From contig NZ_FOOX01000009.1 in the NCBI RefSeq assembly GCF_900113335.1, positions 124,001-188,000 of the forward strand: DNA of 64,000 nucleotides, written 5' to 3'. Below are positions 1 through 64,000 of the stretch, piece after piece (the first letter of the stretch is position 1; the number at the start of each line of letters is the position of its first letter). The stretch comes from Desulfotruncus arcticus DSM 17038. Lineage in GTDB: Bacteria; Bacillota; Desulfotomaculia; Desulfotomaculales; Desulfallaceae. Both the position numbers and the translations under genes were made by a program. A model generated the notes under the pieces. It saw only the letters and a list, made by a program, of their open reading frames with translations. It had not been told where the DNA came from and did not search any database.

Positions 1-335
1 GCCAGGGCGGCGGCGCGGGCGAAATTGTCGGCTAGAATTAAATCCATGTCCTGAAAATTACCTTGCGTTAACCGCGCAGTAGGCATCATTGAATGGACTA
101 GATAAAAAGCATAATCAGCGCCGCAAAGAGCCTGTTCTATGTCGTTGAGCGAAAAAATATCGCACTGTCGCCAGCTGACATCCAAACCACAAGCGGATTC
201 TTCTTCATGAACAGTATGTCTGGTAAGACATATTAGCCGGTACCGGGATTTTAACGCCGGCAATAAAGCCTGCCCCACAAAACCGGTAGCCCCCGCCACC
301 GCTACCACCGGCCTGTAATTCGGATTAGTAGGCAA
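1..335 (-). CDS. NAD(P)H-binding SDR-like protein (3' end outside window)
   Basis: Partial leftward gene whose C-terminal part lies beyond position 1. The start is a TTG at 335 preceded by a strong GGAGGTG site at 342-348. The visible 111 residues open with a Rossmann nucleotide-binding motif, GATGFVG, at about residues 15-21. A stretch containing LVHSM follows, as seen in YbjT/NmrA-like atypical SDR proteins (COG0702). The substrate is unknown. It begins 30 bases after the phosphatase stop codon, so it is probably the last visible gene of the hydrogenase transcript. A role in hydrogen metabolism is not implied by the sequence. Confidence 0.75.
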   Translation of the reverse strand, partial: MPTNPNYRPVVAVAGATGFVGQALLPALKSRYRLICLTRHTVHEEESACGLDVSWRQCDIFSLNDIEQALCGADYAFYLVHSMMPTARLTQGNFQDMDLILADNFARAAAL

Positions 336-365
336 TTTATACACCTCCAACAATGAGTGCATTAA

Positions 366-1514
366 TTAGTGATATTCTTCGGTAACGGTTTTTCCCGCCT
401 CCTGCAGCACCCGGATTAAATCGCGGATAATATACCGTTTGTAAATATAAATGGTCGGCACTCCGGTGCCCTGTTGGCCGGGGTTGGTCGCCTGACCGAT
501 AATAAAGTGCACGCTGTCTGCTGCCGCTAACAAGGCAGCCAGCCGGCTGGCTCCGTCCCGGCCGCTGAAATCCTTGATCCCGGGCCTGCTTTTTAATAAA
601 TCCAGAGCATCTACCAGCGTTATGGCACCTTCGGTTACCAGATCAATACCCGGTATAATACCCACAGGAGGAACCCGTTCAGTACGCGAAGACAGGTCAA
701 CGCGCACATTTCTTCCCAAAACGCGTCCTACTATGTTGCCCGTGGTGCCGCCACATACCACTTTAACGCCTTCGCTGCGCATAAACCTGTCAACTACCAT
801 AATGTCTTCTTCCTTATTTTGGGGAGGCCCTATTAATACGGTAACCCGTTTGGGCCTACGTACCTTGATTACTGCTATACTGGCGTCATCACCGGGTTTT
901 CCGGCATAGATATTATTGCATAAGCAGGCAATCTCGCCGGCCCATTCCGCGGCTCCCTTTTGCATCGAAAACGTATCTGTTAAATAAGCTGTCATTCGTT
1001 CCCGGCCCAGCCCCATGTCCCATGTTTTACCGGCGCCGGCATACAGCACCCCGTCGCTGACAATAACCAACCAATTATCTGCATGGACATTAAAAAAGCT
1101 TTCCCGGATGACTTTTCCACCAATATTTCTTTTATTTGTCTCAAGCCCAATTATAGTATTATGCCGCCCGAAAAAGACAGCCGGATTTTCGTATTCTATT
1201 AAATAGGCACAGCCGTCCTGCTTTAATTGCAGAACGGTAAAGGTGCTGTAAGCCAGCTTGCGTACCCTGCAGATAGGCAGCGTTTGCCCCAGCGTTTCCA
1301 TAACATCTTCTATGCGCCCGCCCATTTTAAGCATGGTGCTGGCTGTTTTAGCCGTAAGGCGGGAAAGAATGTTGGCTTTAACACCACTGCCAAGGCCGTC
1401 GGCAACCACTATAATGTGGTCGGTACCGGTATGGACAACCTCTATGCTGTCGCCACACAATTCTTCACCATATTTAACCAGGCGGGCAGTTCCAATATCT
1501 ACGCAGATTTTCAC
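366..1514 (-). CDS. SpoIIE-type PP2C serine phosphatase of the hydrogenase operon
   Basis: The first ~215 of 382 residues form a PP2C/SpoIIE phosphatase fold. Metal-binding acidic motifs are visible: VVADGLGSG (Asp39), IVSDGV near residue 153 and PGDDAS near residue 208. The C-terminal ~160 residues contain a CGGTTGN segment and are of unknown function. The start is a GTG with AAAGGAGC upstream. The gene follows the sensory hydrogenase, with copy A of a structured repeat filling the gap. Phosphatases of this kind are known beside PAS-type [FeFe] hydrogenases. A two-part H2 signalling route (HydS senses, phosphatase relays) is inferred. The target phosphoprotein is not visible. Confidence 0.85.
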   Translation of the reverse strand: MKICVDIGTARLVKYGEELCGDSIEVVHTGTDHIIVVADGLGSGVKANILSRLTAKTASTMLKMGGRIEDVMETLGQTLPICRVRKLAYSTFTVLQLKQDGCAYLIEYENPAVFFGRHNTIIGLETNKRNIGGKVIRESFFNVHADNWLVIVSDGVLYAGAGKTWDMGLGRERMTAYLTDTFSMQKGAAEWAGEIACLCNNIYAGKPGDDASIAVIKVRRPKRVTVLIGPPQNKEEDIMVVDRFMRSEGVKVVCGGTTGNIVGRVLGRNVRVDLSSRTERVPPVGIIPGIDLVTEGAITLVDALDLLKSRPGIKDFSGRDGASRLAALLAAADSVHFIIGQATNPGQQGTGVPTIYIYKRYIIRDLIRVLQEAGKTVTEEYH

Positions 1515-1540
1515 GGGCGGGAATGCTCCTTTCGAACTTT

Positions 1541-1663
1541 ATCTCGTTAACCGCCGCTAAGACTCCCGCCTCTACAGGAGGGAGTTAAGCGGCGATAAAC
1601 TCGAAATAAGTGCGACTAAGGTTCAGGTGGGGTCAAAACCCCACCTGAACCAAGTCTTCTTTA
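1541..1663 (-). repeat. Structured leader element, copy A
   Basis: Read on the minus strand, it contains a long helix (GGTTCAGGTGGGG with its complement), the linker TTAGTCGCACTTATTTCGAG, and a second helix (CGCCGCT/AGCGGCG plus ACTCCC/GGGAGT). It ends about 26 bases before the GTG of the phosphatase gene, directly ahead of its ribosome site. It is nearly identical to copy B at 8166-8291 and related to copy C at 15163-15290. Its orientation is sense to the downstream gene. Whether it acts as RNA or is only a mobile palindromic unit is not decided by the sequence. Confidence 0.8.
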
Positions 1664-3391
1664 TAAAGGCTCCTGCCTCATTAATTCAATTAACTTGGTT
1701 AAAAGCACTTTTGTCTCAGCGGTGGTCTCGCCCAATAAACCGGCAATTTCCTGGGCTACCTGCATTTGTTTGGTTATTACTTCCTGGGCCCGGGCAATAG
1801 TTTGCGCTTTAACCAGTTCAAATTGCTCGCGGTGTTTTTTCTCTGCAGTAATGTCAACCAAAATGCCTACTATAATTTTTTCATTTTTTAACGGAAAGAT
1901 TACTTGACGAATAACCATATCCATTTGAGAATAAACTGTCACGTTATTGATCATTTTGCCTGTTTGCAGCACCTGTAAAAAGCTGTCGGGCTCTATAAAT
2001 TTATTTAGTTTTTGACCCACTATTTCTGCAGCTGTGCCGGTAAACATATGTTCACCGGCCGGGTTTACCTCCTTAATGACCAGGTCGTGATTGACTAAGA
2101 TAATGGCATTGGGCATGGCATTCATTACCAGGGCAGACATGGATTCCGCCCGTCGGCGCATGTAGGGGATGCACATCTGCACTTCAGCATTGCCCTGATA
2201 TACCGCCACGGCCTTATCCCGGCAGGAATCATAACCGCAAGCGCCGCAGTTGAGTTCATCTTCGGGGTGATATTTACCGGTCCGGGCTAATATCTGCCTG
2301 ATAGCTTGCTCATCCGGTAAGGGCAGGATTACTTTCCGGTTGATAAAATTTCTGACCATCAGTTCCGCAGGCAAATCTGCTTCGGTGGCGCCGTTATCCT
2401 TGTTCCCCTGAACGGCTGTCGCCCTGTAATAATTAATTACCTTTTGACGGCGGACAAAGATATCTTCATTCCGACCCAGCATCAGAGGACCGTCAATGCA
2501 GCCACCGCGGCAGGCCAGCAGTTCCATTAGCCCCGGGAGGACGGTTTTGTTGCGGGACAGATAGCTTAAAAATTCAATACAGTTTTGCAGACCGGTAATG
2601 GCGGTAAATTGCGCTTCGGTTTTTATGTTCCCGGCAATGGTTCGGGCCATCCCTCCCTCAATGGGAAACAAACGAGCCAGATCGGGCTGCGGACCGTCAA
2701 ATACTTCCGGTTTCAGCCCGTCCGGGTATAAACCTTCTTCCCGCACCCATTCCCAGAATTCATCGAAGCCCAGCGCAAAATCAATGGCGTCACGTATCCC
2801 GGGTGTTTGCGCCTCCTCCTTCTTGGCGGCGCAGGGGCCGATAAACACCGTAAGGTGATCCGGATATAATTGTTTCATATAGCGCCCGTGGGCAATCATT
2901 GGTGAAACCACCGGTGCCAGTAAAGGTATCAGCTCAGGGTAATGTTTCTCAATTAAATTCACCACCACCGGGCAGGCGCTGCTGATAAGCGGTTTATCCA
3001 AACCCAATCTGTGATGCTGAGCCGCTACCAGTTCCGCCCCCAGGGAAGTTTCCTGCACGTGTCTGAAGCCCATGCGGCGGAGTAAAGCCGGCATCTGCCC
3101 CGGTTCCGGCAGGGGCAGCCCCGCCACAAAGGAGGGAGCCACCCCTACAGCCATAGGAACCCCATGTTGTAAATGTAATTTAACTTGTTCCAGCTCAGAA
3201 ACGACTTTTTTAGCCTTCTGCGGGCATACCAGAACACACCGGGCATCCTGTACACAAAGCTCTGTAATCACCTGGGCATGCAGTGTGTCTGCATCGTCAC
3301 CGGTGCGGATGCGGATAGCCTTGACCGGACAGGCCCTGAGACAACGGTAACAATCCCGGCACCTGGCTTCATTGGTAATGATTAAATCCAT
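1661..3391 (-). CDS. hydS: Sensory [FeFe] hydrogenase with PAS domain (HydS-like)
   Basis: The 576-residue domain order is: two ferredoxin [4Fe-4S] motifs (CRDCYRCLRACP at 11-22 and a second ending VCP near 57); H-cluster domain; an extra CxxCx4C...C cluster (Cys382, 385, 390, 407); PAS at about 415-520; and a short charged tail. The H-cluster motifs are altered. The L1 motif is SSACP, with Ala139 where catalytic enzymes have the proton-transfer cysteine. L2 is GPCAAKKEE and L3 is ACRGGC. This pattern fits sensory (group C) hydrogenases rather than turnover enzymes. It lies 12 bases after hydA and before the phosphatase, so co-transcription is likely. H2 sensing with PAS output is inferred from family knowledge. 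Confidence 0.9.
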   Translation of the reverse strand: MDLIITNEARCRDCYRCLRACPVKAIRIRTGDDADTLHAQVITELCVQDARCVLVCPQKAKKVVSELEQVKLHLQHGVPMAVGVAPSFVAGLPLPEPGQMPALLRRMGFRHVQETSLGAELVAAQHHRLGLDKPLISSACPVVVNLIEKHYPELIPLLAPVVSPMIAHGRYMKQLYPDHLTVFIGPCAAKKEEAQTPGIRDAIDFALGFDEFWEWVREEGLYPDGLKPEVFDGPQPDLARLFPIEGGMARTIAGNIKTEAQFTAITGLQNCIEFLSYLSRNKTVLPGLMELLACRGGCIDGPLMLGRNEDIFVRRQKVINYYRATAVQGNKDNGATEADLPAELMVRNFINRKVILPLPDEQAIRQILARTGKYHPEDELNCGACGYDSCRDKAVAVYQGNAEVQMCIPYMRRRAESMSALVMNAMPNAIILVNHDLVIKEVNPAGEHMFTGTAAEIVGQKLNKFIEPDSFLQVLQTGKMINNVTVYSQMDMVIRQVIFPLKNEKIIVGILVDITAEKKHREQFELVKAQTIARAQEVITKQMQVAQEIAGLLGETTAETKVLLTKLIELMRQEPL

Positions 3392-3403
3392 ATATAAAGC
3401 CCC

Positions 3404-5422
3404 TTAAATCGGCACATTGGCATGAACGGCTATTCTGGTTTTAAAAACCTTGGCGGCGTTTTGCGGTGTTACACCGGTAATAATCTCATCGCCCACCTTG
3501 ACCGAGACTCCCTGGTCACAGTGCTCCAGGCAAAATGTGCCGTTAAGTTTGATATACTTCTCCAGGCCGCACTGCCTTACCAGATCAGTAAATTGGTTTA
3601 AAACGTCATAAGAACCCCGCAGGTAGCACCCGGTACCTATGCAAACTGCAACTTCCACCATATCTTCCCCTGATAAATCCGTTATTTGCATCGGCTTGCC
3701 GCTTATCCTGCGCCGGTGGACATAACTGGTGTGCAGATCATGGTGGGCGGTGCGAGTATCAAACCCTTTGAGCCATTCGTTAATTATTTTATTGACGTAC
3801 ACGTTATCCTGAGCCTTGTGCACCTGTTCAATAGCATCCAGCTGATAAATCGAATTCAACCTCTGTATTCTGGTTGAGGTGTTATTGATATCCGGCTGCC
3901 CGCCGCCGCCGATACAGCCACCCGGACAGGCCATAACTTCTACGATATGATACATTATTTCTCCCGTTTTTAGGCGCTGGATCAGTCTTTCAGCATTATT
4001 GATCCCGTTAACTACCGCTACCTTTAACTTCCGGTCATTCACGGCAACTTCCGCCTCTTTAAGTCCTTGGATACCGCGAGCCGGATAGAAATCAATTCGG
4101 CCCACTTCGTGGCCGCCGGTATAACCGGCTATATACCGGACCACTGATTCCATTACCCCGCCTGAGGCGCCAAAGATTAAAGCCCCTCCTGAGCCCATAC
4201 CAAGCGGGTTGTCAAAGCCGGCCGGCTCCAGTTCGTTAAATACAATACCGAATTCTTTAATCATTTGGGCCATTTCCACCGTGGTTAAAACAATATCCAC
4301 ATCATAGACGCCCTCAGTGGTAAATTCAGGTCTTTTAGCCTCAAATTTTTTGGCCGTGCAGGGCATTACAGAGATACATACTACTTCAGCAGGGGTTTTG
4401 CCAATTTTTTTCGCATAGTGTTTTTTAATCAGTGAGCCAAACATCTGCTGCGGCGACCGGCAGCTGGAAAGATGATCAATCATATCGGCGTGCGTCTGCT
4501 CACAGTATTTTACCCAACCGGGACAGCAGGAAGTGAATAGCGGAAGCCTGCCTTCGTTTTCCAGGCGGCTCAGAAATTCCATTGATTCTTCAATGGTAGT
4601 CAGGTCAGCAGTAAAAAGCGTGTCAAATACTTTATCAACGCCCATTTTCTTTAATGCGGCCACAATTTTACCGGTAACTGCCGAACCGGCCGCCAAGCCA
4701 AACTCTTCACCCAAAGCCACCCGTACTGCCGGAGCAATTTGCACCACCACTGTTTTCCCGGGATCATGAATGGCCGCCCAGGCTTGCTCTACTTCTGACT
4801 TTACCGTCAGGGCGCCGGTGGGGCAAACAGCCACACACTGGCCGCAGTTGATGCAGGCCACATCGGCCAAATCTTTACCGAAAGCGGTGGTTACCAGAGT
4901 CTTACTGCCCCGGTGGGCAAAATCCCAGATACCCAGCCCCTGTACTTCCTTGCATACGCGTACACAGTCACCGCACAGGATGCACTTATTGGGATCTTTA
5001 ACAATACTGCAGCTTGAATGATCAATTGGCAGTTTGATATCCCGCTTACCAAAACGTATCTCGTCAACCCCATATTGTTTAGCCAATTTTTGCAGTTTAC
5101 AGGTAGTGTTTTTAGAGCAGGTTGGGCACTCCCGGTCGTGATTGGCCAGCAGCAGCTCGAGAATCATCCGGCGCAGGCGCCGGGTGCGCTCAGTATTGGT
5201 GCGTATCACCATTCCGTCCGTGGGCGGGGTGGAGCAGGAAGCCACCAGACCTACGTTCTCAACTTCTACCAGGCACAGGCGGCACGCTCCGTACACGCTC
5301 AGTTCTGAATGGTAGCAAAATGTTGGCAGTTCAATGCCTATACGTCTGACAAGCTCCAAGATATTTTTGGCGTTGCCAATTGCTACTGACTGACCATCTA
5401 TTATAACCCGACTGGTTTGCAT
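3404..5422 (-). CDS. hydA: [FeFe] hydrogenase catalytic subunit HydA (trimeric, NAD-linked)
   Basis: This is the catalytic subunit of a HydABC complex, interconverting H+ and H2 with NADH and probably ferredoxin (electron bifurcation). From the N-terminus it has a plant-type [2Fe-2S] domain, a His-ligated cluster motif (NHDRECPTC...C), two [4Fe-4S] motifs, and intact H-cluster motifs TSCCPGW, MPCTAKKFE and ACPGGCIGGGGQP. A C-terminal thioredoxin-like [2Fe-2S] domain has Cys pairs CIGTGC and CLEHC. The chosen ATG at 5422 has GGGGTG upstream. A GTG at 5461 is in frame but has no ribosome site. That gives about 672 residues, normal for the bifurcating type. No signal peptide is seen, so it is cytoplasmic. 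Confidence 0.95.
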   Translation of the reverse strand: MQTSRVIIDGQSVAIGNAKNILELVRRIGIELPTFCYHSELSVYGACRLCLVEVENVGLVASCSTPPTDGMVIRTNTERTRRLRRMILELLLANHDRECPTCSKNTTCKLQKLAKQYGVDEIRFGKRDIKLPIDHSSCSIVKDPNKCILCGDCVRVCKEVQGLGIWDFAHRGSKTLVTTAFGKDLADVACINCGQCVAVCPTGALTVKSEVEQAWAAIHDPGKTVVVQIAPAVRVALGEEFGLAAGSAVTGKIVAALKKMGVDKVFDTLFTADLTTIEESMEFLSRLENEGRLPLFTSCCPGWVKYCEQTHADMIDHLSSCRSPQQMFGSLIKKHYAKKIGKTPAEVVCISVMPCTAKKFEAKRPEFTTEGVYDVDIVLTTVEMAQMIKEFGIVFNELEPAGFDNPLGMGSGGALIFGASGGVMESVVRYIAGYTGGHEVGRIDFYPARGIQGLKEAEVAVNDRKLKVAVVNGINNAERLIQRLKTGEIMYHIVEVMACPGGCIGGGGQPDINNTSTRIQRLNSIYQLDAIEQVHKAQDNVYVNKIINEWLKGFDTRTAHHDLHTSYVHRRRISGKPMQITDLSGEDMVEVAVCIGTGCYLRGSYDVLNQFTDLVRQCGLEKYIKLNGTFCLEHCDQGVSVKVGDEIITGVTPQNAAKVFKTRIAVHANVPI

Positions 5423-5464
5423 ATTTTCAACACCCCTTACTTGTTTAGTAATAAAATTCACAAT

Positions 5465-7345
5465 TTATGCCGTATAAATTGCGCTAAACTTGCATTTTTC
5501 CATACATGTGCCGCATTTTACACATTTGGAAGTGTCAATGACATGCGGCTCTTTTTTAGTCCCGGTTATAGCCTCGGCGGGACAGAGTTTGGCGCATAGC
5601 CCGCAGCCCGTGCATTTTTCCTGATCGATGAAGTAATTCTGCAGGGCCTTGCAGACCCCCGCGGGACATTTTTTATCCCGCACATGAGCCTCATACTCGT
5701 GCCTGAAATACTTCAGCGTGGTTAACACCGGGTTGGGTGCGGTTTTGCCCAGGCCGCACAGCGAGCCGTCCTGAACCGTCAGCGCCAGTTCCTCCAGCAA
5801 TGCCAGATCTGTCTCATCGGCCAACCCCCGGGTAATTTTGGTTAAAAGCTCCAGCATGCGCTTGGTGCCTTCCCGGCAGGGGACGCACTTGCCGCAGGAT
5901 TCATTTTGTACAAAATTCATAAAGAACTTGGCAACTTCGACCATACAGGTGTCCTGCCCCATGACCACCAGTCCACCGGAGCCAATCATAGCCCCTGCTT
6001 TTTTCAGCGCGTCGTAATCCAGAGGTAAATCAAGGTGCTCTTCGGTAAGACAGCCGCCCGACGGGCCGCCAATTTGGACAGCCTTGAATTGCTTTCCGTC
6101 CCTAAGCCCGCCGCCAATATCAAAAACCAATTCCCGCAGGCTCATGCCCATTGGTATTTCCACCAGACCTGTATGCGATACCTGGCCGGCCAGGGCAAAT
6201 GTTTTAGTGCCCGGACTTGTTGCGGTGCCGTACCGGCGGAACAACTTCCCACCCTTGAGTAAAATAAACGGCAGGTTGGCCAGTGTTTCAACGTTATTGA
6301 TAATTGTAGGGCAGCCCCATAAACCTTTGTTGGCCGGAAACGGCGGCCGTGGTTTGGGCATACCCCGTTCACCTTCAATAGAGGCTATCAGTGCCGTCTC
6401 CTCGCCGCATACGAAGGCGCCGGCACCCTCTTTGATATTGATTTTAAAGCAAAAATCCGTACCTAAAATGCTTTGACCTAAAAGGCCCAGCAGTTGAGCC
6501 TCTGCAACAGCGCGTTTTAAACGTTGGACTGCCAGCGGATATTCCGCCCGTACATAAACATAACCTTCGTCGGCACCGATGGCGTAACCGGCAATCATCA
6601 TTCCTTCCAACACCCGGTGCGGGTCACCTTCCATTACGCTGCGGTCCATAAAAGCACCGGGGTCACCTTCATCCCCGTTGCAAATGATATATTTTTTGTC
6701 TCCTTGCGCAGCCCGGGCAAACTGCCACTTCTTCCCGGTGGGGAACCCCCCGCCGCCGCGGCCGCGTAATCCTGATTCCTGGACCTCGGTAATTACTTCT
6801 TCGGGTGTCATTTCAAATATTGCCCTGGCTAGAGCTTGATAACCGTCATGCGCCAGGCAATCATTAATATCATCGGGGTTAATGCGCCCGCAGTGCTCCA
6901 GGGCTATACGCGTTTGTTTCTGGTAAAAGGGAATTTCGTCCTGGGTTTTAACCGCCATGCCACTTGCCGGATGATGATATAACAACCTTTCAACCAGTTG
7001 ATTGCCAACAATATGTTTTTCAACTATTTCAGCAACATCATTGATTTTGACATGATGGTAAAAAACTCCCTCAGGCTCAATCCGCACCAGCGGGCCCATT
7101 TCACAAAAGCCATGACAACCGCTGATGTTAAGCGCGTAAGGCTCAGGCCACAGTTCTTCTGCAAGTTCGATTTTTACCGGTAATCCCTGTTCCTTGAGTT
7201 TTTGCCGCAGTGCCTCATAAACTTGTAAGGAGCCGTTAGCCACGCATCCGGTGCCGGCACAAACCAAAATACGCATTTTTTCTTGGCGCAGCTTACCTTT
7301 TAATTCAGTCTGGCAATCTATTAAATCAACTCTTGATTTGAGCAT
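5465..7345 (-). CDS. hydB: Hydrogenase subunit HydB (NuoF-like, FMN/NAD site)
   Basis: The 626-residue protein begins with a thioredoxin-like [2Fe-2S] domain (CAGTGC and GCHGFCEMGP). A NuoF-type FMN/NADH core follows, with the glycine-rich GRGGGGFPTGKKW motif. Next comes the NuoF [4Fe-4S] motif SCGKCVPCREG with a distal Cys. Two ferredoxin motifs close it (CTGCGLCAKLCP and CVKCGTCMEKC). It carries electrons between NAD(H), ferredoxin and HydA. The start ATG has TAAGGAGG upstream. It lies 19 bases after hydC, in the usual C-B-A order. Confidence 0.95.
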   Translation of the reverse strand: MLKSRVDLIDCQTELKGKLRQEKMRILVCAGTGCVANGSLQVYEALRQKLKEQGLPVKIELAEELWPEPYALNISGCHGFCEMGPLVRIEPEGVFYHHVKINDVAEIVEKHIVGNQLVERLLYHHPASGMAVKTQDEIPFYQKQTRIALEHCGRINPDDINDCLAHDGYQALARAIFEMTPEEVITEVQESGLRGRGGGGFPTGKKWQFARAAQGDKKYIICNGDEGDPGAFMDRSVMEGDPHRVLEGMMIAGYAIGADEGYVYVRAEYPLAVQRLKRAVAEAQLLGLLGQSILGTDFCFKINIKEGAGAFVCGEETALIASIEGERGMPKPRPPFPANKGLWGCPTIINNVETLANLPFILLKGGKLFRRYGTATSPGTKTFALAGQVSHTGLVEIPMGMSLRELVFDIGGGLRDGKQFKAVQIGGPSGGCLTEEHLDLPLDYDALKKAGAMIGSGGLVVMGQDTCMVEVAKFFMNFVQNESCGKCVPCREGTKRMLELLTKITRGLADETDLALLEELALTVQDGSLCGLGKTAPNPVLTTLKYFRHEYEAHVRDKKCPAGVCKALQNYFIDQEKCTGCGLCAKLCPAEAITGTKKEPHVIDTSKCVKCGTCMEKCKFSAIYTA

Positions 7346-7364
7346 ACAAAAACCTCCTTACTGC

Positions 7365-7862
7365 TTAATTTTGAGAACCTTTGTCATCATCAGTTACCTG
7401 CAGCTTTTTAAGTACCTCTATGACGCCTTGCGGAGTCATTTGGCCAAACACTTCTTTGTTGTTAACGGTTACCACGGGAGCCAGGCCGCAGGCGCCCAAG
7501 CAGGATACCGTTTCTACTGTAAACTGCAGGTCATCGGTGGTTTGTTTGTTATCCGGCAATTTTAGTTCGCGGCGCAGTGAAAAATTTATCGGTTCCGAAC
7601 CGCGCACATGGCAGGCGGTGCCATCACATACCCGGATAACATATTTACCTTTGGCAACCAGGGAAAACTGGGCATAAAATGTCGCCACACCATATACTGT
7701 AGCCGGCGATAAGCCCATGGCTGTAGCCACGTATGTCAGAACTTCTTCCGGCAGGTAACGGTATTCTTCCTGAACCTCCTGTAGGATGGCAATTAGATGT
7801 GATACCTTACTTTCATGCCTGTCAATAATTTCTTGAAGTTTTTGAAACTTCCGCCGCTGCAT
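7365..7862 (-). CDS. hydC: Hydrogenase subunit HydC (NuoE-like [2Fe-2S])
   Basis: The 165 residues are typical of the NuoE/24-kDa family. A thioredoxin-like fold carries the [2Fe-2S] ligands CDGTAC and CLGAC. It is the electron-transfer subunit of HydABC and the first gene of the operon. The ATG at 7862 has a GGGGG-containing site upstream. The promoter and a Rex-like operator lie about 100 bases upstream. Confidence 0.95.
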   Translation of the reverse strand: MQRRKFQKLQEIIDRHESKVSHLIAILQEVQEEYRYLPEEVLTYVATAMGLSPATVYGVATFYAQFSLVAKGKYVIRVCDGTACHVRGSEPINFSLRRELKLPDNKQTTDDLQFTVETVSCLGACGLAPVVTVNNKEVFGQMTPQGVIEVLKKLQVTDDDKGSQN

Positions 7863-7950
7863 ACTACCAAACCCCCTTTTTTGGATTTGTGATTTAAAGA
7901 ACTTGTCAAGATGTGGTGCTTTTTTCCGCTTCTCCTATTGCAATATAAAT

Positions 7951-7968
7951 TTGTGTTCTTTTTCACAA
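7951..7968. promoter_or_regulatory. Rex-like operator of the hydrogenase operon
   Basis: TTGTGTTCTTTTTCACAA matches the known Rex consensus TTGTGAANNNNTTCACAA except at the two A positions of the left arm. It overlaps the -10 box and the expected start site of the hydC promoter. That is where an NADH-sensitive repressor would act on a NADH-oxidising hydrogenase. The match is seen directly; the regulator assignment is inference. No rex gene is in the window. Confidence 0.7.
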
Positions 7969-7993
7969 TATATTTGATAGTAACATTTGTCAA
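7965..7993 (-). promoter_or_regulatory. Sigma-A promoter of the hyd operon
   Basis: On the minus strand TTGACA (7988-7993) is followed by a 17-base spacer and TATTGT (7965-7970), a near-consensus housekeeping promoter. Transcription would start near 7958, giving a leader of roughly 95 bases before hydC. The Rex-like site overlaps the -10 box. Confidence 0.75.
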
Positions 7994-8165
7994 TAACTAT
8001 TTGAAGATTTAACAATTATACTTTATCATCTGATAAAGGAATTTTATTAATATGACGGGATAAAAATAGACCAACCTTATTAAAGGCTGATCTGGCACCA
8101 AAGGATATTTTTTAAAGGGATTTTGGTTTGAAAACAGAAGTATTTTTATTTATAATTTTAATGTC

Positions 8166-8291
8166 TAATAAAGAAGACTTGGTTCAGGTGGGGGGGGGAC
8201 CCCACCTGAACCTTAGTCGCACTTATTTCGAGTTTATCGCGGCTTAACTCCCGCCTGTAGAGGCGGGAGTCTTAGCGGCGGTTAACGAGAT
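8166..8291 (+). repeat. Structured leader element, copy B
   Basis: Plus-strand copy of the element at 1541-1663. Helix 1 pairs GGTTCAGGTGGGG with CCCCACCTGAACC, extended by GACT/AGTC across a small internal loop. The linker TTAGTCGCACTTATTTCGAG is identical to copy A. Helix 2 has CTCCCGCC/GGCGGGAG. The terminal CGAGAT can pair with ATTTCG in the linker, closing helix 2 as an outer stem. The element ends 18 bases before the pspC start codon, just ahead of its ribosome site. Confidence 0.8.
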
Positions 8292-8309
8292 CAAGAAAGG
8301 AATTACTAT

Positions 8310-8510
8310 ATGGCCAAACAAATTAAGCGGTTACACCGCTCATCAACGAACAGCATGATCGCTGGTGTATGTGGCGGCTTAGCCGAATACCTTGGGATCG
8401 ATCCCGTGATTGTGCGCTTGGGCTATGTCATACTATCCATTGCATCAGTTGCCTTTCCGGGTATTCTGGTATATCTGGTGGCCTGGTTGGTGATACCGCG
8501 CGATTTTTAA
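8310..8510 (+). CDS. PspC-domain small membrane protein
   Basis: 66 residues, almost all a PspC domain. A basic N-terminus and the conserved GVCGGLAEYLGIDP segment precede a hydrophobic stretch of about 24 residues and a WLVIPRDF end. Family members are small inner-membrane proteins linked to envelope stress, but stand-alone short forms are common in Firmicutes and poorly defined. AGAAAGGA lies ahead of the ATG. Copy B of the structured repeat forms its leader. No other psp gene is nearby. Confidence 0.85.
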   Translation: MAKQIKRLHRSSTNSMIAGVCGGLAEYLGIDPVIVRLGYVILSIASVAFPGILVYLVAWLVIPRDF

Positions 8511-8822
8511 ACCGGCTCCAGGTGGCGGTGATTGTGCATAACCGCACAATTTAATTTTCTTTTAAAGGTAAATTATCATTTGACCAGTCCAAATTTAAAA
8601 TCTAATGAAAAAAAACTTAATAATTTAAAAATTTTAACCATTAATATATTAACTTATTTGAATAATTTTAAAAGATTTTTTTTTATCTTTTTGGTTTACT
8701 ATCATTCATTAAGCACGTATAATCATATTAAGCCAAGTATATCAAGTAAAAACAAGTAAGCTTAGGTAAAATTTTTGTCATCAATTGTTTATTAAAAAGG
8801 TGGCGTTAGTGAGGTGATGATA
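8511..8822 (+). other. AT-rich gap before acyl-CoA synthetase gene
   Basis: About 310 bases, very AT-rich with runs of A and T. I see no convincing gene or terminator. The only readable signal is the promoter listed at 8695-8723. Confidence 0.5.
8695..8723 (+). promoter_or_regulatory. Probable sigma-A promoter for the ADP-forming synthetase operon
   Basis: TTTACT (8695-8700), a 17-base spacer and a perfect TATAAT (8718-8723). The -35 box is weak (4 of 6). Start near 8730 would give a ~93-base leader. Confidence 0.55.
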
Positions 8823-10922
8823 GTGAATAAACTCACAAACATGGTCAGGCCGGGAACAGTTGCTGTGGTTGGAGCTTCATCAAAGCAGGGTAAAATAGGG
8901 CACACAGTTTTAAATAATATTATTAGCTGCGGATACAAAGGTAAAATATATCCCATCAATCCTAAGGAAACCGAAATTGAAGGGATACAAGCTTATCAAT
9001 CAGTTGCTGATCTGCCTGAACCGATTGACCTGGCGGTAATAGCGGTGCCGGCGTCATTGGTACCGGGAGTGGTGGAAGATTGCGGCCGTATTGGGGTAAA
9101 ATATCTGGTAATAATAACTGCCGGATTTAAGGAGATAGGGGCAGAAGGGCTTGAAATGGAGAAAAAAATCATTGAAACCTGCCGGGAACACGGTATGCGC
9201 CTTTTGGGTCCCAATGTGGTTGGTTTTATTGATACCCATACTCCAATTAATGCTTCATTTGCAGCTACCTTCCCCCAGAAAGGAGAAATAGCTTTTCTTT
9301 CGCAAAGTGGTGCCATGCTTGTAGCCATTTTGGATTGGAGTTTATCAAGTGGACTTGGCTTCAGTAAAGTGGTCAGTCTTGGCAATAAGGCTGATTTGTC
9401 GGAAATAGATTTTATTGAAGATGCTGCGGACGATCCTAACACCAAGGTAATATTATGTTACATTGAAGATATCGTGGACGGACCAAGGTTCTTGGATGTT
9501 GCATCCCGGGCAGCCTGCAAGAAACCGGTTATTGTTATTAAATCCGGCACCAGCCAGGCCGGGGCCCAGGCGGCCTCTTCCCATACAGGGGCGCTGGCGG
9601 GCAGCGATTTGGCGTATGATGTAGCTTTTAGACAATGCGGTGTGATCAGGGCCCGTTCCATGACGGAGTTATTCAACCTGGCTGTGGCCTTTGCCAGGTC
9701 ACCCGTACCAGCCGGCAAAAAAGTGGCGATAATTACTAATTCTGGTGGCCCCGGGATTATTGCTACCGATAACGTTGAAAATTATGGGCTGCAAATGGCC
9801 CGGTTTACCAAGGACACTATTGACGCGTTGAGGGGCACTCTTCCGGTAGAAGCCAATGTATATAACCCGGTGGATGTGTTGGGTGACGCGAAGGCAGATC
9901 GCTACAGGTTTGCACTGCAAAAAGTATGCGCAGACCCTAATGTGGATAGTGTAGTGGTATTAATGTGTCCTACAGGTGTTACCCAGCCTGTTGAAACTAG
10001 CCAAGCTATTTTGGAAGCAAAAAAAGCATACCCGGAAAAACCAATTTTGGCTGCCTACATGGGTGGTGAAACTCTTGCCCGGGGCTCGGCAATGCTGGCA
10101 GAGGGAGGTGTGCCGTGCTTCACTTTTCCGGAACCTGCTATTTCCTGTATTAGCGGGCTGGTAAGATATAATGAGATGCTGCAAAAGCAAGAGGAAGCAG
10201 CTGCTCAAATGAGCCGTATTGATCAAAAAGGAGCCAAAGCAGTATTCTATGATGTGATAAAAGATAACCGATTGGTGCTGCTGGGCAGCGAGGCGGCGGA
10301 AGTGGCCAACTGTTACGGTATTCCGGTAGCCCCGACGGTGCTGGCAACTACACCGGAAGAGGCGGCCCTGGAAGCTGATAAGATGGGCTATCCTGTGGTG
10401 ATGAAAGTGGCCTCTCCAAAAATTTTACACAAAACAGATGTGGGTGGTGTTATCGTCGGGTTGAAAAATTCCGATGAAGTACGCCGGGCATATTTGGAGA
10501 TAATGGATAATGTGTATGGGTATATGCCGCAGGCCGTTGTTTATGGTGTAGAAGTGCAAAAGATGATGCCAAAGGGTACCGAGTTAATTATCGGCATGAC
10601 TAAAGACATTCAATTTGGCCCGCTGGTCGGTTTTGGTCTTGGTGGAATTTATGTTAATCTATTAAAAGATGTTAGTTTCAGGCTTGCCCGGGGGCTTACT
10701 TCCGGCGAGGTAGAAAAAATGCTGCAGGAAACCAAGGCATACACATTGTTACGGGGGTATCGCGGTGAAAAGCCGCGTGATATAGCTGCCCTGACGGATG
10801 TTATATTACGGGTGGCCGCGCTGGTCAATGATTTCCCGGAAATAACCGAGATGGACATCAACCCGGTGTTTGCGTATGAAGAAGGGCTTTCTGCCCTGGA
10901 TATTAAAATCACAATATCGTGA
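8823..10922 (+). CDS. ADP-forming acetate/acyl-CoA ligase, fused alpha-beta
   Basis: About 700 residues. An N-terminal CoA-binding Rossmann domain (VAVVGASSKQGKIG) and succinyl-CoA-synthetase-like alpha domains carry the SHTGALAGSD motif, whose His is the phosphorylated residue. After ~470 residues comes an ATP-grasp beta part (YPVVMKVASPKILHKTDVGG). The enzyme converts acyl-CoA + ADP + Pi to acid + CoA + ATP; substrate range cannot be read. GTG at 8823 is preferred because GAGGTG lies 7 bases before it; GTG 8814 and ATG 8817 are in-frame alternatives. The next gene follows after 10 bases. It could conserve energy from acetyl-CoA made by the acetoin pathway. Confidence 0.9.
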   Translation: MNKLTNMVRPGTVAVVGASSKQGKIGHTVLNNIISCGYKGKIYPINPKETEIEGIQAYQSVADLPEPIDLAVIAVPASLVPGVVEDCGRIGVKYLVIITAGFKEIGAEGLEMEKKIIETCREHGMRLLGPNVVGFIDTHTPINASFAATFPQKGEIAFLSQSGAMLVAILDWSLSSGLGFSKVVSLGNKADLSEIDFIEDAADDPNTKVILCYIEDIVDGPRFLDVASRAACKKPVIVIKSGTSQAGAQAASSHTGALAGSDLAYDVAFRQCGVIRARSMTELFNLAVAFARSPVPAGKKVAIITNSGGPGIIATDNVENYGLQMARFTKDTIDALRGTLPVEANVYNPVDVLGDAKADRYRFALQKVCADPNVDSVVVLMCPTGVTQPVETSQAILEAKKAYPEKPILAAYMGGETLARGSAMLAEGGVPCFTFPEPAISCISGLVRYNEMLQKQEEAAAQMSRIDQKGAKAVFYDVIKDNRLVLLGSEAAEVANCYGIPVAPTVLATTPEEAALEADKMGYPVVMKVASPKILHKTDVGGVIVGLKNSDEVRRAYLEIMDNVYGYMPQAVVYGVEVQKMMPKGTELIIGMTKDIQFGPLVGFGLGGIYVNLLKDVSFRLARGLTSGEVEKMLQETKAYTLLRGYRGEKPRDIAALTDVILRVAALVNDFPEITEMDINPVFAYEEGLSALDIKITIS

Positions 10923-10932
10923 GGTGATTAGT

Positions 10933-11991
10933 TTGAAAAACCTCTTTATAATGGGTAACCCTGATTGCGGTAAAACGGCGGTGATTATCGGTCTGGCGCT
11001 GAAGTTAAAAGAAGCTGGTTATAAGGTGGGATATTTCAAACCTGTTGACAATGGCAGAAAAACTGCTACCGGTAAGGTTCCGGGCGGCGATGCCGTGCTG
11101 ATGAAGGATGTTCTGGGCATTGAAGCTCTGCTGGGGTTGATTAATCCTACGAGAACCGGGCCTTCCTACCTGGGTGTTTATGAGCAGGATTACAGCCTGC
11201 AGCAAATTAAATCAGCCTTTAATGAAATTTCCGGTGATTATGATGTAATGCTTGTTGAGGGTGCTATCTTTCCCTATGCACTATCCTCGGTTGGGATGGA
11301 TTCGGTTTCCCTGGCCAGGGAATTTGATTCCAGGGTAATGAATGTAGTAAAAGTGGAAAATGATTTTAGCCTGGACCTGGCAATTATGTATAACAATTAT
11401 GTGGGATGCCGGCAGGCCCAAACCGCAGGCACTATTTTCGCCAACGTGCCAAGAGCGCTGCTGGCCAAGGTGGAGGGCTTATTCCGGCCGGCTCTTGCCG
11501 ATGCCGGCTATAAGACGCTGGGTGTTATACCGAACCGCTCTGAATTATCATCACCTACGGTAATGGAATATCAGGAGACGCTTGGCGGGGAACTGCTGGT
11601 GGGGCACGAAAACATGGACCGGCTGGTTGAAGATGTGGTCGTTGGCGCCATGACTATGGATAGTGCCTTGACCTATCTGCGCAGGGCTGCCAACAAAGCG
11701 GTAATTTTGGGTGGTGACAGGGCGGATCTGGCTTTGGCTGCCCTGGAGACCCATACATCCGTACTGGTTCTTACCGGCGGACTGTACCCGGACGTAAAAG
11801 TTCTGGCAAGGGCGGGAGAAAAAGGTGTGCCGGTGATCCTGACTTATCAGGATACTTATACCGTTATTGAAATGTTGAGTCAGGTGCACAGGCATATAAA
11901 ACCAAACGACAAGAGCGGGATAGCCATTGCCCGGGAAAACTTTGAACAATATTGTGATTTTAACACAATTCTTGAAATCTTAGGCTTGTAA
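10933..11991 (+). CDS. BioD-like/DRTGG protein (phosphotransacetylase N-terminal family)
   Basis: 352 residues from a TTG with GAGGTGAT upstream. A P-loop near the N-terminus (GNPDCGKTAV) belongs to the dethiobiotin-synthetase-like fold. A DRTGG-like domain lies in the second half (GGDRADLALAALETH is visible). The same pair of domains forms the regulatory N-terminus of long phosphotransacetylases; the catalytic PTA domain is absent. It is tightly coupled to the ADP-forming synthetase, so a regulatory or accessory role in acyl-CoA/acetate metabolism is inferred. Confidence 0.8.
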   Translation: MKNLFIMGNPDCGKTAVIIGLALKLKEAGYKVGYFKPVDNGRKTATGKVPGGDAVLMKDVLGIEALLGLINPTRTGPSYLGVYEQDYSLQQIKSAFNEISGDYDVMLVEGAIFPYALSSVGMDSVSLAREFDSRVMNVVKVENDFSLDLAIMYNNYVGCRQAQTAGTIFANVPRALLAKVEGLFRPALADAGYKTLGVIPNRSELSSPTVMEYQETLGGELLVGHENMDRLVEDVVVGAMTMDSALTYLRRAANKAVILGGDRADLALAALETHTSVLVLTGGLYPDVKVLARAGEKGVPVILTYQDTYTVIEMLSQVHRHIKPNDKSGIAIARENFEQYCDFNTILEILGL

Positions 11992-11998
11992 AGCTTTT

Positions 11999-12024
11999 AG
12001 CCCCGTAAAGGGGCTTTTTATTTT
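11999..12024 (+). terminator. Rho-independent terminator
   Basis: AGCCCC/GGGGCT stem with a 5-base loop followed by TTTTTATTTT, just after the DRTGG gene. Confidence 0.85.
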
Positions 12025-12040
12025 ACTTTAGGAAATTATA

Positions 12041-12096
12041 CTGGCCATATTTATGGCCAGAACTAAGGATTAAAGTACTGAAAAGCGCGCGCTTTT
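12041..12096. repeat. Two perfect palindromes between convergent genes
   Basis: CTGGCCATATTTATGGCCAG (12041-12060) is a perfect inverted repeat. AAAAGCGCGCGCTTTT (12081-12096) is a perfect 16-base palindrome. The second may act as a terminator for either strand. Confidence 0.5.
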
Positions 12097-12148
12097 CTTG
12101 TGAATCAGCGCGTTTTTCCGGCACTTGTGGTAAAATGTTTTTAGCAGC

Positions 12149-12388
12149 TTAAAAGATTTGATTGATATAATCGTTCACGCTTTGGGCTATCTTATTTTTC
12201 ACCTGCTCCCTGGTTCCCTGGGGAATGTTTTCATTAATCGGGAGGTCATTGTGTTCGGCCAGGCGGTGATACTGAACTATTCCGTCACCGATCAATCTGC
12301 CTTCATCTGTTACTCGGTAATGCACAATATAACTCGGGTCAATTGAATTATCCTTGTCAACCCTGACGGCTATGTGATATGCACTCAT
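12149..12388 (-). CDS. Hypothetical protein, 79 residues
   Basis: A good GGAGG site precedes the ATG. The sequence is soluble and mixed-charge, with an acidic/polar N-terminal half (AVRVDKDNSIDPSYIVHYRV) and a C-terminal helix ending VNDYINQIF. There is no membrane segment, cysteine motif or domain I can name. It stands alone between convergent neighbours. Confidence 0.6.
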   Translation of the reverse strand: MSAYHIAVRVDKDNSIDPSYIVHYRVTDEGRLIGDGIVQYHRLAEHNDLPINENIPQGTREQVKNKIAQSVNDYINQIF

Positions 12389-12429
12389 GCTTGTCCTCCG
12401 TTTTTGGTACTATTATTACCTTTAGGGGG

Positions 12430-12560
12430 GCGGCCTAAACTAACTATAATAACGGTTGCAGCATGGGGTCGGACCCCGGTTGCCACCTTGGCGGAAAGGG
12501 GACGGCGCCCCTTTCGGGGAATGTCCCCAGCTTATGCGGGCGGACAGGGTCGTCCGCCCC
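12430..12560. repeat. Cluster of GC-rich palindromic units
   Basis: Between the 79-residue gene and the HAD gene lie several short GC-rich inverted repeats: GGGGTCGGACCCC, GGGGACGGCGCCCC and, at 12538-12559, GGGCGGAC-AGGGTC-GTCCGCCC. The last recurs with one change inside the pseudouridine synthase gene at 16106-16128. A half copy is at about 48688-48700. The region is much more GC-rich than its flanks and resembles REP-type elements. Confidence 0.65.
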
Positions 12561-12611
12561 TCGGCCTTATGCTAAATAGTTAGGTGATTATGTGATAAAG
12601 AGGGTGTTAAT

Positions 12612-13355
12612 TTGCCTTTGCTCCAGGCTGGTAAAAGAGAATTTGACTGTGGTGCCGTCTTACTTGATAAAGACGGCACATTGCTTGATTTTAAGGTAAT
12701 GTGGCTGGAATGGTCCAGGTATGTTATTAATGAGCTGTTGGCTGGGATAGGACAGGTAAATATCATCTCAAATACGTTGGAAATGGCTATGGGGGTAGAT
12801 TTAACCGGTTGGCAGGTAGATGCGGAAGGCCCTCTGGCGGGAGGGACCCTGACCGGTTTGCGGGCCGCTCTGGAGGAAACACTGGTGGGTGCGGGTATGA
12901 AGTCCGAAGCGGCAGCGGCCCTTGTTGCCGAAGCTATGCGGCGTTCTGAAACTGAAATGGACTGGGGAAATTTGGCCAGGCCGGTTCCGGGGTTGGAGGA
13001 AAAATTGTTCAGCTTGAAGCAAAAGAACTTCAAGCTGGCGGTTGTTACCGCTGATTTGGCCGAGAGATCTAAAATTACGCTGCAAACACTGAAGCTTGAC
13101 CATTATTTTGATGCCGTTATCGGAGCCGACCTGGTGAAAAACACCAAGCCTTCTCCCGATATGGCTCTTTTGGCTTGCGGCAGGCTGGGGGTGGCACCGG
13201 GAAATGCTGTGGTTATCGGTGATTCCCCCAGAGATATATTAATGGCCCAAAATGCCGGCTCCGGCAGTATCGGAGTGCTTTCCGGCGTTTCTACCAGGGG
13301 CCAGCTGGCCGGTGCCGACGCAGTAATACCATCTGTGGCCGATTTACAAACTTGA
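12612..13355 (+). CDS. HAD-superfamily hydrolase (phosphoglycolate phosphatase-like)
   Basis: 247 residues from a TTG start with GAGGGTG upstream. HAD motif I is DKDGTLLDF near residue 20. A helical cap follows, then motif II-like VVTADLAERS, a Lys in KNTKPSPD, and motif IV GDSPRDI near residue 203. These features place it with phosphatases of the Gph/PpaX type. The natural substrate is not readable. Confidence 0.85.
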   Translation: MPLLQAGKREFDCGAVLLDKDGTLLDFKVMWLEWSRYVINELLAGIGQVNIISNTLEMAMGVDLTGWQVDAEGPLAGGTLTGLRAALEETLVGAGMKSEAAAALVAEAMRRSETEMDWGNLARPVPGLEEKLFSLKQKNFKLAVVTADLAERSKITLQTLKLDHYFDAVIGADLVKNTKPSPDMALLACGRLGVAPGNAVVIGDSPRDILMAQNAGSGSIGVLSGVSTRGQLAGADAVIPSVADLQT

Positions 13356-13366
13356 TGTGCCGGTCC

Positions 13367-14701
13367 TTATGATAATGTTTGTTCACCTGTGAGATGATCT
13401 ATAAACTGGCGTGCCGACCTTGGTGAGCGCCCGTTATGCCAATTGGCCCAATGAAGTGCACGACGGCGGAGGTCCTGAGGGTCCAGCCCCAGGTTTCTTT
13501 GCCGTGCCAGCCCCTGGACGATTTCCAAAAAGAGTTCCTGGTCCGGGCTGGGGAAAATAATAGTAATGCCAAAACGGTCGGCCAGCGACAGTTTTTCCTG
13601 TACGGAATCCATGGCGTGAATTTCCTGGCTGGACGAGTTTGCCTCCCGGTCTGCAAAGGTCTCGCGGATCAGATGCCGCCGGTTTGAGGTGGCGTAAATC
13701 AGTACATTTTCCGGTTTTTTCTCCAGCCCTCCTTCCAACAGCGCCTTGAGGTCCTTGTAGCCGGTTTCGTTTTCCTCAAAGGACAGGTCGTCCACAAACA
13801 AAATGAACCGGTGCTTGCGGCCGGTTAATTCCCTGATGATGGCCGAAAAATCCGCCAGTTGTTTTTTGCCCACCTCAATAAGCCGCAGGCTACGCTGCCA
13901 ATACTCGTTAAGCAGGGCCTTGATGGTAGATGATTTACCGGTTCCACGGTCACCGTACAACAGCATATTGTTAGCCGGGGCGCCGTTCAAGAATTTTAAA
14001 GTGTTGTCGATTATTTCAGCGCGGGTGTCGGCGTAACCAATCAAATCAGCAAAAGTTATCGGGTCCGGGCGGTCGACACCCCGTAATGAGTGGTTTTCCC
14101 ATTTAAAGGCTATTTGTCTGCCGAAAACGCCGCAGCCGAAATTGGCATAGTGCTCCGCCAAACTTTCTGCGTATTTGTCCCAGCCTGGGGCGGACGCCAG
14201 AGCATGCTTAACCGCCAGCCGTTCTTTTAGGACAGGTGTGGTGTTATGCGCAGTGGGCGTTAATGCTGCCCACTTGGGTAAAACCGCTAGGCTGCGGGGA
14301 AATTCCGGCAAGTTCTGTAAATAGTTCTCGGTTGCTTTAAGGACGGTGGCTAATCCGGTTTCAAAGGCCAGATGTAATAGCTCAAGATCCCGTCGCACCG
14401 CTTCCAGGTAAACTTTGTAATCCAGTTCCCGGTTATAAGCTGCTTCACTGAAGGGGTTGACATCATCCAACAGCAGGTCAAGCAGATGGTTTTGCCAGGG
14501 ATCGGCCGCCTCCATAGGGTTTACTGTCTGCGCCAGCAGATAGTAAAGCTTGCTGTAAGTAACAGCCGGGTTAAGCGATTCGGATGGTTCTACCAGTGCT
14601 TTCAGGTGATCCAGGTAGCTATCCAGGATGGGGTCTGAGAGTACGGAACGGTAGATAGCCAGACTGTCAATGGCGTTAATTATTGTTTTAAAGTTATCCA
14701 T
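13367..14701 (-). CDS. DUF815-family AAA ATPase
   Basis: About 444 residues. The N-terminal 200 are helical and of unknown role. The C-terminal half is an AAA+ ATPase with Walker A GDRGTGKSS, Walker B ILFVDDLSFE, and a sensor-1-like YATSNRRHL. The ATG at 14701 follows AGAGG; an in-frame TTG at 14704 is less likely. The family (DUF815) is widespread, with a DnaA/DnaC-like ATPase fold, but has no firm function. It is transcribed alone, convergent with the HAD gene. Confidence 0.85.
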   Translation of the reverse strand: MDNFKTIINAIDSLAIYRSVLSDPILDSYLDHLKALVEPSESLNPAVTYSKLYYLLAQTVNPMEAADPWQNHLLDLLLDDVNPFSEAAYNRELDYKVYLEAVRRDLELLHLAFETGLATVLKATENYLQNLPEFPRSLAVLPKWAALTPTAHNTTPVLKERLAVKHALASAPGWDKYAESLAEHYANFGCGVFGRQIAFKWENHSLRGVDRPDPITFADLIGYADTRAEIIDNTLKFLNGAPANNMLLYGDRGTGKSSTIKALLNEYWQRSLRLIEVGKKQLADFSAIIRELTGRKHRFILFVDDLSFEENETGYKDLKALLEGGLEKKPENVLIYATSNRRHLIRETFADREANSSSQEIHAMDSVQEKLSLADRFGITIIFPSPDQELFLEIVQGLARQRNLGLDPQDLRRRALHWANWHNGRSPRSARQFIDHLTGEQTLS

Positions 14702-14758
14702 CAATTAAGACCTCTTTTATGACGTTTTTTACTCCGCACCGCGGATTAAATAAGTAGT

Positions 14759-15151
14759 TCAGAGTGTTCCTCTTTTATCCCTCCAGTATTTGATATATTT
14801 TTCGTAAAGAATTCCCCCCGGGCTCCATTCCATTTTGGTTTGTTTTTCGGTTTTATACACTTCTGTCCAGAGACCAAGTTTTTCTTGTATTGCCAGCCGG
14901 GGTTGCTCTTCCTGGGGAATAAGGGTATAAACGCATAACACAGAATTTTTGATATAAGGGCATGGATCGCACTTGTTATATTTGTTGGCAAATTTAGCCA
15001 TATTTAAAATTCCCTGATTGGCCAACTCATCAAGCTGCGGTGCAATCTCCCTGAAGAAATCTGCGCTCCCTTCATAAATCCATTTGCCTGTTACTTTGTT
15101 ATTAATTTCCGGTGCAAAAATATAAGTCCAAACATTACCAACCTGAATCAT
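14759..15151 (-). CDS. Hypothetical protein with CxxC-like cysteines
   Basis: About 130 residues. The ATG at 15151 has AGGGGG upstream. A longer reading would run into repeat copy C and is not believed. A small cluster of cysteines (CDPCPYIKNSVLCVY) around residues 68-82 could bind metal. The C-terminal half is Trp/Lys/Tyr-rich. I do not recognise a family. It is divergent from the pseudouridine synthase gene, with copy C between them. Confidence 0.6.
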   Translation of the reverse strand: MIQVGNVWTYIFAPEINNKVTGKWIYEGSADFFREIAPQLDELANQGILNMAKFANKYNKCDPCPYIKNSVLCVYTLIPQEEQPRLAIQEKLGLWTEVYKTEKQTKMEWSPGGILYEKYIKYWRDKRGTL

Positions 15152-15162
15152 TGTTATCCCCC

Positions 15163-15290
15163 TAATAAAGAAGACTTGGTTCAGGTGGGGTTTTTGACCC
15201 CATCTGAACCTTAGTCGCACTTATTTCGAGCTTACAGCCTGTTAATCCCCGACCTAAGAGGGCGGGGTTTTACAGGCTGTGCGAAGATAA
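15163..15290 (+). repeat. Structured leader element, copy C (diverged helix 2)
   Basis: The first half (TAATAAAGAAGACTTGG..., helix 1 and the linker TTAGTCGCACTTATTTCGAG) matches copies A and B. Helix 2 has different bases but still pairs: ACAGCCTG with CAGGCTGT, and CCCCG with CGGGG. The closing stem TTATTTCG pairs with CGAAGATAA, with one bulged G. Replacement of a whole helix with pairing kept is evidence that the fold matters. It is sense to the pseudouridine synthase gene, about 165 bases upstream. Confidence 0.75.
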
Positions 15291-15307
15291 CCTCGCCCAG
15301 CATATTA

Positions 15308-15418
15308 AGTATTCAGAATTCAGGAGTCAGAATATTTTTGGGTACAATTCAAGGGTTTAAAAACCCATAAAGGAATGCAAAAAATTCCTACTGAATTCTG
15401 ACTACTGACTTCTAATTA
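15308..15418. repeat. Small inverted-repeat element (TCAGAATTCAG type)
   Basis: TCAGAATTCAGGAGTCAGAAT near 15313-15333 is mirrored by CTGAATTCTGACTACTGAC near 15393-15411, with about 60 bases between. Related sequence recurs at the 3' end of the next gene (16374-16397) and near 26425-26460. It looks like a short non-coding mobile or recombinogenic repeat. Confidence 0.55.
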
Positions 15419-15454
15419 TATTATACTAGACAAGAGGAGTTGAGTGAATAAGCA

Positions 15455-16399
15455 GTGGGTAACCTGGATTTAATTATACACGTGGATGAAAAGGACAGCG
15501 GTTGTACGATAGGAAATTTGCTGCGCAGAAAAAAAGGGTTTTCCCGCGCCCTGGTGCGTAAGTTAAAGCGGTCAGGGGGAATCCGGTGTAATGGTACGCC
15601 GGTTTTTATGGGAGAAAAAGTTACAGCAGGGGATGTACTTGTAGTGACAATGCCCGGTGAAGAACCAACTTTGCTGGAACCGGAAGAGATACCTTTGGAT
15701 ATTGTTTTTGAGGATCAGGATATACTGGCGGTTAACAAACCCGCCGGTATGCTGGTGCATCCGGTTAAGTGGGAGCAGAGCGGAACGCTTGCCAACGCTG
15801 TTTTATATTACTGGCGGGAAGCAGGGATAACAGGCCGTTTTCGTCCGGTCTACCGTTTGGACAGAGATACATCGGGAATTGTTTTAGTGGCTTTGAGCCA
15901 GTATGCTGCCCAGCAATTGGCGGCTCAGCTTGAAAAAAAATTACTTCGCCGCCGCTATCTTGCGGTAGTGGTGGGAACACCGCCCAATGCCGGCAGGATT
16001 GATTTGCCTTTAGGCCTAAAACCCGGTCACAGTGCTGAATGGATGGTAACCCCCGGGGGGAGGCCGGCAATAACTCACTACCGGTTGCTTGGAAAGCTGG
16101 GGAACGGGCGGACAGGGTCGTCCGTCCCTGCGTTTTCATTGCTCTGCCTTGAGCTGGAAACGGGACGGACGCACCAAATCAGGGTGCATATGAGTCATAT
16201 CGGCCACCCGTTGTTGGGGGACGCCCGGTACGGGGGGGATGAAAAACTGTTTCACCGGCAGGCCTTGCACGCCGCCGCCATAGATTTCTATCACCCTCGC
16301 ACCGGTGTCCCGGTAAAACTGCGTACTCCTGTTCCGGCCGACATGCGTGAACTTGTCCGTTTATTAAGAAGTCGGGAGTCAGAATTCAGAAATCAGTAG
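15455..16399 (+). CDS. RluA-family rRNA/tRNA pseudouridine synthase
   Basis: 314 residues. An N-terminal S4 RNA-binding domain spans ~10-75. The catalytic RluA/RluD domain follows, with the HPVKW loop, YRLDRDTSG carrying the catalytic Asp, and the ETGRTHQIRVHM RNA-binding motif. A GTG start at 15455 is used; an upstream TTG runs into a stop. Two oddities: a palindromic repeat unit inside the coding region adds residues around GNGRTGSSVPA, and the last residues (SRESEFRNQ) are encoded by a TCAGAATTCAG-type repeat. Target RNA is unknown. Confidence 0.9.
   Translation: MGNLDLIIHVDEKDSGCTIGNLLRRKKGFSRALVRKLKRSGGIRCNGTPVFMGEKVTAGDVLVVTMPGEEPTLLEPEEIPLDIVFEDQDILAVNKPAGMLVHPVKWEQSGTLANAVLYYWREAGITGRFRPVYRLDRDTSGIVLVALSQYAAQQLAAQLEKKLLRRRYLAVVVGTPPNAGRIDLPLGLKPGHSAEWMVTPGGRPAITHYRLLGKLGNGRTGSSVPAFSLLCLELETGRTHQIRVHMSHIGHPLLGDARYGGDEKLFHRQALHAAAIDFYHPRTGVPVKLRTPVPADMRELVRLLRSRESEFRNQ
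16106..16128. repeat. Palindromic unit inside the pseudouridine synthase gene
   Basis: GGGCGGAC-AGGGTC-GTCCGTCCC matches 12538-12559 with one transition in the right arm. It is translated in frame as part of a loop before the conserved LETGRTHQIR strand, where relatives are usually shorter. Confidence 0.7.
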
Positions 16400-16413
16400 T
16401 TCTGGTTCACTAA

Positions 16414-16728
16414 TCAGTACCAGGTGAAAAGCACAATCAAGGTGGTGACTATCCCCAGAACGGTAACCAGGGATAGTGCCGAACAAATTCGAAAGAACTT
16501 TTTAACGATTACCAGTTCTGCTTCCAGTTTGGCAAACTTTTCATTGGCTTCAGTCATGACTTTTTCTACATCGGAATTCATAGCATTTTGAAGCAGGGCG
16601 ATATTCGATTCCAAAGTTTTAAACTTTGTTTCCACCGGTATCAGCAGACCGTTTCTCAGCGAATGGGCCAGTGATTTGGTTAGTTCAGGCTGATTCGGTT
16701 CTTGTGCCAGTTCATAAAGTTTGGCCAA
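16414..16728 (-). CDS. Small coiled-coil protein with C-terminal membrane anchor
   Basis: 104 residues from a TTG with GGAGGTG upstream. Residues ~20-75 are helical and heptad-like (LESNIALLQNAMNSDVEKVM). They are followed by a single hydrophobic segment, about 82-103, ending in TWY. No family is recognised. It is the last gene of the dynamin operon, 3 bases after its neighbour. It could tether the complex to the membrane; this is inference from topology only. Confidence 0.65.
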   Translation of the reverse strand: MAKLYELAQEPNQPELTKSLAHSLRNGLLIPVETKFKTLESNIALLQNAMNSDVEKVMTEANEKFAKLEAELVIVKKFFRICSALSLVTVLGIVTTLIVLFTWY

Positions 16729-16731
16729 CTT

Positions 16732-16995
16732 CTACACCTCCCCGGAGGCCTGATTTACGGCATCTCTGATAGCTGACAGCACCAAAAGGGGGATTTCCTC
16801 TACTTTTTTTTCCAATTGATTAACCCTTTCCTTTAGCTCTTCAATGCCGGCGCGGTCCTGTACTTTAATGTCTTCAAGCAGCGCCAGCAAACGAGAGTTT
16901 TCATTAAGCACCGGCTGGATGAACTTTAGTTTTAGATTTACTAAAATATCTGATAAAATATCCTGCAGTTCATCATTATTTTTGGCAGAAACCAT
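16732..16995 (-). CDS. Small coiled-coil protein of the dynamin operon
   Basis: 87 residues with GGGAGG before the ATG. The centre is a strong coiled coil (AGIEELKERVNQLEKKVEEI) after a helical leucine-rich first half. No signal, membrane segment or enzyme motif is seen. It sits between two other small helical genes with very short gaps, so it is translated with them. Confidence 0.65.
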   Translation of the reverse strand: MVSAKNNDELQDILSDILVNLKLKFIQPVLNENSRLLALLEDIKVQDRAGIEELKERVNQLEKKVEEIPLLVLSAIRDAVNQASGEV

Positions 16996-17012
16996 ATTAA
17001 TACCTCCCGTGT

Positions 17013-17195
17013 TTATATTTTTTTTAAGGCCCTGTTCAGGGTCATAAGAAACTGTTTTAATTCATTGGAGTTATTTTCTTCCACTTTTTGCACCACGTTT
17101 TCCACAAGGTGCTGCTTCATTTCCCTGCCCGTGCTGTCACTAACTTCCCTGATTATTTTGCGCAGCCGATCATCCAGCGCTCTGGCGTTTTCCAT
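17013..17195 (-). CDS. Small helical protein of the dynamin operon
   Basis: 60 residues with a GGGAGGGAAC site before the ATG. Highly charged and probably all-helical (RKIIREVSDSTGREMKQHLV, later ELKQFLMTLNRALKKI). Its start overlaps the end of the 229-residue gene by 26 bases, which suggests translational coupling. It is unrecognised. Confidence 0.6.
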   Translation of the reverse strand: MENARALDDRLRKIIREVSDSTGREMKQHLVENVVQKVEENNSNELKQFLMTLNRALKKI

Positions 17196-17859
17196 TACTG
17201 TTCCCTCCCGGGGTTAGAATTTTATTCTCAAATATTTTCAATTCATTAAGGTATTGGTTAATGGTTGCAATTAACCTGGGGTCGGTTTCCCCGAAGCCTG
17301 CCGGTTGTCCTGTCGGGCCTGGATTTTGATGCTGCTTGTTTTTAAGCTGGTTAGTAGCCTGGTTTATTGCGTCACAAATTCGGACTTCATGCTCATTTAT
17401 TAAATTGATAATGGATTGACGAGTCTTCTCTATACCGGTTTTCTTATTTGCGGTTAAAAGGTCCAGGCTTTTTTTAATGCCTTGCACGTCCAGCTCAGGC
17501 AGCGGTGCTAAACCAGCATCAAAAGATTGCAAAGCCGAGTTGATGCTGCTCGCCAGGTCAAGGTAAGAAGGGACGGCTTTAACCTTGCGCGAAAGACCCA
17601 GAAAGCCTTTTTTGACAGTTTTTTGGCCGTCTCTAAAACCAATCAAGTCTTCCATAGTTGCAAAACTGTTTATTTTTTCCCGCCACAGTGAAAATTTATC
17701 CCGAGTCGTATTTAAAAGTGCAATGTTATCCGGTTTTTCCGCCGGAGTAAAATTTCCGACCCCGTCCGGGTCAGGTTCGTTTATCCGTATCAAAGAACTT
17801 AATGTTGTTTCGATTTCTTTAGGCGATGGATAAAGTTTTCCTGGCAGCGTGATTGCCAT
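17170..17859 (-). CDS. Hypothetical helical protein of the dynamin operon
   Basis: 229 residues, predicted mostly helical, soluble and without known motifs. A short Pro/Gly/Gln-rich linker (HQNPGPTGQPAGFGETDP) separates the ~180-residue body from a C-terminal helix. Its first ~20 codons overlap the 3' end of the dynamin-like gene by 61 bases. No strong ribosome site is seen, so reinitiation or coupling is likely. It could supply a stalk or adaptor for the GTPase; this is inference. Confidence 0.65.
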   Translation of the reverse strand: MAITLPGKLYPSPKEIETTLSSLIRINEPDPDGVGNFTPAEKPDNIALLNTTRDKFSLWREKINSFATMEDLIGFRDGQKTVKKGFLGLSRKVKAVPSYLDLASSINSALQSFDAGLAPLPELDVQGIKKSLDLLTANKKTGIEKTRQSIINLINEHEVRICDAINQATNQLKNKQHQNPGPTGQPAGFGETDPRLIATINQYLNELKIFENKILTPGGNSNGKRQSAG

Positions 17860-19946
17860 AACTGCTGCTTCAGTTGGTTTACCAGGTGCCCAAAACTTGC
17901 TTTGTCCCGCCCTTTTAGTGCTTCAAGCGCTGAAATAAAGTGAATCCTGTCAGACAGCGCCGGGTCCAGGTTGGTTTTTAAGTAATTGAGCACCTTCTCC
18001 TTTTCGCGTGCGTTTAGCGTATCGGCAAAATTAACGATTATAAAAACTTTGCGGCTTAGCTCAGTTTTATCAAACAGTCTGGTAACGCGCTCTATCACCC
18101 CCATGTCAGGCTTGGTCAAAACACCTTTACCATTTAGGAAAATTAAAAAACAGTCTGATGAGGGGAGATAATGACCGGTAATCTCCCTGTGCCGGTGATA
18201 AACTGAATCGAGTCCCGGTGAATCGATAAAGTCGGCGGTTTTTAAAACAATGGCAGGATGCGTAATCTCAATCAAGCTAACCCGCAACGCCAGGTGTGAG
18301 CCCGCGAGTTTAGCCAGAACCATGCGGTCGGACTCTTGGTTAAGATCGAGTTCTATGTTGTCCTCGCGGTTAAAGTAGACTTCAAAATAATCCGTTGAGT
18401 TGGTGCCGTTAAATTTCCGCAGCGGTATTTTTTTAAAAAGAGTTTTCCAGGGGCGTCTGGCTCCCTTAAACTCTCTTCTCACCCGGGCAAAAGTCTGTTT
18501 GAGCTGTTCAATTTCCTGCAGCAATTCCGGCGCTGATATTTCGGTTGCCATCCCTTGCCGGCTTTTTTTGAGCAGTTTAATGTTTGTAAGTAAATCGGGT
18601 TCCGTTAGCCATCGTTCAAGAATGGCAAGCTCATGCCTGCAGATTAAAGCTTGATTATCTTCTTTAAAATGAGTGGGTATAACCACTTGCCGGGCATATT
18701 TCACTACCGCCTTCTTTTGGCTGCCATGCGCAATTCTGGTTATTGCAAAGGTGGTTGGCCGGTTTTCCGCCGGCAGCACTGCTTCGCCCATCAAAGCGTT
18801 GAAAAAGGTTGTCTTGCCGCTGGAAAATCCTCCGGTGGCAGTGACCAGGTATGTCTCCCGTTCTAGTTTACCTGCTATCAAGTCCAGTTCTTTTACGACC
18901 CGGGTGTAGGGCTGCAATACAGGTTCCGAGCTAATGCGGTTAATTAAGTTAATGATGCTATTCCTTATTTCAGCCGGGTCCGGCGCCTCGTTGGTTCCGT
19001 ATATCACCGGGGTATGATTAAAAATGCCGGGATCTGTCACTGGCTTGACCACCAGATTTTGTACTTGCTGCGAAACAGGTGGAATGGATTTAATGATATT
19101 TTGACCCTGGATAACCTGCCTGGAATATTCCCTGGCTTCCCATAATTTAGATAAAAATAACGAGTCGCAGCTTTCATGCAGGGCTGCTTCAGTTATATCC
19201 GGAATTTGCTTGTCCAGCTCTTTGAATACTTCCGTCAATTTTGCTATCAACCAGGTGCCTGTTTTTTCTTCCAGATAAAGGCGAAATTTTTCCACGTCCT
19301 CCGGTGTGGCTGTATCAATAAGGTTTACCTGTATTTCGCCGCTGCATATTTCTCGCAGCACCTGCCGTGCTTCTTCCAATGAACTGCCGTCGCACTGGCC
19401 GAGATTGCAATTGATCCAAAAGGATAATTCCCCGGGTCTCTTTTTTCCCAGCAAAGCCTGGATCGCTTTGCGGTCTGTTTCGCCCGGTCCCCGTTGGTGA
19501 AACAAGTAAACGATATGGTCAATTTGCTCCAGATCTTCGGGAAAATCCACGGGGCCTGTAATAGCGTCTATTCCTGGCGTGTCCATAAGCTGCATCTTCT
19601 TTAATACTTCATTATTGAGCTGGACTTCTACCCGTGCTATTTTCCCTTCTCTAAAATCCTTATTTAAAAGGAGCCTTGAGAGTTCCCGTTCTGTTAAAAC
19701 AGTAACCTCCCGGCCGCCAAGGTACACCCGGGCCAGAAACCGCTGGCCATAACTGAATAAAATCCGGGTGGACGTAGCGGGGATTACATCCACCGGAGAT
19801 ATTTCCTGTCCCAGTAAGTTGTTGATCAGCGTAGATTTACCGGTATTGTAAGGTCCCATAAAAGCAATTACCGGCGCTTCCCAGGGCGAGGCGTAATCTC
19901 GCCGCAGCTTTTCTATCCTGGTCAGGTATTTTTCGATGTTTTGCAT
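17799..19946 (-). CDS. Double-headed dynamin-like GTPase
   Basis: About 715 residues with two GTPase domains. The first has P-loop GPYNTGKST (residues ~31-39), a P-A-T-S-T switch I and DTPGID near 120. The second has P-loop GGFSSGKTT near 372-380, RPTT switch I, DSPGLDS near 575 and a NFAD-type G4 near 640. Bacterial dynamin-like proteins remodel membranes; two-headed DynA of Bacillus is far longer. Here little room is left for the helical stalk, and four small helical proteins are encoded downstream. The ATG at 19946 follows GGGGG; TTG 19952 is an alternative. It is the first gene of the operon. Confidence 0.85.
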   Translation of the reverse strand: MQNIEKYLTRIEKLRRDYASPWEAPVIAFMGPYNTGKSTLINNLLGQEISPVDVIPATSTRILFSYGQRFLARVYLGGREVTVLTERELSRLLLNKDFREGKIARVEVQLNNEVLKKMQLMDTPGIDAITGPVDFPEDLEQIDHIVYLFHQRGPGETDRKAIQALLGKKRPGELSFWINCNLGQCDGSSLEEARQVLREICSGEIQVNLIDTATPEDVEKFRLYLEEKTGTWLIAKLTEVFKELDKQIPDITEAALHESCDSLFLSKLWEAREYSRQVIQGQNIIKSIPPVSQQVQNLVVKPVTDPGIFNHTPVIYGTNEAPDPAEIRNSIINLINRISSEPVLQPYTRVVKELDLIAGKLERETYLVTATGGFSSGKTTFFNALMGEAVLPAENRPTTFAITRIAHGSQKKAVVKYARQVVIPTHFKEDNQALICRHELAILERWLTEPDLLTNIKLLKKSRQGMATEISAPELLQEIEQLKQTFARVRREFKGARRPWKTLFKKIPLRKFNGTNSTDYFEVYFNREDNIELDLNQESDRMVLAKLAGSHLALRVSLIEITHPAIVLKTADFIDSPGLDSVYHRHREITGHYLPSSDCFLIFLNGKGVLTKPDMGVIERVTRLFDKTELSRKVFIIVNFADTLNAREKEKVLNYLKTNLDPALSDRIHFISALEALKGRDKASFGHLVNQLKQQLWQSRCQENFIHRLKKSKQH

Positions 19947-20387
19947 AATCAAAAACCCCCGTAATGGAATAAAAGATGTCCAAGTTCCCCTGTTGAAGTA
20001 TATTAACAGCCTTGTGTTGATATGACCGGTTCTAAATTTTAAGCGCCGTAATTTTGGGCATAAAAAAAGCCGCTATGGGATTGGTAGGTAGTTGCAACCA
20101 ATTTAAGCAGCTTGGCATTTAACAACGGAATTGAGTACGCCGGGATTGATTAAGAATTAATATATTGTCCTTAATGTTTTGGGGTTCACTGATAGAGATT
20201 ATTTTAATATTAATTGGAAAATTTTATGGACAAAAAGGAAAAAAGCAATTTCTGTGGAAATTATTACATAATTCGTGAATACGTCTGGTTTAATTTCACT
20301 TTGGTTTGGAAAGTTCTTAGTAATACGGCTAATGTCATAATACGAATAAACCAATAGCGTGTTTAACGTATTGGGGGTGAGGAATAA
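19947..20387. other. Divergent intergenic region, no clear signal
   Basis: About 440 bases between the divergent dynamin and methyltransferase genes. It is AT-rich toward the methyltransferase. An ATTGGT...ACCAAT inverted repeat lies near 20079-20101. I could not pick convincing -35/-10 pairs for either direction, and no gene is visible. Confidence 0.4.
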
Positions 20388-21197
20388 ATGTCTAATGCCG
20401 AAAAATACCTTAAAAGGCTGGAGTCATCTAATATTTTGCGGGAATCCGTTATAAGAACTATAGTAGGCACACTGCAGCTTCCTCCTGAGAGCAAGGGGCT
20501 GGATGCAGGATGCGGAACTGGTTTTTATACTTTGATGCTAGCAGAAGCGGCAGGGGTTCGTGGTTATGTTACCGGGCTTGATATTGAAGAAAAATTTTTA
20601 GCAAAAGGACCCTCTTTGGCATCAAAGTCAGGTCTGACGGAAAGAGTTTCTTTCATAAAGGGTGATATAAGCAATCTTCCATTTGAGGAAAATTTATTTG
20701 ACTGGGCTTTTAGTATGGATCTCGTTGGCTATCTGAAAATAGATCCTGTTTTACTACTGAAAGAGCTTGCCAGAACTGTAAAGCCAGGGGGTATCATATA
20801 CATCCTTAACTGGTCCTCGCAAATGCTACTTCCCGGATACCCGGTTTTAGAGGCCCGGTTGAATGCAACTTCTTTAGGGATAGCTCCCTTTGATGCGAAA
20901 ATGAAACCGGAGTTACATAGTATGCGTGCACTGGAATGGTTTAAACAGGCAGGTTTGAGTGAAACAAGGGCACAGACTTTTGTCAATAATATTAACCCTC
21001 CTTTAAGTCAGGAAATGCGAAAAGCCCTGGTAGATCTTTTTGAAATGCGTTGGGGGGAAGATAATCCGGAATTGTTGGAGGAAGATCAATTAGAATATCA
21101 GCGTCTTTGCAGGGATGATTCGCCGGACTTCATACTGAATATGCCCGGGTACTATGGATTCTTTACATATTCGCTGTTTGGGGGCAGAGTGTTGTAA
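20388..21197 (+). CDS. Class I SAM-dependent methyltransferase
   Basis: 269 residues with GGGGGTGAGG before the ATG. The SAM-binding motif I is GLDAGCGTGFYT near residue 38. The acidic residue of motif II is in GLDIEEKFL, and motif post-I/IV is FDWAFSMDLVGY. The C-terminal half has no feature that reveals a substrate. It is monocistronic and similar in general type to the methyltransferase at 48864. Confidence 0.85.
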   Translation: MSNAEKYLKRLESSNILRESVIRTIVGTLQLPPESKGLDAGCGTGFYTLMLAEAAGVRGYVTGLDIEEKFLAKGPSLASKSGLTERVSFIKGDISNLPFEENLFDWAFSMDLVGYLKIDPVLLLKELARTVKPGGIIYILNWSSQMLLPGYPVLEARLNATSLGIAPFDAKMKPELHSMRALEWFKQAGLSETRAQTFVNNINPPLSQEMRKALVDLFEMRWGEDNPELLEEDQLEYQRLCRDDSPDFILNMPGYYGFFTYSLFGGRVL

Positions 21198-21583
21198 AAA
21201 ATGTTCATAATTAGAAGTGCGAAGATCATAATCATTCGTTCCTGTTAGAACTCTAGGTTAAAGAATAGCAGGGCAATTTAAAGTAAGTATTTTGTCAATG
21301 GTTCGGAACCTTAGATTTTGGTGGTTGCCACCCGCAGCAAAATGGTTGGGGAAGTACAATAGATTCAGCTATCTCAGAATCGTATATCCTGCACGCCTAT
21401 GACAAAACAGATACCGATTTGTTCAAAACAAGAACATCCAGGTAGGGGGATAGCAAGCAATGGAAAAGATTGAGCATTACATTTTAACACGATAAATTAT
21501 ACCAAAAATTGGTTATTTAAGCTTGAAATTACTTTAATTTAATACTACAATGTAATTACAATGTTATACCTGGAGGAGTAATT
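21198..21583. other. Intergenic region without recognised gene
   Basis: About 385 bases with stops in all frames and no recognisable protein fragment. The last ~40 bases before the antitoxin hold TACAATGTAATTACAATG, a small repeat that might be an operator for toxin-antitoxin autoregulation. Confidence 0.35.
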
Positions 21584-21811
21584 ATGATTAAAACATTGAC
21601 TACACACGGTAACAGTGCAGCCTTGGTAATTGATAAGGCTATACTTGAGTTGCTGGGAATCTCAATGTCCACACCATTAAAAATCACAACTGACGGGAAA
21701 AGCCTTATTGTTTCACCACTTCCCAATGACCAGCGCGAAAAAAAGTTTAAAACAGCCTTAGGCAAGGTGAATGCGCTTCACGGTGATACCTTTAGGAAGC
21801 TGAGTAAATAA
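21584..21811 (+). CDS. AbrB/MazE-type antitoxin
   Basis: 75 residues with GGAGG before the ATG. It begins like a SpoVT/AbrB swapped-hairpin DNA-binding protein (THGNSAALVIDKAILELLGI), and its Lys/Phe-rich C-terminal tail could wrap the toxin. The stop overlaps the toxin start by one base (TAATG). Antitoxins of this fold usually repress their own operon. Confidence 0.85.
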   Translation: MIKTLTTHGNSAALVIDKAILELLGISMSTPLKITTDGKSLIVSPLPNDQREKKFKTALGKVNALHGDTFRKLSK

Positions 21812-22218
21812 TGGGAAAGGAAGAATTAAATTTTTTAACCCTGGCTGAGGTGATTGAAATACATAAAGACCAAATTGAACGCTATGGTGGCCATCCAGGA
21901 TTAAGGGATTATGATCTCCTTTGTTCTGCTATAGCGATGCCGGAGGCCTCGTTTGGAGGGAAATACCTACATTTGGACATTTTTGAGATGGCAGCCGCAT
22001 ACGTTTTTTATATTTGCCAGGATCATCCTTTCATTGATGGTAACAAAAGGACTGGCCTTGCCTGCGGCCTTGTGTTTCTTGAGATAAACGGAATCACAAT
22101 AATAGATGATGTAGGTATACTTTATGAAACTGTAATGTCAGTTGCTTCCGGAAAGCTGAAAAAGGTAGATTTAGCAAAGACCTTTCGCAAACTATATCAA
22201 ATAACGGGGTTTGTGTAG
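21811..22218 (+). CDS. doc: Doc-type Fic toxin
   Basis: 135 residues. The Fic/Doc signature [13 protein letters not shown] is complete near residue 70. Doc enzymes phosphorylate EF-Tu and halt translation, and are neutralised by the partner antitoxin. Here the partner is AbrB-like instead of Phd. The length is normal and the gene looks intact. Confidence 0.9.
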
Positions 22219-22225
22219 AGCAAAC

Positions 22226-22882
22226 ATGAATATTAAACGTCCACAAATATCAAAAGAACTAATTCAGATTGATGATTTTACTTCCTATGCTCAGGACTTC
22301 TTATCGGAAGAATTGCCAATTTCTGAAATTAAAAGTTGTGAAGAACGAATTGAAGGCGCGGGATTTTTTAAAATTGAAATTCGAAAGAGCATTTTCGAGA
22401 ATTGCACTTTTCATAATTGCGACTTTGAAAAAGCAAGTTTTGTTGATGTTGTATTTCAATCTTGCGACTTGTCAAATAGTAAATTTTCAGGAGTGTATTT
22501 CGAACGATGCCGGTTTGTATCCTGTAAATGTATTGGCATAGATATGAGCGATACGGTTGTAAAGCAAACAACTTTTGAACAATCAAATTTTCAGTATTCA
22601 TATTTCAATAAAACGAAAATGACTGATGTCTTATTTGATTACATTGATTTTAGTGAATCGTCTATGGTTGAATCAAAACTGAAAAGATTTGTCGCAATGG
22701 ATTCAAAATTTGTGAAGAATAACTTTTTCAAAACGATGTTGGCAACAGTAGACTTTACCAATAATGAGTTTGTTGCACCAATGGTATCCACTCCTCCCAT
22801 TGAGTTAAAAGGAGCTATTATTAATATGTTTCAAGCAGCAAATTTGATTGGCCTTTGGGGTGTTATTGTTAAGCAGGAATGA
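22226..22882 (+). CDS. Pentapeptide-repeat protein
   Basis: About 219 residues from the ATG at 22226; a TTG at 22211 overlaps the doc end. Residues ~45-175 are pentapeptide repeats of the A(D/N)LXX type rich in Phe and Cys ([16 protein letters not shown] and more), forming a right-handed beta-helix. The C-terminal 40 residues are hydrophobic and outside the repeats. Function is unknown. Some family members mimic DNA or protect gyrase, but nothing here shows that. It overlaps no partner gene. Confidence 0.8.
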
Positions 22883-22985
22883 ATTTTGGATATTCAGATT
22901 GTTGAGTGGCAAGTGCATTGCCGAAACAAGAACCATACATGCATTTGGTTCCAAAAGGCAGAACGAGAAGGAGTTTAAATCAACC

Positions 22986-23048
22986 ATGTCTATTGAAAAA
23001 ATCGTGTGCTGTGGCGCATATTGTCTAAAAGGGACAAGATTTATATAA
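22986..23048 (+). pseudogene. Remnant resembling the N-terminus of a DUF3795-type Cys-rich protein
   Basis: A 20-codon open stretch reads MSIEKIVCCGAYCLKG and then stops. The CCGAYC motif resembles the start of small Cys-rich DUF3795-like proteins. The rest is gone. The surrounding 22883-23378 holds no intact gene; a short coding-like scrap (DWFKEQNQLL...) lies near 23135-23211. Confidence 0.35.
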
Positions 23049-23100
23049 TCGGCAGGATAATAAAGATGCTATTAACGAAGATGGAGAAGCTTTTTTCCTA

Positions 23101-23127
23101 AAAACCCGCAATTAGCGGGTTTTTACT
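23101..23127 (+). terminator. Rho-independent terminator
   Basis: ACCCGC/GCGGGT stem with AATTA loop followed by TTTTT. Confidence 0.75.
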
Positions 23128-23378
23128 TGTAAATGATTGGTTTAAAGAGCAGAATCAACTACTGAGTAAATACCAGGCTGACTGGATGAAGAAATTCCAG
23201 AACATGGTTTGAAATCAGGACTTTTTTTGTTCGCCATGCTCTGTTACAATAATACGGATGTTTTTTTTTACCACTAAATAAGTTTAAGCGGTATCAGGTA
23301 TTTTAATATTTAAAGATTAGTAATTACTATTTTGTTTTGGGTTTACTTCATAACCAAAATACGCGAGGTGAATCATAT

Positions 23379-24857
23379 TTGTATGAGCAGAAAAGAGCAC
23401 CGATTGTTGAAGCCTTAAAAAACTATGTACAGGACGGGGTAATCAGATTTCATATGCCCGGTCATAAAGGTGGACTCCATCTACAGGAAAACTTATTATT
23501 TGATTGGTTGGGAGGCGGTATCTTTTCAGCCGATGTAACCAATGTTCCGGGTATGGATGACCTGCACCAAACCGATGGTGTAATCAAGGAGGCTCAGGAT
23601 TTAGCTGCCCGGGCTTTTGGAGCTGACAGCACCTATTTTTTAATTAACGGCAGCTCCTGCGGTTTACAAGCATTAATAGTTACTATCTGCCAAAACGGAG
23701 ATAAAATACTGGTGCCCAGAAATATGCACCGTTCTATGCTTAGTGGCCTGATCCAAAGCGGCGCTATCCCTGTTTTTTATTCACCGGAGTATGACGGCAA
23801 CTTTGGTATCCCGTTGGGTACAGCGCCGGAAACAATTGAAGAATGTCTGAACAACCATCCCGATATTAAAGCCGTGCTATTAGTCAATCCAACTTATCAT
23901 GGTGTAACTTCTGATATTCCGAGCATCGCCAATATTGTGCATGCCCGCAACATTCCCCTGTTGGTGGATGAGGCGCACGGCCCGCATCTGTTTTTTCACG
24001 AAGATCTCCCTCCGACCTCTCTGGAAGGCGGGGCTGATGCGGTGGTGCAAGGCACGCATAAAATATTAACCGCTTTTACCCAGGCATCAATGCTGCACGT
24101 TAAAGGGAACATGATTGACCGGCAAAGGCTGGAAGCAACCTTGCGGCTTTTGCAAAGCACCAGCACCTCCTACCTGCTGCTGGCATCCCTTGATGCTGCC
24201 AGGGCACAAATGGCTATGCACGGCAAGGAATTATTAAATGATGCGCTGAAACTGGCTGGTTATCTAAGGGAGGAAATTAAAAGCATTTCCGGATTTACTG
24301 TTCTGGAAAAGGATACGTTTGGGAATAGAGGTTTGTTCGATCTGGATCCCACCAAGGTGACTGTCTCCATAAAAGGTTTGGGTATTACCGGTTTTGGGGC
24401 GGAAAACTGGCTAAGGGAAAATCACCAGATACAAGTGGAAATGTCAGACATATATAACTTGCTTTTTATTGTTTCTTTTGGAAACCGGCGCACTGAACTT
24501 GACTGCTTAATTAAAGCATTAAGAGAAATGGCAGTTTATGCAGAGACCAACCAGTTAAAAGATGATATGTTTGCAATACAAAATGAAAATGATAGTTTTG
24601 TGCCCGGCATACCTCAAATGGTTATGTCCCCGCGGAAAGCGTTTAACGCTACGCCAGTCACCCTTCCTTTACGAGCGGCTGTTGGCCGGGTAAGCAGTGA
24701 GGTAATTGCTTGTTACCCGCCGGGTATACCGGTAATTTTCCCGGGTGAAATTGTAACTGCGAAAATTGTAGACTATCTGGAATATATGATCAGTATTGGT
24801 GCACACTTTCAAGGCTGCAGCGACTTAACCTTAAAAACAATGCGTGTTGTTAAATGA
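23379..24857 (+). CDS. Orn/Lys/Arg decarboxylase-family PLP enzyme
   Basis: About 493 residues of the Gram-positive SpeA/Cad type, fold-type I PLP. Visible motifs are RFHMPGHKGG near the start, SSCGLQA for the phosphate site, DEAHGPH, and the PLP Lys in VVQGTHKIL. The C-terminal domain carries CYPPGIPVIFPGE. Substrate (arginine, lysine or ornithine) cannot be assigned. I prefer the TTG at 23379, which has GAGGTG 8 bases upstream; the in-frame TTG at 23337 has none. It is a single gene with its own terminator. Confidence 0.9.
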   Translation: MYEQKRAPIVEALKNYVQDGVIRFHMPGHKGGLHLQENLLFDWLGGGIFSADVTNVPGMDDLHQTDGVIKEAQDLAARAFGADSTYFLINGSSCGLQALIVTICQNGDKILVPRNMHRSMLSGLIQSGAIPVFYSPEYDGNFGIPLGTAPETIEECLNNHPDIKAVLLVNPTYHGVTSDIPSIANIVHARNIPLLVDEAHGPHLFFHEDLPPTSLEGGADAVVQGTHKILTAFTQASMLHVKGNMIDRQRLEATLRLLQSTSTSYLLLASLDAARAQMAMHGKELLNDALKLAGYLREEIKSISGFTVLEKDTFGNRGLFDLDPTKVTVSIKGLGITGFGAENWLRENHQIQVEMSDIYNLLFIVSFGNRRTELDCLIKALREMAVYAETNQLKDDMFAIQNENDSFVPGIPQMVMSPRKAFNATPVTLPLRAAVGRVSSEVIACYPPGIPVIFPGEIVTAKIVDYLEYMISIGAHFQGCSDLTLKTMRVVK

Positions 24858-24915
24858 ACAAACAGCAAGCCCGCGTTTACGCGGACATCTTTTGCAATAG
24901 CCTGAACATAAATAT

Positions 24916-24960
24916 AACAAGGTTTTCTCACTATTGATAGTGAGAAAACCTTGTTTCTTT
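24916..24960 (+). terminator. Strong Rho-independent terminator
   Basis: A perfect inverted repeat of about 18 bp (AACAAGGTTTTCTCACTAT and its complement), loop TG, then TTTCTTT. Confidence 0.85.
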
Positions 24961-25017
24961 GAGGGTGGATCACGATTTTAGCTTAGCAGTGAACCGTTTA
25001 GTCCAGGTATTTCGTTG

Positions 25018-25052
25018 GAAACAGGGCCTTCCGTTTGGAGAGGCCCTGTTTC
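25018..25052. terminator. Bidirectional terminator between convergent genes
   Basis: GAAACAGGGCCT pairs with AGGCCCTGTTTC around an 11-base loop. It lies between the decarboxylase and ald and can serve ald on the minus strand. Confidence 0.65.
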
Positions 25053-25076
25053 ATCTAGATTAAAGCATTGCGTTTT

Positions 25077-26207
25077 TTAATGTACGGGTAGGTCCATTAT
25101 TTTATTTAGCGGCATATATTCCAGATTTAATGCTTGCGCCACTGCTTGGTAGGTAATTTTGCCGTCAATGGTATTAACTCCCCGGGCCAGAGCGATATCT
25201 TCTTTAATCGCTTTTTCGTAACCTTTGTTGGCCAGGGCTGCGGCATAGGGCAGTGTTGCATTGGTTAAGGCAAAGGTGGAAGTTCTGGCTACAGCACCCG
25301 GCATATTGGCCACGCTGTAGTGTACCACACCGTACTTGACAAAGGTAGGCTCAGTGTGGGTGGTCACCCGGTCCACAGTGGCCACGCAGCCCCCTTGGTC
25401 AATGGCCACGTCCACAATTACCGAGCCGGGCTGCATTGCCTGCACCATTTCCTCGGTCACGATTTTAGGCGCCCGGGCACCGGGAATCAGCACGGCGCCG
25501 ATCACCGCATCGGCTTCCGCCACCGCTGCCTGGATATTATAGCTATTGGACATTAATGTTTTCAACCGGGCGCCGAAGATATCGTTCAGATAACGCAGCC
25601 GGTTGGGGTTTTTATCTAAGATGGTCACATCCGCTCCCATGCCCACGGCAATCTTGGCAGCATTGGTACCCACCACGCCACCTCCTACAATGGTCACCTT
25701 GGCGGGAGAAACGCCGGGCACGCCGCCCATTAAAATCCCCTTGCCGCCGTGGGGCTTTTCTAAAATTTGCGCGGCAATTTGTACAGACATCCGACCGGCC
25801 ACTTCGCTCATCGGGGTTAACAGCGGCAGCGACCCGTCTTCCGGTTGAATGGTTTCATAAGCAATACCTACTACTTTTTTCTTGAGCAGCGCCCGGGTTA
25901 GTTCCGGTTCCGGAGCCAGGTGCAGGTAAGTAAACAGTACTTGACCTTCTTTGAACAAATCATATTCCGCAGGCAGGGGTTCTTTTACTTTTATAATCAT
26001 ATCCGCAGTCTGATATACCTCTGCAGGCTCGCTCAGCATCCGGGCGCCGGCTGCAATGTATTGTTCATCGCCAATACCGCTGCCTGCACCGGCGTTATTT
26101 TCAATAACCACCTGGTGACCAGCGCCAACCAGTGTTTCTACGCCTGCGGGTGTAATGGCCACCCGGTTTTCATTATTTTTTATTTCTTTGGGAATGCCGA
26201 TCATCAT
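25077..26207 (-). CDS. ald: Alanine dehydrogenase
   Basis: 376 residues, the usual family length. It converts L-alanine + NAD to pyruvate, NH3 and NADH. Motifs include the N-terminal [14 protein letters not shown], the substrate Lys in [16 protein letters not shown], and the Rossmann [13 protein letters not shown] followed by VTILDKNP. The end is [12 protein letters not shown]. The ATG has GGGGTGAG upstream. It is divergent from the PocR-type sensor kinase, which might regulate it, but no operator is evident. Confidence 0.95.
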
Positions 26208-26242
26208 ATTTGCTCACCCCTTAGCGAATTTTTATTAATCAA

Positions 26243-26272
26243 ATTATATGCCTGCCATTATTAATGCGTCAG
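26243..26272 (-). promoter_or_regulatory. Probable ald promoter
   Basis: On the minus strand a perfect TATAAT (26243-26248) with a weak -35 CTGACG (26267-26272) at 18 bases. About 35 bases separate it from the start codon. Confidence 0.5.
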
Positions 26273-26539
26273 CAACTTTTTTGCACACGATGTTATTATT
26301 TTGACCATTTGGGCCAGAACATTGTAAAATTTTTATGACATTAATTTGTTCTGGAGGCCGGTATTAACAGTGTTATTGTGCAGATACTTTATATTTTGCG
26401 TCATTAAATAGTTTATAATTTATATAGTAGTCAGGAGACGGAAGGCAGGAGTCAGAATAAAAGAACAGTTTATCGTCTCGAAGTATTTTAGAATTGTGAC
26501 TATCTGAATAGTAATAATTAATTTAAGGAGATGGAGCAA
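26273..26539. other. Intergenic region with TCAG-type repeat
   Basis: AT-rich and without a gene. At 26425-26460 it carries GTCAGGAGAC...GGCAGGAGTCAGAAT, related to the repeat flanking the pseudouridine synthase gene. An AAGGAG site lies at the end. Confidence 0.4.
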
Positions 26540-27784
26540 TTGCATACTGCAACCGACGGGCTGCTGTCCCTGATTGAAAAGGATAAATTATTACAGATTA
26601 TAGAGATATTTACCCGGGCTACGGACATCACTATTGATGTTAACGATGCCGAGGGTTTCCCCGTTGTTTACCACCCGTTTTTTTACGGGTTTTGTCAAAT
26701 GATTAGATCTACCGATACAGGTTTGGCCAGGTGTATCAAATCCAACGCCGATGTGGGCTTCAAAACTGCTGCCACCGGCAAAGTTTGTTTCTCCACCTGC
26801 CATGCCGGTATTGTGTTAATGGCTGTTCCCATAGTGGTTGACGGCGGTTTCTGCGGTTCCATCACCTGCGGTCAAATGCACTTGTCTCCGCCTATAGGCG
26901 ATGCTATTGATCAAATGCAAAGCGCAACCCGCGACCTTGGCCTGGATAAGCACAAGTTAACGCAAACATTTAAGGAAATCCAGGTTATTTCCCGGGAAAA
27001 GTGTCTGGCCGCCTCGGAAATGATTCAGTTTATCATTAACTATATGATTGAATTAATCTACCGGGGCAAGGTAAAGGAGGCTGCTGCGCTGGAGCAATTA
27101 CGCAGCCTGCACCAGGCTAAAACCAGGGCGGATCTGGAGAATTCATTGCGCATGGCGGAGCTGAAAAATTTACAGGCCCAAATAAAGCCCCACTTCCTGT
27201 TTAACACTTTGAATACCATCAGGGGGCTGATCACCCTGGGCAATAATGACCAGGCCCTGCAAACTATTTACGCGCTCTCAGGCCTTTTGCGCTATACCGT
27301 TGACCAGCATGACGAGTTGGTTTCCTTGCGTGAAGAATTGCAATACATTAAAAGTTACTTGATGATTCAAAAATTGCGTTTTGGGGAAAGACTGTCCTTT
27401 AATATTGATGTGCACGAAAGCCTGTTGAATATACAAATACCTATGCTCAGCCTGCAGCCGGTGGTGGAAAATGCCTGTATTCACGGCCTGGAGCCCAAGG
27501 AAAACGGCGGTTGTTTAAATATCCGGGGGGAAAGTGACGGTCAAAATGTTGCCATAATCGTAGAGGATAACGGCGCCGGTATAGCTGCAGGGGTATTGGA
27601 TCAATTGAGGGCTAAATTGGGTACGGTGGCGGCTGATGAAAGGGAGGCCCTGCCGGCCAGTACGGGGTTGAGAAACGTACACCGTCGCATTCAGCTTTAT
27701 TTCGGCCGGCATTACGGTATTCAATTAGACTCGGTTTCGGGCGGCACTAAGGTTGCATTAAAACTGCCGGTACTGTCGGCATAG
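26540..27784 (+). CDS. PocR-domain sensor histidine kinase (LytS/YesM type)
   Basis: About 414 residues. An N-terminal PocR ligand-binding domain spans ~1-160; its Cys-containing motifs CQMIR and CFSTCHAG are visible. A coiled coil leads to the His_kinase domain with the phospho-acceptor in QIKPHFLFNTLN, then an HATPase domain with ENACIHGLEPK and DNGAGI. There is no membrane segment, so it senses a cytoplasmic ligand. I chose the TTG at 26540 because the AAGGAG site abuts the ATG at 26531 with no spacing. It is followed by its response regulator after 15 bases. PocR domains bind small carbon compounds in known cases. Confidence 0.85.
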   Translation: MHTATDGLLSLIEKDKLLQIIEIFTRATDITIDVNDAEGFPVVYHPFFYGFCQMIRSTDTGLARCIKSNADVGFKTAATGKVCFSTCHAGIVLMAVPIVVDGGFCGSITCGQMHLSPPIGDAIDQMQSATRDLGLDKHKLTQTFKEIQVISREKCLAASEMIQFIINYMIELIYRGKVKEAAALEQLRSLHQAKTRADLENSLRMAELKNLQAQIKPHFLFNTLNTIRGLITLGNNDQALQTIYALSGLLRYTVDQHDELVSLREELQYIKSYLMIQKLRFGERLSFNIDVHESLLNIQIPMLSLQPVVENACIHGLEPKENGGCLNIRGESDGQNVAIIVEDNGAGIAAGVLDQLRAKLGTVAADEREALPASTGLRNVHRRIQLYFGRHYGIQLDSVSGGTKVALKLPVLSA

Positions 27785-27799
27785 TAATGGGGTGTGAAT

Positions 27800-28873
27800 A
27801 TGTATAAGGTTTTGATATGTGAAGATGAGGCCCTGGAGCGCCAGGTTTTACGTTACCTGCTGGCCAACAGCGAGCTGCCGCTGGAAGTGGCGGGCGAGGC
27901 CGCCAACGGCCAGGATGCGGTAAAACTGAGCTTTTCACTGCTGCCCGATATAGTTTTAATGGATATAAAGATGCCCAGTATGGACGGTTTGTCTGCCGCC
28001 AAAGCCATCAAGGACCGGAATCCTGTTGTGGAAATTGTGATCATCACTGCTTACGGCAAATTTTCCTATTCTCAGCAGGCAATCAAATACCAGGTTGCCG
28101 ATTACCTTTTAAAGCCTGTCCAACCTGAGGAATTATTTAATACTCTGAAAAAAATTATTACCCGGTTGGAGCAAAGGCAGGCCGGTCCTGCGGGTGCTCT
28201 GGAAAGCACCAGTATTAAACCCGGACTGCTGAAGGAAATGATTAACCACCTGCTTTTATACAACCCCGAACAGGGCAAATTGGCGTGCAGAAAAATTATT
28301 TCCGAGTTTCTGTCGCAAAACCGGCAGTTTTCTCGCAACCTGCTTGCTTCACTGGCTGTAAAACTGCTGGTTTTGACCACCCAGATACTGGTCAACGGGG
28401 GGATTGCAGAGGAGGAACTGGCCGGCGTCAATAACGAACTGGCCGCAGCCATCAATTCTATCGGCAGGCCGCAGGAATTAATGCTCTGGGGGGACCAGCT
28501 GGTGGACAAGTTTATTATGATTATTAAACAAATTCCCCACAACGACCGGGAAATAATTGAGCTGGTCAAAGATTTAATCCACCATAATTATAGCAGGGAG
28601 TACACCCTGGCCCAGGCGGCATCCGAAGTTCACCTGAGTCCGGCTTACCTGAGCCGCATTTTTAAACAAAAAGTCAGGCAGAGTTTTACGGGCTACCTCA
28701 CCCAACACCGCCTTCAGCAAGCCCGGCAGCTGTTACTCCATACGGAAAGGACTATCGATGAAATCGCCTATTCGGTAGGTTACAGCAATAACAGCTATTT
28801 CACTGCCGTTTTTAAGAAAAATACCGGACTTACCCCTTCGGAGTACAGGCTCAAGGGAAAAAATGCTCAGTAA
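27800..28873 (+). CDS. AraC-family response regulator (YesN type)
   Basis: About 357 residues. The receiver domain is complete, with phospho-acceptor in DIVLMDIKMP and Lys in LLKP. A middle helical part follows, then a C-terminal double HTH of AraC type (LAQAASEVHLSPAYLSRIFK and YSNNSYFTAVFKKNTGLTP). The ATG at 27800 has GGGGTG upstream; GTG 27794 is an alternative. It is the partner of the kinase upstream. Targets are not visible; ald is a candidate by position. Confidence 0.9.
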   Translation: MYKVLICEDEALERQVLRYLLANSELPLEVAGEAANGQDAVKLSFSLLPDIVLMDIKMPSMDGLSAAKAIKDRNPVVEIVIITAYGKFSYSQQAIKYQVADYLLKPVQPEELFNTLKKIITRLEQRQAGPAGALESTSIKPGLLKEMINHLLLYNPEQGKLACRKIISEFLSQNRQFSRNLLASLAVKLLVLTTQILVNGGIAEEELAGVNNELAAAINSIGRPQELMLWGDQLVDKFIMIIKQIPHNDREIIELVKDLIHHNYSREYTLAQAASEVHLSPAYLSRIFKQKVRQSFTGYLTQHRLQQARQLLLHTERTIDEIAYSVGYSNNSYFTAVFKKNTGLTPSEYRLKGKNAQ

Positions 28874-28926
28874 TGCAGTAATGCGGCAGTCTACCAGGAA
28901 TGGGTTCCAGACGTTAAAGGTTAATT

Positions 28927-29880
28927 TTACTTTAACAACCGGGGCAGGCTTTCTTCGGCATACTGCTTGATTTCTTCCGGAAACCGGAAGGACATGGCTT
29001 TTGAGGCTATCAGCTTGGTTTTCGTAACGTTTAGGCGGGAAATAACCTGCCTGGCCCGCTCAATTTGCCCCGGGAGCATGGTTAATTCATTGACGTCCAT
29101 GGAGATCAAAATCGGTATTGCCGCAGGTTCGCCGGCCAGTGGCGCTTCAACACTGACTGATTTTTTTCTTTTGCGCACTTCTCCCGCCAGATTGGCAATT
29201 TGAAACAGAAAAGAAGGTGCGTATTCATGCAGCAGGTTACTCCCGTAACCATTACCGGTTATAGCCAACGTGTGGTTTTTTAGATTTTTACAGATATTAA
29301 AAAAAGATACCTCAAAGGACATAACCTGGGCCAAAACCGCAGCGGCGGGTGTTTCCACCTCAATTCCGATTTCCATATATGAATCATAGTTAATATTTTT
29401 TTCATTTAAATCGCTGTGAACACGGTCAATTAATGCTTTAACTTTAAGTATTTCTGATACATCGGAAACCATAGGGAGGAGCAAACGAAAATTTCTTGTC
29501 ACGCTGGCCCTGGCCAGGGCTCTGATTTGGGTTGTTAGAATTTCAGGCAGTTCCAGTCCAAGCCGTACCCCGCGGCACTGTTCCGACAGCCCGTGATTGT
29601 GTAAGATCGGTATTTGAGATGGTTTTAAATTCAGGGACCTGACTGTTACCGGCCGGTTATCCATAATCCGGCTTACCTTCTTGAAAATTTCGTATTGTTC
29701 ATCTTCAGAAGGCAAATCAGTTTGATTAAGATACATAAAATCAGTGCTGAACAGGCCTAACCCATCCGCGCCTGAATTCGCGGCTGCTTCAACTTCTTCC
29801 AGTGAATAGGCAGCCGTGTTTACTTTAATGATATGTCCGTCGGCGGTATGGGTTGGGGATTGATTTTCTGGTACACTCAA
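28927..29880 (-). CDS. Degenerate PTS enzyme I C-domain protein (PEP-utiliser TIM barrel)
   Basis: 317 residues resembling only the C-terminal PEP-binding barrel of enzyme I. Recognisable landmarks are GADGLGLFSTDFMYL, NRPVTVRSL, CRGVRLGLE, LLLPMVSDVSEI and IGIEVETPAAAV. The HPr-binding and phospho-His domains are missing. The catalytic Cys region (normally CGELAGDP) reads EAPLAGEP, so the proton-donor Cys is lost. It probably does not phosphorylate HPr. A PEP or keto-acid sensing role is conceivable. Codon use is ordinary and the frame is intact. It lies 51 bases after the next gene's end on the same strand. Confidence 0.75.
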   Translation of the reverse strand: MSVPENQSPTHTADGHIIKVNTAAYSLEEVEAAANSGADGLGLFSTDFMYLNQTDLPSEDEQYEIFKKVSRIMDNRPVTVRSLNLKPSQIPILHNHGLSEQCRGVRLGLELPEILTTQIRALARASVTRNFRLLLPMVSDVSEILKVKALIDRVHSDLNEKNINYDSYMEIGIEVETPAAAVLAQVMSFEVSFFNICKNLKNHTLAITGNGYGSNLLHEYAPSFLFQIANLAGEVRKRKKSVSVEAPLAGEPAAIPILISMDVNELTMLPGQIERARQVISRLNVTKTKLIASKAMSFRFPEEIKQYAEESLPRLLK

Positions 29881-29931
29881 TTTATTTCACCCTTTGTGTT
29901 AACGTCGGTATTTTTAAAAAGACAGTTCAGT

Positions 29932-30663
29932 TTAATCTAAACTCTTTATTTCATTATATACTTGTTTTCTGACCACCCGAAAGAAATCATCGATATCGTT
30001 ATCTATGTAACCTGCAGCAAGCTCAATTAAACGCGCTACCTTGGGAATATCAATATTAATTTTATGCCGGATAAACATTTGAAAGTTGTATTTTTGAGCC
30101 AGGGACATTGGTGTGGCCTTGGAGGTATCGATATAACCGGTAAAGCCTGATAGCCTTGATTTTATGTGGTGATCGCTGCTTCCGGTTAAGCCGGGCAGAA
30201 TTTCGCCCAGCCGGGTGATTAAAGCAACGTTGCTGAAGGCCCGATGTATCGTATTGCCGTAGTTGCCCAGGGCACTGATCCGTAATTCGATGCCCATTTC
30301 AACAATATTATGAGCTTTCCACCATCCCATTTGCGGGGGGATGTTGCATGCTGCAACGGTTTCCTCAACCAGCAGCCTGCCTTTTTCAAAGCAATAACCG
30401 CGCTCAAAACCGGAATATTGTTCGTCGCCAAAGTAATCCAGCCCCTTTGGTGTGATGCCATGTGAAATTGCCCCCAGGGCTAAGTCATTCATTTCACTGT
30501 CTTTGCCAATTACCTGCCATAGCTCATGGCCAATGCTGTGTGCCTGGATATGGTTAAAATTTTTGCTGATGATCATATCCGGCAGCAGGCTGCCCAGGGT
30601 AATGGCGTCGGATGCGCGATTTAGTAGCATTTCTGCAAAATAAACATGGGTCTGTGGAAATAT
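29932..30663 (-). CDS. Zinc-dependent phospholipase C-like protein
   Basis: About 243 residues. The pattern of His/Asp fits the zinc phospholipase C fold: THVYFAE, LGSLLPD, AHSIGHEL, ISHG, and AHNIVEMGIE (HxxxE). The first of these lies upstream of the first ATG (30630). The open frame upstream has no ATG, GTG or TTG. A strong GGGGGGAG site is followed after six bases by ATA at 30663, so a rare ATA start is proposed. Activity is unproven, and there is no signal peptide for export. It may be co-transcribed with the enzyme-I-like gene. Confidence 0.6.
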   Translation of the reverse strand: MFPQTHVYFAEMLLNRASDAITLGSLLPDMIISKNFNHIQAHSIGHELWQVIGKDSEMNDLALGAISHGITPKGLDYFGDEQYSGFERGYCFEKGRLLVEETVAACNIPPQMGWWKAHNIVEMGIELRISALGNYGNTIHRAFSNVALITRLGEILPGLTGSSDHHIKSRLSGFTGYIDTSKATPMSLAQKYNFQMFIRHKINIDIPKVARLIELAAGYIDNDIDDFFRVVRKQVYNEIKSLD

Positions 30664-30712
30664 GACGATCTCCCCCCTTGCAAACCATTTGGATAAACAT
30701 TATTCTTAGAAT

Positions 30713-32239
30713 ATGTCAGCCAAGACTTTTTTTAAAGCATCATCTGTTTTGTTAATATTGTTTGTGGCCAGCCGGGTTCTGGGCTTTGTTCGGGAACAGG
30801 TTATAGCCGCGCTTTTAGGGACGTCGGCTCAGTCCGACGCTTTTGTTGTAGCTGCCACCATACCTTTTACATTTTCCACTATCATCGGCGTTTCTGCCGG
30901 TAATGCCTTTCTCCCTGCCTACACAGCGCGTATTCAAGGACGGAACGGCACTTATCTGGCGTCTACGGTGTTTTATTTGATCGGCGCCTTTGTAGCGGTG
31001 TTAACTGTTCTCGGCTATATTTTTACTCCGCAGGTTGTGGACTTGTTGGCCCCGGGTTTTGTCGGTGAGGCCAGACACCTGGCGCTGTTATGCACCAGAA
31101 TCATGCTGCCGTCGACTTTCTTCCTAACCATGGGTTTTTTGGCCAAGTCGGCCCTTAATGCCCACAGGGAATTTTCCGTTCCGGCCGCGGCTCCGGTCGG
31201 GCAAAACCTTATCTTCCTGGCCTTAATTCTCCCATTCGGAACTATGCAGGGTCCCGGCCTGGCCTGGTGTACGTTGGCCGGTGCGGTCTTGTTTTACCTG
31301 TATAACCTGCCGGCGTTAAGAAGGTTCGGTATTCCCCTGCTGCCGAAATTGGATTTAAAGGACCCGGATGTTATCGCGGTAATGCGTCTTACCGTACCCG
31401 TTATAATTTCCACCCTGGCTGCCCGGGGCTTTGTGTTTGTAGATCGCTGGTTTGGCTCCCATTTACCCGAGGGAAGCATAGCGGCGCTAAATTTTGCCAA
31501 CCGGGTGCGCGAGCTGCCTTACGGTCTTTTTGTTGCTGTGGTTTCCTCTGTGCTTTTTCCTGCGCTTGCTGCCGCCGCAAGCCGCCGTGATATGAAGCAG
31601 CTTCGCGATAGGACCGCTATGGGTTTGCGGTTGGTTGCGCTGGTTGCTTACCCCAGCGCAGCCATAATGTTAATACTGCCGGAACCATTAACCAGACTGC
31701 TTTTTGAACGGGGGGCTTTTGACGCTTCCGCCACTGCGGCGACCGCTACAGCTCTTGGCTTTTACTCTCTTTCTGTTGTTGCCATGTGCGCTGTATCCGT
31801 GCTTACATGTACATTTTTAAGCCTTGGCGACGCTGTTTTGCCTCTGCTGTTTGGTTTGGCCGGGCTGGGTATAAATATTGCGGCAGATTACCTGCTGGTT
31901 GGCGCAATGAGGCATGCCGGCCTTGCATTGGGCAATACGGTTGGTTTCTTTGTTACAGCCATCCTTTTCCTGGTGTTTCTCTCACTGCGCTTACCTGGTT
32001 TTGACTGGAAAAAACAATCTAAGGATCAGCTGAAAATTTTGGCTGCAACCGTGGTTTCCACACTTGGTATGCGCCTGATTGGAGGATATGCAGGTTTATA
32101 CACCGGTGCAGTGACCCTTCCAGGATTAATACTGGGCATATCACTGGCGGTTGGCGCAGCCGGCATAATATTTATATTCATGCTGGTATTATTCAACATA
32201 GAAGAAACAGCATTTATTAGGCGCAGAATAATAAAATGA
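30713..32239 (+). CDS. murJ: MurJ-type lipid II flippase (MviN family)
   Basis: 508 residues with about 14 hydrophobic segments. Family landmarks are SRVLGFVREQVIAALLGTS near the start, STIIGVSAGNAFLPAY, and SRRDMKQLRDRTAMGLR and PEPLTRLLFERGAFD in the middle. It exports the peptidoglycan precursor across the membrane. The ATG has only a weak ribosome site. It is divergent from the phospholipase-like gene with 49 bases between start codons, so the promoters must overlap coding or this short gap. Confidence 0.9.
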   Translation: MSAKTFFKASSVLLILFVASRVLGFVREQVIAALLGTSAQSDAFVVAATIPFTFSTIIGVSAGNAFLPAYTARIQGRNGTYLASTVFYLIGAFVAVLTVLGYIFTPQVVDLLAPGFVGEARHLALLCTRIMLPSTFFLTMGFLAKSALNAHREFSVPAAAPVGQNLIFLALILPFGTMQGPGLAWCTLAGAVLFYLYNLPALRRFGIPLLPKLDLKDPDVIAVMRLTVPVIISTLAARGFVFVDRWFGSHLPEGSIAALNFANRVRELPYGLFVAVVSSVLFPALAAAASRRDMKQLRDRTAMGLRLVALVAYPSAAIMLILPEPLTRLLFERGAFDASATAATATALGFYSLSVVAMCAVSVLTCTFLSLGDAVLPLLFGLAGLGINIAADYLLVGAMRHAGLALGNTVGFFVTAILFLVFLSLRLPGFDWKKQSKDQLKILAATVVSTLGMRLIGGYAGLYTGAVTLPGLILGISLAVGAAGIIFIFMLVLFNIEETAFIRRRIIK

Positions 32240-32313
32240 TATTGAATAAAACATAATATTATAATATATTATTAAAAAAAGATAACAACAGGTGCTGGGG
32301 AGTGTTGAACAAC

Positions 32314-32607
32314 ATGAAAGAAACAATGAATTATGATGAGCCCGCCAGATTATTAAAGGCTCTGGCCCATCCAACCCGCCTTTGTATTGTGGCAGGCTTG
32401 CTTAACGATACTTGTAACGTCAATAAAATGAAGGACTGTTTGGCCTTGCCGCAGTCAACGGTATCACAGCAGCTGGCCATATTACGGGCCCAGGGTATAG
32501 TTGACGGCGTGCGTTGTGGCACTGAGGTTCATTATAAAGTCACCAATGAAAAGGTTAAGGAATTGATAAAAGTGTTGCTGGGTGATAAACAGGATATTTT
32601 TAAGTAG
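32314..32607 (+). CDS. ArsR-family winged-helix repressor
   Basis: About 97 residues, a single HTH_5 domain. It shows LLKALAHPTRLCIVAGLL and the recognition helix LPQSTVSQQLAILRAQGIV. Cys residues in LCIV, DTCNV and RCGT could sense metal or redox state, but the ELCVC motif of ArsR itself is absent. Starts at ATG 32314 with GGGGAG upstream; GTG 32302 is possible. No target gene is adjacent in the same direction. Confidence 0.85.
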   Translation: MKETMNYDEPARLLKALAHPTRLCIVAGLLNDTCNVNKMKDCLALPQSTVSQQLAILRAQGIVDGVRCGTEVHYKVTNEKVKELIKVLLGDKQDIFK

Positions 32608-32657
32608 AGAACTTAACCCATAATCCAACCACAAGATAGTGGTAGTCCAAACTTTTA

Positions 32658-33626
32658 TTAATCAGAGGGCTGACTCCACCTGTTTAGAGCTTTTCCGTTA
32701 AGGTAATTAAATCTTTTGCCCTGCCAGGTGTCTTCCTCAACCAGTTTTCTTTCCAGCTCAGTTTTAATTTTCCACCAGCTGGCATCCCAGTTACAAAATA
32801 ATACCTCGTTTTGGGGGCCCTTTCCCACCAGGCGTTGAATGACAATGCCGGGGTCCAGGTATTCCAAGAAGGTTATAACCCTGCGGACATAGTCCTCCAA
32901 AGTAATCAGATTTATCTCTCCGCGTTGGTACATATTCCCGAGTTCTGTATCACGAACAATATAAAGAGAGTGTAGTTTAACGTATTTTACACCTAGTGCT
33001 GAGACAATTTTGGCGTTTTCAATCACATCGTCAATGTTGTCCCAGGGCAGGTTTAATATTAAATGAACACATATTTCAAACTGCCTGCGATGGATGCGGC
33101 TTACGGCATCAAGAAATTCCGCCAGGGTGTGGCCCCTGTTTATTTTTTTCAGGGTATGATAATTTACTGATTGAAGACCCAGTTCCACGTTGATGTCCAG
33201 GTTTTTTTCCTCTTTGGCTGCTGCGAGAATATCCAGGTAAGTTTCATTAATACAGTCCGGTCTTGTTGATACTGAAATGCCCACTACATCTTCTTCTGCT
33301 GCGGCTGTTCGGATATTTTGAGCAAAACGGCCCGGAGGTAAATAGGTATTTGTAAATGCCTGGAAGTAAACAATAAATTTTTGGGCGCCAAATTTCTTTT
33401 TAAAATATTTCTTGTTTTCTCTGATTTGTTCCTGCACCGACAGCGAGTTGGGCAGGGCATCAAAGCCGGCCCCCTGCTCATCACAAAATATACAGCCGCC
33501 TGTACTCAGGGTGCCATCCCGGTTGGGGCAGGTTCCCGGCAAATTAACCGGTAGTTTATATACCTTTTGGCCAAATTTTTTAATCAGGTGTTCTGAGTAA
33601 ATATTATATCTGTTTTTGTTTTCCAT
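32658..33626 (-). CDS. TIGR01212-family radical SAM protein (YhcC-like)
   Basis: About 322 residues. The N-terminal signature is KVYKLPVNLPGTCPNRDG followed by GGCIFCDEQG. The radical SAM barrel follows, with YFQAFTNTYLP, VSTRPDCI and ELGLQS. The ATG at 33626 has GGAGC upstream. Members are cytoplasmic [4Fe-4S] enzymes of unknown substrate, widespread in bacteria. A longer start at 33674 lacks a ribosome site. Confidence 0.9.
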   Translation of the reverse strand: MENKNRYNIYSEHLIKKFGQKVYKLPVNLPGTCPNRDGTLSTGGCIFCDEQGAGFDALPNSLSVQEQIRENKKYFKKKFGAQKFIVYFQAFTNTYLPPGRFAQNIRTAAAEEDVVGISVSTRPDCINETYLDILAAAKEEKNLDINVELGLQSVNYHTLKKINRGHTLAEFLDAVSRIHRRQFEICVHLILNLPWDNIDDVIENAKIVSALGVKYVKLHSLYIVRDTELGNMYQRGEINLITLEDYVRRVITFLEYLDPGIVIQRLVGKGPQNEVLFCNWDASWWKIKTELERKLVEEDTWQGKRFNYLNGKALNRWSQPSD

Positions 33627-33794
33627 GTTAGCTCCTGCGTGTTTTATGCAAATTCTATCATATTTGACAGCCAACCTCCAATGACCTTACCTGTAACGGT
33701 AATTTTTTATTTATTTAATAGCCCCGGTAGTGAAACTTTTTGTCGAATAATAGCGTCATAGAGATAACAACAAAAACAGCCGGGGGAATGATCG

Positions 33795-35327
33795 TTGGCA
33801 GCAAAAAGAAGAAGAAAAAAAAATCAATCGTTTATTAAGAAAGCAGCACTGATGACAGTGCCAGTTTGCTTTGCATTAATGATTATAGGCCATTATGCAA
33901 GTGATAAAGCTTTAAAGGCTGAGGCGACCGAAATCTTGCCCGGCGTTTCAGTAAACGGGGTGAGCCTGTCGAATCTGGAAAGGCAGGATGGGATTAAGCG
34001 ATTGGCCCAGCTTGCGGATGAAATTTCCTCGCAAGCAGTAGAGATTGTCTACAACGGCGTAGGGCATAGTGTTACTCTGGGTCAGCTTGGTTTAACCATG
34101 GATAACGAAGAAACAATAGATCAGGCGCTGGAATTGGGTAAGCAATTGGGTCTAATAAGACGCTGGCAGGCCCAATTACACCCGGTGGAAAGAAATCTTC
34201 AACCGGTAATCTATTTAGACAGCGAAAAAGTCCACCAGGTGCTGCAGGGGATCTGCGGAACTATGGAACAGAAAGCTGTCAACGCCCGGCTGGCAATAAC
34301 CGCCGGTGATCAGGTAGTTGTCGAGCCGTCGCAAGATGGTTATTTTATTGATGAAAATTTGTTTTCCAGCCAACTAATTGAGCGGATTCAAAACAATCAA
34401 AGCTTAAAACTCGATCTGCCGGTAAAAGTTGAACAGCCCGAGATTACTGCGGGCGACATCCGCTCTTGGGGTGTCATAGGTCTGGTCGGGACATTTACAA
34501 CAAGTTTCAATGCTCAGCAAACTAACCGCACCCATAATATCGCTACTGCAGCAGAGGCTTTGGATGGGCTGTTAGTTAAGCCGGGGGAAACTGTATCGTT
34601 TAATACCGTTGTTGGCCCGCGGGGTGCGGAGGAAGGCTATAAGCCCGCGAACGTGATTGTGGGGAACAAGCTTGAAGAAGATTGGGGCGGCGGGGTGTGT
34701 CAGGTTTCCACAACATTATATAACGCCATTTTGCTGGCCGACCTTGATGTCAAGGAGCGGAGCAGCCATTCCCTGCCGGTAAGTTATGTCCCTGTTGGAC
34801 GGGACGCCGCAGTGGCCTATGGCGTACTTGATTTTAAATTCCTAAATAATTCCGGCAGCTACTTGCTAATTAAAACAGCTGTTCAGGGGAACGGGGTAAC
34901 TGTTAAAGTGTTTGGAAATGACAGCGTAAAAAGATCAGTGCAAATTAACAGCTGGATAACGGAAACCGTAGAGCCTAAAAAAATATATAAAATTGACCCG
35001 GCAGTGGCGCCGGGGCAACCGAAGCTGGTTCAGCAAGGCGCCGAAGGGTATAAGGTGGCAGCTGAAAGGGTTGTGCTGGAAGGGGACAAAGAGATTGCGC
35101 GGGAACCGTTGCCTGCCAGCTATTACCAACCTGTTGAAGAAATAGTGGCTGTAAACAATGAAACAGAGATTCCCAGGCCGGAAGCAGCTAAACCTCATCA
35201 GCCTTCGGACCAAAGCTCAACCCGGGCGGGTGAATCTACCGGCGAGGAGACGCCGGCCCGTGGCTCAAATCAACAGGGTGAATCCACCGGACAGCAGCCG
35301 CCGGCCGTTAATACTGATCTGAATTAA
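33795..35327 (+). CDS. VanW-family cell-wall protein with G5-like domain
   Basis: 510 residues from a TTG with GGGGGA upstream. A basic N-terminus and one membrane segment (~17-34) anchor it outside the cell. A PG_binding_4-type repeat region covers ~50-220. The VanW domain (~235-370) contains SFNTVVGPRGAEEGY and GGGVCQVSTTLYNA. A G5-like stretch follows, then a Pro/Glu/Ser-rich tail. A role in the cell envelope is likely; VanW-type proteins have no proven enzyme activity. Confidence 0.85.
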   Translation: MAAKRRRKKNQSFIKKAALMTVPVCFALMIIGHYASDKALKAEATEILPGVSVNGVSLSNLERQDGIKRLAQLADEISSQAVEIVYNGVGHSVTLGQLGLTMDNEETIDQALELGKQLGLIRRWQAQLHPVERNLQPVIYLDSEKVHQVLQGICGTMEQKAVNARLAITAGDQVVVEPSQDGYFIDENLFSSQLIERIQNNQSLKLDLPVKVEQPEITAGDIRSWGVIGLVGTFTTSFNAQQTNRTHNIATAAEALDGLLVKPGETVSFNTVVGPRGAEEGYKPANVIVGNKLEEDWGGGVCQVSTTLYNAILLADLDVKERSSHSLPVSYVPVGRDAAVAYGVLDFKFLNNSGSYLLIKTAVQGNGVTVKVFGNDSVKRSVQINSWITETVEPKKIYKIDPAVAPGQPKLVQQGAEGYKVAAERVVLEGDKEIAREPLPASYYQPVEEIVAVNNETEIPRPEAAKPHQPSDQSSTRAGESTGEETPARGSNQQGESTGQQPPAVNTDLN

Positions 35328-35337
35328 GCTGATAAAA

Positions 35338-35376
35338 AACGAAGCTGTTGGCTAAAAATTGCCAACAGCTTCGTTA
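35338..35376. terminator. Bidirectional terminator
   Basis: AACGAAGCTGTTGGC and its exact complement around an 8-base loop, between convergent vanW and gap. The T-run is modest on the plus strand and AT-rich on both sides. Confidence 0.75.
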
Positions 35377-35386
35377 TATTATAGTG

Positions 35387-36484
35387 TCAGCTTTTTATCG
35401 GCGGGACGTAAGCCGCAGTAACGCTGCGGTACATATCAGTCCTGGTGATTCCCGTCCAGGTGATTTTGGGAACATTGCCGGATTCGCGCTTGGCCATGTA
35501 CAGCAACAAATCTAACACCCGGCATGAATAGCCCCACTCGTTATCGTACCAGGCCAGCACTTTAACCAGCTTGCCGTCCATTACCATGGTGGAGGGAGCG
35601 TCGACTATGGATGAATGTGAATCGCCATAGTAATCTTTGGAAACCAGTGGGGCATCACTGTAAGCCATGATCCCCTTTAGTTCTCCCTCGGCACTGCTGC
35701 GCAAAGCCTCATTAACTTCCTCTGCGGAAGTGGCCCGTTCTACCACAGCCACAAAATCAACCACTGACACATTGGGGGTGGGTACGCGCATGGACAGGCC
35801 GTTTAGCTTGCCCTGGAGTTCAGGAATCACCAGTCCCACGGCTTTAGCGGCGCCCGTTGTGGTGGGAATTATCGATACCCCCGCTGCCCGTGCCCTGCGC
35901 AGATCCTTATGGGGGAGGTCAAGGATTTGCTGGTCGTTGGTGTATGAATGCACCGTTGTCATCATGCCGTTGTTTATTTTAAAACGCTGGTGCAGTACTT
36001 TGACCACCGGTGCCAGGCAGTTGGTGGTGCAGGAGGCATTGGATACCACATTATCCTTTTCGGGATTATAATCATTGTGGTTTACCCCCATAACAATTGT
36101 TGCGTCAACATTCTTGCCCGGCGCGCTAATGATTACCTTGCGGGCGCCGGCCCGCAGGTGTGCGGCAGCCTCTTCCCCCTTGGTGAAACGGCCGGTGGAT
36201 TCAACCACCATGCTAACCCCGAGGTTGCCCCATGGCAGTTCAGCCGGGTCTCTTTCAGCCAGAACGCGGACTTTTTTCTCATTAACCATAAAACTTCCTT
36301 CTTCAGCTCTAACCTCAGCGTTTAAAACGCCGTGCACCGAATCATACTTTAATAAATGGGCCAGCGTTCTGGCATCGGTCAGGTCGTTTACCGCTATTAC
36401 TTCCACTTCGGGATTATTCAAGGCCGCACGAAATACATTACGTCCGATACGGCCGAAGCCGTTGATTCCGATTTTTATCGTCAT
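35387..36484 (-). CDS. gap: Glyceraldehyde-3-phosphate dehydrogenase
   Basis: 365 residues from the ATG at 36484, with AAAGGGGC upstream. NAD-binding KIGINGFGRIGR, the catalytic SNASCTTNCLAPV, and WYDNEWGYS are all present. The C-terminus runs about 25 residues past the usual family end (GNVPKITWTGITRTDMYRSV), an unusual tail. No pgk or tpi follows, so it is not in a glycolytic operon; a gluconeogenic role is possible. Cofactor preference is not certain. Confidence 0.95.
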   Translation of the reverse strand: MTIKIGINGFGRIGRNVFRAALNNPEVEVIAVNDLTDARTLAHLLKYDSVHGVLNAEVRAEEGSFMVNEKKVRVLAERDPAELPWGNLGVSMVVESTGRFTKGEEAAAHLRAGARKVIISAPGKNVDATIVMGVNHNDYNPEKDNVVSNASCTTNCLAPVVKVLHQRFKINNGMMTTVHSYTNDQQILDLPHKDLRRARAAGVSIIPTTTGAAKAVGLVIPELQGKLNGLSMRVPTPNVSVVDFVAVVERATSAEEVNEALRSSAEGELKGIMAYSDAPLVSKDYYGDSHSSIVDAPSTMVMDGKLVKVLAWYDNEWGYSCRVLDLLLYMAKRESGNVPKITWTGITRTDMYRSVTAAYVPPIKS

Positions 36485-36655
36485 TAATAGACAGCCCCTT
36501 TCCAGTCTGAACCATTCTTTTTGCATATAGTAGTTGTTAGCTATAGTTTGACCGGCGGCTGGAAAGGTATGAATGCCAAATGTACGGTTATTTAAGCACG
36601 CAGTTCCATTATATCCTGATCCTGCAAAATGTTTTGCCCGGTAAATTTTTATTTT

Positions 36656-37018
36656 TTAGTCCAGGTCCAACTTGACTTCCACACAGGCGATGGCAACGAT
36701 GATGGAATCATCTCCATCCCCTAATTCAGGCAGTAAAAGGCCCGGCGCTTGCATGCCGCCGGCTATTGTTCTGCAGGACTTGCTGCCAAAGGGTATTGTT
36801 TCCAAAACCTGTTGGCTGTCAAGTTTTTCCGGACAAGGCACGGCCACCGTTACATCAACTACCATTTGATTCAGGTCTGTAATGCCGAGAATTTCCGGTA
36901 TGCCGCACAGGCAAGCATGCGATATGGCGTCTTTAACAGCTTTGCAAGCCGCGCCCGTTACATCCTGGCCATGAAAATCAATACCGGTGCCGAATTCTAT
37001 GATATATCGCTTGATCAT
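36656..37018 (-). CDS. Lin0512-family protein
   Basis: About 120 residues starting at ATG 37018, with GGAGG 12 bases upstream. It matches the small Lin0512 family: an RYIIEFGTGIDFHGQDVT start, GIPEI, and a Gly/Asp-rich end DDSIIVAIACVEV. Function is unknown. It lies 54 bases after the DUF6506 gene, and both are read from a sigma-54 promoter near 37419. That ties the pair to the acetoin regulator next door. Confidence 0.8.
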   Translation of the reverse strand: MIKRYIIEFGTGIDFHGQDVTGAACKAVKDAISHACLCGIPEILGITDLNQMVVDVTVAVPCPEKLDSQQVLETIPFGSKSCRTIAGGMQAPGLLLPELGDGDDSIIVAIACVEVKLDLD

Positions 37019-37072
37019 ACGGAATAAAACCTCCACTATCGTTTTGGCTATGAGTTGTTGGAAAAGCTGTAA

Positions 37073-37372
37073 TTAAAAGATGGCATCGCCGCTGTTTCCA
37101 TTCAGCCCCGGGTGTACGTCAAAGCGTACCGCTCCTACAGCCACATCCCTGCCCGCAGCCCGGGCGGCTCTGGCTACACCTTCGTGACCGAAGCCTCCGC
37201 ACAGCTCAATGGCTTTGACCCCTTCGGCAACCAACTGTTGGATGACTTCTTCGGCCGCTTGATAGTTCCGTACCCCTATCACTTTTAATTCCACTTCCGG
37301 AGTGCGCACCTCGGAATTGTGCTGGGCGGGCTCGGCGCCGGGCGCTAAAAAAATAAACGCTGCTTTAAGCAT
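37073..37372 (-). CDS. DUF6506-family protein
   Basis: About 99 residues with a strong AAGGAGG site. Small alpha/beta protein: KAAFIFLAPGAEP, then a region of VEGVKAIELCGGFGH type, and VGAVRFDVHPG near the end. Function is unknown. It is first in a two-gene operon with the Lin0512 protein, divergent from the AcoR-like regulator and preceded by a -24/-12 promoter. Confidence 0.75.
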   Translation of the reverse strand: MLKAAFIFLAPGAEPAQHNSEVRTPEVELKVIGVRNYQAAEEVIQQLVAEGVKAIELCGGFGHEGVARAARAAGRDVAVGAVRFDVHPGLNGNSGDAIF

Positions 37373-37410
37373 TATAAAAAAACCTCCTTTTAACATTTAA
37401 CGGGATTATG

Positions 37411-37427
37411 ATGCAAAACATATGCCA
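37411..37427 (-). promoter_or_regulatory. Sigma-54 promoter of the DUF6506/Lin0512 operon
   Basis: Minus strand TGGCATATGTTTTGCAT: GG and GC separated by exactly 10 bases, close to the consensus TGGCAC-N5-TTGCA. Start is expected near 37400. Confidence 0.8.
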
Positions 37428-37467
37428 AAACCTGCAGGTCGAAATTTTAGCAGGAACTGCTCGGGTC

Positions 37468-37484
37468 TGTCCGGTTTTCGTACA
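37468..37484. promoter_or_regulatory. Activator palindrome 1 (AcoR-like site)
   Basis: TGTCCGGTTTTCGTACA, arms TGTCCG and CGTACA around 5 bases. The same pattern lies upstream of both other sigma-54 promoters in this cluster. It sits about 41 bases upstream of the -24 box. Confidence 0.6.
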
Positions 37485-37731
37485 CTGTTTTGTCGGGAAG
37501 CAAATAATTCTAGCTGATGTGAATTGTGCTAAAATATTCTTGAAATTAGTGCCGGAGCTATATAAACTATTATTAATAAAAAAATTGTGGTTATTTTATC
37601 AACTGAAACAATATTTTAGTTATCAACACGGACATGCATAACCAGACACTCATAACGCTTGGTGAGCACTTTGGTGCCGATTTTTAGGGGAATAGTGTAC
37701 AAGTATTATTGATTAGGGGGTCTGGGAAAAC

Positions 37732-39834
37732 ATGATGGCAGGTCATGCAGGATTAAATAAAAGGAGAAATCTGGAAAAAAATTGGGAGGATTTTATATAC
37801 TCCGATAAACTTGATTTGAATAAACTAAACAGTGACATCGTCTCATCCTGGCAAAGATGCAAAAAGGCGGAGGTAAATCCCCTGGGCGGTAAGTGTGATC
37901 ACATATACGGGCGGGACCGGCTGGAACAAATATGCGAGTCCAATAAAATGCTTTTGGAAGTGGCTACGCCTGTAATAGAGTCGGTGTATCATACCGTTCA
38001 GGGGTCTGGCTTCATGGTGGTACTGGTAAACAACGAAGGTATTATACTTAAAACGATGGGTGATTATCAAACTCTGAACAGCGCGGAGCGGCTGAACTTC
38101 GGCCAGGGGGCTGTTTGGACGGAAGAGTCGGTGGGCACCAATGCCATAGGCACTTCACTGACATCCGGCATTCCCATCCAGATTACCGGCGCTGAGCATT
38201 TTTGCTCCCACCATCATGTCTGGACTTGCTCGGCGGCACCCATATGCGGTCCGGAGGGGCATGTGCTGGGCTGTTTGGATATGTCGGGACCCTATGATAA
38301 AATGCACCCGCATACGCTGGGCATGATTGTAGCGGCGGCTCAAGCCATTGAAAGCCAGCTGCGCAGGGAATTGTCCAAAAGTGAATTGGAATTGGCGCTT
38401 AAAAAGTTGACAACAGCGGTGGATACGGTTACCGATGGAATAATGTATATTAATGGAGATGGAATAATTACCGATGCCAATATTCCCGCCTGCAACTTGC
38501 TGGGCCTGTCATATGGCAGATTAAAGGGGATGCGCTTCAATCATGTGCTGGGCGGCGATATCGTTTCCGGCTGCTTTACGGCTGGAGCTTCAGCAAATGG
38601 GGAGGATTTTATTATCTCTGCTCCCCTGGGCAGGTTGGTTTGCTCTGTCAAAACCATTACCCATAGTAACGGCACAATAGGCGGCGCTGTGGCGGTTATC
38701 CGTATCCAAAAGAATGGCGTTAGAGGGCCGGGAGGCCATTGCACCGGCGGGGAAATGAAAGCCGCTGGCCCAAGCACTGATACTGGTTCCGGTAACGGCC
38801 CGGTCCGGCCTTCCGGTGGGGTATCCAGCGGTACCGCCAGCCGGCAGGCCGCTCCTTTCAATGGTATTATAGGCTGCAGCCAGCCTGTTCGCGCTGCGAT
38901 TAATCTGGCCCGGCGGGCGGCGGCCTGTTCCTCCACCGTGCTGCTGCTGGGGGAAAGCGGCAGCGGCAAAGAAGTATTTGCCATGTCTATTCATATGGCG
39001 AGTGACCGCCGCCAGGGCCCCTTTATTCCAGTTAACTGTGCCTCGCTGCCCAGCGGGTTGATCCAGAGCGAGCTATTCGGCTATAGCGGAGGGTCGTTTA
39101 CAGGTGCAAAGCGGGACGGCCAGCGGGGCAAATTTGAGCTGGCCCACGGTGGTACACTGTTTTTAGATGAAATCGGCGATATGCCGTTGGAGATGCAGGC
39201 CAATTTACTGCGTGTGCTTCAGGAAAAAGCGGTGATGCGGGTTGGTGGCAGCAAAATTATTCCTGTGGATGTGCGTGTGATAGCCGCCACCAATAAGGAC
39301 TTGCTGCGGGAGATGCAACAGGGCCGCTTTCGGGAAGATCTTTTTTACCGGATTAATGTGCTGTGTATTGAAATACCTCCCGTGCGGGACAGGGGCGCAG
39401 GCGACCTGCAGCTGCTCACTCAGCATTTGCTGGTTTCCATTGCCGCCAGGCTGGGAAGGCCGGTATGCAAAATTGACTCCGCAGCAATGAAGATGCTGGC
39501 GGAGTACCACTGGCCGGGTAATGTGCGGGAACTGGCCAATGTGCTGGAGCAGGTGCTGATTATTACCGATGACGATGTTATCCGGGTGGAACATTTACCG
39601 CGTTACCTGCAAAAGCCGGCCCGGGATTCGCAAGGATTGGCCGGGCAGGTTCCCTGTGAACCGGAGGAATCAGGAAGGGGTAATCCTGTAAGCACACTGG
39701 AACAAATAGAAAAACAAGCTATTCGCGAGGCGCTGCAGCGTTTTGACGGCAATATCAGCCGGACGGCGCGGGCGCTGGGTATAGGCCGGAACACACTGTA
39801 TGATAAACTGAAAAAATATGATCTTAAAGATTGA
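37732..39834 (+). CDS. acoR: Sigma-54-dependent activator, AcoR type
   Basis: 700 residues. An N-terminal GAF-type sensor (~60-210) is followed by a PAS domain (~225-330) and a Gly/Ser-rich linker. The AAA+ domain has Walker A GESGSGKE, the sigma-54 contact loop GSFTGA (a variant of GAFTGA) and FLDEIGDMP. The C-terminal Fis-type HTH includes [19 protein letters not shown]. AcoR proteins activate acetoin dehydrogenase operons with sigma-54. The layout, with three -24/-12 promoters nearby, supports the same job here. The Ser in GSFTGA is uncommon but known in the family. Confidence 0.9.
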
Positions 39835-39846
39835 GTAAAGATAAGG

Positions 39847-39904
39847 TTGGGCAAAAAAAATACTGGCTGCCAGTAATGAAAGGCAGCCGGTATTTTTTTG
39901 CCCA
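39847..39904. terminator. Strong terminator after acoR
   Basis: A long stem pairs TGGGCAAAAAAAATAC...GGCTGCC with GGCAGCC...GTATTTTTTTGCCCA. It is A-rich on the left arm and T-rich on the right, so it can stop either strand. Confidence 0.85.
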
Positions 39905-39949
39905 GTAACAAGAGCTGAGAAAGTTACACATTGTTCGAGTTATGACCAT

Positions 39950-39966
39950 TGTACGGTTTCCGAACA
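39950..39966. promoter_or_regulatory. Activator palindrome 2 (AcoR-like site)
   Basis: TGTACGGTTTCCGAACA, arms TGTACG/CGAACA around 5 bases, about 170 bases upstream of the bdhA -24 box. Confidence 0.6.
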
Positions 39967-40135
39967 GTAATGTTCTTTATAGTAATCTTTGTTGTTGCTT
40001 GGGACATTTTGTTTGGCCAAGCCGAACTGCAATTGTTGCAACGAAGTTCCGGTGATGGGTATTGTAAAGTTGACGCCGGTTTGGCTTGGCCAAGGGATTT
40101 AAGTTAATTATTAAGATATGAAAAAATGGTATAGT

Positions 40136-40152
40136 AGGCATATTTATTGCAA
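40136..40152 (+). promoter_or_regulatory. Sigma-54 promoter of bdhA
   Basis: AGGCATATTTATTGCAA: GG (40137-40138) and GC (40149-40150) separated by 10 bases. The start near 40162 lies 34 bases before the GTG start codon, which rules out the longer open frame from 40118. Confidence 0.75.
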
Positions 40153-40195
40153 AGTGCCATTTTACGTAAATAAAATCATTAAGGAGGTTGTTGCT

Positions 40196-41248
40196 GTGAA
40201 AGCTGCATTATGGTATGGAAAGAAGGACATTAGGATCATGAATGTACCGGAACCGCCGAGTCCGGGGATGGGACAGGTAAAAGTGAAGGTAATGTGGTGC
40301 GGAATTTGTGGTTCCGATCTGCACGAATACTTGGCCGGTCCTATTTTTATTCCAACGGAAAAGGAGCATCCTTTAACCGGAAAAAAAGCCCCCGTTATTC
40401 TTGGTCACGAATTTTCCGGTGAAGTAGTGGAAGTCGGCCCGGGAGTAACCAATATTAAGGTCGGAGATCGGGTGGCCCCGGATGCCTGTCAGGTTTGCTG
40501 GGAGTGTGATCGTTGTAAAGAAAACCGGTATAGTCTTTGTGACAAGCTTGCTTTTACCGGTTTAATGATCGATGGTGCCTTTGCAGAATATGTAAATGTG
40601 CCGGCTTATACGATATATAAAATACCGGACAATATGTCTTATGAAACCGCGGCTTTGATCGAACCCCTGGCGGTAGGTATGCATGCTGTACGCCGCGCGC
40701 CGCTTATTCAGGGTGATACTGCAGTTGTGCTTGGCGCGGGTACAATCGGGTTGGTTACTCTCATGTGCGCGCGTGCCGCCGGTGCCAGAGAGGTATATAC
40801 TATTGAAATGGCTAAGGCCAGAAAGGAGTACGCACTGAAGGCAGGTGCGACTGTAGTCTTAGACCCCTCGGAAGTAGATGTTGTTGCGAAAATTCATGAG
40901 CTTACCGGTGGCGGAGCTGATGTGGTATTTGAATGCATCGGAAATGATAAAACAGGTCCACTGGCAGTAGAATTGGCCAGAACAGCTGGTAAAGTAGTTA
41001 TTGTTGGGATCTTCGAAAAAGCGAGCAGTTTTCATTTTAACAGTTTATCTTTCACAGAGAAGACGGTAACGGGTTCTCTGGCTTATTATGGTGAGTTTGG
41101 TCCTGCTATCGATTTGGTTGCCGGCGGCCGCATTGATGTTGAACAACTGATTACCGGTAAAATAACAATTGATGATATTGTAGAAAAAGGTTTTGAAGAA
41201 CTGATAAACCGTACAGAAGAAAATATTAAAATCCTTGTTCGGCCATGA
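40196..41248 (+). CDS. bdhA: Zinc-dependent 2,3-butanediol dehydrogenase
   Basis: About 350 residues from a GTG with AAGGAGG upstream. It is a medium-chain dehydrogenase: catalytic Zn ligands in CGICGSDLHEY and GHEFSGE, structural Zn cysteines in CQVCWECDRCKENRYSLC, and NAD-binding GAGTIGL. The sequence closely fits the (R,R)-butanediol dehydrogenase group, which oxidises 2,3-butanediol to acetoin. Own sigma-54 promoter and activator site upstream. Sorbitol or threonine dehydrogenase activity is the alternative, but the acetoin context argues against it. Confidence 0.85.
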   Translation: MKAALWYGKKDIRIMNVPEPPSPGMGQVKVKVMWCGICGSDLHEYLAGPIFIPTEKEHPLTGKKAPVILGHEFSGEVVEVGPGVTNIKVGDRVAPDACQVCWECDRCKENRYSLCDKLAFTGLMIDGAFAEYVNVPAYTIYKIPDNMSYETAALIEPLAVGMHAVRRAPLIQGDTAVVLGAGTIGLVTLMCARAAGAREVYTIEMAKARKEYALKAGATVVLDPSEVDVVAKIHELTGGGADVVFECIGNDKTGPLAVELARTAGKVVIVGIFEKASSFHFNSLSFTEKTVTGSLAYYGEFGPAIDLVAGGRIDVEQLITGKITIDDIVEKGFEELINRTEENIKILVRP

Positions 41249-41431
41249 TAGTTAGTTGATGCACTTTACTTTTAATAAATCAGAAAGCTGCTGCGATCCG
41301 CATTCTGAATGCACTGTCCACTTCAAGTGGTGATGTTTTGTCGTAATGATATTGTTTGATAAATATGCTAAATAGTCTGAATAAACTATAAACAATCAAT
41401 CAAAAAGTTAGTGTTAAAGGAGGAAATTATA

Positions 41432-42199
41432 ATGGGTAAAGTTGCGATTGTAACCGGAGCAGGACGGGGGATTGGTAAGGGAATCGCTCTTAGATTGGCT
41501 AAGGACGGCTTAGATGTTGTGGTTAATGACATTAATGCTGAAAATGTCAATCAGGTGGCAAAAGAAATAGAAGCCCTGGGTAGTAATACTATGGCCATAG
41601 CTGCTGATGTATCCAACGAAAAAGAAGTTTACGCCATGGTCGATGAGGTAGTCGGCAAATTCGGGCAATTAGATGTGATGGTTGCTAATGCGGGGGTGGC
41701 TAATGTTAAGTTGGCTATAGAGATGACCGCGAGTGAATGGGATCAAATTTTCGCAGTGAACTGCAGGGGAATGTTTCTTTGTGACCAGGCGGCAGCCAAA
41801 CAGATGATTAAACAAAATAGCGGTAAAATTATCAATTGCGCCAGTATAGCGGCACATGCCGGCTTTTATTTGTTGGCTGCTTACAGCGCAACTAAATTTG
41901 CTGTAAGGGGTTTTACTCAGGCACTGGCCAAAGAATTGGGGTCGTACGGAATCACAGTTAATGCCTATTGCCCCGGCATTGTGGGAACAGATATGTGGGA
42001 GCTCATCGATGAAAAAATGGGACCTTACCTGGGGCTGCCCAAAGGAGAGGTTTTAAAAGAGTATTCCAAGCTGATAACGATGGGCCGGGTGCAAACTCCG
42101 GATGACGTGGCCTGCTTTGTATCTTATCTGGCTTCAGCGGATTCAAACTATATGACAGGCCAGTCCGTAATGATCGACGGTGGGATAGTCATGAGTTAA
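41432..42199 (+). CDS. budC: Acetoin reductase / meso-butanediol dehydrogenase (SDR)
   Basis: About 255 residues with AAAGGAGG before the ATG at 41432. Classical SDR: TGAGRGIGKG for NAD, NAG motif VANAGV, catalytic Ser in NCASIAA and YSATK. The C-terminal half (PGIVGTDMWELIDEKMG) is typical of diacetyl/acetoin reductases. It interconverts acetoin and meso- or S-butanediol with NADH. It lies 183 bases after bdhA; no separate sigma-54 promoter is seen, so it is likely read with bdhA. Confidence 0.85.
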   Translation: MGKVAIVTGAGRGIGKGIALRLAKDGLDVVVNDINAENVNQVAKEIEALGSNTMAIAADVSNEKEVYAMVDEVVGKFGQLDVMVANAGVANVKLAIEMTASEWDQIFAVNCRGMFLCDQAAAKQMIKQNSGKIINCASIAAHAGFYLLAAYSATKFAVRGFTQALAKELGSYGITVNAYCPGIVGTDMWELIDEKMGPYLGLPKGEVLKEYSKLITMGRVQTPDDVACFVSYLASADSNYMTGQSVMIDGGIVMS

Positions 42200-42240
42200 T
42201 TTAAACTGATAAACTTTGCTCATTCATGTTAGCCAATTAC

Positions 42241-42257
42241 TGTACATTAATCGAACA
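42241..42257. promoter_or_regulatory. Activator palindrome 3 (AcoR-like site)
   Basis: TGTACATTAATCGAACA, arms TGTACA/CGAACA around 5 bases, about 67 bases upstream of the aco -24 box, a typical enhancer distance. Confidence 0.6.
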
Positions 42258-42322
42258 GTTTTACGTACCGGCTTTCTTCAAAGGTAAGCTTATTCATTTA
42301 CTGTTTGGGGCGTTTTGTTTTA

Positions 42323-42339
42323 TGGCATTGTCCTTGCTA
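42323..42339 (+). promoter_or_regulatory. Sigma-54 promoter of acoABXC
   Basis: TGGCATTGTCCTTGCTA: GG (42324-42325) and GC (42336-42337) separated by 10 bases, near consensus. Start is expected at about 42348, ~50 bases before acoA. Confidence 0.85.
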
Positions 42340-42397
42340 AGGCAAAGGGATGTTTAAAATCTTCCAACAAGATTTAATTAAGTTAGGAGGGATAGTT

Positions 42398-43360
42398 ATG
42401 TCGTTAACTAAAGAAGAAATGATGGAAATGTACCAAAGAATGCTGTTGATCCGAGAGTTTGAAGACACAGTGGCCAATATGTTTTCCCAGGGGCAGATCC
42501 CGGGTTTCGTGCACCTGTACGTGGGAGAAGAAGCAGTGGCGGTAGGTGTCTGCAGCAATCTCAGCGACCAGGACTACATTGCCAGTACCCACCGTGGCCA
42601 CGGGCACGGTATTGCCCGGGGCGCTTCAGTGGACAAAATGATGGCGGAAATCTTCGGTAAAATTGACGGTTACTGCAAAGGTAAAGGTGGCTCCATGCAC
42701 ATTGCCGATGTGGAACTGGGCTTTTTGGGTGCCAACGGTATTGTTGGGGCCGGTCTGCCATTGGCGGCGGGAGCAGCCTTTGCCAACAAATACTTAAACA
42801 ACAATGGGGTGGCGGTCTGTTTCTTTGGTGACGGCGCTTCCAACAGGGCTACCTTTCATGAAGCGCTGAACCTGTCCAGCATTTGGAAGCTGCCGGTGAT
42901 TTTTGTCTGCGAAAATAATATGTACGGCATTTCTATGAGCCAGGAGCGGCACCAGAATATCACCGATGTGGCGGACCGGGCCACAGCTTATGGTATTCCC
43001 GGGCTTACTGTGGATGGTAACGACTTGATGGCAGTTTACGAGGCTTCGTCCGAAGCCGTCAAACGGGCGCGGGCAGGAGAGGGCCCCACCCTCATTGAGT
43101 GCAAAACTTACCGGCACCGGGGCCACTTTGAAGGCGATGCCTGTGTGTACAGGAGCGAAGATGAACTTAACCAATGGAAAAAGAAATGCCCCATTGAGCG
43201 GTTCTCTGCCAGGCTTTTGGAAATGGGTTTGGCCGGCCGGGATGAACTGGACAGGATCAAAACTCAGGTAAAAGAACAGATCAAAAGTGCCCTGGAATTC
43301 GCCCGGCAAAGCCCTTTGCCCGATATAACAGAGCTGACCAGGGATGTTTATTGTGATTAA
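42398..43360 (+). CDS. acoA: Acetoin dehydrogenase E1 alpha subunit
   Basis: About 320 residues from ATG 42398, with TTAGGAGG upstream. ThDP-binding motif GDGASNRATFHEALNLSSIW is complete, and the N-terminus (LLIREFEDTVANMFSQGQI, then HLYVGEEAVAVG) is that of 2-oxo-acid/acetoin dehydrogenase alpha chains. With AcoB it cleaves acetoin to acetaldehyde and an acetyl group passed to lipoyl-AcoC. First gene of the operon. Confidence 0.93.
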   Translation: MSLTKEEMMEMYQRMLLIREFEDTVANMFSQGQIPGFVHLYVGEEAVAVGVCSNLSDQDYIASTHRGHGHGIARGASVDKMMAEIFGKIDGYCKGKGGSMHIADVELGFLGANGIVGAGLPLAAGAAFANKYLNNNGVAVCFFGDGASNRATFHEALNLSSIWKLPVIFVCENNMYGISMSQERHQNITDVADRATAYGIPGLTVDGNDLMAVYEASSEAVKRARAGEGPTLIECKTYRHRGHFEGDACVYRSEDELNQWKKKCPIERFSARLLEMGLAGRDELDRIKTQVKEQIKSALEFARQSPLPDITELTRDVYCD

Positions 43361-43411
43361 AAAAACATATTAACCAATTGATCTACAATTTATCTCGAAG
43401 GGGTGATTGAT

Positions 43412-44383
43412 ATGTTGGAAATGACTTATGCGCAGGCCATTAATGCTGCCCTGAGGGAAGAAATGAGGCGGGACGGCACGGTGTATATTTTTGGAGAAGA
43501 CGTAGGTGTCTTTGGCGGCTGTTTTGGTGTTACCACCGGTTTAATTGATGAGTTCGGTGCCCGGCGGGTAATGGATACGCCCATATCGGAAACCGCTATT
43601 GTAGGCAGTGCCGTAGGCGCGGCCGCAGCCGGACTGAGGCCCGTGCCGGAAATTATGTTTGTGGATTTTATGGCGGTGTGTTTGGACGAATTTTTTAACC
43701 AGGCAGCCAAGATGAGGTATATGTTCGGCGGCAAAGCCAGGGTACCTGTAACCCTGCGCACTGTATGCGGGGCGGGGGTGGGGGCTGCGGCCCAGCACTC
43801 CCAGAGCCTGGAGGCCTGGTTTACCCACATGCCCGGGGTGAAAGTGGTGATGCCTTCCACACCGGCTGATGCCAAAGGACTGCTGGTGGCTTCGATTCGG
43901 GATGATAATCCGGTAATTTTTATTGAGCACAAAGTGCTGTACGGCCTATCCGGACCGGTACCGGAAGGTGAATATACCATTCCTCTGGGCAAAGCCGACA
44001 TCAAGCGGCCGGGTGGGGACGTTACCGTGGTGGCCACCTCCCTGATGGTGCATAAAGCGCTGGCTGCGGCCCAAACTCTGGCCGGTGAGGGGATCGAAGC
44101 GGAGGTTATCGACCCCCGCACACTGTCACCATTGGACAAGGATACCATACTGGAGTCTGTAGCCAAAACCGGCCGTCTGGTAATTGTGCATGAAGCAGTA
44201 AAAACCGGCGGCTTCGGCGGAGAAATAGCCGCCATGGTGGCGGAGGAAGGATTTGACTATCTGGATGCACCCATTAAGCGGGTGGGAGCCCCCTTTACTC
44301 CCGTGCCTTTCAGCCCGCCCCTGGAAACGGCCTTCATCCCGAATGAAAATAAGATCATGGCGGCTATCAAAGAGCTGTTGTAA
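43412..44383 (+). CDS. acoB: Acetoin dehydrogenase E1 beta subunit
   Basis: About 323 residues; ATG 43412 has GGGGTG upstream, and GTG 43403 is the longer option. Transketolase pyrimidine-binding motifs are present: [27 protein letters not shown], and the C-terminal domain with [11 protein letters not shown] and [16 protein letters not shown]. Partner of AcoA. A 51-base gap separates the two. Confidence 0.93.
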
Positions 44384-44410
44384 ACAGAGGGATAAGAGAG
44401 GAAGAGATAT

Positions 44411-45433
44411 GTGTCATCTGTGGGAATAATAGCCAACCCGGCCTCCGGCAAGGATATCCGGAGGCTGGTGGCCTACGCCACGGTATTTGATAACAACGAA
44501 AAAGTAAATCTGATTAAAAGAGTACTGCTGGGTTTGGATGCGGTAGGGGTACAGAGGGTTTATTTTATGCCCGAATACTTCGGCTTTTATCACCGGGCCA
44601 TGGATGGCCTTACTGGGCAGCACCGGCCCGCGCTGGAAGTTCGTTTGCTGGATATGCCTGTAGAAGCCAACCAGTTGGATTCCCGGCGGGCGGCTGCCTT
44701 GATGGCCGACGCCGGGGCGCGGTGTATCATTACGTTGGGCGGGGATGGAACCAACCGGGTGGTGGCCCAGGGCTCCGGTGAAGTACCGCTGCTGCCCATT
44801 TCCACCGGCACCAACAACGTATTTCCCGTCATGGTGGAGGGAACTGTCGCCGGCCTGGCCGCGGGGCTTCTGGTCACCGGGGCGGTCCGGCCGGAACAGG
44901 CGCTGGTGCGGACCAAAAAATTGATGATCTACATTAATGGCCGGCCGGCGGACAGCGCACTGATTGATGCCGTGGTGCTGACGGACCGGTTTATCGGCTC
45001 CCGGGCGGTTTGGGAAGCGGATAAAATCAAGCAGGTAGTGGTTACCAGGGGAGCTACCACCAATATTGGCATTGCTTCCGTGGCCGGCGGTATTCGGCAT
45101 ATCGGCGTGGAGGAACCGCTGGGCATGCACATAGTGGTGGGTGATGACAACACGCCGCTGCAGGTTAAGGCCGCCATCGGGCCCGGCCTGATCGGGAGAG
45201 TGCCGGTAGCCCGGCATGAATTGCTGAGTCCCGGACAGCGGGTTGCGGTACTGGAAAATCCCTGCCTCATAGCGTTGGATGGGGAGCGGGAAATTCAGGT
45301 TAACCGGGGCGACCGGGCTGAAGTGGAGCTTTCCCCGGCCGGCCCCCTGGTGGTGGATATAAACCGTACCATGGCCACGGCTGCCGCCGGGGGAGCGTTT
45401 AAGATAAATACTATCGACGGAGTGAGTGATTAA
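44411..45433 (+). CDS. acoX: AcoX, NAD-kinase-like acetoin catabolism protein
   Basis: 340 residues from a GTG. SVGIIANPASGKDIRRLV opens an ATP-NAD kinase-like fold, and TLGGDGTNRVVAQ is the diacylglycerol/NAD kinase GGDGT motif. AcoX is a constant part of acetoin operons but its reaction is undefined. Here it sits between acoB and acoC, 2 bases before acoC. Confidence 0.88.
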   Translation: MSSVGIIANPASGKDIRRLVAYATVFDNNEKVNLIKRVLLGLDAVGVQRVYFMPEYFGFYHRAMDGLTGQHRPALEVRLLDMPVEANQLDSRRAAALMADAGARCIITLGGDGTNRVVAQGSGEVPLLPISTGTNNVFPVMVEGTVAGLAAGLLVTGAVRPEQALVRTKKLMIYINGRPADSALIDAVVLTDRFIGSRAVWEADKIKQVVVTRGATTNIGIASVAGGIRHIGVEEPLGMHIVVGDDNTPLQVKAAIGPGLIGRVPVARHELLSPGQRVAVLENPCLIALDGEREIQVNRGDRAEVELSPAGPLVVDINRTMATAAAGGAFKINTIDGVSD

Positions 45434-45435
45434 CA

Positions 45436-47028
45436 ATGGCAAAAATCGTTTTAATGCCTAAATTGGGATTAACCATGCAAAAGGGCAGAATAACTAGCTG
45501 GCTGAAAAATGAAGGAGAGCAAGTGGCGCAAGGCGAGCCTTTGCTGGAAGTAATGACCGAAAAGGTTAACATTAAAGTGGAAGCTCCTTTTAGTGGAGTG
45601 CTGTATAAAATTATCGGTGAAAAAGGCAAAACACTGCCTATATCTGTGCCAATTGCAGTGCTGGCCGAAGAAGGCGATGCGGCGGATATTTTAGAAGCTA
45701 CCGTAGACCAAGCCCGGGAAGAGCTGCGACAGGCTCTGTCCGCACAGGATCAGGCAACAGATACTAAAAAAGCTGAATCCAAGCCCGTCAAGCCCTTCGT
45801 GGTGCTCAGCGGCAGCCGCAAAATATCACCCCGGGCGGCCAGGCTGGCCCGTGAAGCCGGTGTGGACGTCAGCTTGATCAACGGTACGGGCACAGGCGGG
45901 CGAGTGGTGGAAGAGGATGTCCGTGCCTACCTGGAGCAGGTGCAGGGAGATGGCAAAGCACAGCTGATGCCTATTGACGGTATGCGGGGGGTTATTGCCG
46001 AAAGAATGTCCGCCAGCAGAAAACAAGCGGCTCATGTTACAATCATGGAAGAAATAGACGTTACGCCCCTGGGGGATGTGCGCAGCCAGCTTAATGGGCT
46101 GGATGAAACAGGTAAATTAAAGTTTTCTTACACTGACCTGCTGGTTAAATTTGTGGCTCAGGCGCTGACGGAATATCCCATGGTTAATACCCGCAGTTCG
46201 GACAGCGAAATCGAGCTGTCAGAACATGTTAATATCGGGGTGGCCGTAGCCCTGGAAAACGGTCTGGTGGTACCCAACATTAAAGATGCCCAGCGGCTGT
46301 CTCTGGAACAAATTTCCGCCAAAATTAAAGACCTGGCAGCCCGCGCCCGCAACAATGAGCTGGAGCCCCGGGAGGTGGAGGGCGGCACCTTTACCGTAAG
46401 CAACCTGGGAATGTTCGGTGCGGAAGGATTTACCCCCATTATCAACCGGCCGGAAACAGCTATTCTGGGAGTGGGGGCCATGCGCGCCAAACCGGTGCTT
46501 AAAGGCGGCCGGTTGGAAAAGCGCAGCTTAATGACTTTAAGTCTTTCCTTTGACCATAGAATTATCGACGGTTCTCTGGCAGCCGAGTTTTTAAGCAGGT
46601 TGAAAGAAATGCTGGAAAGCCCGCATCCCTGGTTCGAGTTGGAGCCCCGCAGCAGCGGGGAAAACGTGCTGGCCGGCGGCAGCAGCACCCCGGTGCAGTA
46701 TCGCAAAGCCTACCAGGATGGCATTAGTAAATTGATGGAAACAGCACCCGATGCGGTGCTGGGTTTTTCCGCCCTTACAGAAGGTGTTATGTTTGATGAC
46801 GGTGAGATCTCCCGGTTGAATAAAGAACTGATACTGGTGGCCCTGGCAGTGTATATTAAATGCGAATATTGCATCGCTGCGCATGTCTACAACGCGCTGG
46901 AACAAGGGGCTAGTCCCGAGCAGGTTCTGGAGGCGGCCAATGTATCCGTATTTTTCGGGGGTGGTGCGGCGCTGGCTCATAGTGCCGTTATGGTGCAGGA
47001 TTGCCTGGAAGCTTTTTCCAATCGTTAA
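45436..47028 (+). CDS. acoC: Acetoin dehydrogenase E2 fused to an AhpD-like domain
   Basis: 530 residues. The lipoyl domain (1-77) has its Lys43 in TEKVNI. The peripheral subunit-binding domain is ~120-158 (ISPRAARLAREAGVD). The acyltransferase core is ~175-405 and ends with SFDHRIIDG. After a linker, ~430-530 is a carboxymuconolactone-decarboxylase/AhpD-type domain with Cys476, Cys479 and His483 (CEYCIAAH), the CxxCxxxH of AhpD. AcoC transfers acetyl from E1 to CoA. The extra domain may use the lipoyl group to reduce a peroxidase; this is inference. No E3 (acoL) gene follows, so dihydrolipoamide dehydrogenase is encoded elsewhere. Confidence 0.9.
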   Translation: MAKIVLMPKLGLTMQKGRITSWLKNEGEQVAQGEPLLEVMTEKVNIKVEAPFSGVLYKIIGEKGKTLPISVPIAVLAEEGDAADILEATVDQAREELRQALSAQDQATDTKKAESKPVKPFVVLSGSRKISPRAARLAREAGVDVSLINGTGTGGRVVEEDVRAYLEQVQGDGKAQLMPIDGMRGVIAERMSASRKQAAHVTIMEEIDVTPLGDVRSQLNGLDETGKLKFSYTDLLVKFVAQALTEYPMVNTRSSDSEIELSEHVNIGVAVALENGLVVPNIKDAQRLSLEQISAKIKDLAARARNNELEPREVEGGTFTVSNLGMFGAEGFTPIINRPETAILGVGAMRAKPVLKGGRLEKRSLMTLSLSFDHRIIDGSLAAEFLSRLKEMLESPHPWFELEPRSSGENVLAGGSSTPVQYRKAYQDGISKLMETAPDAVLGFSALTEGVMFDDGEISRLNKELILVALAVYIKCEYCIAAHVYNALEQGASPEQVLEAANVSVFFGGGAALAHSAVMVQDCLEAFSNR

Positions 47029-47048
47029 TCGGGGGATGTGTTAAGCAA

Positions 47049-48689
47049 TTGAAAGGGACGGAAGAGAAGCTTGCAATCCGACAGGCCGTGGTGCTGGACC
47101 TGGCCACGGAGGATTACGCCCGGACTCTGAAACTGCAGCGGGAACTGCAAAAGCTGCGTATAGACGGGGCCATACCGGACTGCCTGCTGGTGCTGGAGCA
47201 CCCACCCACTTTTACCCTGGGTCGGGCCGGGGGGGCTGACAATATACTGGTAAGTGGGGACCGACTGTACCGGGAGGGTATCGGTGTATACAACGTGGAG
47301 CGGGGCGGCGATGTTACTTACCACGGGCCCGGTCAACTGGTGGGTTATCCCATCCTGGACCTGAAAAATTATGAACAGGATGTGCACCGGCTGGTGGAAC
47401 GCCTTGAGGAAGTGCTGATCCGCACCCTGGTTGCCTATGGCATTACAGCAGGCCGCCGGTCCGGGCTGCCTGGGGTATGGGTGGAGGAGGCTAAAATAGC
47501 CAGCATCGGACTGGCCGTAACCAGGTGGGTGACCATGCACGGCTTTGCCCTGAATGTACACCCGGATTTACGCCATTTTGGGCTGATTAATCCTTGCGGC
47601 TTACAGGGGGTTTCGATGGCCTCTATGTCCGGTTTGCTGGGGCATCAGGTCAGCTTGGAGGAGGTAAAAAGCCGGGTGGTGGAGGAAATGGCCGGAATGT
47701 TTGGCTGGGAAGTGCTCCAGGGTGACCACCGGGTGGAGGCGCTGCTGCGCCGGCTGGGCCTGGCGGCCCGAAATTTCCGGCCGGGCTGGCTCACGGTGAC
47801 GCCCCCGGGGCCGGGGGTGCTGGAGAGCATGGCCGGTCTTTTGGAACGGTGCGGGCTGCACACTGTATGCGAGGGGGCCTGCTGTCCCAATGCAGCGGAG
47901 TGCTTTGCCCTGGGTACCGCCACTTTCATGATCCTGGGGGACACCTGCACCCGCAATTGCCGGTTTTGCTCGGTGAGCAAGGGAATACCCGGGACGCCGG
48001 ACCCCGGGGAACCCCTTGCGGTGGCTGAAGCGGTGCGGGAATTGGGTTTGCGTCACGCAGTCATCACCTCCGTCACCAGAGACGACTTGCCCGATGGTGG
48101 AGCGGGCCATTTTGCGGCCATGATTCGCGCAGTGCACCGGCTGAATCCCCATACCACGGTGGAAGTGCTGGTTCCTGATTTTCAAGGCTCGGAAGAAGCT
48201 CTGGCCGAAGTGCTGGCAGCCCGGCCCGAGGTGCTGGGCCACAATCTGGAGACGGTGCCCCGGCTTTATAAGCGGGTACGTCCCGGGGCGAACTACCGGC
48301 GCTCGCTTGAACTTTTGGCCCGGGCCCGGGAACTGGCCCCCGGGGTGGTTACCAAAAGCGGGCTGATGGTCGGATTGGGCGAGGGGTTCGGCGAAGTGCT
48401 GACTGTTTTGGATGACCTGCGGGCGGCCGGGTGCGCTTACATTACCATCGGCCAGTACCTGCAGCCGTCAACGGACCAACTGCCGGTACATGGATTTATA
48501 CCACCGGAATTATTTGCCCGTTACCGTAAAGAGTGCCTGCGCCGCGGGTTTAAACGAGCCGACTGCGGTCCCCTGGTGCGCAGTTCTTATCATGCCGCCT
48601 CCCCTGATGCTCCGGGAGTAGGCTTCCATGCCGCCAACGCGGCATCACCAGTAGAACATGAAAAAGAGGTTTCCAGGGAATCAATGTAG
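47049..48689 (+). CDS. Fused octanoyltransferase-lipoyl synthase (LipB-LipA)
   Basis: About 546 residues. The first ~220 are LipB: LVLEHPPTFTLGR, RGGDVTYHGPGQLVGYP and the catalytic region with NPCGL. From ~260 on comes LipA: the first cluster C-x4-C-x5-C (CEGACCPNAAEC), the radical SAM CTRNCRFC, and the C-terminal RSSYHA serine motif. It makes lipoyl groups de novo from octanoyl-ACP, which AcoC needs. The TTG at 47049 is the best start; the upstream ATG is out of frame and stops at once. Last gene of the aco operon, 20 bases after acoC. Confidence 0.9.
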   Translation: MKGTEEKLAIRQAVVLDLATEDYARTLKLQRELQKLRIDGAIPDCLLVLEHPPTFTLGRAGGADNILVSGDRLYREGIGVYNVERGGDVTYHGPGQLVGYPILDLKNYEQDVHRLVERLEEVLIRTLVAYGITAGRRSGLPGVWVEEAKIASIGLAVTRWVTMHGFALNVHPDLRHFGLINPCGLQGVSMASMSGLLGHQVSLEEVKSRVVEEMAGMFGWEVLQGDHRVEALLRRLGLAARNFRPGWLTVTPPGPGVLESMAGLLERCGLHTVCEGACCPNAAECFALGTATFMILGDTCTRNCRFCSVSKGIPGTPDPGEPLAVAEAVRELGLRHAVITSVTRDDLPDGGAGHFAAMIRAVHRLNPHTTVEVLVPDFQGSEEALAEVLAARPEVLGHNLETVPRLYKRVRPGANYRRSLELLARARELAPGVVTKSGLMVGLGEGFGEVLTVLDDLRAAGCAYITIGQYLQPSTDQLPVHGFIPPELFARYRKECLRRGFKRADCGPLVRSSYHAASPDAPGVGFHAANAASPVEHEKEVSRESM

Positions 48690-48863
48690 GGGCGGACGAC
48701 CAATGTTTACCCATCCCGGTATTAAATGTTAATTGTTTGGGTATTCTGTTAAAGTTTTTTCTAGTTAGACACACCAACAAACTGCTAAGAGCATAAGCAC
48801 AAATGACAACTAAAAAGGCCCTTGAGCCAAGCTGTTTAATTTCCTTAGAAGAGGGGTAGTGGC

Positions 48864-49556
48864 ATGGGACAATTGTTTGATGCTCTGGCTGCCGATTACG
48901 ATGGTTGGTATTTGGCTCCGGCGGGCCGGTTTGCCGACCGGGTGGAAAAGGGCGCTGTATTGGGCTATCTGGAAGTTAAAGACGGAATGAGCGTATTGGA
49001 CATTGGCTGCGGTACCGGTAACTATATCCTGATGCTGGCTCGCCTTGGCCTGCGGGTGACAGGTCTGGACATTTCTCCGGGTATGTTGGCCAGGGCACGG
49101 ACAAAGGCTGAGGAAGCGCATTTGAATGTGGAGCTGATACAGGGGGATGCTATAGCCCTGCCTTTTGAGAATAACTCATTTGATGCTGTGCTTTCCGTAT
49201 CCGCCCTGGAATTTATGCCACACCTTGGAATGGCCCTGCAGGAAGCTTACAGGGTGCTCAAGCCCGACGGCCGGCTGGTGGTTGGCGTGCTGGGGCGGGA
49301 CAGTGCCTGGGGGCGTTACTACGCGGGCAAGGCCCGGCGGAACCCCGGCAGTGTTTTTAACAAAGCTAAGCTATATACCATAGAGGAACTGCGCAGCGCT
49401 ATGCCCGGCACAGGGGTACAAACCCGGGCCGTGCTATTTACACCGCCAGACTTTGACTATACCAACGAACAGGCGGCGGCCGAGCTGGAAAACACTGCCC
49501 GGCAGGCCGGCTGTACCAATGGCGGTTTTATCTGCGCGATGGTGGTGAAGGGATGA
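48864..49556 (+). CDS. Class I SAM-dependent methyltransferase
   Basis: 230 residues with GAGGGG before the ATG. Motif I is VLDIGCGTGNYI at ~residue 46, motif II GLDISPGML, and motif IV FDAVLSVSALEF. It resembles UbiE/YcgJ-type enzymes; the substrate is not evident. It has its own short upstream region with no clear promoter and a half copy of the GGGGCGGACGACC repeat near 48688. Confidence 0.85.
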   Translation: MGQLFDALAADYDGWYLAPAGRFADRVEKGAVLGYLEVKDGMSVLDIGCGTGNYILMLARLGLRVTGLDISPGMLARARTKAEEAHLNVELIQGDAIALPFENNSFDAVLSVSALEFMPHLGMALQEAYRVLKPDGRLVVGVLGRDSAWGRYYAGKARRNPGSVFNKAKLYTIEELRSAMPGTGVQTRAVLFTPPDFDYTNEQAAAELENTARQAGCTNGGFICAMVVKG

Positions 49557-49640
49557 CCATGGAATAGTAGGTGCTGTTACCCAGACAGTTAAGCATTTTG
49601 CTTGAAGCCACATTTGGTCAGTTCAGCAATACACTATTGA

Positions 49641-49690
49641 ACGAAAAAAAGAACCCGGCATTGATAAAAAGTCCGGGTTCTCTGTCTTTT
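49641..49690 (-). terminator. Terminator, twin of the one at 55705
   Basis: On the minus strand GAACCCGG pairs with CCGGGTTC and is followed by TTTTTTTCG. The sequence and flanks match 55705-55753 closely, so the two ends of this island share a terminator unit. Confidence 0.75.
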
Positions 49691-49716
49691 AATTTAGCGT
49701 CAATGGCGGTGAGAAA

Positions 49717-50293
49717 TTACTCTTTCTCCACCGCCATTGGCGCCGTCATCACGGCGCCGGTGACCGAACCCATCAACAAACCGCCGGCGACGCCAAATTT
49801 TGACCAACTGACAATAAAGCCACGGTTATAGGGAGTGCCGTACTCGGAAAGGAAAGACATGCAACTGCTCCATTCGCCGCCGGTCGAGATTCCCTGAACC
49901 AGGCGTAAAACAGCCAATATGACAGGGGCGGCGATGCCGATTTGCGCATAAGTCGGCACGCAACCGATCAGCGCGGTGCCGATGCCCATCAGCAGTACGG
50001 TTATGACCAGCACTTTCCGGCGACCTAGTTTATCGGCGTAGTGCCCGAAGACGAAACCGCCCAGCGGACGCATGATAAAGCCTACGCCAAACACGATAAA
50101 GGTCAACATCAGCGAAACCAGCGGATCCCCGGACGGGAAGAACAACGGGGAAATAACGGCGGCGAAATAACCATACAGGCCGTAATCGTATCATTCCAGA
50201 GCATTCCCGATAGAGCCGGCGAACACAGCTTTAAACAATGACTGTTTTGGCTTGTCCGCCTTGACGGTTGAAGTTCCTACACATGATTTACAT
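49717..50293 (-). pseudogene. MHS-type MFS transporter remnant
   Basis: Related to the intact transporter at 51539-52822. The N-terminal part reads in frame through SLFKAVFAGSIGNALE, then hits TGA at 50193-50191 where relatives have Trp (GNALEWYDYG). It continues as YDYGLYGYFAAVISPLFFP and the RPLGGFVFGHYADKLGRRK loop, and ends after about five membrane segments. The ribosome site and ATG at 50293 are also out of frame with the body. Most of the protein is missing, so it is non-functional. Confidence 0.85.
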
Positions 50294-50349
50294 AAAAACC
50301 CCCTTAGTATTAATAATTTTGGTTCGGGAGAGGGAGCATATCGCCTACC

Positions 50350-51501
50350 CTAATCAGGCGTATTAGAGGTCACGGCCATGGTGTTGATATCTTTGGGAAA
50401 GCGGCTGATTATTTCGTTGCCGCCGTCCTTTACGAATACGGTATCGCTGTAGCGGAATCCGCCGACACCAGGAATATATAAGGCCGGTTGGATGACAAGC
50501 GCCATGTTGCCATTGATGAGGTCTTTGCTGTCAAAGCTCAGATGCGGTATTTCCGTTGTGCCGATCCCGAACCCAGAACCTGACCTATGGAGGAAATACT
50601 TGGCAACTCCCGCTTTTTCATACACAGCGCGAATCACTTGGTCGATTTGGCTGGCGATGATTCCCTGCCGGATAATTTCCACCGCGGCGGCATGCGCGGC
50701 TTGCACTAAGGAAAAATACTTCAACTGCTCTGGGGTCGGCTTGCCCAAAAATACGGTCCGGTCGCACTGCGCCCAATAACCGTTTATCGCGACCTGGCGG
50801 CAAAGAACAACCGCATCCCCGGGGCGTATTTTGCGTCCGCCTGAACTGGCATGAAGCATAACCGACCTGGCTGCGCCCGATAGCGACATTGAAAAACACG
50901 CTACGCTGGCGCCAGGCAAATCAGCGGCTGTCTGTTTATTTAGCGCGCAGACGCCCGCCCGATCAATTTCGACTTCGCTAATTCCCTGACGTATTTCCGC
51001 CACTGATTTTTCGACGCAGTAGTCGACGTAGCGAGCGGCGGTCCGAATGGCGTCAAGTTCCTCCGGTTCCTTGATCGCCCGCAGTTGTTGCAGATGCCTG
51101 CTGATATCCTGCGGCTGTAGGCCAAGTTCGTTGAGGATTTTGAGATTATCGAGAGAGAATTTTCCGGCTTCGACACCGATATTTCCGCCTTGTGTCCCGG
51201 TGGCCAGCGTTTTGGCCAGGCTGGCGTAAAAACCTATTTCAGCCTGTTCGCCCACCGGGTGTTCATAATAAACCGCAATATCCATATCCCCGGCTTCTTT
51301 GCGCGCACTGTCCGCCGCAACTATGGGAACGATCAGACAGGCTTTTTCCCTGCTAATCACCAGCCCCATGGGACGGGAAGTCACTAATGCGTTAAAGCCG
51401 CTAAAATAATAAATATTATCCAGATTTTGAATCAGCACTTGGCCAATTTCCGCTTGGTCCAGCGAGGCCCGTAGTTTTTCTCTACGCAATTGGTAATTCA
51501 T
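50350..51501 (-). CDS. Creatinase/Xaa-Pro peptidase-like M24 protein lacking metal ligands
   Basis: 383 residues: creatinase N-terminal domain (~1-130) and pita-bread M24 domain. The five metal ligands of aminopeptidases are not in place. The DxG position reads LCRQ, the second reads GYWAQCDRT, the HGxGHGxG site reads HRSGSGFGIG, the first Glu is Gln (VIQPALY), and the last is Ser (FRYSDTV). Metal-independent creatinase-type hydrolases show such loss. So it is probably a C-N hydrolase on a small substrate, not a classic prolidase. It is last in a leftward group with the transporter and amidohydrolase. Confidence 0.8.
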   Translation of the reverse strand: MNYQLRREKLRASLDQAEIGQVLIQNLDNIYYFSGFNALVTSRPMGLVISREKACLIVPIVAADSARKEAGDMDIAVYYEHPVGEQAEIGFYASLAKTLATGTQGGNIGVEAGKFSLDNLKILNELGLQPQDISRHLQQLRAIKEPEELDAIRTAARYVDYCVEKSVAEIRQGISEVEIDRAGVCALNKQTAADLPGASVACFSMSLSGAARSVMLHASSGGRKIRPGDAVVLCRQVAINGYWAQCDRTVFLGKPTPEQLKYFSLVQAAHAAAVEIIRQGIIASQIDQVIRAVYEKAGVAKYFLHRSGSGFGIGTTEIPHLSFDSKDLINGNMALVIQPALYIPGVGGFRYSDTVFVKDGGNEIISRFPKDINTMAVTSNTPD

Positions 51502-51538
51502 CCGGATGCTCCTTATGTTATTACGAAAGTATATTAAG

Positions 51539-52822
51539 TTAGAAGGGTTTATCTTTAGTTTCCGGGTAAAGAATTATTACCGTTAACAGAGTGACAACCA
51601 TACTCAGGCACATGTATACCGGTACCACCATTACATCTCCGGTTACCTTCAGCAGCCAGGTAACTGCAGCCATGACCGTCCCGGCAAATACGGCGCTCGA
51701 TAGCTGATAGGGCACCGAGAAACCGCTAACCCGGACGGCGGTCGGGAAAAGCTCGGACATGGCGACAGTGTTGCTTCCCTGGAACAAGGCGAAGACAAAT
51801 GCCAGCACACATACAATCGAAGCCATTTCAAAATAGCTGTTCGCCTGCGCCAAAACTTTAAACAGCGGGTAACCGAGAACCGCTATCCCGGCGGAACCGG
51901 TGAGCATTAACGGTTTTCGGCCGTATTTATCCGCCAGGCGCCCGCCGACCGGCAACCCGATCATATACACGATGATCGTAAGGGCGGTCAACGAGAACCC
52001 GGTGGTTAAAGAAAGTTTCAAAAAACGTGAGATATAAGTTGCCATAAAGGTCATAATTAGCCAGTAGGTTATATTTCCGCCGCACATCAGCAAGAAGACG
52101 GTAATCATCGGTTTCTTATAGTTGCGGAAAATTTCAAACAGGGGCGTTTCCTTGGGGGCATCTGATTTTTGTTGCTCCTGGAATACCGGTGTCTCATCAA
52201 TTTTCTTGGTTATATAGTAGCCGAACCAGGCGACGAGAATCCCGACGACAAAAGCGATTCGCCAGCCCCAGGCATTCAAAACCGCTGCAGACATTACGGA
52301 ACTTAAAAACATGCCGAAGACCACTCCCATCAGCAACCCGAAGGCTGCGCCAACCTGGCCGAAACTTACGATATAGGCGCGATTGTCGGGTTTGGCATAT
52401 TCGCCTAGGAAAGAAACGCAGCTTCCCCACTCGCCGCCGGCCGCAAGACCCTGCAGCAGTCGTACGGCAGTAAGAATGATCGGCGCCGCAATTCCGATTT
52501 GCGCATATGTTGGCAGAATGCCCATGATAAAGGTGCTACCGCCCATCAACATTACCGTTAGACCCAGAATATGTTTTCTGCCGATCTTATCGGCATAATG
52601 TCCGAAGATAAAGCCGCCGAGCGGGCGGGCGACAAAGCCTGCGCCGAAAACCACGAAGGCTAGTATCAGACTTACCAGAGGATCATCCGCCGGAAAAAAG
52701 TTTATGGAAATTGCCGAGGCAAAATAGGCGTACAAGGAATAATCGAACCATTCCATAATGTTGCCGGCGCTTCCGGCAATAACCGCACCCAAAAAAGTTT
52801 TTTTCTTTTCACCGGTACTCAT
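51539..52822 (-). CDS. MHS-family MFS transporter
   Basis: About 427 residues and 12 hydrophobic segments. AGSAGNIMEWFDYSLYAYFA at the start, RPLGGFIFGHYADKIGRK in loop 2-3, and LQGLAAGGEWG mark the metabolite:H+ symporter group (ShiA/ProP-like). AAGGAGG precedes ATG 52822; the longer frame to 52891 lacks support. It probably imports the substrate of the neighbouring hydrolases. A decayed paralog lies at 49717-50293. Confidence 0.9.
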   Translation of the reverse strand: MSTGEKKKTFLGAVIAGSAGNIMEWFDYSLYAYFASAISINFFPADDPLVSLILAFVVFGAGFVARPLGGFIFGHYADKIGRKHILGLTVMLMGGSTFIMGILPTYAQIGIAAPIILTAVRLLQGLAAGGEWGSCVSFLGEYAKPDNRAYIVSFGQVGAAFGLLMGVVFGMFLSSVMSAAVLNAWGWRIAFVVGILVAWFGYYITKKIDETPVFQEQQKSDAPKETPLFEIFRNYKKPMITVFLLMCGGNITYWLIMTFMATYISRFLKLSLTTGFSLTALTIIVYMIGLPVGGRLADKYGRKPLMLTGSAGIAVLGYPLFKVLAQANSYFEMASIVCVLAFVFALFQGSNTVAMSELFPTAVRVSGFSVPYQLSSAVFAGTVMAAVTWLLKVTGDVMVVPVYMCLSMVVTLLTVIILYPETKDKPF

Positions 52823-52908
52823 GTCGGACCTCCTTTTAAGGCTTTGATGGAGCATTATTTGTGAATGCCCAAAGATGGTACATATGGGCATAATTTGTAT
52901 GCGCGAAT

Positions 52909-54084
52909 TTAGCGCGTAATAACGGCGCCATCTTTGATTATCGTAACAATCTTGCCGCCAATATCCAGGTCTTCCAGTGGGTTGGTCGACAATAACAAAA
53001 GATCCGCCCGCTTGCCGGGTTCGATGCAGCCCAAATCGTCGCGGTCAAGCGCGTCGGCGGCATTGACGGTAGCCGCCTGCAATACCGCCAGTTTAGTCAT
53101 TCCCAGCTCGTGCATGTATTTTAGTTCGTCGAAATAACACTCATGCGGCGTGCGGGGCGAGTAGGCATCGGTACCGACGACAATTTTTACTCCCATTTCC
53201 ACCGCTTTTCGGAAATTATTAACCTGTCCCTTATGCATGGCCTGAGCTTTGCGCACCGCAAACTCCGGAGTGCCTTCACCGACCGCTGCGGCGATATATT
53301 TGAATACTACCAGGGTGGGGCTCAGATATGTCCCTTGTTTGACGCACATTTCCCACGCTTTTTCATCGCCCAGGTTCCCGTGCTCAAGGGTATCGACACC
53401 CGCTTTCAGCGCATTCCTAATGCCGGTTACGCCTTCAGCGTGTGCGGCTACTTTCACGTTACGTTTATGGGCCTCCTCTACCGCTGCTGTCAGTTCATCC
53501 AGGTTGAGTTGCGGCGAGGCCGGCTCCTCTCCTTCGGTGTAAATTCCGCCGGAAGCCATTAGCTTTATAACGTCTACACCTTGTTTTAATAGCTGCCGGG
53601 TTGCCTTGCGAACCGCGTCCACGCCGTCGGCTTCCACGCCGAGCGTATGAACATGGCCACCGGTCATACAAATCGGCGGGCCGGCGATCAAAAAGTTTGG
53701 CCCGGCGATCAGACCCCGGCGAATAGCCTCCCGGACGGCAAAGCCCACGTTGCGCGGCGCTCCAAGGTCCCTAATGGTGGTGATGCCAAGTTTGAGAGTC
53801 GCCTCGGCGTGTTTTGCCGTGGCGACAGCCAGCAGTTCGTCGTCCATTCCCAGGATTACCGAATTCGGGTCGTCGCTGCCGTCCCAGACCATGTGCACAT
53901 GGCAATCAATTAACCCGGGGATGGCAAATAAACCACTGCCGTCAGTCACTTCAGTGCCAGCCGGGACCTGGAAACTCGATTCCTGATTAATAACGGCCAC
54001 TTTGCCCTTTTCAATAAGAATATTGGCAGCCGAAATTAATTCGCCGCTTTTGACGTTTACCAAAGTACAGTTTTTAATTAACAC
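52909..54084 (-). CDS. Amidohydrolase (Xaa-Pro dipeptidase/imidazolonepropionase-like)
   Basis: 391 residues from a GTG with GGGGG upstream; the overlapping ATG is out of frame. Metal sites are intact: DCHVHMVWDG, VIKLMASGG with the bridging Lys, AHAEG, LEHGN and GTDAYSP. It belongs with metal-dependent amidohydrolases often annotated as Xaa-Pro or acyl-amino acid hydrolases. Exact substrate unknown. It is first in the leftward operon amidohydrolase-transporter-M24, divergent from a LysR gene that probably controls it. Confidence 0.88.
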   Translation of the reverse strand: MLIKNCTLVNVKSGELISAANILIEKGKVAVINQESSFQVPAGTEVTDGSGLFAIPGLIDCHVHMVWDGSDDPNSVILGMDDELLAVATAKHAEATLKLGITTIRDLGAPRNVGFAVREAIRRGLIAGPNFLIAGPPICMTGGHVHTLGVEADGVDAVRKATRQLLKQGVDVIKLMASGGIYTEGEEPASPQLNLDELTAAVEEAHKRNVKVAAHAEGVTGIRNALKAGVDTLEHGNLGDEKAWEMCVKQGTYLSPTLVVFKYIAAAVGEGTPEFAVRKAQAMHKGQVNNFRKAVEMGVKIVVGTDAYSPRTPHECYFDELKYMHELGMTKLAVLQAATVNAADALDRDDLGCIEPGKRADLLLLSTNPLEDLDIGGKIVTIIKDGAVITR

Positions 54085-54214
54085 ATAGATTACCCCCTAA
54101 TTTTCCCGTTGCCGGAATTGTTTTTTGGAAAAAATCCAAATTAGTTAATGATTCAGAAAATAACTCTTATAAAAATTAATTACACTTCCTTTGCAATTTA
54201 TTTTCTTATTTTTC

Positions 54215-54244
54215 ACTATATAAAGCAGGATAAAATATGTCCAA
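54215..54244 (-). promoter_or_regulatory. Probable promoter of the amidohydrolase operon
   Basis: Minus strand TTGGAC (54239-54244), 18-base spacer, TATAGT (54215-54220). It sits in the AT-rich region shared with the divergent lysR gene, where a LysR protein would bind. Confidence 0.5.
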
Positions 54245-54299
54245 TATATAATTACTAGACGATTTATACTTGGGGAATATTAATGAAAGGAAGTAGTTT

Positions 54300-55196
54300 A
54301 TGGAACTGCGGCATTTAAGATACTTTGTTGCGGTTGCAGAAGAACTGCATTTTAGTCTGGCGGCGCAAAAATTAAATATAGCCCAGCCACCGCTGAGCCA
54401 ACAAATTCAGCAACTTGAAAATGAATTGGGAGTGCGGCTGTTTTTACGCACCAAACGTCAAGTTAAACTTACATACGCCGGAAAAGTGTTCTTGGATAAC
54501 GCCCGTAAAATACTCAATGATCTTGAAAGAGCCTGTGAAGCCACCCAAAGAGCGCATCGCGGCGAATTGGGCAAAATAATAGTGGCCTTTACCGGCACGG
54601 CAACCTATGATATTTTGCCGAATCTGATACAACTGTACCAGGCGCGTTATCCCTTGGTCGATTTGACTGTGTTCCAATTGGTGACTACAGCGCAGGTGGA
54701 AGCATTATTAACGGGGGAGATTGACGTAGGCATTCTCTGTGCGCCTCTTGAAATTGCGGAATTGAATGTTGGGGTTATCCGCTATGAGCCGTTTGTCGTG
54801 GCCCTGCCGGCGGATCATCCGCTGGCGGAAAAAACGGGCGGGATCGAGGCGGGAGAACTGGCGGCGGAATTATTTATCATGACGCCGCGAAAATTAGGGC
54901 CGGCTTATTATGACGTAATAATCAACATTTGCCATAACGCTGGCTTTAGTCCCAATGTTGTCCAAGAATCGGGGGAGTTAGGCACGATACTTGCCCTTGT
55001 TGCTGCAAAAATGGGGATTTCTTTAGTGCCACACTCGCTGCAAAATATTCATATGGAAGGCGTTGTTTACCGCCAGTTGAAAAACCCGTTTCCGAAGCTG
55101 CAAACAGCATTAGCCTGGCGAAAAAGTGAAAATTCGCCGGTTGTGCACACTTTCCTGGAACTGGCGACAAGGTGTTTTCCGGTGCTTAAGGATTAA
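54300..55196 (+). CDS. LysR-family transcriptional regulator
   Basis: 298 residues, normal length. An N-terminal winged HTH (MELRHLRYFVAVAEELHFS, LNIAQPPLSQQIQQLE) and a LysR substrate-binding domain are intact. It is divergent from the amidohydrolase operon, the classic arrangement for a LysR activator. A decayed copy follows at 55318. Confidence 0.92.
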   Translation: MELRHLRYFVAVAEELHFSLAAQKLNIAQPPLSQQIQQLENELGVRLFLRTKRQVKLTYAGKVFLDNARKILNDLERACEATQRAHRGELGKIIVAFTGTATYDILPNLIQLYQARYPLVDLTVFQLVTTAQVEALLTGEIDVGILCAPLEIAELNVGVIRYEPFVVALPADHPLAEKTGGIEAGELAAELFIMTPRKLGPAYYDVIINICHNAGFSPNVVQESGELGTILALVAAKMGISLVPHSLQNIHMEGVVYRQLKNPFPKLQTALAWRKSENSPVVHTFLELATRCFPVLKD

Positions 55197-55317
55197 TTTT
55201 ATAAAATCTGTCAGTTTTCGGGTTAAATGCCCAGGGTTTTGCAACAGGAAAAGACAGTGGTTATATGTAATATATACATTAGTCATATCTAGAAAATATA
55301 AACGGAGGAAGTTGATT

Positions 55318-55553
55318 ATGGAATTGCTGCATCTAAGATACTTTGTCGCCGTTGCGGAAAATTTGAATTTCAGCAAGGCGCAAAGCGCTTAAAAATAGCT
55401 CAGCCGCCTCTGAGTCAGCAGATTCAGCAACTAGAGGATGAATTAGGGATACAACTGTTTTTACGCAATAAACATCAGATCAAACTTACCTATGCGGGAC
55501 AGGTATTTTGGGAAAAAACCAATAAAATACTCAGCGATTGGGTGCAAAGGTAG
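55318..55553 (+). pseudogene. LysR regulator remnant (frameshifted, truncated)
   Basis: It starts MELLHLRYFVAVAENLNF like the intact neighbour. After FSKA the frame shifts; the second frame reads AKRLKIAQPPLSQQIQQLED and [19 protein letters not shown]. It then breaks into LarB-like sequence. A good GGAGG site remains. About 75 of ~300 residues survive. Confidence 0.88.
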
Positions 55554-55630
55554 TTATCGTAGTATCAGGCATGGAAGGAGCGCTTGCCAGCGTTATAGGA
55601 GGACTTATGGATAAACCCATTAAGGATTAA
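55541..55630 (+). pseudogene. LarB C-terminal-region fragment
   Basis: Thirty codons read [18 protein letters not shown] and IGGLMDKPI, then stop. GMEGAL-SV-GGL is the conserved core of LarB (AIR-carboxylase-like, nickel-pincer cofactor synthesis for lactate racemase). No other lar gene is in the window. It is joined directly to the LysR remnant, so a deletion fused two lost genes. Confidence 0.6.
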
Positions 55631-55704
55631 TTCGGTGGGTAATCTTGCACTGACATGGGAGACGACAAAAGAACGTAAAGGCAATGAAGCAGGCATAAGA
55701 GGCA

Positions 55705-55753
55705 ACGAAAAAAAGAACCTGGACTTTGGATAGAAAGTCCGGGTTCTCTGTCT
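55705..55753 (-). terminator. Terminator after the nitroreductase gene
   Basis: Minus strand GAACCCGGACTTT pairs with AAAGTCCAGGTTC, followed by TTTTTTTCG. Near-duplicate of 49641-49690. Confidence 0.8.
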
Positions 55754-55759
55754 GTCAAT

Positions 55760-56584
55760 CTATCGCCAGTTGATCCTGGGAGTGGTGCGTAGCGGTATGC
55801 GATGGTACTTTAATTTAGGATAACCCAGCATCATGGCGCCAAAGCTTTTGTGCCCCGCGGGCAGCTCCAGAGCCTCTTGCATGGGCGGGTAGGAACTGGC
55901 GGCGGCATAGAAATAACCGGCCCAGCAGGCCCCCAGCCCGAATCCGTAGGCAGCTAGTTCCAGGTAGGTCATGGCTATGGTGCAGGCTGCCGGCGCCATC
56001 ATATTGTCACCCCGGGCATGGACCAGGACAATGTGCGGGGCCTGGCGGGTTACTTTATCCTCACCCTTTTCCCAGCCCGCCACCACTCTATTCAGATGCA
56101 TTATCTTCGCCCGCTCGGGCATCTCCTGTATCATGTAGCGCATCCAGTCCACCACCAGGGCGGCAAACCGCCTGACTTTTTCTTTTTCCTGCAATACCAG
56201 CCAGTGCACCGGCTGGCTGTTATGACCCGAGGGGGCATAACTGGCAACGTTAATTATTTCTTGCAGGGTTTCCCGGTCTACCGGTTTATCCCGGTAAACT
56301 CTGATGGAGCGCCGGGAGGTTAAGAATTGCCGTACTTGCTCCGGGGTGAGTAATAACTCCTTTTGCAGCGGGTGGCAATCTCCGGAGGGCATTCCGGTTA
56401 ATGACAAAGCTCCGTGAGGACACACCGCCACGCAATGGCCGCAGGCAATGCAGAATTCCCGGGTGCCGGGTAGATATGAGGGAAATCCTTCAGCTTCCTC
56501 CATAGCGATAATTCCAATGGGGCATTCCGCGACGCAGATACCGTCTTTTTGGCACTTTTCCCTGTCAATAAGCAATTGACTCAT
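55760..56584 (-). CDS. Ferredoxin-nitroreductase family protein
   Basis: 274 residues. An N-terminal pair of [4Fe-4S] motifs (CQKDGICVAECP and CIACGHCVAVCP, ~10-55) is followed by a flavin nitroreductase domain (SRRSIRVYRDKPVDRETL, APSGHNSQPVHW). Such fused proteins take electrons from ferredoxin; the acceptor is unknown. ATG with AAAGGATG upstream. Confidence 0.9.
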   Translation of the reverse strand: MSQLLIDREKCQKDGICVAECPIGIIAMEEAEGFPSYLPGTREFCIACGHCVAVCPHGALSLTGMPSGDCHPLQKELLLTPEQVRQFLTSRRSIRVYRDKPVDRETLQEIINVASYAPSGHNSQPVHWLVLQEKEKVRRFAALVVDWMRYMIQEMPERAKIMHLNRVVAGWEKGEDKVTRQAPHIVLVHARGDNMMAPAACTIAMTYLELAAYGFGLGACWAGYFYAAASSYPPMQEALELPAGHKSFGAMMLGYPKLKYHRIPLRTTPRINWR

Positions 56585-56802
56585 AAGCTCATCCTTTCAT
56601 ATATTTAATCACTCTCAAACTTACTGGAAATTAGTAGCCACCACAATTATTATAAGCATCTTTCTGACGAGATGCTTATAAAATAAGGTTTGAATTAACT
56701 GCTAACCAGTGCCAATGTATTTTTTTCAGTATTAAGTGGTGAGAATGTTGAGGAGCTTTATCTATGAAGATATAGTTAAGATTTTCTCCAGATAAAAATG
56801 TA

Positions 56803-56847
56803 AAAAAAGCTATTGCACTACGAACTTTTAGATCGTTGTGCAACAGC
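56803..56847 (-). terminator. Terminator of the truncated Rpn gene
   Basis: Minus strand GCTGTTGCACAACGATCT and its imperfect complement, then TTTTTTTAC. A further inverted repeat, ATAAGCATCT/AGATGCTTAT, lies at 56652-56679. The rest of 56585-56855 is empty. Confidence 0.65.
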
Positions 56848-56855
56848 CCCTAATG

Positions 56856-57394
56856 TTATAATGGTTCACCAATGTCGTCGTTGATGATGGCGCGGGCCTC
56901 TTCCAAAGTACTGGCGGCAAACAGATCCTCAAGGATATGGTCCAATTGCTCCAGATCGGTCACCTGCCCCACTTTTTGTTGCAGGTTGGCCGATCTTTCC
57001 CCAAACTTGCGGGTTAAATATTTGCAGATGATTTCCCTGGTTCTCTCCACCCGGCCTTCGGCACGACCTTCTGCTCGACCTTCTTCTCGACCTTCCGCTA
57101 GTCCTTCGGCACGTCCTTTCTCATGCCAACTGGTGGTGATCTGCATAATTACATCGACCTCCTTACGATCCAGTTTTCCCAATTCCCGGTTATATTGTTC
57201 TTCTTCCTCGCGGTTCAGTTTCAGATATGTCTCGAAAAAACCGGCCAGCAACTCCATCCGGGCCGGGTCCAGTTTCAGGCGTACCAGCATGCGCATGAAT
57301 TCCAGCTTTACCGTTACCTTTTCTTCCGGCTTAAAGCCCATTTTGCTTAAAAGGGCGGCGGCCACCGCCAGCCAGCAGTTCCATTCGGGCCGGG
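56856..57394 (-). pseudogene. Truncated Rpn-family nuclease/transposase
   Basis: The reading frame is open from about 57391, with WNCWLAVAAALLSKMGF ahead of the first GTG (57365), but has no proper start. The catalytic PD-(D/E)XK part is missing. What remains is the helical C-terminal half with the family's EGREEGRAEGRAEGR repeat region. It is cut off right after the neighbouring gene's stop, consistent with deletion or insertion. The Rpn family promotes recombination; this copy should be inactive. Confidence 0.75.
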
Positions 57395-57395
57395 T

Positions 57396-57860
57396 TTAAT
57401 TTCGGTGTTTTCCTGTATAGCTCTTGATTGTTATTTTTACCGCTATAGCCCTCGGTCCTACACTATCTATATACTTTTCTCCTTTAGAAATAAACTCAGA
57501 GCAATATTTTTTAAGAAATTCCCTGAAAACCATTATCTTTTCTTTTTCATCGCTGACCAAATTAGCCTCTCCAAATACAATTACACTCTCGTATAGGGTG
57601 CCAAACCTATCAGGTAAAACTTTTGTCTTGCCTACAACAGAAAAACATACTTTGTTGTTGTTTTTTATATTATCAAGCTTGCTACCTTCGGTAAAACAAT
57701 GAAAGTAGATATTGTTTTCAATAACGACATAGCTCAAAGGCGTCCCATAAGGCTGATTTTCGTCATCAACTGTTGCAAGAATCCCATACTCTCCTTCTAC
57801 CAAAATCTTCAATGCTTCTTCTTCATGCATTAGTCTATCAACTCTTCGCGTATCTCTCAT
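57396..57860 (-). CDS. Pyridoxamine 5'-phosphate oxidase-family (NimA-like) flavoprotein
   Basis: 154 residues with GGAGG before the ATG. FMN-binding split-barrel: MHEEEALKILVEGEYGILAT, YGTPLSYVV, YFHCFTEGSKLDNI and VCFSVVG. It resembles the 5-nitroimidazole-resistance group. Reaction unknown. Confidence 0.85.
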   Translation of the reverse strand: MRDTRRVDRLMHEEEALKILVEGEYGILATVDDENQPYGTPLSYVVIENNIYFHCFTEGSKLDNIKNNNKVCFSVVGKTKVLPDRFGTLYESVIVFGEANLVSDEKEKIMVFREFLKKYCSEFISKGEKYIDSVGPRAIAVKITIKSYTGKHRN

Positions 57861-58175
57861 ATCAGCCAGCCTCCTTATTATATTTTAATGCTCATAAACT
57901 TTTATAAGAGCGTAATATATCCGCTATCCAATTCAGGTTAGTTTTTTGTAAATATATTAAAACAAAACCTAAGAACAACTGGTATTTGAAATTACTTTCA
58001 TTCTATACTTTAATTAGCATCTGTTTAAACCTTCTGCATGTGTCTTTGCGAGGGGATGACAGATGGTCTTTACCTGCACTGTTTCTCCGCCGGTTGGCTA
58101 ATCCGCCTTGCCGGCACCGTTAAAACCACAGAGCGGCCACGAGTCTGACTGCCCCAACCTGCTATCGTTAATCGC
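57861..58175. other. Intergenic region, nothing recognised
   Basis: About 315 bases; the half near 57900-58020 is AT-rich and the rest GC-rich. No open frame, repeat or strong hairpin that I can support. Confidence 0.4.
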
Positions 58176-58877
58176 TCACCCACGTGTTGAAAATTCCTTT
58201 CTGCCCTGCTCGCAAAGAGTTTTCACCAAATCGCGGCCTGAATTTATCGACAGTTGTACTCCGCCTCCAGGTTGAACCCATTGGCCGGCCATATAAAAGT
58301 TGGCTAATCCCGGCAGAGTTTTAGGGATCACGGTTCTTACCGCTTCAGGTGTTGGCAGCCAACCTTCAAAGGAACCCCGGTGATTACGGGTATAGCGCCA
58401 AAAAGTATAAGGTGCGGCCACATCGGTCATTTCCACAAGGGAGGATATGCCGGGGTAGAGCGCTTCCAGACGACGGAGCACATCGTTGGCCACCCTTGCT
58501 TTTTCAGTTTCATAAAGGAATCTGTCTTCCTGCAAATTATACCAATGGTTAAAATCTGTTTCCAGCAAAGCTTGAACTACTGTTTTGCCTTCAGGCGCCA
58601 ATGAATTGTCATGGTTGAAAATTCGCAAATACGCGTGAAAAGCTTCTTTGTCGCCGGTATTTACAGATTCTTTTAATAAAATTATTGTTTCAGACGGTTC
58701 GTTGGGAAATTGGCGGGCAATTCCAAAACTAACGAGATGAATCGGCCAAAAAATCGGCCACCGGTTATACCGTTCACGGGTACTTTGGTCAACGTATTTT
58801 CCAAGCCGGGACCGTTTTACCGAGCCGGTTATCAGTGAAGGCATATAAAGTTCTGTTGCCAAAAGACAATTAATCAT
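58176..58877 (-). pseudogene. C-terminal half of a phytoene-desaturase-like FAD oxidoreductase
   Basis: 233 residues that match only the C-terminal half of CrtI/COG1233-type proteins, which are usually ~500 residues. The end NFYMAGQWVQPGGGVQLSINSG is the conserved FAD-contact region. The N-terminal GxGxxG dinucleotide domain is missing. An ATG opens the frame without a convincing ribosome site, so it is called truncated. Confidence 0.7.
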
Positions 58878-59332
58878 GATTAAGCCTCAAAAATATATTA
58901 AAGCTGTTAATTGGTTATTTTCTGTATAAAAATCCGATATCCTCCATGGCGGGCGGCAAGCAGGGACATGGTGCGCAGCTCAAGACCTTGCAGCCGTCCC
59001 GGCCAATATGAAAGGCTCTGGAAACATCCAGGACAACAATGTTATAATTAATAAAAACGGTGATAATATTGGTATAAGAATTTGACTTGGTTATCAAAGC
59101 ACCGGCTGAACGCCCGGAACACTTTATATAGTTAGTGTGCGGCATCCACGTTGGAAAAGTAAAGCAAGTATAAAAGAAAATCATGACTGTCAAGCAAGAT
59201 AATCAAGGTGAGTAAAAGAGATAAATACCAGCTGCCGGTTAAACCGGCTTTTTTGCTAGCAGAGAGAACAACGGCGTTCGTAGTTGTTCCCCCTGCTTTT
59301 TATGTTTTACAGAAAATTGGAGGGCGAAATCA
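58878..59332. other. Intergenic region with one terminator
   Basis: No gene that I trust; a minus-strand frame at 58915-59193 has no ribosome site or family features. At 59234-59254 GCCGGTT-A-AACCGGC followed by TTTTTT is a plus-strand terminator just before the response regulator. A GGAGGG site lies near 59320. Confidence 0.45.
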
Positions 59333-60373
59333 GTGTACCGGGTAGTAATTGTAGATTCTGAAGAGATAACGGCAAAAGCAATAGAAAAAATGAATATTTG
59401 GCGGATACGGCATGATTTCAAACTTGTCGCGGTAGAACATAATGAGGAACATGCCATGGACTGTTTGCGGGAAAGTAAAGCAGATATTGTGTGTGTTGTG
59501 ACAAATGGCCGTTTTATTAAGGACATTACCTTGATTCGATGCATTCGGCACAGACTTTCCGACATTCATCTGATTCTAATCAGCACGGACAATAGCTATG
59601 AGCAGGTGCGTACCGGATTTTTAGCAGGTGCGTTTGATTATTTGGTGAGACCTGTATCTGAAGAGCAGTTTGACTGCGCTATTAGCCGGATTTATGAACG
59701 GTTTGGCGAGCAGTATGTGTGGGAGAAACTCTCCTTTAAGGTCGATGCGCTGATTGAAAATATTTTTTTAGGTGGGGGAAACACAGATATTATCTGCGAA
59801 AGTATTTTAGAACAGATTTATTCTGATTGGGGAAATGACGCCATAAACGGACAAGTGGTTGGAGACCGGGCTAAAAATAAAATATATGAGGAGCTTATTC
59901 AAAGAAAACCGTGGCTCGAAAAATTTATTTACGATAAACACTATACTTATCAAATGGGATTTCGAGTCAAAGATAAAGAGACCATCAAGAGGGAATGGAA
60001 ACGTGATTTTGCTCAAGCTGCAAAGGTAGTTAAAAAATATCAAATGCTCGATAACAAACTTATTTATCACATCGGAAAATATGTTGTGGTGCATGTTGAT
60101 GAGCGACTGACCCTGGAAGACGTATCCAACGGCGTATTTCTAAACAAAAGCTATATCAGCCATGTTTTCAAAAAGGTATCGGGCATAAATTTTATAGATT
60201 TTATGACCGACGTAAAAATTGACCGGGCGAAGATTTTACTCATGGATGAGGAGAGAAAAATCAGTGAAATAGCGGCAACCATCGGCTATAGCGATGCCGA
60301 ATATTTCAGCAGGGTTTTTAAAAATAAGACAGGATTTTCTCCATCTCAGTATAAAGAATACCTCAAAACCTAA
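59333..60373 (+). CDS. AraC-type regulator with a receiver domain lacking the phospho-Asp
   Basis: 346 residues from a GTG with GGAGGG upstream. The first ~120 fold like a receiver (VVIVDSEE start), but the phospho-acceptor strand reads DIVCVVTNG with Val56 where Asp is expected. The usual KP is RP (YLVRPVSEE). The middle is helical. The C-terminus is a full AraC double HTH (LEDVSNGVFLNKSYISHVFK, YSDAEYFSRVFKNKTGFSP). It is likely controlled by something other than phosphorylation. No kinase is adjacent. It probably regulates the aminotransferase operon that follows. Confidence 0.85.
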   Translation: MYRVVIVDSEEITAKAIEKMNIWRIRHDFKLVAVEHNEEHAMDCLRESKADIVCVVTNGRFIKDITLIRCIRHRLSDIHLILISTDNSYEQVRTGFLAGAFDYLVRPVSEEQFDCAISRIYERFGEQYVWEKLSFKVDALIENIFLGGGNTDIICESILEQIYSDWGNDAINGQVVGDRAKNKIYEELIQRKPWLEKFIYDKHYTYQMGFRVKDKETIKREWKRDFAQAAKVVKKYQMLDNKLIYHIGKYVVVHVDERLTLEDVSNGVFLNKSYISHVFKKVSGINFIDFMTDVKIDRAKILLMDEERKISEIAATIGYSDAEYFSRVFKNKTGFSPSQYKEYLKT

Positions 60374-60454
60374 AAAATTTCGGGGCGAACGTCAAAATGT
60401 TACATGGAAAAAAGCAGGACAGACTTTTATAATAGGGCAATAGAGAAACATAAA

Positions 60455-60670
60455 GTTTATGCAAAGAAGCATACGGCAAAGGGGCATGTGATAAATATCC
60501 ATCATATGCCCCTTTTTTGGTACTTGACGTATAGTTGTGTCCAAGGGCACAAGTACTTGCTTGGACAATAAAAAATACGTCGTTTATGCAAAGGAGCATT
60601 GTGGCAAAGGGGCATGTGGTGAACATTCATCATAGGCCTCTTTTTTGGTACCAGCTTAAGTTGTGTCCAA
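60455..60670 (+). repeat. Tandem hairpin leader repeats before the aminotransferase operon
   Basis: Two direct copies, 60455-60544 and 60582-60670 (period ~127). Each runs GTTTATGCAAAG, an ATGC/GCAT mini-stem, then GGCAAAGGGGCATGTG and a long stem whose right arm ends in a TTTTTTGG tract, then ...TTGTGTCCAA. Copy 1 stem: GGGGCATGTGAT with ATCATATGCCCC. Copy 2 keeps pairing through G-T pairs and changed bases. Each long stem looks like an intrinsic terminator. A second stem follows each (TCCAAG/CTTGGA after copy 1; AAGAAAAAGC/GCTTTTTC after copy 2). Confidence 0.7.
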
Positions 60671-60710
60671 AAGAAAAAGCGCTTTTTCCGGACAGAAAGG
60701 AAATCAGACC

Positions 60711-61973
60711 ATGAAAATTTTTGACGAGGCAAAGAAAGATCAGGTTTTTAAGGATTCTTTAACCTATTGGAACAGTGGCAAGACACAAGAATGGTTGGAT
60801 CTTGGTATTGATCTGGTCATGGGAAAGAGGGAAGGCTATTACTTTTATGATTTAGAGGGCCAACAGCTGATGGATGTGCATATCAACGGCGGCACCTACA
60901 GCCTGGGTCATAGAAACAAGGAGGTTATTGATGCGCTGATTGAGGGTACCGCCCAGTGTGATATGGGTAACCATCATTTCCCGTCTGTCGTCAAGGCGGC
61001 GCTGGCCAAAACTGTTATTGAGGCATCTCCCCAGGGTATGACTCATGTAATATACGGCTCAAGCGGGGGCGAAGCGGTTGACCTGTCTCTCAAGTGTGCG
61101 AGAAACGCAACGGGCAGAAAGAAAATTATTTCCGTGCAAAACTGTTACCATGGCCATACAGGTCTGGCCGTGGCAGCAGGCTCGGACCGTTTTGCCAAGA
61201 TTTTTTTGGCGGATACCACGGCAGAGTTCAACGTTAAGGTCCCGTTTAATGATATCGAGGCCATGGAACAAGCCCTTTCCAAAAACGATGCAGCCTGTGT
61301 CATTATGGAGACGATCCCTGCGACTTACGGTTTTCCCCTGCCGAAGGAAGGCTATCTGCCTGCTGTCAAGGCGCTTTGTGAAAAGTACGGTGCATTATAT
61401 ATCGCCGATGAGGTGCAAACAGGTCTAATGAGAAGCGGTGAGATGTGGGCGATTACCGGTTACGGGGTAATACCCGATATGATTGTCACCTCCAAAGGTT
61501 TCAGTGGGGGTATCTATCCAATTTCCGCGGTAATTATGAACGATAGAGCAGCTCAATGGATGCGGCAGGATGGTTCAGCCCATATGTCCACCTTTGGCGG
61601 AAGTGAACTTGGCTGTATTTGTGCGTTAAAGGTGTTTGAAATTCTCAACAGACCGTCTACCAGGGAAAATGTCAAATTTGTTTCCCAATATCTGAGAAAC
61701 GGATTGGAACAAATTAAGGCGGACAATCCCCATTTCTTTACCGGTATCCGGCAGAACAGCCTGATCATGGGCCTTGAATTTGCCGGTGCAGGCAGTGCCG
61801 TTCTGGTGATGCAGCATTTGTATAAAAACGGTGTATGGGCCATTTACTCCATGCTCGATAATCGTGTATTGCAGTTTAAGCCCGGTTTGCTGTGCACAAA
61901 GGAATATTGCGACGAACTGCTTGGCAAGATGGCCAAAGGAATTAAAGAAGCGGCGGCTGCTTGTGGCAAATGA
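60711..61973 (+). CDS. Class-III aminotransferase-fold PLP enzyme (possible phospho-lyase)
   Basis: About 420 residues from ATG 60711, with AAAGGA upstream. Class-III landmarks: GGTYSLGHRNKEV, SSGGEAVDLSLKCAR, NCYHGHTG, DEVQTGLMRSG and the PLP Lys in TSKGFSGGIYP. It is followed after 23 bases by a hydroxylysine/choline-kinase-like gene and an amino-acid permease. In animals such kinase and AT-III pairs act as kinase plus phospho-lyase on amino alcohols. The same scheme is inferred here; a plain transaminase is the alternative. Confidence 0.85.
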   Translation: MKIFDEAKKDQVFKDSLTYWNSGKTQEWLDLGIDLVMGKREGYYFYDLEGQQLMDVHINGGTYSLGHRNKEVIDALIEGTAQCDMGNHHFPSVVKAALAKTVIEASPQGMTHVIYGSSGGEAVDLSLKCARNATGRKKIISVQNCYHGHTGLAVAAGSDRFAKIFLADTTAEFNVKVPFNDIEAMEQALSKNDAACVIMETIPATYGFPLPKEGYLPAVKALCEKYGALYIADEVQTGLMRSGEMWAITGYGVIPDMIVTSKGFSGGIYPISAVIMNDRAAQWMRQDGSAHMSTFGGSELGCICALKVFEILNRPSTRENVKFVSQYLRNGLEQIKADNPHFFTGIRQNSLIMGLEFAGAGSAVLVMQHLYKNGVWAIYSMLDNRVLQFKPGLLCTKEYCDELLGKMAKGIKEAAAACGK

Positions 61974-61996
61974 ATTAGGTAAGTGAGGTGGAAGCA

Positions 61997-62995
61997 ATGG
62001 CGTTGGACTGTATTGAGGTATTTGACAGCCTGGCGTTGGACGCGCTCAAAAAATATGGCATGGAGAAAACCTGTCAAACAAGGCTGCTGCAGATTTCTGA
62101 AAATATCACTTATCTCGTGGAAAATAAAGACACCCTGGCCAGGGAAGCGGTTCTGCGCATCAGCCGCCCGGGCTATCACACCATAGAGGAATTGCGTGAT
62201 GAAATTATATGGCTGAAGGAAATAAAAAACTATACACCGATCATCGTAGCAGATCCGGTTAAGGGCCGGGATGGTTCGTATGTGCAGATTATTTCCAGTT
62301 GGTTGACTAACTCGACCTACGCCTGTGTCATGTATGAATTTTTGGCAGGCAGTGCGCCGGATGAAAACGATGAACAAGAAGTGGTCAAACAGTTTACGGA
62401 TCTGGGTGCCACCACTGCTTATTTACACAGGCAAGCCAAAATGTGGAATAATGCCGGGAACCTGAACCGCTTTACTTGGAACTATGAAACGATGATCGGC
62501 GATAATGCCAAGTGGGGCAGTTGGAAGGAAGCGGCGGATTTAACTCTCGACGCTAAACGATTGTTGGAAAGAACCAGTGAGGTTATTAAGAAGAGACTTG
62601 ATGCTTACGGCATAACCAGGGAGCGGTTTGGTTTGATTCACGCGGATTTGCGTCTGGCCAATTTGTTAATTGAAGATGATCAGATCAAGGTCATTGACTT
62701 TGATGATTGTGGTTTTGGCTGGTTTTTGCACGATTTGGCATCAGCTGTCAGTTTTGTTGAAACAAAGCCCATCACACCTGACCTGATTGCATCGTGGCTT
62801 GAGGGATATAGCAAGGTCGAGCGTTTAACACAAGAGGATTTGGCAGAGATTGACACCTTTGTGATGCAACGCAGGCTGCAGTTGCTGGCCTGGATTACCA
62901 GCCACTTTGACAGCGATCCGGTTAAAGAATTAAGTTTGGGATTTACTGAGGGCACAGCCATGCTGGCGGAAAGATACTTAACAAAATTTGCTTAA
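61997..62995 (+). CDS. APH/choline-kinase-family small-molecule kinase
   Basis: About 332 residues from ATG 61997, with GAGGTG 6 bases upstream; GTG 61988 is possible. The kinase catalytic motif HADLRLANLL and the metal site VIDFDDCGFGWFLHDLA are complete. It resembles homoserine-kinase-II/hydroxylysine-kinase-like enzymes. Substrate is probably an amine or amino alcohol brought in by the permease downstream. Middle gene of the operon. Confidence 0.85.
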   Translation: MALDCIEVFDSLALDALKKYGMEKTCQTRLLQISENITYLVENKDTLAREAVLRISRPGYHTIEELRDEIIWLKEIKNYTPIIVADPVKGRDGSYVQIISSWLTNSTYACVMYEFLAGSAPDENDEQEVVKQFTDLGATTAYLHRQAKMWNNAGNLNRFTWNYETMIGDNAKWGSWKEAADLTLDAKRLLERTSEVIKKRLDAYGITRERFGLIHADLRLANLLIEDDQIKVIDFDDCGFGWFLHDLASAVSFVETKPITPDLIASWLEGYSKVERLTQEDLAEIDTFVMQRRLQLLAWITSHFDSDPVKELSLGFTEGTAMLAERYLTKFA

Positions 62996-63050
62996 GTGAA
63001 TGTTCGAAAAGGAGCACGTTTCAATTATTCAATCTTGGGAGGGAATGATT

Positions 63051-64000
63051 ATGAGCACTTCAACAAGTGCAACAACAAGTGCAGCAAGAAGTACAACAAA
63101 AAGCACAACAGCGATTAAAGTGCCACGGCTCAACAAAGGAAATGCCTTGCAGAGGTCAATGAATCTTCTGTATGTTTATGCCATGGCCACAGGTGCAATT
63201 TATACATTCATGTTTTACTGGGACGGCATTTTTATGTCCTATACCGGCCCGGCAACCTTCTTGGCCTATGCCATCATGACAGCGGCAGTGCTGCCCATCG
63301 CTTTTGTTTATGCGGAGCTTTCCACCATGCTTCCAAGTACCGGCTCATCGCTGGTATTTAACACAATCGGCATCAACAGGCATGCGGGGTTCTGGTCCAG
63401 TTGGCTGATCATGATGGCTTGGGCTGCAGTACCCGCCGCGGGTACCCTGGGTATTATCGACTGGCTCAATTACCAGTTCGGTCTGAATCTAACAGGCACG
63501 AATGAGGTAATAGTGGGCACCGTTGCCTTGGCTGTATGGTGTGGTTTAAGTCTGGTTAAAAATGTTGTGGCCGGCAAGGTACAGACAGCCATGTTGTTCC
63601 TTAGTATCGCCGGAGTGGTATTAACCGCAACTTTATATCTTGTATCCAGTAATTGGAGTATGGAAAATTTTGACCATTTCTTCGCCACCTCTTTAAACGG
63701 CGGCGGCGCATCCGGCAATGGCGGCTGGATAGGTTGGATCATCGGTGCGGCATTTATGATTACCCCGTTCTTTGGGTTTGAAACAGTTCCTGCTATGGTT
63801 GAGGAAGGTACCTTCCCTATTAAGGAACAGAAAAAGGCCATTCTCGGCTCAGTGATAACTTGCGGCGCCATCTATGTAATCTTCTACTTTGCGCTTGCCG
63901 GTATGGCACCCTGGGCAACTTTGACCGAGGGTGGCAGCAGTGCCCCGTTTATCTCCATCAAGGCGTTTTTTGAGGCTTACGGTTGGGCAAAGTACGCATT
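63051..64000 (+). CDS. APC-family amino acid/amine permease (3' end outside window)
   Basis: GGGAGGG precedes ATG 63051. The first ~22 residues are a Ser/Thr/Ala-rich low-complexity tail made by a short degenerate DNA repeat. Hydrophobic segments of an APC transporter follow (LLYVYAMATGAIYTF, LPIAFVYAELSTMLPSTG, and more). About 317 residues are visible and the frame stays open to the end. Probably imports the substrate of the kinase/aminotransferase pair. Confidence 0.88.
   Translation, partial: MSTSTSATTSAARSTTKSTTAIKVPRLNKGNALQRSMNLLYVYAMATGAIYTFMFYWDGIFMSYTGPATFLAYAIMTAAVLPIAFVYAELSTMLPSTGSSLVFNTIGINRHAGFWSSWLIMMAWAAVPAAGTLGIIDWLNYQFGLNLTGTNEVIVGTVALAVWCGLSLVKNVVAGKVQTAMLFLSIAGVVLTATLYLVSSNWSMENFDHFFATSLNGGGASGNGGWIGWIIGAAFMITPFFGFETVPAMVEEGTFPIKEQKKAILGSVITCGAIYVIFYFALAGMAPWATLTEGGSSAPFISIKAFFEAYGWAKYA

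Follow-up and report, generated by a model that had tools for sequence, protein, structure and literature searches.

A high-copy, gene-less two-hairpin repeat of Desulfotruncus arcticus is a mobile DNA element that probably moved as a single strand

Transposons of the IS200/IS605 family insert 3' of a specific tetra- or pentanucleotide (PMC7290912) and are described as making no target duplication, using a short target, bearing hairpins at their ends and having an end of their own that resembles the target (PMC7290912, PMC6006769). Guide tetranucleotides located 5' to the hairpin feet interact with the target and with the right end (PMC6006769). REP, BIME and REPIN sequences with RAYT are portrayed as intergenic and palindromic and as reaching more than 100 copies per genome (PMC3116915, PMC2817692, PMC6006769), and REPs as having a tetranucleotide, GT[AG]G, at the foot of the hairpin and as neighbours of the RAYT gene (PMC6006769). 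The repeat described here shares copy number, intergenic placement and palindromic form with the latter group, but it has no GT[AG]G foot (by eye in an alignment, GACTT precedes the first hairpin, h1, and TTTAT or CTTAC the second, h2; GTAG is confined to the h2 loop of one subfamily, type A), and its two hairpins differ from one another, whereas a REPIN is an inverted pair of one unit. With palindrome-associated elements (PATEs), non-autonomous derivatives of IS200/IS605, it has in common two gene-less end hairpins, no duplication and a target of 4-5 bases resembling the other end. It is set apart from PATEs by its target, TTNA, by a linker able to pair with both ends, and by the absence, from the loci scanned, of a parental TnpA/TnpB element that bears these ends.

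The repeat was noticed in a window of 64,000 nucleotides, the whole stretch of DNA analysed, where an initial annotation had described three copies of a structured leader-like RNA. All three are real, at 1541-1664 (-), 8168-8291 (+) and 15165-15288 (+), no more than two bases from the positions first given, and the common h1 and exact 20-nt linker are indeed found in each of the three ~122-bp copies. The linker, TTAGTCGCACTTATTTCGAG, occurs three times in the window, without a mismatch in any, against 0.01 expected with three mismatches allowed (100 shuffles). The names originally given to the adjoining genes agree with Pfam. The features are as follows, the ends of copy A having been set from the empty sites of other copies.

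366-1514, minus strand: SpoIIE/PP2C-type phosphatase (Pfam)
1538-1541, minus strand: presumed target-derived TAAA after copy A, from sequence and family consensus
1542-1663, minus strand: element copy A (type A), TAAAG...GAGA, with an Fe-hydrogenase/PAS gene on one side and the SpoIIE-type phosphatase gene on the other
1600-1619, minus strand: conserved linker of copy A, a candidate guide predicted to pair with either element end
8169-8290, plus strand: element copy B (type A), 19 bases ahead of the pspC start codon
8213-8232, plus strand: conserved linker of copy B, exact linker match
8291-8294, plus strand: presumed target-derived TCAA after copy B (CAAG in the sister genome G001)
8310-8510, plus strand: PspC (Pfam)
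15166-15287, plus strand: element copy C (type B), flanked by divergent ORFs and with an exact empty site in G001
15211-15230, plus strand: conserved linker of copy C, exact linker match
15288-15291, plus strand: target-derived TAAC following copy C, also seen in the G001 empty site
15455-16399, plus strand: pseudouridine synthase (Pfam)

Copies A and B do lie just ahead of a start codon, as had been claimed, at distances of 27 and 19 bases and not the 26 and 18 first reported. Copy C stands upstream of the left divergent 130-aa ORF, 14 bases from its in-frame ATG (complement of 15149-15151); for this ORF a search with a longer 153-aa reading gave no Pfam match; the pseudouridine synthase gene is 167 bases away, and the copy is far nearer to the ORF that it faces away from.

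The repeat is abundant in its own 5.2-Mb genome (G000), where the linker has 124 matches with at most three mismatches (none for the reversed control) and the 5' end has 140 (control 3). A covariance model of h1 and linker gave 125 matches there from 150 candidates scored, nine of them opposite-strand readings of palindromes already counted; such a search had been proposed at the outset. Among 118 copies from this genome, 72 of type A and 22 of type B have a plain h1 and h2; 16 carry a module of ~70 bases (GGGGACATTCCT...GTGTCCCC) at a hairpin tip, some of them at both; six have a shortened h2, one of these bearing the tip module as well; and three have no recognised 3' end, including L121, a type B copy with a small deletion. 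The two types have h1, the linker and some of the bases of the h2 internal loop in common, and differ in the arms of h2. This bears out what had been said of copy C, whose h2 is built from different arms and still pairs, its inner-loop bases being partly those of the other type. The ~70-base module is also seen at h1 and/or h2 tips across several genomes and subfamilies (L035, L046, L298, L299, L305), and is either a second repeat that has inserted there or an apical domain that can be exchanged.

Beyond this genome the distribution is patchy. The linker is present in 13 of 200 genomes, the host included, with 1 to 13 matches in each of the other twelve, although the match in G044 (L039) has no surrounding hairpin sequence and is probably due to chance; an exact gapped pattern was found in four of 398 genomes of the phylum, again counting the host. 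With E values up to 0.01 the covariance model has matches in 18 of 22 genomes, which were our own choice, partly for having the linker or the gapped pattern. The highest counts (54 in G221, 29 in G191, 28 in G042, 21 in G013 and 13 in G196) take in some weak matches and some counted twice, once on each strand, and at this threshold G002, G003, G005 and G010 gave none. In G221, G191 and G443 the sequences AAAGAARACTT and TTAGTYGCACTTAT flanking h1, or near variants of them, are kept and the arms differ. The exact linker was absent from the viral contigs searched, copy A had no match in the plasmids searched, and the repeat was not recognised in any description within the open-access literature searched. 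No autonomous copy, with its hairpins enclosing a gene, occurs among the 5' ends without a linker partner in the 100 of 140 matches listed; these ends belong to complete, tip-inserted, truncated or internally deleted elements, and one element close to a contig end (L155) stops after the tip module.

The ends of the element are fixed. On the left ATAAAG is conserved at 96-100% per position (90 copies), and on the right the sequence reads GAGAT-N-A(98%)-A(86%), with N free (97 copies); TNAA directly follows 100 of 115 copies. Empty sites in the same-genus relative G001, a comparison covering part of that genome (~0.4 Mb of loci), were recovered for seven copies, namely L089 (first copy), L110, L112, L126, L127, L131 and copy C of the window; the second copy of L089, L128 and L129 were left out because their pairs of flanks had longer unaligned stretches. 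In one example the filled site CCCCCTA[ATAAAG...GCGAAG]ATAACCTCG corresponds to the empty site CCCCCTAATAACCTCG, and near some joints the sister carries small changes. L126 and L127 carry a G just before TAAAG, matching the sister, and an A on the right side; because the sister's G is retained to the left of TAAAG, the joint is placed at (A/G)^TNAA, and all seven sites show clean insertion there with no target duplication. Copy B is missing from the orthologous pspC site of G001, although the exact joint is blurred, and no empty site was found for copy A in the partial G001 comparison. A search with joined flanks produced a single 80% match, whose joint was ambiguous and which was not taken as evidence. 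The flanks of 87 copies are uncorrelated and no duplication adjoins the element: across lengths of 2 to 12 and 1,320 length/offset combinations there was no consistent signal, the best (z = 4.3) being a two-base match at an offset away from the joint. The initial annotation had allowed for a mobile palindrome selected for its fold, and of this the mobility is upheld by the 124-140 matches, the precise empty sites, the fixed ends and the short target.

The insertions also show a modest bias of strand. Of 118 copies, 73 have flanks richer in G on the TTNA strand, 44 on the strand listed above and one equally on both (binomial P = 0.007, Wilcoxon P = 0.0006), a modest bias among copies that are not independent where they lie close together and one that is tied to gene orientation. 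The majority falls where insertion into the lagging-strand template would be expected to place it, if G-richness marks the leading sequence here. Judged by coding strand alone the bias is borderline (48 versus 70, P = 0.053; 32 of 82 clear cases, P = 0.06), and in G013, a single-contig genome, the few copies have mixed orientations and no clear arm bias by eye.

Collectively, the repeat is a mobile DNA element with defined ends, target and placement, a non-autonomous unit of ~122 bp with two hairpins that was amplified to well over 100 copies, probably by single-strand movement in trans. The single-strand reading, of the IS200/IS605 kind, rests on the fixed ends, the lack of a duplication, the two end hairpins, the likeness of TTNA to TTTA and the modest strand bias. 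Point by point, target-site duplication is absent, insertion is 3' of a tetranucleotide (TTNA on the opposite strand, from the 100 of 115 copies and the seven empty sites), and subterminal hairpins are present at both ends. The most likely placing of the repeat is as a new family of a known kind, the high-copy gene-less two-hairpin mobile repeat with single-strand transposition in trans.

The best-surviving alternative is a double-strand, site-specific route, in which a serine or tyrosine recombinase or an RNA-guided enzyme of the IS110 type would act on a 2-bp AT core at both joints. At most empty sites a single AT does stand in place of the two that bound the element in the filled site, with no longer duplication, as such a core would leave. 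We nonetheless consider it unlikely, since no duplicated core is present in L126 and L127, where the left side reads GT and the right side AT, and since the insertions are modestly biased by strand. Conserved hairpins at both ends are, moreover, not a known feature of such systems.

On the favoured single-strand reading, a Y1 (HUH) transposase supplied in trans would recognise the h1 and h2 hairpins on single-stranded DNA. The moving strand would be the opposite one, reading TTNA^TCTCG-h2'-linker'-h1'-AAGTCTTCTTTA^ for type A, with insertion 3' of TTNA and TTTA as the element's own end; any effects on adjoining genes would be incidental or later acquired. The linker may act as a guide by pairing with the cleavage sites. 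By eye, its segment TTATTTCG can pair with the type A 3' end CGAGATAA and with its type B counterpart CGAA(G)ATAA, CTTAT with the 5' end ATAAAG, and TTAT with the ATAA of both ends; linker and 3' end also differ together across families (TTATCC/GGATAA in L249, GCCA/TGGT in G221). The pairing between linker and target is imperfect, in that N need not match and the last A (86%) is opposite C, and the linker is on these sequence grounds a candidate guide. A broader and distinctly more doubtful proposal is that the repeat belongs to a superfamily of minimal single-strand transposons found in several families of the phylum, in which a central linker guide would pair alternately with the 5' end and the target-bearing 3' end such that a single strand programs both cleavages. 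Its enzyme would be one not yet tied to such repeats, each host would amplify subfamilies with arms of their own, and hairpin tips would be swapped as modules.

Of the 108 Y1 matches (19 genomes), 55 loci were scanned with the model, including all those of the host genome, and none held a convincing Y1 transposase with the ends of the element. A real match near tnpA in L183 was rejected, because that genome itself has 29 element matches and this one is on the wrong side of tnpA; a match at noise level beside the Y1 locus of L273 (E 0.8) was rejected too. TnpB loci were likewise considered as parents, and none was convincing. G443, in a check of four genomes, has a Y1 fragment only, despite its element matches. 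The RAYT-like gene of the host genome (L084) has its own, different palindromes, and no element lies within 1.5 kb on either side of it. The IS605 elements of these genomes (L081, L182, L184) resemble the repeat in having a left-end hairpin with a lower stem, an internal loop and a CTCCCGCC..GGCGGGAG-like tip, and the tip of the type A h2 is identical over 22 nt to that of the left-end hairpin of one of them (L184 1352-1373, G005). They differ in the sequence of the lower stem, in the right end (..GGCTTCAC) and in other end parts, and they have two genes, one tnpA-like and one tnpB-like, whereas the repeat is gene-less. The left end of the IS605 copies was examined to read their target, and no clear target was read. 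With the family described, the search for the missing transposase has a concrete target.

A related idea is that the repeat is the relic of an RNA-guided nuclease unit of the TnpB or IscB type, the structured stretch being a guide-RNA scaffold that reads into the flank. The target geometry is that of IS200/IS605, a structured RNA could be drawn from either strand, and the host genome has five TnpB-type matches, but none of those five loci shows these ends in the stretch examined, and no Rfam family is matched at gathering score; we regard this origin as very unlikely.

Slimmer still are the chances of the reading with which the initial annotation began, a riboswitch-like cis-regulatory leader RNA that has spread to many operons. 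Some copies do stop just ahead of the ribosome site, and the three in the window point toward their right-hand genes, as had been noted, but this does not extend to the family, in which the right-hand gene is in the sense orientation for only 57 of 117 copies (genes being defined by our own ORF rule, not by annotation), and therefore the orientation argument for a leader falls. The element is intergenic, with one of 118 copies inside an ORF of at least 100 aa. On the strand listed above, the neighbours of these 118 are both antisense in 50 cases, divergent in 30, both sense in 26, convergent in ten and unknown on one side in two; a count of 87 copies gave, in the same order, 37, 24, 18 and 7, with one unknown. 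Furthermore, the genes adjoining the three window copies belong to unrelated Pfam families, the orthologous sites recovered in G001 are empty, that of pspC included, and the Rfam search that had been suggested (Rfam 15) returned no window match reaching the gathering score. The best sub-threshold hit around copy B, to RT-19 RNA (8179-8274, minus strand; 22.4 bits, E 0.014, gathering 78.3), is probably a chance one.

Folding and covariation at first sight favour a leader RNA. Of the two copies folded, A (z = -9.1) and C (z = -9.0) are strongly structured as RNA relative to shuffles, and the other strand of copy A is at z = -9.5 as single-stranded DNA; copy A thus folds equally well in both forms, and therefore the fold does not tell RNA from DNA. 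Pairing is preserved across subfamilies. In an alignment of 28 copies, picked by us for diversity and not at random from 160 distinct ones (118 from the host, 42 from elsewhere), 91.9% of cells are paired against a shuffled mean of 85.4, and 20 of 39 pairs have changed on both sides against 7.3 (reached in none of 500 shuffles); sliding the partners by 1 to 3 columns leaves 33-55% paired. The covariation claimed for copy C is therefore real between subfamilies, but it fails as proof of selection on an RNA, because in several copies (also in L088, L151 and L158) one arm has been rewritten as the exact complement of the other. Such rewriting is quasi-palindrome correction, which yields apparent covariation without selection; perfect palindromes make up 26 of the 73 type A h2 hairpins that have neither module nor shortening. 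Changes in h1 (117 copies, all genomes) are mostly uncompensated, with 6 Watson-Crick, 46 G-T, 19 A-C and 22 other outcomes. As 32 of the 46 G-T changes are one frequent, presumably inherited variant, 14 are left beside 19 A-C once it is removed, which gives no signal of a selected strand and counts against an RNA. Covariation among a few copies is often read as a riboswitch signature; in this case it is the signature of a mobile element with maintained palindromes that are partly rewritten arm from arm, and leaders in these genomes can be recent insertions. With its fixed ends, empty sites, several subfamilies and more than 100 copies, the family is a clean natural data set, suited to the study of how hairpins change in elements that are recognised by structure.

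An ordinary MITE with terminal inverted repeats and a DDE transposase would likewise be short, high-copy, gene-less and intergenic, but it can be set aside, as there is no target duplication and, on our reading of the sequence, neither end is an inverted repeat of the other.

Other repeats were seen alongside the element. Next to copy C, window positions 15306-15417 hold a further palindromic repeat (TTCAGGAGTCAGAAT...ATTCTGACTACTGACTTC), of which the sister G001 has several partial copies, none at the corresponding site; two more interspersed repeats, at 12010-12093 and 12488-12565, each match several scattered places in G001. In four loci of G221 (L207, L209, L211, L213) a short h1-type motif is nested in the hairpin tip of a longer one. 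Finally, G013 contains near-identical copies of another two-hairpin family (TTCTTAATTCAGGGGGAG...; L306, L307, L308), of similar architecture and with a different linker and ends.

Follow-up and report, generated by a model that had tools for sequence, protein, structure and literature searches.

A two-headed dynamin-like GTPase is co-encoded with three conserved small proteins, predicted to be helical, in Desulfotomaculales

How might a bacterial dynamin with two GTPase heads and hardly any stalk be brought to a membrane? This question is raised by a compact locus of Desulfotruncus arcticus DSM 17038, which lies in the 64,000-nucleotide stretch of DNA analysed here (the window; contig NZ_FOOX01000009.1, positions 124,001 to 188,000). 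To our knowledge, each bacterial dynamin characterised so far combines its heads, stalk and membrane-binding region within a single chain or a pair of full chains. The initial annotation of the locus instead described a protein of about 715 residues with two complete GTPase heads and little space for stalks, followed by four small partners. All five open reading frames are indeed present on the minus strand, tightly packed and overlapping or nearly touching as it had described (Table 1). With a probability of roughly 0.6, we read the locus as a vertically inherited four-protein membrane-remodelling machine, in which a soluble two-headed dynamin would be docked in trans via small helices.

Table 1. 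Positions of the module's features in the window
Feature	Position	Strand	Remarks
Double-headed dynamin-like GTPase, N-terminal part	17799..19946	-	715 aa from ATG 19946
GTPase, alternative start	in-frame TTG 19952 (ORF 17799-19952)	-	717 aa
GTPase C-terminal domain, 229-aa ORF	17170..17859	-	out of frame here
1-nt deletion splitting the GTPase frame	17817..17818	-	from nucleotide alignment
s60	17013..17195	-	60 aa; soluble, predicted single helix; start overlaps end of GTPase C-terminal frame
s87	16732..16995	-	87 aa; soluble, predicted single helix
s104	16414..16728	-	104 aa; predicted helix ending in a predicted C-terminal transmembrane segment (tail anchor)

The GTPase most likely starts at the ATG listed first in Table 1, judging from the sister species, in which the protein begins MQNI. 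At the other end of the locus, s104 starts 3 nt past the s87 stop codon. Scans for promoters and terminators gave matches no more frequent than in shuffled sequences. In the source genome, Dynamin_N matches at E <= 1e-8 fall at this locus only, and there is one copy of the module per genome.

The 229-aa ORF, one of the four partners initially proposed, is the GTPase's own C-terminal domain and has no counterpart as an independent gene in relatives. In Desulfotruncus alcoholivorax and 12 further family-mates (13 intact loci), this region is in frame with the GTPase within a single ORF of about 920-945 codons; of two other family loci, one (L060) stops there with its contig and the other (L066) has a shortened C-terminus. 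Nucleotide alignment to D. alcoholivorax DSM 16058 shows that the window lacks one nucleotide at about 17818, a deletion that splits the GTPase into two ORFs, and the frame break is private to this one genome. Since relatives carry the 229-aa region in frame with the GTPase, the conserved partners number three rather than four, and the real module consists of four genes: the double dynamin, s60, s87 and s104.

The deletion could be a genuine mutation or an artefact of sequencing. A programmed frameshift between the 717- and 229-aa ORFs was considered and rejected in its favour, because the frame is uninterrupted in relatives and a classical slippery site is not evident. Between the window and D. 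alcoholivorax, the C-terminal domain has a dN/dS of 0.32 and a dN 2.5 times that of the heads, against ratios of 1.0-1.6 in three intact pairs with the domain. An older split maintained under its own constraint was likewise discarded, as the C-terminal part evolves faster than the heads; this faster evolution hints at some relaxed constraint following a real mutation. The domain is variable across the order: within the 38-sequence alignment it occurs in the window's family and in two more, and it is nearly absent in Pelotomaculum-, Desulfofundulus- and Desulfocucumis-type proteins. Judged from this alignment, the conserved core of the GTPase is its two heads.

Each of these heads gives its own Dynamin_N match (63.4 and 41.9 bits, with a cut-off of 27 bits), and the Pfam match of the whole GTPase has an E-value of 1.1e-29. 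Both heads in the window hold a P-loop and DTPG; across 38 sequences, the G1 P-loop and G3 DxPG are invariant or nearly so in each head. G4 reads NFAD in head 2, and an unusual SFWxNxN stands in its place in head 1. An AlphaFold2 model, made for the D. alcoholivorax GTPase (an 84% identical sister protein) from the 38-sequence alignment (pLDDT 83, pTM 0.60), starts with head 1, from which about 85 helical residues and a linker lead to head 2 and then to further helices. In the window's GTPase, head 1 spans about residues 1-215, with helices continuing to ~300, and head 2 about 324-680, with a helix behind it. No long stalk appears in the model, which shows heads and short helices only; the conserved core has just ~40-residue helices after each head, and extra C-terminal helices occur in some families only. 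Foldseek aligns the model to CjDLP, BDLP and SynDLP with E about 1e-12 and to mitofusin with 1e-9, the best target coverage being that of stalk-truncated mitofusins (TMt about 0.5). Profile matches, motifs and folds thus agree with the initial description of two complete heads with little space for stalks. With its Dynamin_N matches, G1 and G3 motifs and head plus helical neck fold, the protein is a bacterial member of the dynamin superfamily (a dynamin-like protein, DLP), ranging from ~690 to 1030 aa across module carriers. By hydropathy it has no transmembrane segment, as none of 38 GTPases contains a 19-residue window at or above 1.6; it may still carry an amphipathic paddle.

The three remaining partners are each predicted to form one long helix. 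Hydropathy finds no transmembrane window in s60 or s87, and places a C-terminal hydrophobic helix, ending 0-10 residues from the last, in 39/39 s104 sequences, where we take it as a predicted transmembrane tail anchor. The anchor is kept even in one family (L068-L071) in which s104 has only 67-75 residues. The N-terminus of s60 reads MENARxLDERLRKIIREVSxxTGxEIK, with invariant residues, and s87 has the conserved motifs KxVQPV and PLxxLxAIRDAINQA. Furthermore, a K-x-[VIL]-x-P pattern is common to s87 and s104, and their profiles align with each other (hhalign probability 71%, E 3.8e-5). The soluble s87 and the anchored s104 may thus be paralogues of old standing, although coiled-coil composition weakens the case. 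Searches of Pfam, NCBIfam, PHROGs, PADLOC and PDB sequences returned only weak coiled-coil-like matches for all three. The initial view of the partners as mostly helical, of the last as membrane-anchored at its C-terminus, and of all as lacking a known family therefore holds for this trio, and these three families, unmatched in the libraries searched, are usable as markers of the module. In D. alcoholivorax the three genes share a frame, and the trio was folded from there as one tethered chain, with stop codons read as Q as a modelling device; no confident joint packing was obtained (pTM 0.35). In a Desulfoscipio MAG (L097), all four module genes lie in one frame.

Perhaps the small helices are the dynamin's stalk in pieces. 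It is possible, as initially proposed, that the stalk is supplied as separate subunits, in which case s60, s87 and s104 would be the missing trunk and tip and would join the heads to form a single dynamin-like particle. A dynamin without a long stalk, co-encoded with three long helices of which one is membrane-anchored, is in keeping with this idea. So is the precedent of LeoC/LeoB as a DLP in separate chains; LeoABC comprises tandem bacterial DLPs, one of them split into two chains (PMC4159319). However, Leo proteins have trunks, and their split is conserved, whereas the frame break in the window belongs to one genome only; moreover, PADLOC LeoABC models give only weak partial matches here (49.9 and 22.4 bits), which do not place the module among LeoABC systems. 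The small proteins themselves have no detected sequence relation to any DLP trunk, the shortest s104 proteins are short for a trunk, and the trio lacks a confident joint fold. We therefore consider a split stalk unlikely, though the most probable of the alternatives, and we place a receptor and adaptor role for the small proteins ahead of it because s104 shrinks to about 70 residues and keeps its anchor.

Whatever their role, the small proteins are tied to the GTPase. Among 113 genomes of Desulfotomaculales, an order whose members are mostly spore-forming anaerobes, the GTPase occurs in 57; s60 and s87 are found in exactly the same 57/113 genomes, at that one locus. Further s60 matches (E about 0.003-0.009) and one extra s87 match (E 0.005) lie as fragments within unrelated, mostly long frames. 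Gene order is fixed and the module genes overlap or almost touch: with profiles built from 14 family-mates, all three small genes are found directly downstream, in the same order, in 25/25 loci from six other families, and they hold the same positions in 39/39 loci of the order; s60, s87 and s104 are all present in each of the 45 named-genome loci that no contig end truncates. The initial annotation had named small genes not conserved with the GTPase, or a GTPase with unrelated neighbours, as outcomes that would refute its grouping, and the neighbourhood search did not refute it: the 60-, 87- and 104-aa genes are conserved with the GTPase, and only the 229-aa ORF drops from the list of partners. 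Across the phylum, an even sample of 398 genomes has the GTPase and s87 in the same four genomes only, all Desulfotomaculales, with no module outside the order. One related locus is labelled as an actinobacterial MAG (L124), possibly through a binning error. As these distribution figures rest on sampled genomes, they describe those samples: the module is in 16/16 genomes of the window's family, and about half of the sampled order is without it, so that the lifestyle of these bacteria does not depend on it.

Strong purifying selection acts on the small genes, which are held as tightly as the heads, or more so. Measured against D. alcoholivorax, dN/dS is 0.053 for s87, 0.092 for s104 and 0.103 for s60, and 0.100 for head 2 and 0.144 for head 1 (0.05-0.10 vs 0.10-0.14). 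On this evidence of linkage and constraint, s60, s87 and s104 are functional, obligate companions of the GTPase and not chance ORFs.

The module is also chromosomal and vertically inherited with losses, not mobile defence cargo. Every testable family forms one clade in the GTPase tree, which requires 6 changes, the minimum, where shuffled assignments average 18.5. Flanks are fairly stable in the window's family (an RluD-like pseudouridine synthase, a conserved gene of ~130 aa and a DUF815 ATPase), and flanking genes differ between families while the four-gene set is unchanged. Mobile-element searches gave one partial plasmid match and one partial phage match only, and a search of viral contigs for relatives found none. 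These results bear directly on a phage-defence or abortive-infection role, one of those initially left open. In its favour, the two-headed DynA of Bacillus subtilis slows phage lysis (PMC8844932), and there is the weak similarity to the PADLOC LeoA model at 49.9 bits. Defence islands, however, are patchy, laterally moved and clustered with other defence genes, whereas here the tree follows families without exchange, every genome of the window's family has its single copy, the phage, plasmid and viral searches came back nearly empty, and inspection of the neighbours revealed housekeeping and variable genes with no evident defence systems. A primary role as mobile defence cargo is thus disfavoured, and we judge a defence module very improbable.

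A second alternative is a factor of the division or sporulation septum, resembling Streptomyces DynA/DynB. Vertical inheritance in sporulating Bacillota fits such a role, and the Streptomyces precedent is cited in PMC6104087. Nevertheless, the presence of the module does not follow sporulation: Spo0A is found in 105/113 genomes and the module in 57/113, so Spo0A presence does not discriminate module carriers and a link to sporulation was dropped. Furthermore, no constant division-gene neighbours were recognised around the module. We rate a septum factor as improbable. By analogy with characterised dynamins, we would rank membrane maintenance first, division second and defence last among cellular roles.

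Most likely, the module serves to maintain or repair the cytoplasmic membrane, as does B. subtilis DynA, a protein that can tether and fuse membranes, reacts to membrane damage and slows phage lysis (PMC8844932). Like DynA, the module GTPase comes from a Bacillota-type bacterium and joins two dynamin heads within one chain. The module protein nonetheless differs from DynA in lacking long stalks and in having obligate small partners, one of them predicted to be tail-anchored; it scores 86.4 bits against the DynA model NF052648, whose equivalog cut-off is 1600, and measures ~690-1030 aa against the 1187 positions of that model. Among solved structures, the best match in both sequence profile and fold is Cj-DLP1/Cj-DLP2 of Campylobacter jejuni (5OWV), in which two heads also act together but are encoded by two separate genes, and lipid is bound via the Cj-DLP1 trunk (PMC6104087). 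No homologues of s60, s87 or s104 were found in Campylobacter or Helicobacter DLP loci. The head and neck fold is common to the module GTPase, Nostoc BDLP1 and mitofusin; in the latter two, a paddle or membrane anchor is part of the chain itself.

We propose that the soluble GTPase, two heads with short helical necks, no long stalk and, as predicted, no membrane anchor, would depend on s104 as a receptor, tail-anchored in the cytoplasmic membrane. The soluble helices s87 and s60 would bridge s104 to the dynamin, or assemble with it. GTP-dependent pairing of heads could then pull on or tether membrane patches where receptors cluster; bacterial dynamins usually act as head pairs (PMC6104087). 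The physical complex of the dynamin with s60, s87 and s104 and the receptor role of s104 are inferred, as is the cellular process. The arrangement would work like the recruitment of the dynamin Dnm1 by tail-anchored Fis1 and the coiled-coil adaptor Mdv1, or of Drp1 by Mff (PMC3578726), a likeness of tail-anchored receptor, adaptor and soluble dynamin for which we claim no sequence relation. The gene-level part of this arrangement is found, with hydrophobic s104 tails in all 39 sequences and the gene set complete at all 45 loci. As background to the comparison, eukaryotic dynamins are single-headed and have full stalks. Tentatively, and at a little under even odds, we extend this reading to a bacterial dynamin without stalk or anchor that would work only via three obligate single-helix proteins, convergent with mitochondrial receptor-adaptor recruitment.

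The literature searched, which most subscription papers lay outside, holds no account of a bacterial dynamin with partners of this kind, or of the locus in relatives of Desulfotomaculum, so that this is not proof of absence. The order appears to have dismantled a dynamin, leaving two soluble heads and assigning membrane contact to separate, tiny and unannotated helices. This raises the question of whether receptor-adaptor recruitment had an independent origin in bacteria. The four-protein system is small enough to reconstitute, and could then show which parts a dynamin needs at minimum; if the proposal is true, the module would be a minimal two-head dynamin motor.

In an alignment (A5) numbered on the Desulfotruncus alcoholivorax protein, head 1 of the double-headed dynamin-like GTPase carries an invariant QRG (residues 151-153) and a near-invariant SFWxNxN (within residues 175-187), the latter replacing the usual G4 region. 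The frame of this GTPase gene is broken in two cases, the window and the single-contig genome G094; the G094 gene is split between its two heads into ORFs of 429 and 290 aa, through either mutation or sequencing error. Ordinary single-headed dynamin-like genes of ~600 codons are patchy in Desulfotomaculales, occurring in several genomes, both with and without the module.

Across much of the window's family, a conserved 153-aa gene is retained 3' of the module; it adjoins a DUF815 ATPase, and a Pfam search of it returned nothing at cut-off. Two further ORFs, AbrB/MazE-like and Doc/Fic-type as read from their sequences, look like a toxin-antitoxin pair.

Features at and around the module and at other loci
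Feature	Location	Strand	Remarks
Conserved 153-aa gene	window:14759-15220	minus	motif IQVGNVWTYIFAPxxNNKVxGKWIYEG
Short AbrB/MazE-like ORF, then ORF with Doc/Fic-type motif	window:21584-22218		by reading
Split module GTPase, G094	L082:6128-8427		
Helical protein and two dynamin-like genes, Brocadiia MAG	L139:210-7234		

In a Brocadiia MAG, a 467-aa helical protein is encoded immediately 5' of two dynamin-like genes. Its N-terminus is weakly matched by the profile of s60, the module's 60-aa single-helix protein (E 7e-5), it ends in a C-terminal transmembrane segment, and the second dynamin has the QRG and SFWxNxN motifs in common with head 1. Possibly, this locus represents a distant, fused version of the module arrangement.
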